Shown here one piece after another: positions 1 through 23,662 of a DNA stretch of 23,662 nt. The stretch lies in assembly GCA_023132135.1 (NCBI GenBank), contig JAGLYR010000307.1:1-23662 (forward strand), read 5' to 3'. This DNA comes from Candidatus Eiseniibacteriota bacterium (lineage in GTDB: Bacteria; Arandabacterota; Arandabacteria; JAGLYR01). Below the pieces are notes generated by a model. That model was not told the DNA's origin and searched no databases. It worked only from the letters and a program-made list of their open reading frames with translations. The translations under genes and the position numbers were made by a program. Position 1 is the first letter of the stretch. The number at the start of each line of letters is the position of its first letter.

Positions 1-522
1 TACGATGAGAGCCTGATGATATGGCATGGTCCGGTGGTTCCCTACCACGGAGGCACCCCCATATTCAACCGCAAGGGAGAACTTCTGGGTCTTACCGAGG
101 GAGTGCCCAAGGGGGGAGAAGGGGTGGTCTTCATCCTTCCCGCCAAAACCTGTATGCGGGTCAGCGAGGTTCTCAAGAAAGACGGTCAGGTAAAAAGGGG
201 GTGCATAGGAATCTTCTGCGAGGCAAAGCCCGGCGCCTGCGAAAAGGGAAAAACCTCGGAAGGTGTTTTGATCACCGAGGTGATCGAAAAGAGCCCTGCC
301 TTCATAGCGGGACTGAATCCCGGGGATAGAATAGTTAGTTTCAACGGAAAGTCTGTCGAAAGTACGGACCAACTTAGAAGGCTGATCTCCGCCACCGAAG
401 TGGGGTCTCATATCCTCTTGGGGGTGATTCACAAGAGGGGGAATGCAAAGAAGAACGTCCTGGTACGAACGGTGGAGCATGATGGATTGGGAATGAGAAG
501 ATGTCCCCACCGGTCGATTTGA
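1..522 (+). CDS. HtrA-like PDZ protein with a degenerate protease domain (5' end cut off by window)
   Basis: The reading frame is open from base 1, so the start lies outside the window; 173 residues are visible. The first part resembles the end of a trypsin-like S1C (HtrA/Deg) domain: a PYHGGTPIFN stretch, then a GELLGLTEG strand where HtrA proteins have GNSGG followed by G-E-V-I-G-I. In this alignment the catalytic serine is replaced by histidine and one residue is inserted after GG, so the protein is probably not an active serine protease. A PDZ domain follows, roughly visible residues 70-155, with the GVLITEVIEKSPAFIAGLNPGDRI core typical of HtrA PDZ domains. It may act as a peptide-binding or regulatory paralogue of the intact HtrA at 948-2189. 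Base composition is lower in GC than most of the window. The family call is fairly secure; the loss of activity is inferred from one motif, because the His and Asp regions are not visible. Confidence 0.75.
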   Translation, partial: YDESLMIWHGPVVPYHGGTPIFNRKGELLGLTEGVPKGGEGVVFILPAKTCMRVSEVLKKDGQVKRGCIGIFCEAKPGACEKGKTSEGVLITEVIEKSPAFIAGLNPGDRIVSFNGKSVESTDQLRRLISATEVGSHILLGVIHKRGNAKKNVLVRTVEHDGLGMRRCPHRSI

Positions 523-665
523 AAAGTTCGTTTTCTGCCGGAACTTCTTGCCGCCTTCGGGGGTATACTTAATATGGAGGCTGTTATGAATACGGGGTAA
601 CCAGGACTACGGGTCGAAGGTTCTCCAATTGAACATTCGAAACCTTCAAAAGTGAGGAGGCAAGG

Positions 666-827
666 ATGGTTGTCGATCCCATTTGCCTGATGGAGATAGA
701 TGAGAAAAACGCTCCCGCCAAGAGCGTCTTCAACGGCCAGACCTTTTATTTCTGTCACGACAACTGCAAACGGAAGTTCGAAGAGGACCCCGGGAAATAC
801 GTAGACGTGGAGGAAAAGGAGAAATAA
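666..827 (+). CDS. Small YHS-domain protein
   Basis: A 53-residue protein starts at ATG 666 behind a good ribosome binding site (GAGGAGG about eight bases upstream). It begins MVVDPICLMEID and continues with FNGQTFYFCHDNCKRKFEEDPGKYV. This is the YHS-domain pattern: D-P-x-C-x-M near the start, then Y/F-F-C-x3-C and F-x-x-D-P-x-x-Y. The key residues are Cys7, Met9, Cys30 and Cys34. YHS domains occur alone or fused to metal-transporting ATPases and are thought to bind metal ions; no specific substrate can be read here. The protein has no signal peptide or membrane segment, so it is probably cytoplasmic. The hydrophilic tail VDVEEKEK is ordinary. It lies between two HtrA-family genes without overlapping either, so it may be transcribed with them, but nothing shows a shared function. 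Confidence 0.85.
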   Translation: MVVDPICLMEIDEKNAPAKSVFNGQTFYFCHDNCKRKFEEDPGKYVDVEEKEK

Positions 828-875
828 GTAAAGACAAGGGTGGTTTGGTTCCACCCGGACAAATCAGTCAGATTC

Positions 876-918
876 AGGTCGGGATGGCGAGTTGACTCAC
901 ATAAAGCTGTCCCGACCT
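876..918. other. Perfect 9-bp inverted repeat upstream of htrA
   Basis: AGGTCGGGA at 876-884 is exactly repeated in inverse as TCCCGACCT at 910-918, with a 25-base loop. It lies in the 120-base gap between the YHS gene and the htrA start. No T-run follows the right arm, so it is a poor intrinsic terminator; an operator or an mRNA leader hairpin is more likely. A second, weaker hairpin (GGGTGG 838-843 with CCACCC 851-856) lies just downstream of the YHS stop codon. Confidence 0.4.
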
Positions 919-947
919 CTTAATATCGTAAGTGTGAGGGTTTAAAG

Positions 948-2189
<1,242 letters not shown>

Positions 2190-2190
2190 G

Positions 2191-3483
2191 TTGATTTCGA
2201 AGTACACGCGGCCGGAAATGGGGCGCCTCTGGACTGAGGAGAACAAATTCCGGGTCTGGTGGGAAATCGAGACTCTGGTCATGGAAGTTCTCGCCTCGGA
2301 TGGACGCGTCCCAGTCTCCCTGGCGCCGGCCATGCGGAAAGCGAAAGCGCCGGATCCGGACGAGATAGCCGCGGTGGAGAAACGCACCCGGCACGACGTG
2401 ATAGCGTTTCTGGAAGTGGCCACCCGGGAACTCGGGGACGATGCCCGTTACGTCCACGCGGGACTTACCTCGTCGGATCTGGTGGACACGGCGCAAGCTG
2501 TTCGGCTGCGCCAGGCCGGGTTGCTCCTCGATCGGGAACTGGGGGAGCTGGAGACGGCGCTGGCCGGCCAGGCCGACCGCCACAGGAACACGGTCATGGT
2601 GGGTCGGACCCACGGGATTCATGCTGAGCCTATCACCCTTGGTCTGAAGCTGGCTGTCTGGCTGGATGAGACCCGGCGGAATCGCGACCGGCTTCGGCGG
2701 GCCGTCGAGACGGTCTCGCACGGGAAACTGTCCGGGTCGGTGGGCACGTTTGCCCACGTGGGTCCACACGTGGAGGCGTACGTGTGCGAGCGGCTGGGTC
2801 TGAAACCCGCGCCGGCATCGACCCAGATTATCCAGAGAGACCGTGTTGCCGAATTCCTCAGCACGCTGGCCATCGTGGGGGGATCCCTGGAGAAATTCGC
2901 CACCGAGATCCGAGGCCTCCAGAGAACCGAGATCGGGGAGTTGGAGGAGCCTTTCCTCGCCGGCCAGAAGGGTTCATCCTCGATGCCCCACAAGCGGAAT
3001 CCCATCATCTGCGAGAGAATCGCAGGGCTGGCCCGCGCTCTCCGCGGGTACGCGCTGGCGGGGTTTGAGAACATGGCCCTGTGGCACGAGCGCGATATCT
3101 CACACTCCTCGGTGGAACGGATCGTCCTGCCCGATGCCTGCATCCTGACCGACTATGTCACTGCTCGGATGACGTGGGTCATCGACGGTCTGACAGTGAA
3201 CACGGAGCGGATGAGGGAGAACCTGAACCGGACCCGCGGACTGGTCTTTTCCCAGCGGGTGCTGATCGAACTCATGGAAAAGGGTTGGGCGCGGAGCGAT
3301 GCCTACAATCTGGTCGAGTCCCTGGCGACCGAAACCCTGGGTGGCGGGCCCGATCTGAGGGAGCGGCTGAAGGCGGACCAGCAAGTGAGGGCGACGGCGA
3401 ACGCGGCCGAGATCGATGGGTGGTTCGACGTGACGAAATACCTGCAGAATCTGGAACAGGTTTACGAGCGAGTGGGTCTGTGA
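2191..3483 (+). CDS. purB: Adenylosuccinate lyase
   Basis: Catalyses two fumarate-releasing steps of purine synthesis: SAICAR to AICAR, and adenylosuccinate to AMP. I choose TTG 2191 as the start (430 residues) because the protein then begins like known PurB proteins (ISKYTRPEMGRLWTEENKF). An ATG at 2158 is in frame but would overlap htrA by 32 bases and add a non-conserved tail. A GGAGGAGG stretch lies at 2171-2178. The fumarate-lyase signature GSSSMPHKRNP is at residues 261-271, the HAGLTSSDLVDTA motif is near the N-terminal third, and GRTHGIHAEP carries the conserved His141. All catalytic motifs are intact. It is the first purine gene of the set and its stop codon overlaps the purL start (TGATG), implying translational coupling. 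Confidence 0.97.
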   Translation: MISKYTRPEMGRLWTEENKFRVWWEIETLVMEVLASDGRVPVSLAPAMRKAKAPDPDEIAAVEKRTRHDVIAFLEVATRELGDDARYVHAGLTSSDLVDTAQAVRLRQAGLLLDRELGELETALAGQADRHRNTVMVGRTHGIHAEPITLGLKLAVWLDETRRNRDRLRRAVETVSHGKLSGSVGTFAHVGPHVEAYVCERLGLKPAPASTQIIQRDRVAEFLSTLAIVGGSLEKFATEIRGLQRTEIGELEEPFLAGQKGSSSMPHKRNPIICERIAGLARALRGYALAGFENMALWHERDISHSSVERIVLPDACILTDYVTARMTWVIDGLTVNTERMRENLNRTRGLVFSQRVLIELMEKGWARSDAYNLVESLATETLGGGPDLRERLKADQQVRATANAAEIDGWFDVTKYLQNLEQVYERVGL

Positions 3484-5825
3484 TGCCGGCACCGACAGAT
3501 GTGGAGCAGGCGGTAGGGCTTCTGCTGGATCTCGATCTGGGATTCTCTCCCAATGAGGCGATGCGCCTTCTGAAAAAGCTGGGGAGGCAGCCGACGCTGG
3601 CTGAAGCGACGCTCTTCAGCATCATGTGGAGTGAACATTGCTCCTACAAGTCCTCCCGGAGTACTTTGAAGGCGCTCCCGACTGACGGCGAGCATGTGGT
3701 GCTGGGGCCCGGTGAGGACGCGGGAGTGGTGCGCATTGGTGAGTGGGGAGGGCGCTCGTGGTGCCTGGTGATGGCTCATGAGAGTCACAATCACCCCTCG
3801 CAGATTGTCCCTGCTGAGGGGGCGGCTACCGGGATCGGTGGGATTGTCCGCGATGTGTACTGCATGGGGGCGGATGTGGTGGGAGTCATGGATGCTCTGC
3901 GGTTCGGCAATCCGGATGGGGAGCGAGGCGTCGCCGCTCGGGAAATCGTCACAGGTGTGGTAGATGGAATCTGGCAGTATGGCAATGCCCTTGGGGTTCC
4001 GAACCTGGGTGGGGATGTGGCTTTCGACGATTCCTTCAACGAGAATTGTCTCGTCAACGTCATCGCCTTGGGACTGGTGGCGGAAGATGCCGTGGTGCGG
4101 TCCCGGGTCCCCGGGGAGGCTGCAGCCGAGCCGTACGATGTCATCCTGGTGGGAAAGCCCACGGACTCCAGCGGGTTTGGCGGGGCGACCATGGCTTCCC
4201 GGGCCCTGGAGGATGACGAAGAGGTTGAACAGGACCGGGGCGCCGTGCAGGTTCCCGACCCCTTCCTCAAGCGCATGCTGACGCTGGCCTCGGCCCGGGT
4301 GCTGGCCCTGGCGCGGGAACGGGAAGTCCCTGTTGGATGGAAGGACCTGGGCGCCGGCGGTATTGCCTGCGCCACGTCGGAGATGGCGGCGGCGTCCGGT
4401 TTTGGAATGCAGATTGACCTGGCGTTGGTTCCAGTGGCCGAAGGGGATCTGGGACCGGAAGTCGTCGTTTGTTCAGAGACCCAGGAGCGGTACTGTTGGG
4501 TGGTTCCGCGCTGGTTCACACCGGAAGTGCTGAAAATCTACAATGATGACTTTGAACTGCCCCATATCTACCACAACGCCCGAGCGGCAGTCATCGGCAA
4601 GGTGACCAAATCGAGGCGCTACCAGGTTGATATGGAGGGCGAGCGGGTGTGTGACATGCCGGTGGAATTGATCACCGAGCCGGTTCGGGAGGAGAGGAAC
4701 ATCGCTCCTTGGCCGGCACCTCCGGCGCAGCCGCAACTGCCCCCGATGGCGGATCTCAATGTGGCGCTTACAGAGGTTCTTGCGTCCTTCGATCAATGCT
4801 CGAGGGAATTCGTGTATAGGCATTACGACACAGAAGTTAAGGGGTGCGCTGTCGTTCGCTCTGGGGAGGCGGACGCCGGAGTAATAGCGCCGTTGCCAGG
4901 GGAGTCCCTCGGGCTGGCTTTCTCTGTGGATGGGAACCCGCGGTACGGCCGGCTGGATCCCTACTGGGCAGGAGCATTGGCTGTGGCCGAGGCCATGCGC
5001 AATGTGGCGGCCGTCGGCGCGACCCCCTGGTCCCTTACGGATTGCCTGAACTACGGATCACCGGAAGACCCCGAGACCTTCGGAGCTTTTGCCGAGGGCG
5101 TGAGAGGAATCTCTGATGCCGCTCGCCGGTTGTGGCGGAAGGGTTCGGATCGGGAACCCGTCCCGATCATTTCCGGCAACGTCAGCTTCTACAACCACTC
5201 AACATCGGGGAAAGCCGTAGCCCCATCTCCGATCGTTTGCTGCGCCGGCGTGCTGCAGGACTACTCGAGGTGTCTCACTCCAAGGCTCAAGCGGGCCGGC
5301 AGTATCATCTATCTCCTGGGTCCGCGGTATGGCGAGATGGGTGGCTCCGAGTACATGAGAATCCTGACCGGCGTGTGGTGGGCAGCAGTGCCGCAAGTGC
5401 GCTTCGAGGAAGAGAGAGTGCGGATTCATGCGGCGATTGAGCTTGCCGGGGACGGGCTGCTTCTGTCCTGTCACGATATTTCCTCGGGGGGAATGCTTGT
5501 GAGCGCAGCGGAGATGATGCTGGCCAACGATCCGGGGCAGGTTCTGGGCATGGAACTGGAAGTTGGGGATCTTGGGGCGGCGACGAGAGCCGACCTGTGG
5601 TTGTTCTGCGAGTCGCCGGGTTTCCTGATGGAAGTGGACTGCGCTCTGGCTGGAGAGGTTGAGGCCCGGCTTGCCGGGATGGGCGTCCGGCCGGAACGGG
5701 TGGGCGCCGTGACACATGGCGACAGGCTCGTGGTCCGTCATCTCGGCAGCGCGGCCATCGATCTTGGGTATACAGACTTGAAGTCAGGCTGGTCGTCCGC
5801 CGTGGCAGGAGCTTTTGTAGGATGA
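3483..5825 (+). CDS. purL: Phosphoribosylformylglycinamidine synthase, PurL subunit
   Basis: ATP-dependent synthetase subunit that converts FGAR to FGAM, using ammonia from PurQ. At 780 residues it is the small type that needs separate PurS and PurQ, both encoded just downstream. The ATG at 3483 overlaps the purB stop; the frame is open further upstream inside purB, but that part has no PurL similarity. The N-terminus carries the conserved MWSEHCSYKSSR motif (His52), then ESHNHPSQIVPAEGAATGIGG, which belongs to the PurM-like ATP-binding fold. Two AIRS-type halves follow as usual, with a second ammonia-channel-side domain starting near residue 440. The stop overlaps purQ by four bases (ATGA). 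No damage is visible. Confidence 0.97.
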   Translation: MPAPTDVEQAVGLLLDLDLGFSPNEAMRLLKKLGRQPTLAEATLFSIMWSEHCSYKSSRSTLKALPTDGEHVVLGPGEDAGVVRIGEWGGRSWCLVMAHESHNHPSQIVPAEGAATGIGGIVRDVYCMGADVVGVMDALRFGNPDGERGVAAREIVTGVVDGIWQYGNALGVPNLGGDVAFDDSFNENCLVNVIALGLVAEDAVVRSRVPGEAAAEPYDVILVGKPTDSSGFGGATMASRALEDDEEVEQDRGAVQVPDPFLKRMLTLASARVLALAREREVPVGWKDLGAGGIACATSEMAAASGFGMQIDLALVPVAEGDLGPEVVVCSETQERYCWVVPRWFTPEVLKIYNDDFELPHIYHNARAAVIGKVTKSRRYQVDMEGERVCDMPVELITEPVREERNIAPWPAPPAQPQLPPMADLNVALTEVLASFDQCSREFVYRHYDTEVKGCAVVRSGEADAGVIAPLPGESLGLAFSVDGNPRYGRLDPYWAGALAVAEAMRNVAAVGATPWSLTDCLNYGSPEDPETFGAFAEGVRGISDAARRLWRKGSDREPVPIISGNVSFYNHSTSGKAVAPSPIVCCAGVLQDYSRCLTPRLKRAGSIIYLLGPRYGEMGGSEYMRILTGVWWAAVPQVRFEEERVRIHAAIELAGDGLLLSCHDISSGGMLVSAAEMMLANDPGQVLGMELEVGDLGAATRADLWLFCESPGFLMEVDCALAGEVEARLAGMGVRPERVGAVTHGDRLVVRHLGSAAIDLGYTDLKSGWSSAVAGAFVG

Positions 5826-6655
5826 GCAGAGACGGGCTGGACAGGCGGGTTGCAGTCCTGGGGTTTCCCGGTTCGAACTGCGAGGTGGAGACGCAGCGAG
5901 CTCTGCTGGCTGCCGGTGTGAAAGCGGATATTGTCCGGTGGAACGAGAGCCCCGACCGGCTGAGTCACTATGGTGGCTTTGTCCTGCCCGGGGGATTCAG
6001 CTACCAGGATCGCGTCCGGGCCGGCGCGCTGGCGGCCAAGGAGACAATCGTCGAGGCGGTGACGGCGGGCGCCGAAGAGGGCAAGCCCATCCTGGGTATC
6101 TGCAACGGGTGCCAGATTCTTGTGGAAGCAGGGCTGGTGCCGGGAATTCGGGAGGGGGACGTGGAGATGGCCTTGGCTCCCAACCACCGCCCCGGAGGGG
6201 CAGGGTACTACTGCCGCTGGGTGTTTCTGAAGCACGTGGCTTCTCCCGGCCGCTGCCTCCTGACGCGCCTGCTGGGCCAGAGCGAAGTTCTTCCAATTCC
6301 CATTGCCCATGCCGAGGGACGGTTTGTCACATCATCGAACGACCTGGTGGCAACCCTGAGGGAAAACGACCAGGTGGTTCTGCGGTACTGCGATGCTCAT
6401 GGACGGGTGAGTTCGAGCCCGGATGTCAATCCCAACGGTTCAGTGGATGATATTGCCGGGTTGTGCAATCCCCGGGGGAATGTCCTGGCTCTGATGCCCC
6501 ACCCCGAACGGGCTGCCTGGCTCCGGCAGGTACCCGAAGGGATGGAGACGTTGTGGGCGACAGACAGGTCCGGGGCCGCGGGGCGCGGGCAGGATCTGGA
6601 GAACGAAGGGCCGGGCCGCCGGTTGTTTGAAGCCTTTGGGTGGGAGCAGGGATGA
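5822..6655 (+). CDS. purQ: Phosphoribosylformylglycinamidine synthase, PurQ glutaminase subunit
   Basis: Class I glutamine amidotransferase that supplies ammonia to PurL. The N-terminus (RRVAVLGFPGSNCEVET) and the oxyanion strand GGFVLPGGFSYQDRVRAGA are typical of PurQ. The nucleophile is Cys94 in GICNGCQIL, and the His227/Glu229 pair lies in MPHPER. At 277 residues it is longer than the usual 220-235, partly from an insertion after the nucleophile (a PNHRPGGAGYYCRW stretch) and partly from a C-terminal segment rich in Gly and Arg before the last helix. The ATG overlaps the purL stop as ATGA, and its own stop overlaps the next gene the same way. Confidence 0.96.
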   Translation: MSRDGLDRRVAVLGFPGSNCEVETQRALLAAGVKADIVRWNESPDRLSHYGGFVLPGGFSYQDRVRAGALAAKETIVEAVTAGAEEGKPILGICNGCQILVEAGLVPGIREGDVEMALAPNHRPGGAGYYCRWVFLKHVASPGRCLLTRLLGQSEVLPIPIAHAEGRFVTSSNDLVATLRENDQVVLRYCDAHGRVSSSPDVNPNGSVDDIAGLCNPRGNVLALMPHPERAAWLRQVPEGMETLWATDRSGAAGRGQDLENEGPGRRLFEAFGWEQG

Positions 6656-7167
6656 GCACGAAGATTGCACTCGTAGTCCGGTTGAAGGTTCCCGACACGA
6701 CGGCGCTGAGTGCCGAGGATGTCCTAAGGCGGAAGATGGGATACGGAGACCGTCTGGGCCGGCTCCGGCGGGAGGATTGGTGGCTCTTCGAAGTGGACAC
6801 CGGCGATGGGGCCCGCGCGCGGGCGAGGGTGGGAGAATGGGCCCGCCGATGCACGTCGCTGGTGAATCCCAACAAACATCGTGCCAGGGTTGAGCTCCCC
6901 CGGGAGAAGTCCGGATCCGGTTCAGGAGTACGAGTCCTGGTCCGAGACAGGGACGACGTCCGTGCCCGGTCGATGCTGGCATTCCTGAGGTACAGCCTGG
7001 GCGCCTCCGATCTGCTTTCTCTCCGGTCGGGGACGTTGTGGACAGTTGAGCCGGGAGCCGGTGAAAAGGATCCCCGATCGCTGGCCGAGGGAATTGCGGC
7101 AACCCGGTCTCGCCGGCGGGGACTGTTGGCTAATCCCCACGCACAGACCTTTGAGATCTACGGGTAG
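6652..7167 (+). CDS. purS: Tandem-domain PurS (FGAM synthase small subunit, duplicated)
   Basis: A 171-residue protein, twice the roughly 80 residues of ordinary PurS, which bridges PurL and PurQ in the FGAM synthase complex. Residues 4-83 align by eye with PurS: KIALVVRLKVPD, then RRKMGYGD, WWLFEVD, an ARARARV helix and SLVNPNKHRARVE. A second copy spans about 89-171: VRVLVRDRDDVRARSM, LRYSLGASD, LWTVEPG, and the very PurS-like end LLANPHAQTFEIYG. The halves are strongly diverged from each other. PurS normally dimerises, so this chain could be a covalent pseudo-dimer. The start ATG 6652 overlaps the purQ stop (ATGA). Position between purQ and purF supports the call. The second half is less certain except at its conserved C-terminus. 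Confidence 0.8.
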   Translation: MSTKIALVVRLKVPDTTALSAEDVLRRKMGYGDRLGRLRREDWWLFEVDTGDGARARARVGEWARRCTSLVNPNKHRARVELPREKSGSGSGVRVLVRDRDDVRARSMLAFLRYSLGASDLLSLRSGTLWTVEPGAGEKDPRSLAEGIAATRSRRRGLLANPHAQTFEIYG

Positions 7168-7179
7168 AAGAGCAGTGCC

Positions 7180-7221
7180 ATGATGAATGACGCCGCACCG
7201 GCCAGGAGAGGAATATCGTGA
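7180..7221 (+). CDS. Mini-ORF 1 of the purF leader array
   Basis: A 13-codon frame, MMNDAAPARRGIS, opens at ATG 7180 (or 7183), 12 bases after the purS stop, and ends at TGA 7219-7221. That stop overlaps the GTG of mini-ORF 2 in a GTGA junction. A weak purine-rich GAAGAG lies upstream. No known function; translation is not proven. Confidence 0.4.
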   Translation: MMNDAAPARRGIS

Positions 7222-7259
7222 CGGATGCCGCCGCACCGGTCAGGAGAGAAATATCGTGA
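7218..7259 (+). CDS. Mini-ORF 2 of the purF leader array
   Basis: A 13-codon frame from GTG 7218, VTDAAAPVRREIS, preceded by AGGAGAG at a good distance. Its TGA (7257-7259) overlaps the GTG of mini-ORF 3 by the four bases GTGA. The peptide is nearly identical to that of mini-ORF 3. It looks able to be translated because the ribosome binding site and start match those used by purF itself, but it may be only a by-product of a duplicated start region. Confidence 0.45.
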   Translation: MTDAAAPVRREIS

Positions 7260-7297
7260 CGGATGCCGCCACACCGGTCAGGAGAGAGATATCGTGA
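7256..7297 (+). CDS. Mini-ORF 3 of the purF leader array
   Basis: A 13-codon frame from GTG 7256, VTDAATPVRREIS, with AGGAGAG upstream. Its TGA (7295-7297) overlaps the purF GTG start at 7294 in a GTGA junction, so a ribosome ending here could restart directly on purF. It differs from mini-ORF 2 by one amino acid (Ala to Thr) and one silent change. Confidence 0.45.
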   Translation: MTDAATPVRREIS

Positions 7298-8739
7298 CGG
7301 ATGACATCATGCCCGCCGAGGACAAGTTCAGGGAGGCGTGTGGGCTGTTCGGTGTAGTGGGCACTCCGTCAGCAGCCGAGTGGTGCTACCTCGGTCTCTA
7401 CGCGCTTCAGCACCGTGGTCAGGAGAGCGCCGGCATCGTGGTCTCGGATGGGGAATCCATTGTTGAGCACAGGGGGATGGGTCTGGTCTACGACGTGTTC
7501 GACGAGGAGTCTCTCGGGAGTCTGGCCGGCCACATGGCAATCGGGCACAACAGATATTCCACCATGGGCCTGTCCCGAACGGTCAACATCCAGCCTTTCT
7601 CCATGCATTCCTGGCGGGGCCTCGTGTGTCTGGCCCACAACGGCAACCTGGTCAACGCGTCCCGGATCCGGAGGCGCCTGGAGAGCGAAGGATCGATCTT
7701 CCAGACCGGAACCGATTCCGAGGTGATTGTCCATCTTCTGGCCCGGTCCCGTACTTCGTGTTTCGAGGATGCGCTGGGAGAAGCGCTGGGGGAGCTGGAG
7801 GGAGCCTACTCCCTGCTCCTGATGACCAGGGACCGGCTGTACGCGGTTCGGGATCCCTGGGGATTCCGGCCCCTCTGCATGGGGCGGGCGGGCAGCGCAA
7901 TTGTGGTGGCGTCGGAGTCGTGCGCGCTGGATGTGGTGGGGGCAAGCTTCGAGAGAGAACTGGATCCGGGTGAGCTGGTTGTCGTGTCCGAAGAGGATGG
8001 AGTGGTCTCCATGCCGCTGCTGCCCGCGCAGCAGCGGGCCCAGTGCATCTTCGAGCTCATCTACTTCGCCCGTCCGGACTCGGTCGTGTTTGGCAAGCCC
8101 GTGAGCCGGTTTCGCCGGGAGTTGGGCCGGGCACTTGCAGCGGAACAGAAGGTGGATGCCGATGTGGTGATCTCGGTCCCCGATTCCAGCAACGAGATCG
8201 CCTTGGGATATGCCCAGGGATCCGGGCTCCCGATGGAGTTCGGCCTGATTCGGAATCACTACGTCGGCAGGACCTTCATCTACCCGATCCAGAGTATGCG
8301 GGCGGTGCGGGCCCGGATAAAGTACAATGCCGTGGGGGAAGTTCTCGGCGGGCGCCGGGTTGTTGTTGTGGACGACTCCATTGTGCGCGGCACCACGATG
8401 CGGCGGTTGGTCTCACTCATCCGCAATGGCGGGGCCCGGGAAGTCCATCTGCGGGTCGGTTCCCCTCCCATCTGCAACCCGTGTTGGTTCGGGATCGACA
8501 CGCCCAGTTCCGAGGAGCTGATTGCGTCCGGCAAGTCGCCGGAAGAGATCGCCTCCTTCCTGGGTGTGGACAGTCTCGGTTACCTGTCGCGTGAAGCGCT
8601 GCTGGATATTGGAGGACGGGAAAACGGATTCTGCTCCGCATGTTTCGGCGGGGCGTATCCCATGGAGATGGAGGGACAGAGAGACAAGGCTGTTCTGGAA
8701 CCTTCGCCCCGCTCGCGGGGTGGTCGGCGGCCGCAATGA
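7294..8739 (+). CDS. purF: Amidophosphoribosyltransferase
   Basis: First committed enzyme of purine synthesis: PRPP plus glutamine gives phosphoribosylamine. The GTG 7294 start (481 residues) is behind AGGAGAG and is the only repeat-derived GTG in this frame. It gives a 15-residue propeptide ending before Cys16, the N-terminal nucleophile of the class II glutaminase domain (ACGLFGVVG), as in the Bacillus-type enzyme, which cleaves its propeptide. The PRPP-binding loop VVVVDDSIVRGTT lies around residues 356-368. Cys251, Cys397, Cys447 and Cys450 match in spacing the four 4Fe-4S cluster ligands of the Bacillus subtilis enzyme, so this is the oxygen-sensitive Fe-S type. It is the last gene of the purine run, and its expression may depend on the leader array just upstream. 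Confidence 0.96.
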   Translation: MTDDIMPAEDKFREACGLFGVVGTPSAAEWCYLGLYALQHRGQESAGIVVSDGESIVEHRGMGLVYDVFDEESLGSLAGHMAIGHNRYSTMGLSRTVNIQPFSMHSWRGLVCLAHNGNLVNASRIRRRLESEGSIFQTGTDSEVIVHLLARSRTSCFEDALGEALGELEGAYSLLLMTRDRLYAVRDPWGFRPLCMGRAGSAIVVASESCALDVVGASFERELDPGELVVVSEEDGVVSMPLLPAQQRAQCIFELIYFARPDSVVFGKPVSRFRRELGRALAAEQKVDADVVISVPDSSNEIALGYAQGSGLPMEFGLIRNHYVGRTFIYPIQSMRAVRARIKYNAVGEVLGGRRVVVVDDSIVRGTTMRRLVSLIRNGGAREVHLRVGSPPICNPCWFGIDTPSSEELIASGKSPEEIASFLGVDSLGYLSREALLDIGGRENGFCSACFGGAYPMEMEGQRDKAVLEPSPRSRGGRRPQ

Positions 8740-8792
8740 GTTCGCACGGATGATGTGGAGTTGTTCAAAGGTGGGGGTGGGGAGGTGCGATA

Positions 8793-9488
8793 GTGCGTGC
8801 CGGGAGGGAATGGATCACAGGGATCCCGGAGGAGGATCGGCCGCGTGAGCGGGTCCTCGCCGGTCACCTGGAGGAAAAGACGACGCCTGAGATTCTGGCC
8901 GCTGTCCTGGGAAGAGGAACGGGTGGGAAGAACGTTGTGGCGCTGGCCCATGAGTTGCTGGCTCGCTTTGGGAGTTTGAGAGAGCTGGCCCGGTCCGAGG
9001 CCGGTGCGCTGATGGAAGTGCAGGGGATTGGTCCGGCTCAGGCTGCCCGGCTGGTGGCGGCGTGTGAGCTGGGACGCCGGATGGTGCGCTCTCCAGGTGA
9101 GCAGCGCGCTGAGATCCGGTCGCCGGAGGATGTGGCGCGGTTACTCATGGAGTCAATGCGGAGCCTCGACCGCGAGCAGTTCCGGGTGGTTCTCCTGAAC
9201 AGCAAGAACCGTGTTCTCGGAATCGAGACGGTGGCTGTGGGTACGTTGAACGCTTCGCTGGTCCATCCACGCGAGGTGCTAAAGCCGGGAATCCGGAAGA
9301 GCGCGGCGGCTGTGATCCTGGTACACAACCATCCGACGGGGATTGCAACCGCGTCGCAGGAGGATGTGCGGCTGACTCGCAGGATTGTGCAAGCGGGCCG
9401 GATCGTTGGAATCGAGATCCTGGATCACGTGATCATTGGGGATGGAACCTACGAATCCCTGCGGGAAGCTGGAAAAGTGGATTTCTAG
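8793..9488 (+). CDS. radC: RadC-family JAB-domain protein
   Basis: A 231-residue member of the RadC (UPF0758) family. The N-terminal part (about 10-100) has the [13 protein letters not shown] start and a helix-hairpin-helix with [11 protein letters not shown]; the C-terminal JAB/MPN metallo-domain (about 105-231) carries Glu145, His178, His180, Ser188 and Asp191 in the pattern [14 protein letters not shown]. These are the expected zinc ligands and catalytic residues, so the active site is intact. The old link to DNA repair is disputed and the cellular role is unsettled. The GTG start 8793 follows GGGAGG by about eight bases. It sits 53 bases after purF and 11 before mreB; radC next to mreB is a common bacterial arrangement. 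Confidence 0.92.
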
Positions 9489-9499
9489 GAGGGGAAGAC

Positions 9500-10546
9500 A
9501 TGGCCATGGGATCTCTATCGGGTTGGGTCTCCAACGACATTGCAATAGACCTTGGCACTGCAAACACGTTGGTCTATGTCAAAGGTCGCGGGATTGTCCT
9601 CAACGAGCCTTCCGTGGTTGCTGTGGAGCAAGCCTCAGGCAAAGTTGTGGCGGTGGGAAGGGAAGCGAAGGCAATGCTGGGCCGGACCCCGGGAGAGATC
9701 AAGGCCATCCGCCCCCTGAAGGATGGCGTGATCGCGGATTTTGAGATCACGGAGGTCATGCTGAGGGAATTCATCGAGCGTGTCCAGAAGAACCGGTTTC
9801 TGGCCCGGTTAGTGCGGCCCCGGATCATCATCTGCGTACCCTCGGGGATCACGGAGGTTGAGAAGAGGGCGGTCCGGGATTCGGCGGAACATGCCGGAGC
9901 AAGGGAAGTGTTCCTGGTGGCCGAGCCCATAGCCGCCGGCATTGGGGTGGGCTTGCCGGTGGACAAGCCTACCGGGAATATGGTGATCGATATTGGCGGG
10001 GGAACCACGGAGATTGCCGTGATCGCCCTTTCGGGAATCGTGTGCGAGACCTCCATCCGTGTGGGAGGGGACGAGATGGACGAGAGTATCGTCCAGCACG
10101 TGAAGAAGAATCACAATCTCCTGATCGGAGACCAGACGGCGGAACTGATCAAGATGAAAATCGGGTCCGGTTTTGCGACGGATGAAGAGCAGCAGATGGA
10201 GCTGAAGGGCCGGGACCTGATCGATGGAATTCCCAAAACTCTCCTTGTGACGTCCGCGGAGATTCGGGAATCTCTACAGGAACCCATCGGGGCCATTGTG
10301 GAGGCCGTGAAGGTGTCCCTGGAGCGTACGCCGCCCGAGCTGGCCGCGGACATCGTGGACCGCGGGATTGTCATGACGGGAGGGGGATCTCTCCTGAAGG
10401 GATTGGACCAGCTTCTTCGCGAGGAAACGGCTCTTCCCATCAACGTAGTGGAAGATCCCCTGAGCTGCGTGGTTCTGGGAACCGGCAAGATCCTCGACAA
10501 CCTGGAGTATTACGACAAGGTAATCATGCGAGGCAAAAACGACTAG
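9500..10546 (+). CDS. mreB: Rod shape-determining actin homologue MreB
   Basis: A 348-residue actin-like ATPase that forms membrane-bound filaments and steers lateral cell-wall synthesis. The first phosphate loop ([28 protein letters not shown]), the second ([17 protein letters not shown]) and the adenosine motif ([17 protein letters not shown]) are present and in order. A strong AGGAGGGGAAG site precedes the ATG at 9500. The short N-terminal MAMGSLSGW stretch could act as a membrane-binding element. It begins the mreB-mreC-mreD-mrdA-rodA set, which predicts a rod-shaped or elongated cell. mreC starts two bases after its stop. Confidence 0.98.
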
Positions 10547-10548
10547 AT

Positions 10549-11427
10549 ATGCCTGTGTTCCTCTGGCGCTTTCGGCAGATTATCGTACTTGGACTGTGTA
10601 TCGTGAGCTCCGTCGCTCTCATGGGCATGGGTGAGTCCAAACGTGTGGAATCCGCCCGGAGAGTGCGATCCGTCGTGCTGTACCCGATGGAGAAGTTGTT
10701 CCGGTTACATGACCGCTACGCCGACCTGGAGAGCGAGAACCGGGATCTCCGTCTCATGGTAACGCGGCTGGTTCAGGAAACCAGTCGGCTGGAGGACCTG
10801 GGGGCTGAGAATGAGAGGCTGCGGCGGATGCTCGGGTTCAAGGAGCGGGGGTATCGGGACATGGTACCGGCCGAAGTAATCGGCTGGGACGAAAGCACCG
10901 TCGGTCTCAACCTGGAGATTGATCAGGGCTCCCGTTCGGGAATCCAGCCAAGCCATCCCGTGGTATCCATGGACGGGCTCGTGGGCGAGGTAATCGAAGC
11001 CCATCCCCGCTCCTCGTGGGTGTTGACCCTCCGCTCTCCCGATTGCGCGGTGAGCGTTCTGGACCAGCGCTCCCGGGTGAGAGGAATAGTCCGGTGGCGC
11101 TACCCGGGGGGACTGACCCTGCAGCTGGTGGCCAAGGGATCGGATGTGAGAGAGGGCGACATGATTCTCACCTCGGGTCTTGGGGGAGTGTTCCCCAAGG
11201 GGTTGCGTGTGGGGACAGTGAAGTCTGTGGAGGAGCGACTCGGCGACCTGTTTCAAATGGTGACCCTGCACCCGGTGGTGGACTTCGACCGCCTGGAGGA
11301 AGTTGCGGTTCTCACCGCCGGGCTCGAGCGGGAATCGGATCCCCTTCTCCGGGCGGCTGAGAGCTTCCGGCGTGGAGCGGGGGACAGCGCTGCCGTCGGT
11401 GGGGCGTCGGTTGGATCCGGTGAGTAG
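10549..11427 (+). CDS. mreC: Cell shape protein MreC
   Basis: A 292-residue bitopic membrane protein that links MreB to the PBP2-RodA synthase. It has one N-terminal transmembrane segment (about 8-28), a coiled coil (about 55-100, DRYADLESENRDLRLMV then LEDLGAENERLRRML), and the beta-rich periplasmic MreC domain (about 105-265, with GWDESTVGLNLEIDQGSRSGI and SGLGGVFPKGLRVGTV). The C-terminal tail is rich in Gly, Ala and Ser and probably disordered. The 54-base gap before mreD contains an exact 8-bp direct repeat (GCCCCGCG at 11437 and 11449) of no obvious role. Confidence 0.95.
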   Translation: MPVFLWRFRQIIVLGLCIVSSVALMGMGESKRVESARRVRSVVLYPMEKLFRLHDRYADLESENRDLRLMVTRLVQETSRLEDLGAENERLRRMLGFKERGYRDMVPAEVIGWDESTVGLNLEIDQGSRSGIQPSHPVVSMDGLVGEVIEAHPRSSWVLTLRSPDCAVSVLDQRSRVRGIVRWRYPGGLTLQLVAKGSDVREGDMILTSGLGGVFPKGLRVGTVKSVEERLGDLFQMVTLHPVVDFDRLEEVAVLTAGLERESDPLLRAAESFRRGAGDSAAVGGASVGSGE

Positions 11428-11481
11428 AATAGTGGGGCCCCGCGCGAAGCCCCGCGTCGAGTTTGACAGGAAGGACAGAGC

Positions 11482-12006
11482 GTGAGCTCCTGGACAAGGA
11501 CGGCCGGCGGATTTCTGAAGATGCTGGTTGTGATGCTGCTGGTTGTGCTGCTGCACCTGACCGTGATTCGTCGAATGCGGATCTTCGGGATTGGACCGGA
11601 TCTCTCTATTCTGCTGGTCGTATACATTGGTCTCTGGAGGGGTGCCATTGCGGGAACGGCAGGGGGGTTCCTGATGGGTATCCTCCAGGGAGCATCTTGC
11701 CCCGTTCATTTCGGGAGTCATGCTCTGGCGAAATCCATCGTGGGGTTCGGCGCCGGGAAAATCGGACCTCATGTTGTCCGTGAATCCCTTGCCACCCAGG
11801 CTGCCATCATCATCGGGGCCCAGGTAGCCCATGACTTGATCCTTCTCCCCATTGTCCTGGGAGACGCAGGTTTTTTGCCCCTGGTTCTTGTGACCCGCAC
11901 GATCCCGGGCGCCGTCTACTCAGCTCTGTTGGGATGCCTCATCTTCCGTTTTGTTCTCAGACCGCTCGGTCTGAACCTGAGATCTCATGGCACGGCGATA
12001 CTCTGA
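11482..12006 (+). CDS. mreD: Rod shape-determining membrane protein MreD
   Basis: A 174-residue, very hydrophobic protein with about five predicted membrane segments, matching MreD in length and position. Start GTG 11482 follows AGGAAGGA. Recognisable features are the MLLVVLLHLTVIRR first segment, the GIGPDLSILLVVYIGLWRG stretch and the GFLMGILQGA motif before the third segment. MreD is the least conserved elongasome member, so the call rests on topology, those motifs and the setting between mreC and mrdA. Its last 20 bases overlap the mrdA start, which suggests coupled translation. Confidence 0.9.
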   Translation: MSSWTRTAGGFLKMLVVMLLVVLLHLTVIRRMRIFGIGPDLSILLVVYIGLWRGAIAGTAGGFLMGILQGASCPVHFGSHALAKSIVGFGAGKIGPHVVRESLATQAAIIIGAQVAHDLILLPIVLGDAGFLPLVLVTRTIPGAVYSALLGCLIFRFVLRPLGLNLRSHGTAIL

Positions 12007-13777
12007 ACAGGAACAGTACACCAAGTCGTTTCGAGCCAAGGTTGTCCTTGTCCTGGTGGCTCTTCTGCTTGCCATGCTGGCTGCCAAAGCATTCGAGCTG
12101 CAAGTGGTGCACGGCGCCAGGTACAAGCAGATGGCCGAGGAGAACCAGATCAAGATCCGGCGTCACCGCGCGCCCCGCGGGCTCATCCTGGACAGGAACG
12201 GGTGGGTTCTGGCGGACAACCGTCCGTCTTACGATCTGGCCGTGATTTTCTCGGAAACGCCGCAGGACAGTGCACACGTCCGGAGACTTGCCGCGTTGGC
12301 GGGGGTGGATACATCCGTGATTGCCGGGGGATTCGCCAAGGCAAAACGCCATCCCCACGAGCCGGTGAAGATTGTCCGTGACATTCCCTTCGAAGCGGTG
12401 GCTCGGATTGAGGAGCAGCGCAATTGGCTCCCCGGCACTTCGATCGAGGCCGATCCGATTCGTTCCTATTCCAGCGGCGCGATGGCATGCCATCTTCTGG
12501 GATACCAGGGCGAGGTTTCCGACAATGAACTGCGCAGGCTTCGGTCCCAGGGCTATCGACCGGGAGACTACCTGGGGCGCACAGGTGTTGAAGAAATCTG
12601 GGAGGCGGCCCTGAGGGGGACGGACGGCGCCATCTTCATCCGGGTCGACGCGCACGGCAGGGAAGTAGGCCCTGTGAGGGGGAAGAAGGCCGTGCAGCCG
12701 AGACCGGGGAACAACGTGTTTCTGACTCTGGATCTTGGCCTCCAGGCGGCGGCGGAAGAGGCTTTTCAGGGGGTGGAACGTGGGGCTTGCGTGGTGCTGG
12801 ATCCTGGAACCGGCGAGATCCTGGCCATGGTCAGTCGGCCTTCCTTCGATCCCAACGCTTTTGCCGGAGGGATCAACCCCGAAATGTGGCGTGTCCTTCT
12901 GGAGGACCCGGCACTGCCCCTGCTCAGTCGGGCGGTCAGCGCGTCCTATCCGCCGGGCTCGACGTTTAAGATCATCACTTCTACATGCGCTCTCCAGTTG
13001 GACTGCTTGGGGGATGTGCCCGAGTTCCGTCCGTGCTTTGGCGGGTACCGCTTCGGCAATCGATGGTTTGGGTGTTGGAAGGAGGGGGGGCACGGCCGAC
13101 TGGATCTTCGCAGCGCGTTCATCCAGTCCTGTGACACCTTCTTCTACCAGGTGGGTGAGAGACTCACGATCGACGAGCTGAGCGATTGCATGTTCCGGTT
13201 CGGTTTTGGTAAACGAACAGGGATTGACCTGCCGAGCGAGGCAACAGGACTCGTGCCGACCCGGAAGTGGTACGACGAAAAATATGGTGTGGGAGGTTGG
13301 ACCCAGGGCCTGATGCTCAACCTCTCGATTGGCCAGGGAGAAATCCTGGCCACGCCACTCCAGATGGCAGCGGCAGTGGCGGTGATCGGCAATGGCGGGG
13401 TGTTCTGGACGCCGCATCTGTTTCTGCGTCTGGAAACGCCCGAGGGAAAGTGCCTGCGTGAACCCAGGGGCCGAATGCGCCGGGTCAATATTCGGGATGA
13501 GATCCTGGTGTTCATGCAAGAGGCAATGCTGGGGGTTGTCGAACACGAGAGGGGAACCGGACGAGCGGCGCGGGTGGCCGGCGTTCGAGTGGGTGGAAAG
13601 ACCGGGACAGCGCAGAATCCTCATGGTGAGGATCATGCCTTGTTTGTGGCCTTGGCGCCCGTAGATGAAGCGAGGGTGGCTCTTGCCGTTGTCGTTGAGA
13701 ACGGCGGCCATGGCGGGGCTGTTGCGGCGCCCATTGCGGGCAAGATCATGTCGGCCTTCTTTGCGATGGACCAATGA
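11987..13777 (+). CDS. mrdA: Penicillin-binding protein 2 (elongasome transpeptidase)
   Basis: A 596-residue class B PBP that crosslinks peptidoglycan during elongation. A cytoplasmic tail and one transmembrane segment (about 17-37) are followed by the pedestal domain (RAPRGLILDRNGWVLADN) and the transpeptidase domain. Active-site motifs are intact: Ser325-T-F-Lys328 in YPPGSTFKI, Ser381-C-Asp383 (SxD, as normal for PBP2) and Lys538-T-G. Several cysteines near the active site (Cys340, Cys350, Cys363) lie in the loop where PBP2 proteins often have a CPG-like cysteine pair. Start ATG 11987 overlaps mreD by 20 bases, and the stop overlaps rodA (ATGA). A 605-codon antisense open frame over this gene is a shadow. 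Confidence 0.97.
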   Translation: MARRYSEQEQYTKSFRAKVVLVLVALLLAMLAAKAFELQVVHGARYKQMAEENQIKIRRHRAPRGLILDRNGWVLADNRPSYDLAVIFSETPQDSAHVRRLAALAGVDTSVIAGGFAKAKRHPHEPVKIVRDIPFEAVARIEEQRNWLPGTSIEADPIRSYSSGAMACHLLGYQGEVSDNELRRLRSQGYRPGDYLGRTGVEEIWEAALRGTDGAIFIRVDAHGREVGPVRGKKAVQPRPGNNVFLTLDLGLQAAAEEAFQGVERGACVVLDPGTGEILAMVSRPSFDPNAFAGGINPEMWRVLLEDPALPLLSRAVSASYPPGSTFKIITSTCALQLDCLGDVPEFRPCFGGYRFGNRWFGCWKEGGHGRLDLRSAFIQSCDTFFYQVGERLTIDELSDCMFRFGFGKRTGIDLPSEATGLVPTRKWYDEKYGVGGWTQGLMLNLSIGQGEILATPLQMAAAVAVIGNGGVFWTPHLFLRLETPEGKCLREPRGRMRRVNIRDEILVFMQEAMLGVVEHERGTGRAARVAGVRVGGKTGTAQNPHGEDHALFVALAPVDEARVALAVVVENGGHGGAVAAPIAGKIMSAFFAMDQ

Positions 13778-14973
13778 GACCTCGGGATTTCGACTGGCTT
13801 CTTCTTGTGAGCGTTCTGCTTCTGTCCGCGGTTGGCTTGGCGCTCATCTACAGCAGTACCTCGGGTGGCGACGGCTCCGTGTTGGTGAGGCGTCAGATCC
13901 TGTGGGTCGGCATGGGACTTTCGGCATTGCTTGTTGCCCAGCTCATCCCGTTCAAGACCTACGATGTCTTGGCCTACTTCGCCTACACCGCCGGGATTCT
14001 GGCCTTGGTGTTCGTTCTCCTGGCTCCCGGAGAGGGAGGGCCGCACCGGTGGATTTCGAGCGGACCCTTCCGGTTCCAGCCTTCTGAGATAGCCAAGCTG
14101 TTGGTGGTGTTTGCTCTCGCCCGGTACCTGGCGGGCAAGAAGAAACCCGGCGGATTCCGTTCGGTCCTGGTTCCTTTTGCCATTGTGGCGGTTCCGATGA
14201 TCCTGGTTGCGAGGCAGCCGGATCTGGGAACCGCCATGGTTTTCGGGGCAATACTGTTCCCGCTGCTGTACTGGGCGGGGATGGAGCCCATCTACGTGGC
14301 TCTGCTGGTGACTCCATTGATCAGCATGCTCTGCGCCACAGCGCTGGTGTCGTGGATCGTGTTCGTTCTGGTGATCATGGCGATTCTCTACTTCGGGCCT
14401 CTTCGGGCGGGGGAGGCAGCCTTTGTGTTGCTCCTCAATTTCGCGATCGGAATTGTCACGCCGTTTCTATGGGGGCGCCTGGAGCCGTATCAGAAGAACC
14501 GGATCTTGAGCTATGTGAATCCCGAGAAGGACCCTCTCGGTTCAGGATATCAGATCCTCCAGTCCAAGGTGGCTATCGGATCGGGTGGGGGGTTGGGGAA
14601 AGGATTCCTCGAAGGAACACAGAAGGGGCTTGAGTTCCTCCCGGCCCGGCATACGGATTTCATCTTCTCCGTGGCCGGGGAGGAGTTCGGCTTTGTCGGT
14701 GTTCTTGTGATCCTGGGTCTGTTCCTGATGGTGATCTGGCGAGGGGTCCGGATTGCGCAGGACGCCAAGGACAAGTTCGCGAGCCTGACGGCCATGGGCA
14801 TTACGTCTGTCTTGACCTTTCATGTGTTTGTGAACATAGGGATGACAATCGGCCTGCTGCCCATCACGGGGTTGCCGCTCCCACTGCTGAGCTACGGGGG
14901 CTCCTCGTGTCTGATGTTCATGGTGGCGGTGGGGATTCTGCTTGCCATCGGGCGAAGCCGGAGAGCCGGCTAG
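13774..14973 (+). CDS. rodA: Peptidoglycan glycosyltransferase RodA (SEDS family)
   Basis: A 399-residue polytopic membrane protein of the SEDS family that polymerises lipid II into glycan strands together with PBP2. About ten membrane segments can be seen. Family motifs include GPHRWISSGPFRFQPSEIAKL, the GSGYQILQSKVAIGSGG loop, HTDFIFSVAGEEFGFVG and the final GLLPITGLPLPLLSYGGSS. The ATG overlaps the mrdA stop, so the partner pair is translationally coupled. RodA is preferred over FtsW because of its adjacency to mreBCD and mrdA. The gene ends 33 bases before lgt. Confidence 0.96.
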   Translation: MRPRDFDWLLLVSVLLLSAVGLALIYSSTSGGDGSVLVRRQILWVGMGLSALLVAQLIPFKTYDVLAYFAYTAGILALVFVLLAPGEGGPHRWISSGPFRFQPSEIAKLLVVFALARYLAGKKKPGGFRSVLVPFAIVAVPMILVARQPDLGTAMVFGAILFPLLYWAGMEPIYVALLVTPLISMLCATALVSWIVFVLVIMAILYFGPLRAGEAAFVLLLNFAIGIVTPFLWGRLEPYQKNRILSYVNPEKDPLGSGYQILQSKVAIGSGGGLGKGFLEGTQKGLEFLPARHTDFIFSVAGEEFGFVGVLVILGLFLMVIWRGVRIAQDAKDKFASLTAMGITSVLTFHVFVNIGMTIGLLPITGLPLPLLSYGGSSCLMFMVAVGILLAIGRSRRAG

Positions 14974-15006
14974 TTCGACAACCCGGAGATAAGGAGCCGC
15001 GACTGG

Positions 15007-15816
15007 ATGCACAGGATACTGGTGGAACTGGGGCCGCTGAGGATCTACAGCTACGGGTTCATGTTGATGGTGGCGTTTGCCGTTGGGATTTTCCTGGCTG
15101 TGACGCGGGGACGGCGCAGGGGGATCCTGCCGGAGTTCGTGATGGATCTCAGCACGCTCATTGTGTTCGCTGCCATCGTGGGCTCGCGGATGGTCTACGT
15201 GCTGTTCCACGGGGATGGCTACTGGCCCCGCTGGTGGGACGTGTTCAAGGTCTGGGAGGGTGGGCTCACTGTGTACGGAGGAGTCCTGCTGGCCGTGGTG
15301 GTGGCCTATGCATTTTGCCGGTCCCGGGGTGTTCCTTTTCTGAAGATTGCGGATACCGTCGCGCCGTCTCTTGCTCTGGGCGTGGGAATCACGCGGATCG
15401 GCTGTTTCCTGAATGGATGCTGCTATGGAAGCGCGTGCGAACTCCCGTGGGCTGTTCGGTTCCCCCAGGGCTCTCTTGCGGAGTACGAGATGGGGCGGAT
15501 CGGCATTCACCCTTCGCAGCTGTACGCATCGTTCGTTGGTTTCGCTGTCTTCCTCGTTCTTTTTCAGGTGGACCGCAGACCCCGGCGGGAAGGGTTCGTC
15601 TTCTGGCTCTTCGTTTTCCTCTTCAGCGCCGGGACCTTCTTCACCGATTTCACGCGGCATTGGGAGTCGAGCGCTATCGTCCTTCGCTCCGGAGCCGTTG
15701 TCTTGTCGGTCAACCAACTTCTGGAACTGGGTCTGGTGGTTCTGGCGGTGATCATGCTTTGCGGTCGGGTGAGTGGGAAGGGGGGGGGAATGGAGGAGGG
15801 CCACGGGACGGCTTGA
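15007..15816 (+). CDS. lgt: Prolipoprotein diacylglyceryl transferase
   Basis: A 269-residue inner-membrane enzyme that moves diacylglycerol from phosphatidylglycerol to the lipobox cysteine of prolipoproteins. About seven membrane segments. The Lgt signature appears as TRIGCFLNGCCYG (Arg130, Asn136), a cysteine-rich variant seen in many non-enteric bacteria; other conserved pieces are YSYGFMLMVAF, WEGGLTVYGGVL and HPSQLYASF. The usual His of the GGxxxHGG region is Tyr here (TVYGG), which also occurs in the family. An AAGGAG site lies about 11 bases before the ATG. The C-terminal tail (GKGGGMEEGHGTA) is low in complexity and overlaps comF by 44 bases. Confidence 0.95.
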   Translation: MHRILVELGPLRIYSYGFMLMVAFAVGIFLAVTRGRRRGILPEFVMDLSTLIVFAAIVGSRMVYVLFHGDGYWPRWWDVFKVWEGGLTVYGGVLLAVVVAYAFCRSRGVPFLKIADTVAPSLALGVGITRIGCFLNGCCYGSACELPWAVRFPQGSLAEYEMGRIGIHPSQLYASFVGFAVFLVLFQVDRRPRREGFVFWLFVFLFSAGTFFTDFTRHWESSAIVLRSGAVVLSVNQLLELGLVVLAVIMLCGRVSGKGGGMEEGHGTA

Positions 15817-16552
15817 GTCCACCGCGAACCGCTTTCTTGGAATCCTGTTTCCGGAATTCTGCCGCGGGTGCGGCCGGGTCCTGGCTATCAGAGATTGTCT
15901 CCTGTGTGATTCATGCTGGTTGAAGCTGTCGTGGGTTTCCGACGCAAGGACACTCGCCGAGCTCACGAGCGCCTGGGGCCGTGCGAACGGTGTCGGGTTC
16001 CGTCGATGCCCGTGGCCCGGGCGGGTTGCGGAGATCCGCACACGGGCCGTGGCGTATATGGAACCGGTCATGGCCGCAGCGATTCACAATCTCAAATACC
16101 GGGGCCGGAAGAGGGTGGCGAATCGACTGGGGCGCCTGATGGCCCGGGTGGCACTGTCCGACCCCGCGTTTCGCGGGTGCGAAGGGCTGGTGCCTGTGCC
16201 GCTCAGGCCGGAGAAGCTGCGGGAACGCGGCTACAATCCCTCGGCTCTGTTGGCAGGGTCGGTGTCCGAGGCAACAGGGATCCCGGTTGTGCATGGGGCG
16301 CTGGTGAAGATCCGGCCAACCCCGTCCCAGACGGAGATCCGGCCGCGAGATAGAACGGTTAACCCGCGTGGCAGCTTCAGGGTGGTCAATCCGGAAGGAA
16401 TTGCGGGAATACGTCTGATTCTGGTGGATGACGTGGCTACCTCCGGGTCGACCCTGGCGGCTGCGGCCGGGGCCCTCCTGGAGGGGGAAGCGCGGGAGAT
16501 CCGGGTGCTCACAGCGGCCAGAACTCCCATGGGTAGCCTGGGTTATTCATGA
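15773..16552 (+). CDS. comF: ComF family protein (zinc-ribbon plus phosphoribosyltransferase fold)
   Basis: A 259-residue ComF-like protein. Five cysteines at 30, 33, 42, 45 and 48 form the N-terminal zinc-binding motif (CRGCG..CLLCDSC). The C-terminal half is a type I phosphoribosyltransferase fold with VPVPLRPEKLRERGYNPS and the PRPP loop LILVDDVATSGSTL (about 215-228). ComF proteins support DNA uptake or recombination in some bacteria; the substrate is unknown. The only usable start in this frame is GTG 15773, deep inside the end of lgt, which gives a 44-base overlap and a weak ribosome binding site, so translation is probably coupled to lgt. It ends the housekeeping run; a 256-base gap follows. 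Confidence 0.88.
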   Translation: MGRGGEWRRATGRLESTANRFLGILFPEFCRGCGRVLAIRDCLLCDSCWLKLSWVSDARTLAELTSAWGRANGVGFRRCPWPGRVAEIRTRAVAYMEPVMAAAIHNLKYRGRKRVANRLGRLMARVALSDPAFRGCEGLVPVPLRPEKLRERGYNPSALLAGSVSEATGIPVVHGALVKIRPTPSQTEIRPRDRTVNPRGSFRVVNPEGIAGIRLILVDDVATSGSTLAAAAGALLEGEAREIRVLTAARTPMGSLGYS

Positions 16553-16616
16553 ATCCCTGCTGCGAGGGTCTCAGGGTGTGTCTGGACTGGCGCGTGTGGA
16601 ATCCTCTCTTTTTCGC

Positions 16617-16645
16617 TTGACAGTTGCGGGGATTTGGGACAGAGT
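16617..16645 (+). promoter_or_regulatory. Candidate promoter of the RiPP-like operon
   Basis: A consensus -35 box TTGACA (16617-16622) is followed after 17 bases by CAGAGT (16640-16645, three of six matches to TATAAT). The -10 region overlaps a perfect short palindrome, GGGAC-AGA-GTCCC (16636-16648), a possible operator. The same TTGACA...AGAGT layout occurs before the sugar transferase at 22551. A second option is TTGCGG (16696-16701), 16 bases, TATGCT (16718-16723), nearer to the first gene. The rest of the 16553-16808 gap holds only a weak hairpin (CAGGT 16764-16768 with ACCTG 16776-16780) and no convincing terminator. Confidence 0.45.
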
Positions 16646-16808
16646 CCCGGTGTAGGATCAAGTGTGAAAGTGGAGACGTCTCGGCGCGCGATGCGTTGCG
16701 GATGGGGCGCGTTCGGGTATGCTGGTGTAACTGTAGGAGTCGGGGGTTCTCGTCTGCGAATTGCAGGTGGGATCTACCTGGCGGTGACAGGGGGGAGGGA
16801 TACAGAGT

Positions 16809-16937
16809 ATGGACGAGAAGAAAACGAGAGTTGAGAAGAAGCCGTACGAGAAGCCGCGGGTGTCTTCAAGCGAGGCCTTCCGGGTCGAAGCCGCGTTGTG
16901 TACATTGGGGGGGGCGTGTGGCACGACCCTGAGCTAG
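16809..16937 (+). CDS. 42-residue RiPP precursor-like peptide
   Basis: A 42-residue peptide from ATG 16809, with a GGGGGGAGGG ribosome binding site about ten bases upstream. The N-terminal part is charged (MDEKKTRVEKKP) and leads to Tyr13-Glu-Lys-Pro16-Arg-Val18. YxxPxV matches the YxxPxL leader motif that PqqD-like (B1/RRE) proteins recognise in lasso-peptide precursors. After SSSEAFRVEAAL comes a cysteine-containing tail, CTLGGACGTTLS, with Cys31, Cys37, a Gly-Gly pair at 34-35 and a C-terminal Ser42. It lies directly before peptidase, kinase, PqqD-like and radical SAM genes, which fits a modified-peptide precursor. A gene prediction program could miss it because of its size. The next gene starts 14 bases after its stop. 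The start, frame and ribosome binding site are seen; the role is inferred. Confidence 0.72.
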   Translation: MDEKKTRVEKKPYEKPRVSSSEAFRVEAALCTLGGACGTTLS

Positions 16938-16951
16938 TGTGTGGTCTGTGC

Positions 16952-17485
16952 ATGGAGGCCGATGAAGGTGGGTTCTCGGGAGGGATTGCCGGAGAGCTCG
17001 TGTCTGAAGAGTTCTTGCATTGTGAGAAGCAAGATGTAGACGCCAGGCGTCGGGCGATGCTCGATGCCTGGTGTGATTTACTGGAGAGTGCACAGAAAGG
17101 CCGGTTGATTGTGCATGGCCGAAGCATGATGCCGGCCCTTTGTCCCGGATGGAGTCTGATTGTCCGGCCTGTGTCTGTGGAGCGTCTCCGGTCGGGAGAC
17201 GTGGTGGTCTTTCTGTTGGGCTCCAGGCTTATTGCCCACCGGATTGCCGCGGTCCTCGGCTGGGGTCGGCACAGAAGCCTGTTTGAGAAAGGGGACGCCG
17301 GGGGGAAAGCGCGTCGGTTGGACCGAACGCAGGTGGTGGGGCGCGTGGAGCAAGTACTGGACGACAGCGGTGAGCCGGTGAGCGCTGAATCCTGGCGGTG
17401 GAAACGAGTTCGGGCAACCGTTGTCTCCTGGGTCGTCCTTGCTCGCCTGTTCGCAAGGAAGGTGCGCAGGGTCGCGTGGGAGTGA
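16952..17485 (+). CDS. S24/S26-type signal peptidase-like protein (Ser/His type)
   Basis: A 177-residue protein from ATG 16952; the frame is open further upstream but overlaps the precursor gene. The core resembles S24/S26 peptidases: VHGRSMMPALCPGWSLIV (nucleophile Ser58), LRSGDVVVFLLG, then LIAHRI with His96 and FEKGDAG with Asp115. A His in this place instead of the bacterial catalytic Lys is typical of the archaeal/ER-type (S26B) signal peptidases. Similar small S24-like genes often occur in polysaccharide and peptide-modification loci. It has no N-terminal membrane anchor; only one modestly hydrophobic stretch lies near the C-terminus (about 155-167). It could remove the leader of the upstream peptide. 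The next gene begins four bases after its stop. Confidence 0.75.
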   Translation: MEADEGGFSGGIAGELVSEEFLHCEKQDVDARRRAMLDAWCDLLESAQKGRLIVHGRSMMPALCPGWSLIVRPVSVERLRSGDVVVFLLGSRLIAHRIAAVLGWGRHRSLFEKGDAGGKARRLDRTQVVGRVEQVLDDSGEPVSAESWRWKRVRATVVSWVVLARLFARKVRRVAWE

Positions 17486-17489
17486 GTGA

Positions 17490-18335
17490 GTGGTAGCTAA
17501 TGGCCGTGACGGGGAGAGAGATCCGTTGAAGGAAGAACACGGGGTGGTCCTGTCAATAGCGGGGCAGGGGTGTCGGATAGAGTGTCCGGACAACCCGGCG
17601 GCGATCCGGGCTCTCAAGTCTGATTTGCCCCAGTTCGTTTCGGACATGGAACCCGCACTCACCGTGTCCATCCGGTTCGATCGCGGTATGCAGGATGCGG
17701 CGACGCCCGGTTGGAAGGCCCTGAAGATGGAGCGGACCCGGGATGGTTTTCTTGCTCACGGGCCCTCTCACTGGATTCTGGTCCTGCCCGAGTTGAACAG
17801 GATCGAGGCAAGGATCCCCCGGTACTTCCAGGTGGGTACGGTCCTTAGGATCGGGATATCGACGATTCTTCCCCTGAGCGGACGTGGGTTTCTCAGCCAC
17901 GCGGCGGCGGTAGCGAATCGGGAAGGCGCGTATCTCTTTCCGGGACTGCCCGAGGCCGGCAAGAGCACCGTGGTGGCCAACTCGCCGGGAAGGCGGGCTC
18001 TCACGGAGGAGACGGCTGTGATCACGAAAGATAACGGCCGGTTTCAGGTCTTCGGATTTCCCCTCTGGGCGCGGTTCGACATCCTTTCCATGACGGACCA
18101 ACCCACTCCTCTGGCAGGGATGTTTCTCTTGAAGAAAGGGACACCGCGGATCAATCCCGTAAGCCGGTCGGAAGCGCTTGGCTATCTGCTGCAAAATATC
18201 TGCTTCCCCCTGGTTGATCCACAGGCCAGGGAGAGGGTGATTGAGGTGGCGTCCGAGTTCGTCCGGGAGGTCCCGTGTGCCGAACTCGTCTTTGGAAAAA
18301 ACCCGGAGTTCTGGAGGTGCATCGAGCGTGGCTGA
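17490..18335 (+). CDS. HprK-related kinase
   Basis: A 281-residue protein (GTG 17490; TTG 17526 with GGGGAGAGAG upstream is an equally good start). The C-terminal half has the HPr-kinase-type P-loop fold: SHAAAVANREGAYLFPG, then Walker A GLPEAGKST (residues 152-160) and ALTEETAVI where HprK relatives have L-S-D-D. True HprK regulates carbon catabolite control, but this protein lacks the HprK N-terminal domain and sits in a peptide-modification-like operon. HprK homologues in some lasso-peptide clusters phosphorylate the C-terminal serine of the precursor, and the peptide encoded upstream ends in serine. The GTGGCTGA overlap with the next gene implies coupling. The fold is confident; the substrate is a hypothesis. 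Confidence 0.8.
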   Translation: MVANGRDGERDPLKEEHGVVLSIAGQGCRIECPDNPAAIRALKSDLPQFVSDMEPALTVSIRFDRGMQDAATPGWKALKMERTRDGFLAHGPSHWILVLPELNRIEARIPRYFQVGTVLRIGISTILPLSGRGFLSHAAAVANREGAYLFPGLPEAGKSTVVANSPGRRALTEETAVITKDNGRFQVFGFPLWARFDILSMTDQPTPLAGMFLLKKGTPRINPVSRSEALGYLLQNICFPLVDPQARERVIEVASEFVREVPCAELVFGKNPEFWRCIERG

Positions 18336-18606
18336 AGTCATGGAGCAGGTCATGGTCCACAACGCGGATGCCGCTGCGAGGGTTATCGACGGCGAAGCGT
18401 TCATTATCACGCCCCACGACAACCAGATTCACAATTTGACCGGGGTTGCCGCGAGGGTCTGGGAACTGGGGGGCGAAGGGTTGACGGTCCAGCGGATTGT
18501 CGAGAGAATTGTTGAAGAGTATGATGTGAAACCCGAGGTGGCGAAACGGGATGTCATTTCCTTTGTCCGGGATCTTGCGCAGCGCAAGATCGTCACTCTC
18601 AAGTGA
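18328..18606 (+). CDS. PqqD-like peptide-binding protein (RRE)
   Basis: A 92-residue PqqD-family protein. GTG 18328 has GGAGG ten bases upstream, and the eight-base overlap with the kinase gene fits coupled translation; the longer open frame from 18241 lies within the kinase gene and is not needed. The PqqD pattern is clear: GEAFIITPHDNQIHNLTGVAARVWELGG, then LTVQRIVERIVEEYDV and DVISFVRDLAQRKIV. PqqD-type domains (RiPP recognition elements) bind the leader of precursor peptides and present them to maturation enzymes, commonly a radical SAM/SPASM protein, which is exactly the next gene. The likely ligand is the YxxPxV region of the peptide at 16809. Confidence 0.88.
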   Translation: MAEVMEQVMVHNADAAARVIDGEAFIITPHDNQIHNLTGVAARVWELGGEGLTVQRIVERIVEEYDVKPEVAKRDVISFVRDLAQRKIVTLK

Positions 18607-19715
18607 CGCGATCGCGGGGATGGGTATTGGAAACGAGTAGCCGCAGCCAGGATGCCCTGGATTCACTGATCAAGCAGGCGAGCCTGGCTCTGGTGCCGGC
18701 GGTGGTGAAATTGGATCTCACCTATGCCTGCAATCAGAAGTGCGTTCACTGCTGCGTGGTCCCGGAGAGACGCGAGGACTTGAGCCTCGAGGAGATCCGG
18801 GTTCTCTTTGCTGAGATCGCGGACAAGGGCTGTCTGTACCTCTCTCTCAGCGGTGGCGAGATTTTCCTCCGCAAGGACCTGCCGGATATTCTCGAAGAAG
18901 CTCAGCGGTGTGGATTCTCCCTCAGGCTCATGACCAACGGATCGCTGATTCCACCGGAAATGATTCCCCGGATGCGGAAATACCGGGTCGGAGAAGTAGA
19001 CGTGAGTCTGTACGGCGACACCGCCGAGGTCCATGAGTCGGTGACCCGTGTCGCGGGATCGTTTGAGAAAACCGTGGCGAGCATCCGCAGAATGCGAGAG
19101 GCGGGGATCCGCATCAAGATTGGTCTCATTATCCTCAAGCAGAATATCCATCGGTTCCGGCAGATGGTGGATCTCGCCGAGAGTCTGGGAACCACATGGA
19201 ACCTGGATGGATCCATTCTCCGGCGGTTTGACGGGTCGGAGGCTCCTCTGGCGTTCCAGGTTCCGGTGTCTGAACTGGCGGATGTCGTTGAGTACCGGGA
19301 GAGGCGGATGCCGGATCTCAAGCACATGAAGGAGGCGTGGAACAGGGAGAAGTGGCTGGAAGGCGTTCCCTGTGGGGCCGGAAGGGCCATGTGCACGATC
19401 TCGCCCTATGGCGATGTCTTCCCCTGTTCCGTGATGCCGATGTTGGCGGGCAACATCCGCGAGCAATCCTTTGCAGAAATCTGGGATCACTCGGAGGTTC
19501 TCAAGCGGGTTCGGGCCATCCGGCGCCGGGACCTGGAGACGTGCGCAACCTGCGAACTTGCCCCCTTCTGTGTACTATGCCCCGGCCGCTCAGTGCTCGA
19601 CAACGGCAGCCTCACAGAGCCGAGCCTGTTCCGTTGCTCCGAGACGGCCATCCATCGCGATGTCTACGAGAAGATCTACCTCGAGGGGGGATCTTGCGAC
19701 GAACCCCGGGAGTAG
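18603..19715 (+). CDS. Radical SAM/SPASM enzyme, probable peptide maturase
   Basis: A 370-residue radical SAM protein starting at GTG 18603, joined to the PqqD-like gene by a GTGA overlap. The 4Fe-4S motif is Cys43-x3-Cys47-x2-Cys50 (ACNQKCVHC), and the SAM-binding SGGE lies at 83-86. The C-terminal SPASM domain has Cys257, Cys264, Cys275 (SPYGDVFPC), Cys314, Cys317, Cys323, Cys326 (CATCELAPFCVLC) and Cys345, enough ligands for two auxiliary clusters. Such enzymes form thioether, C-C or epimerised products in PQQ, mycofactocin, sactipeptide and related pathways. With a PqqD-like partner and a cysteine-bearing small peptide in the same operon, peptide modification is the best guess; the exact reaction cannot be read from sequence. 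Confidence 0.88.
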   Translation: MTRSRGWVLETSSRSQDALDSLIKQASLALVPAVVKLDLTYACNQKCVHCCVVPERREDLSLEEIRVLFAEIADKGCLYLSLSGGEIFLRKDLPDILEEAQRCGFSLRLMTNGSLIPPEMIPRMRKYRVGEVDVSLYGDTAEVHESVTRVAGSFEKTVASIRRMREAGIRIKIGLIILKQNIHRFRQMVDLAESLGTTWNLDGSILRRFDGSEAPLAFQVPVSELADVVEYRERRMPDLKHMKEAWNREKWLEGVPCGAGRAMCTISPYGDVFPCSVMPMLAGNIREQSFAEIWDHSEVLKRVRAIRRRDLETCATCELAPFCVLCPGRSVLDNGSLTEPSLFRCSETAIHRDVYEKIYLEGGSCDEPRE

Positions 19716-20797
19716 ACGACCTCCAGCGCTGGCGGCGAATCGGATCCGTTCCTGAACCGGAAAGAATGCTGGCAGTGCGCCTGTCCAGGGCTGCGGCAGA
19801 GGGTTCCCCGGAAGGCACCCTTCGGCGTGTCACGGGGGGATCGGTGGACTGGTCGCGAGTCGTGGAAGCGGCTCGGGCTCTCAGGACTGTTCCTCTCCTT
19901 GATGCCACCCTGGTTCGTCACAGCGATCGACTGGAAATCCCCGGCAAAGAGCGGAAAACACTCTGGATGGAAGCGGATGCGTGGCGGCGATGGAATCGGC
20001 GTCTCGCAGCGGAAGGGGAAAGGGTCGTGGCGGCCCTGGAGCGAGAGGGCTACCGCGTAGTGCCGATCAAGGGCTTCGACTATGCCCGGAGACTCTACCC
20101 GGATGTGGGCCTTCGGCCCATGGTCGATATCGATCTTCTGCTTCCCGAGCGCGAGTTGGGGCCGGCTTGTGAATTCCTCAAGGGAACGTTGGAATACCGG
20201 GAGGAAGACAGCCCGGCCGAGCGGCGTCACGGTCGGACTTACCACAAGCGGATTCTGTTCCGATGGGAGGGGGATGAATCACGATGCCTGGACATGCACG
20301 CCGTCTTCTACCACCGGGAGCTCTACCCGGTGGACTATGAGGAGTTGTGGCGGCGGATCGGCGACGGTCGCGCCGGGCTGGAGCCGGAGGATTGTCTGCT
20401 GTTGAGCTGTCTGATCCTTGCGAAGGACCGCTACCAGACAGACCTGAGAGACATGCTGGATATCCACCTGATGATCCGATCCTGCAATCTCGACTGGTCC
20501 GTGGTCCTGGAGCGGGCGCGCGAGTGGGAAGTGTCAGTGGCCCTGTTCTTTTCCCTTCTGGTGGTGCGCAATATTCTGGGCAGCGCGGTTCCGGCGCGGG
20601 TGCTGGAGAAATGCCGCCCGGGTTGGCTGAGGCGCTCCTGGCTGGAGTTGTTCCTTGCGACGGACCGTATTCCCGTGTACCGGTTCGATCATGGGTCCTT
20701 CCTTCCGAAAATGTTTATCCGGCTTCCCTTGGCGGATTCCCCCGCGGGGTGGCTGCGGTTCCTGAAAGCGCGTATCATGCATCGGGTAATCTCCTGA
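19694..20797 (+). CDS. NTP_transf_5-type nucleotidyltransferase family protein
   Basis: A 367-residue protein whose best start is TTG 19694, behind GAGGGGGG, overlapping the radical SAM gene by 22 bases; ATG 19766 is an alternative, and the open frame upstream is a shadow inside the radical SAM gene. The hallmark of this nucleotidyltransferase family is VVPIKGFDYARRLYPDVGLRPMVDIDLLLP, with Lys126, Gly127, Arg141 and the Asp145-x-Asp147 metal pair (residues 123-151). The remainder is mostly helical and includes a DMLDIHLMIR segment. Members occur in surface-polysaccharide loci and beside HprK-like kinase genes in some lasso-peptide clusters, but the substrate is unknown. It ends the operon; the next gene is convergent. 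Confidence 0.8.
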   Translation: MRRTPGVDDLQRWRRIGSVPEPERMLAVRLSRAAAEGSPEGTLRRVTGGSVDWSRVVEAARALRTVPLLDATLVRHSDRLEIPGKERKTLWMEADAWRRWNRRLAAEGERVVAALEREGYRVVPIKGFDYARRLYPDVGLRPMVDIDLLLPERELGPACEFLKGTLEYREEDSPAERRHGRTYHKRILFRWEGDESRCLDMHAVFYHRELYPVDYEELWRRIGDGRAGLEPEDCLLLSCLILAKDRYQTDLRDMLDIHLMIRSCNLDWSVVLERAREWEVSVALFFSLLVVRNILGSAVPARVLEKCRPGWLRRSWLELFLATDRIPVYRFDHGSFLPKMFIRLPLADSPAGWLRFLKARIMHRVIS

Positions 20798-20860
20798 ACC
20801 TGCCGGCTTGTATTCCTCACCAGCCTGCGGAATTCTGCCCTGTTTCCTCGACACTCGACA

Positions 20861-20929
20861 CTTGTCACTTGTCCCTGGCCCTCGTCACACGGACCGGGCG
20901 CTGGCCCCGCCCCAGTGACAGGTGACAGG
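20861..20929. other. Long imperfect hairpin between convergent genes
   Basis: CTTGTCACTTGTCCCTGG (20861-20878) can pair with CCAGTGACAGGTGACAGG (20912-20929): 17 of 18 positions pair when two G-U pairs are allowed, with a 33-base GC-rich loop. It lies in the 152-base gap between the convergent nucleotidyltransferase and O-antigen-ligase-like genes. There is no T-run on either side, so it is not a classic intrinsic terminator, but it could stop or protect both transcripts. Confidence 0.5.
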
Positions 20930-20949
20930 CGACCAGCCCGCGTTCTCCA

Positions 20950-22437
20950 TCAATCAGCCGGCTGCGGAATGTCGGCGGCGGCCCGCGCCAGTCCCAGCCA
21001 GAACCAGAGAAAGGGCTCGGAAAACCAGGACATGTAAGTGTAGACGACGAGCATAGCGAAGGCGGCGGAAAGGAGAGCTGTGCCAAGCGCTCTGGTTTCA
21101 GGATCCCGGGCGGCGCGGACCCGCTTTCTAATACGGGCGAGAGTCCGCCCGGCGAAGAGGGCAAACAGAGTCAGACCCACCACGCCTGTTTCCACGAGGA
21201 GGAGCAGAAACTGGTTGGGGGGATTCTCCACGGGCGACAGAACTGTGAGCCCTTGCAGGGCGAGGGCTTTCTTGATGTAGAACGTGGCGTTCCCGAATCC
21301 TACTCCGAATACCGGGTGTTGCGCTGCGGTTTGCCAGGCGATGAAGGTCTTGGGGTATTCGATCGTGCCTTCCCAGTGCTGGACCGTGGTTTCGCCAATT
21401 CTGAAGAGGAACATCTCGGCGAGATCCACTCCCATCAGCCGAGTTCCCAACAGGCCCGCGAAGACGACCACGGCAGCACAGAGGATCAGGGTCTTCCAGA
21501 TGCGGACAGATCCGCCCCATCCCCGAAGAAGCGGGAGCGCGGCAACGCAGAGAGGAAGAAGAATGAACCCGCCGCGCGAGAAGGTGCCCATGAACACTGT
21601 CACAAGCAGCAGGAGTAGCAGGAAGCTCGCACGGCGAGTTCGCCAAGCCGTTTGACCGGACGCCCCGAGACTCAGGAGCAACACAATAACGGGGAGCATA
21701 CTTAGAGCCAGGTGCTTCGGTTCACCGGACAAGCTGCTGATTCTCGTCATTCCCAGGAATACACCGACTCTGGATATGGCCGTAGGGCCCTGCCGGATGT
21801 CGGTCAGTGGAAGTCCGAAGCGATGGCCCACGAACTGGTACAGACCGTAGATGGCAAGGAGGCCAAAGGAGAGGAGCACAACCTGGATGGTCCGGCGGAC
21901 CATCCGTTTGTCGCGCACGACGGTCCGGGTGGCGAAGTAGATCCCGATCATCAGTGCGAGCACGGCCAGCTGATTGATAGCGCGGAGGTATGGGCCCCGG
22001 AGGTGAAAACCCGAGAATGGAACAACTCGATCCAGAGAGAGCAGGAAAACCAGCGCTGCAAGCAGGCAATAGATCCAGAAAGCCACGAGAAACGCGTCGT
22101 CCCTCGCCCACGGAATCCGGAGAGAGGAACGTCCCTGGATGCGAATAGCAAGCAGTTGGAGAAGGAGAAGCGCTCCCGCGAACTTGCTCAGGGTCACGGT
22201 GACTCCGACATCCAGGACTCCGATGCCCATGATCGGAAGGCAGAAGACCATGGCGAGGAAGGTTCGTTCGGGTCTGGCTAAGAGGTAGAGTATGAGACCG
22301 CAGCCAAGGAGAGCTGCCGCGACCACCAGGGCTGCCTTGGGGAAGACGATGGCCGTCAGGGCAAGGACTCCCGCAGCAGCCGGGGCCGCGATGGCGGCAG
22401 CGACCGGTACATGGACTGTGCTTCGCAGATGGGTCAA
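20950..22437 (-). CDS. O-antigen ligase/polymerase-like membrane protein (Wzy_C family)
   Basis: A 495-residue polytopic membrane protein with about twelve hydrophobic segments. The Wzy_C domain (about 240-440) shows the SLSGEPKHLALSMLPVIV and TFSRGGFILLPL segments, then a large periplasmic loop with HPVFGVGFGNATFYIKK and NQFLLLLVETGVVGL, the usual pattern of WaaL/Wzy-type proteins that join or polymerise lipid-linked glycans. Ligase and polymerase cannot be told apart from sequence. Start TTG 22437 is supported by AGGAGA seven bases upstream. It runs opposite to the RiPP-like operon and is divergent from the sugar transferase, with which it probably shares a surface-polysaccharide pathway. 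Confidence 0.88.
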   Translation of the reverse strand: MTHLRSTVHVPVAAAIAAPAAAGVLALTAIVFPKAALVVAAALLGCGLILYLLARPERTFLAMVFCLPIMGIGVLDVGVTVTLSKFAGALLLLQLLAIRIQGRSSLRIPWARDDAFLVAFWIYCLLAALVFLLSLDRVVPFSGFHLRGPYLRAINQLAVLALMIGIYFATRTVVRDKRMVRRTIQVVLLSFGLLAIYGLYQFVGHRFGLPLTDIRQGPTAISRVGVFLGMTRISSLSGEPKHLALSMLPVIVLLLSLGASGQTAWRTRRASFLLLLLLVTVFMGTFSRGGFILLPLCVAALPLLRGWGGSVRIWKTLILCAAVVVFAGLLGTRLMGVDLAEMFLFRIGETTVQHWEGTIEYPKTFIAWQTAAQHPVFGVGFGNATFYIKKALALQGLTVLSPVENPPNQFLLLLVETGVVGLTLFALFAGRTLARIRKRVRAARDPETRALGTALLSAAFAMLVVYTYMSWFSEPFLWFWLGLARAAADIPQPAD

Positions 22438-22478
22438 TGTCGTTCTCCTGGCCTGGACTGCCCATGAATCCCCTGTAC

Positions 22479-22507
22479 AATCTACCGGGTGCTGGAACGG
22501 GATTCAA
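22479..22507 (-). promoter_or_regulatory. Candidate promoter of the O-antigen ligase-like gene
   Basis: On the minus strand TTGAAT (plus coordinates 22507-22502) is followed after exactly 17 bases by TAGATT (22484-22479), each close to the sigma-70 consensus. Transcription would begin near 22472, giving a leader of about 35 bases that includes the AGGAGA ribosome binding site. Confidence 0.55.
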
Positions 22508-22550
22508 GAATAAGCTCCGCGCATTCGCATATTCGCGTCGCAATTTGCTC

Positions 22551-22580
22551 TTGACAGTGCCGTTTCCAGGGGAATAGAGT
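22551..22580 (+). promoter_or_regulatory. Candidate promoter of the sugar transferase gene
   Basis: A full-consensus -35 box TTGACA (22551-22556), an 18-base spacer and TAGAGT (22575-22580, four of six matches to TATAAT). The -10 box runs into a near-palindrome AGAGTACATGCTCT (22576-22589; four-base outer arms pair), which could be a regulator site. The start codon lies about 100 bases downstream. The layout resembles the candidate promoter at 16617. Confidence 0.55.
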
Positions 22581-22683
22581 ACATGCTCTGGATGAGTGGC
22601 TCGCGGGATGTACGCATCTCGCGGGGCAGGTGTGTATTGTTGTGTCAACGGCGACTGGCCTCCCCGGGGGAGGGAATCCGGTT

Positions 22684-23662
22684 ATGCAGTCCAAGGTTGA
22701 GGTCCGGGTGTCCCGGGCAGGGCGGAAAAAGAGATCCATCATTCTTGGCGCGGGTTTCTCCGGCCGCACGCTGGCGCGGGAGATCGTCCGGTCCCGGAAC
22801 GGGTTTGAAACCGTTGGATTCGTCGACGACGACCCCGGCAAGGTAGGGAAGTGGGTGGATGGGCTTGAGGTCTTCGGGTCGAGCGACCGGCTCGTTCCTA
22901 TCCTCCAGGAGCGCGGGGCGAATACCGTGATCGTCGCGATCCGAAGTCGGGCGAGGCAATCATGGGTCGCGGGGGTTCTCGCGTCTTGCGAAGCGAGCGG
23001 GGTCCGGGTGCTGGAAATGCCGCGCGTGTTCGAGGCTTTGACGGGCAAAGTCCCGGTTGAGCATGTTGACCGATCCTGGTTCCGGGACGGGATCGGTGGG
23101 ATCGGCCGCTCCCGCTCCTACTCCTTCTGGAAACGGGCAGGCGATATCGTCCTCTCGGTGGTCGCTCTGGCTGCCTTCTCAGTTGCGCTCCCATTTGCCG
23201 CAGTTGTCATCAAACTGGATTCACGGGGCCCCGTGTTCTTCCGGCAGGACCGGGTCGGGCTCAGGGGGCGTGTGTTCCGGCTCTACAAGCTGCGAACCAT
23301 GGTTGCTGACGCCGAGGGCGGGGGAGATCCGGTATGGGCGGAGACGGACGACACGCGTGTCACCCGTGTAGGAAGATATTTCCGGAAATACCGGTTTGAC
23401 GAGCTGCCCCAGTTCTGGAACGTGCTCCTGGGCCAGATGTGCGTTGTTGGACCGCGTCCCGAGCGGCAGTTTTTTGTCGACCAGCTATGCAAGGAACTTC
23501 CCCATTACGACCTCCGGCATGAAGTGAAACCGGGCATCACGGGCTGGGCCCAGGTCTGCCAGGGGTACGCGTCCTCCTGTCGGGAGAGTTTCGAGAAACT
23601 CCAGTTTGACCTTTACTACCTCCGGCACCGCTCCCTCATCTGGGATCTGGCCATCGTGCTGA
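22684..23662 (+). CDS. Polyprenyl-phosphate sugar phosphotransferase lacking the N-terminal membrane bundle (3' end cut off by window)
   Basis: The frame is open from ATG 22684 to the window end (326 residues visible), with GGAGGG nine bases upstream. Residues 15-125 form a Rossmann-like domain (SIILGAGFSGRTLARE, TVGFVDDDPGKVG, NTVIVAIRS) as found in the middle of WbaP/WcaJ-type transferases. A hydrophobic segment (about 153-177) leads into the bacterial sugar transferase domain: GPVFFRQDRVGLRGRVFRLYKLRTM, the Asp239-Glu240 pair in FDELPQFWNVLLGQM, VVGPRPERQFFV and VKPGITGWAQV. The enzyme transfers a sugar-1-phosphate to undecaprenyl phosphate to start glycan assembly. The usual four N-terminal membrane helices are absent, and the divergent gene ending at 22437 leaves no room for them. 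Only the last residues should be missing. Confidence 0.92.
   Translation, partial: MQSKVEVRVSRAGRKKRSIILGAGFSGRTLAREIVRSRNGFETVGFVDDDPGKVGKWVDGLEVFGSSDRLVPILQERGANTVIVAIRSRARQSWVAGVLASCEASGVRVLEMPRVFEALTGKVPVEHVDRSWFRDGIGGIGRSRSYSFWKRAGDIVLSVVALAAFSVALPFAAVVIKLDSRGPVFFRQDRVGLRGRVFRLYKLRTMVADAEGGGDPVWAETDDTRVTRVGRYFRKYRFDELPQFWNVLLGQMCVVGPRPERQFFVDQLCKELPHYDLRHEVKPGITGWAQVCQGYASSCRESFEKLQFDLYYLRHRSLIWDLAIVL

Follow-up and report, generated by a model that had tools for sequence, protein, structure and literature searches.

We describe six contiguous open reading frames on the forward strand, spanning positions 16809-20797 of the window (the whole stretch of 23,662 nucleotides that was analysed), which probably form a RiPP biosynthetic operon. 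In this operon the leader of a small precursor would be bound by an RRE, the peptide modified by a radical SAM enzyme, its C-terminal Ser phosphorylated and decorated by an NTP_transf_5 protein, and the leader removed by an S26B-like protease. The gene order is peptide, S26B-like protease, HprK-like kinase, PqqD-like RRE, radical SAM/SPASM enzyme and NTP_transf_5; all frames are intact with conserved motifs, and the ORF calls and translations agree with the gene set of the original prediction. Profile searches matched PF05402, PF04055, PF13186 and PF14907, and gave weak matches only for the kinase and the protease. The best reading is a RiPP pathway of the LPP/phospho-lasso-like type, in which a radical SAM enzyme stands in for the lasso cyclase. 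The six-gene set seems to be a variant, so far not described, of the linear polyphosphorylated peptides (LPP), a family first described in Bacillota in May 2026 (Popov et al. 2026, PMC13381572).

The precursor peptide (16809..16937, +) consists of 42 residues, MDEKKTRVEKKPYEKPRVSSSEAFRVEAALCTLGGACGTTLS, with two Cys in its tail. A leader profile made from 49 other precursors yields this peptide as the sole significant match among the 287 ORFs of the window (E 7e-9, the next 1.7). Because the profile was built without the peptide, a chance small ORF is ruled out; a small precursor with a conserved leader thus lies beside modifying enzymes, as in a RiPP cluster. The leader contains YEKPRV (16845..16862, +), a predicted RRE-binding motif of the Tyr type, which fits the published form [Y/W]xxPx[L/V/I/F/A] (PMC13381572). 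The predicted core, EAALCTLGGACGTTLS (16887..16934, +), has its cleavage site placed by a gapless alignment to Acidobacteriota precursors ([FY]ET|xALxC) with equal Tyr-to-Cys spacing. A clear FET site, after which LPP precursors are cleaved (PMC13381572), is missing and FRV is found instead: the peptide reads YEKPRVSSSEAFRV, then EAA, and lacks Ser at core position 3. The last residue, Ser42 (16932..16934, +), is the predicted phosphorylation site, given the conservation of Ser at this position and the precedent of PadeK/PsmK. PadeK phosphorylates a C-terminal Ser, and PsmN adds hexoses (PMC9266682).

The cassette recurs as a unit. HprK-like and radical SAM genes co-occur in 69 loci from nine named phyla, window included: 63 have PqqD, 45 the protease and 29 NTP_transf_5. 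PqqD was searched with a profile built under a length limit, a first profile having drifted into radical SAM proteins. S26, PqqD, HprK and radical SAM are found together in 39 of the 69 loci (16 with NTP5 as well), and the order pep-S26-HprK-PqqD-rSAM of the window is identical in six Acidobacteriota loci. Independent support comes from a search with the protease only, since it reached loci of this kind as well: of 17 matches beyond the window, 16 have HprK and/or radical SAM nearby. A small precursor with KKxYxKPx[I/V] is present in 47 of the 69 loci; the YxxPx(V/L) peptide is thus kept in most loci with these genes, which supports the RiPP reading proposed originally. Viral contigs had no relative, and plasmids no kinase relative but only radical SAM proteins of ~25% identity.

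Within a set of 50 precursors, themselves selected by the [Y/W]xxPx[L/V/I/F/A] motif, the leader Tyr is conserved in 93% and the Pro in 100%. All 50 have at least two Cys, one Cys having been a selection criterion. The cores differ greatly between loci and the tails vary, apart from the terminal Ser: 32 of 50 precursors (64%) end in Ser and four more in Thr, while among the cassette enzymes a terminal Ser is seen in 23 of 385. Entropy is 2.0 bits for the last position, compared to 3.1-3.8 bits over positions -2 to -12. Seventeen spurious-looking candidates (one a duplicate) were dropped by eye; if those linked to HprK are kept, Ser is found in 33/59. The contrast with precursors that have no kinase gene nearby is weak (7/20 still end in Ser; Fisher p 0.035, raw), and it is gone once related peptides are merged, with only three independent pairs available in a tree-based test. 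A missing kinase was sought in six Ser-ending loci (L200, L203, L209, L188, L189 and L089) and none was found there. Among HprK loci a Ser/Thr ending is more frequent with NTP5 (18/19 versus 18/31, p 0.008), which the tree did not confirm.

The original prediction that the lasso cyclase and the transglutaminase-like protease are absent holds. Neither is present in the window; in the genome the B2 protease profile (PF13471) has no match, and for PF00733-type macrolactam cyclases there are only two partial Asn_synthase matches of ~70 residues. In the relatives, too, matches to lasso cyclase or B2 families are located away from the cassette. The operon shares an RRE, an HprK-like kinase, a nucleotidyltransferase and a C-terminal Ser with phosphorylated lasso peptides (paeninodin, pseudomycoidin), but has no Asn-synthetase-like macrolactam cyclase and no B2 protease. 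The proposed replacement can be refined: the S26B-like protease takes the place of B2, and the radical SAM enzyme that of the cyclase. The former is a SipW/Sec11-type Ser/His protease and the predicted leader protease (16952..17485, +, from ATG 16952; the alternative GTG 16937 overlaps the peptide stop). S24/S26 profiles match it weakly (best TIGR02228, 1.6e-7), but Ser57, His95 and Asp114 are in place, corresponding to S29/H68/D93 of LppS (PMC13381572), and the closest match to its predicted structure is the catalytic subunit of the human signal peptidase complex SPC-C. In the LPP pathway LppS cuts off the leader with LppB, and LppK phosphorylates (PMC13381572).

The core set of LPP comprises a SipW/SpI-like Ser/His/Asp protease, a discrete RRE, an HprK-like kinase and an NTP transferase, all of which have counterparts here, and the two systems further have in common a YxxPxV leader, nearby polysaccharide genes and the lack of a lasso cyclase. 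It might therefore be argued that this is a plain LPP cluster, with the radical SAM gene a mere neighbour or acting elsewhere. We consider this unlikely: the radical SAM and RRE genes share 4 bp, in most of the 69 loci the radical SAM gene sits directly beside that of the RRE or the kinase, and every one of the 50 precursors carries at least two Cys, as noted above (with the selection on one Cys). Moreover, LPP leaders read YxxPxVLxHQxIxFET and phosphorylation is on core Ser3 rather than the C-terminus (PMC13381572), whereas cassette precursors differ in spacing and end in Ser, and the window peptide has neither that leader nor that Ser. LPP clusters, said to be restricted to Bacillota, have an MsbA-like exporter and no radical SAM enzyme in that report (PMC13381572); the present cassette combines radical SAM/SPASM, Cys-containing cores and a C-terminal Ser in other phyla. 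No exporter gene adjoins the operon: neither an MsbA-like exporter nor any other transporter ORF was found within it or up to the contig end at 23662.

The PqqD-like plus SPASM pairing, named originally as the core of PQQ-type and sactipeptide-type maturation, is borne out by clear profile scores. The RRE (18340..18606, +; PF05402 55 bits, cut-off 23) matches the crystallised RREs TbiB1 (1.8e-6), PbaB1 (2.7e-5) and LppB (6.3e-5), and its D71/F75 (Tyr-fixing Asp, pocket Phe) align with D70/F74 of LppB; leader binding is predicted from these characterised homologues. The radical SAM/SPASM maturase (18603..19715, +; PF04055 85 bits, PF13186 48 bits) has the motif CNQKCVHC and, by alignment, the SPASM cysteines C257, C275, C314, C317, C323 and C326; its nearest relative found is ~36% identical. 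The operon is completed by an NTP_transf_5 nucleotidyltransferase-like protein with a DID motif (19694..20797, +; PF14907 137 bits, cut-off 31), which starts at either TTG 19694 or ATG 19766.

An HprK-like ScmC, a PqqD-like ScmD and radical SAM/SPASM ScmE/F also make up the SynChlorMet (Scm) cassette (NCBIfam TIGR04248-04251), so that the operon could be a ScmA-F type already catalogued in silico. The window proteins do resemble these families, and relatives also match ScmC weakly. All scores are far under the curated cut-offs, however (ScmC 19/125, ScmD 31/100, ScmE/F 93-98/400 bits), and the window encodes a single radical SAM enzyme together with the protease and NTP_transf_5, making this reading quite improbable. 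To our knowledge, the latter two are not defining parts of SynChlorMet. The claim of an undescribed operon is only partly true: PqqD, HprK and radical SAM had been named as SynChlorMet, though its cut-offs are not reached, and the set without radical SAM has been published as LPP (PMC13381572).

Sactipeptide and PQQ maturases (SkfB, AlbA, PqqE) likewise are radical SAM/SPASM enzymes acting on an RRE-bound peptide, and sactipeptide cores contain Cys, but these systems have no kinase or nucleotidyltransferase, and the RRE of the window is discrete and lasso-like. The closest solved structure to the maturase is PqqE (best ~55 bits, SkfB also among the closest), the mycofactocin maturase profile scores well, and the partner is PqqD-like; nonetheless, a peptide-derived cofactor or signal of the PQQ/mycofactocin kind is very unlikely given the variable cores, unlike those of cofactor precursors, and the accompanying kinase and NTP_transf_5.

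The predicted peptide kinase (17490..18335, +) is assigned on weak profiles, fold and motifs. Pfam HprK gives no match and TIGR04352/TIGR04249 match weakly; the predicted structure resembles PEPCK and, less well, HprK/P folds. His137 and P-loop Lys158 are present. Most relatives carry Asp-[Asp/Glu] where the window kinase has Glu-Glu, a conservative change of the nearly invariant first catalytic Asp that is shared with L092 only (2/77), and the GTP motif is replaced by GFP. For these two reasons its activity may differ. Although these changes, and the lack of an HprK relative in seven other genomes of the source phylum, might hint at a decayed copy of a dying pathway, this is most improbable with six intact, contiguous frames and conserved motifs, the catalytic residues of the other enzymes being kept.

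In the LPP/phospho-lasso-like pathway that we prefer, the RRE would bind the leader (KKPYEKPRV) and present the peptide to the enzymes. By analogy with the known systems, the kinase would phosphorylate Ser42, and the protease, aided by the RRE, would take off the leader near residue 26. We guess that the radical SAM/SPASM protein introduces a Cys-based cross-link of the thioether type into the core, or makes some related modification there, and that NTP_transf_5 adds a hexose or nucleotidyl group to the Ser42 phosphate. The cassette would thereby unite two separately known logics: peptide chemistry by radical SAM/SPASM enzymes, and the tailoring that phospho-lasso peptides and LPPs receive from a kinase and a nucleotidyltransferase. 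It also extends the LPP toolkit to nine other named phyla. Tentatively, it might even represent a new RiPP class over many phyla, combining a radical-SAM Cys cross-link with a glycosylated or nucleotidylated C-terminal phosphoserine and using a signal-peptidase relative (S26B) as leader protease. The 50 precursors, with predicted phosphosite, leader and cleavage region, are a ready set, and the purpose of the conserved Ser and its decoration can now be tested by co-expression. The proximity to exopolysaccharide genes mentioned in the original prediction does apply to the window, where an EPS locus follows downstream of the operon, but a few phmmer-seeded EPS markers showed no enrichment near the cassette elsewhere (8/69 versus 4/66, p 0.37).

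Six forward-strand genes, overlapping or lying only a few bases apart, occupy 16809-20797. As the original prediction described, they encode a 42-aa peptide, an S26B-like protease, an HprK-like kinase, a PqqD-like recognition element (RRE), a radical SAM/SPASM enzyme and an NTP_transf_5 protein. RRE, radical SAM, SPASM and NTP_transf_5 all score far over the Pfam cut-off; the protease and kinase are too diverged for Pfam assignment. For these two, the identities are backed by NCBIfam matches, kept catalytic residues and predicted folds. Model comparison places the protease near the signal peptidase complex subunit SPC-C and the kinase in the PEPCK/HprK superfamily, the latter through partial matches (PEPCK TM about 0.5 in a multi-domain alignment; HprK/P E 0.003 and worse). 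The window kinase carries Glu-Glu, the first of these positions being Asp in 75 of 77 relatives, and its activity may differ from theirs.

Relatives were gathered with the protease as query and with the radical SAM enzyme as query, the latter against whole genomes and, separately, against the contigs of 84,980 species; 140 loci were annotated with iterated profiles. Small ORFs were listed as candidate precursors if a [YFW]xxPx motif followed Lys/Arg and the tail contained a Cys. From 49 HprK-linked precursors, excluding the window peptide, a leader profile of 26 columns was made and run against all 287 window ORFs of at least 25 aa. It finds the window peptide at E 7e-9 (runner-up 1.7) over 23 positions, exceeding the six-residue selection motif. 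A small YxxPx(V/L) ORF recurs in most loci that carry these genes, as the original prediction required. Judged by sequence, this is a real, conserved RiPP operon with predicted chemistry and function. The 50 HprK-linked precursors share the leader consensus [KR][KR]xYxKPx[IVL], followed by one of two core types, [FY]ETxALxCGK or EEAVLxxCK. The window peptide is in register with the former (same Tyr13-to-Cys31 distance) and has EAALC past the predicted cut.

HprK-like and radical SAM genes occur together in 69 distinct loci, window included, accompanied by PqqD in 63, the protease in 45 and NTP_transf_5 in 29. Protease, PqqD, kinase and radical SAM co-occur in 39 of these loci, and all five genes in 16. 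Loci with a named phylum belong to Acidobacteriota (13), Omnitrophota (4), Elusimicrobiota (3), Caldifarciminota, Aminicenantota, Verrucomicrobiota, Nitrospirota, Myxococcota and Planctomycetota; 42 further loci fall outside this tally. There are two recurrent gene orders: pep-S26-HprK-PqqD-rSAM(-NTP5), exemplified by the window and by six Acidobacteriota loci, and PqqD-rSAM-pep-HprK-S26-NTP5 (pep, precursor peptide; rSAM, radical SAM). In a search blind to radical SAM, HprK and/or radical SAM genes lay near 16 of 17 protease matches outside the window. Only one of eight genomes of the window's phylum, its own, holds a kinase relative, which suggests horizontal acquisition; the operon's base composition shows nothing unusual.

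Of the 50 precursors, 32 end in Ser, compared with 23 of 385 cassette enzymes, and 4 end in Thr; weighted entropy is 2.0 bits at position -1 versus 3.1-3.8 at -2 to -12, which argues that the terminal hydroxyl is constrained and the remaining tail free. A link of this Ser specifically to the kinase is weaker: Ser also ends 7 of 20 precursors without a nearby kinase gene (p 0.035), significance is gone once related precursors are merged, and the tree offers too few independent pairs. Loci L203 and L209, flanked by UDP-sugar dehydrogenase-like and Wzz-like genes, combine Ser-ending precursors with protease, NTP_transf_5, PqqD and radical SAM, no kinase gene being found nearby. Long Cys/Gly-repeat (ACGX-like) precursors without C-terminal Ser occur at L041, L043, L045 and L048, which share the cassette's protease and, in most, its kinase. 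Near-identical precursors ending PPAIKG, without Ser, accompany HprK, PqqD and radical SAM but no protease at L191, L192 and L193; there the kinase may act on a different residue.

According to work on linear polyphosphorylated peptides (LPPs; PMC13381572), lasso and LPP RREs bind [Y/W]xxPx[LVIFA] leaders, D70 of the LPP RRE LppB hydrogen-bonding the Tyr and F74 sandwiching the Pro. The window RRE resembles the crystallised LppB, TbiB1 and PbaB1; its D71 and F75 align with D70 and F74 of LppB and fit a Tyr-type leader, whose binding is predicted. LppS, a SipW-like Ser/His/Asp protease, cuts off the LPP leader aided by LppB (PMC13381572), and its triad is also present in the window protease. 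PadeK places a phosphate on the C-terminal Ser of its own lasso precursor, to which the NTP transferase homologue PsmN adds hexoses (PMC9266682). By homology, the window product should be a leaderless peptide bearing a decorated C-terminal phosphoserine. A thioether in the core is our first guess for the radical SAM/SPASM product because cores contain Cys and SkfB is among the enzyme's closest solved structures.

The operon is no lasso cluster; by analogy it would work like an LPP/phospho-lasso pathway with a radical SAM enzyme replacing the cyclase, a replacement already suggested in the original prediction. The claim that the operon is undescribed holds in part. LPPs, as far as the main text of PMC13381572 describes them, have every component in common with it bar the radical SAM gene, and the operon lacks two LPP features, the exporter and the leader/core motif. 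The terms radical SAM, rSAM and SPASM are absent from that main text. Full-text searches of open-access papers turned up none that joins radical SAM with HprK and an SpI protease. Relative to LPP/phospho-lasso pathways, what is new is the radical SAM/SPASM enzyme. SynChlorMet naming is earlier in-silico art for PqqD, HprK and radical SAM together.

Directly 3' of the operon lie a Wzy-like O-antigen ligase/polymerase gene (20950-22437, reverse strand; PF04932) and an EPS sugar transferase gene cut by the contig end (22630-23661, forward strand; PF02397). The operon therefore abuts a polysaccharide locus; LPP clusters likewise adjoin polysaccharide genes. Upstream (1-16552), a long housekeeping run was read by eye: HtrA-like protease, purB/purL/purQ/purF, radC, mreB/C, mrdA, rodA, lgt and comF-like genes. 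The window's genome has a second PqqD-like protein (L213, G000:C94:3247-3399; 113 aa ORF) beside an aminopeptidase-like gene; the 3-kb locus shows no radical SAM gene. A separate radical SAM family (L086, L095, L098, L101, L103, L104, L107, L119, L125) in Bacteroidota, Spirochaetota, Pseudomonadota and Bacillota, with short precursors such as MKxYxKPxxxAKNxPTGSYAAGC and neither kinase nor protease, is probably another RiPP family.
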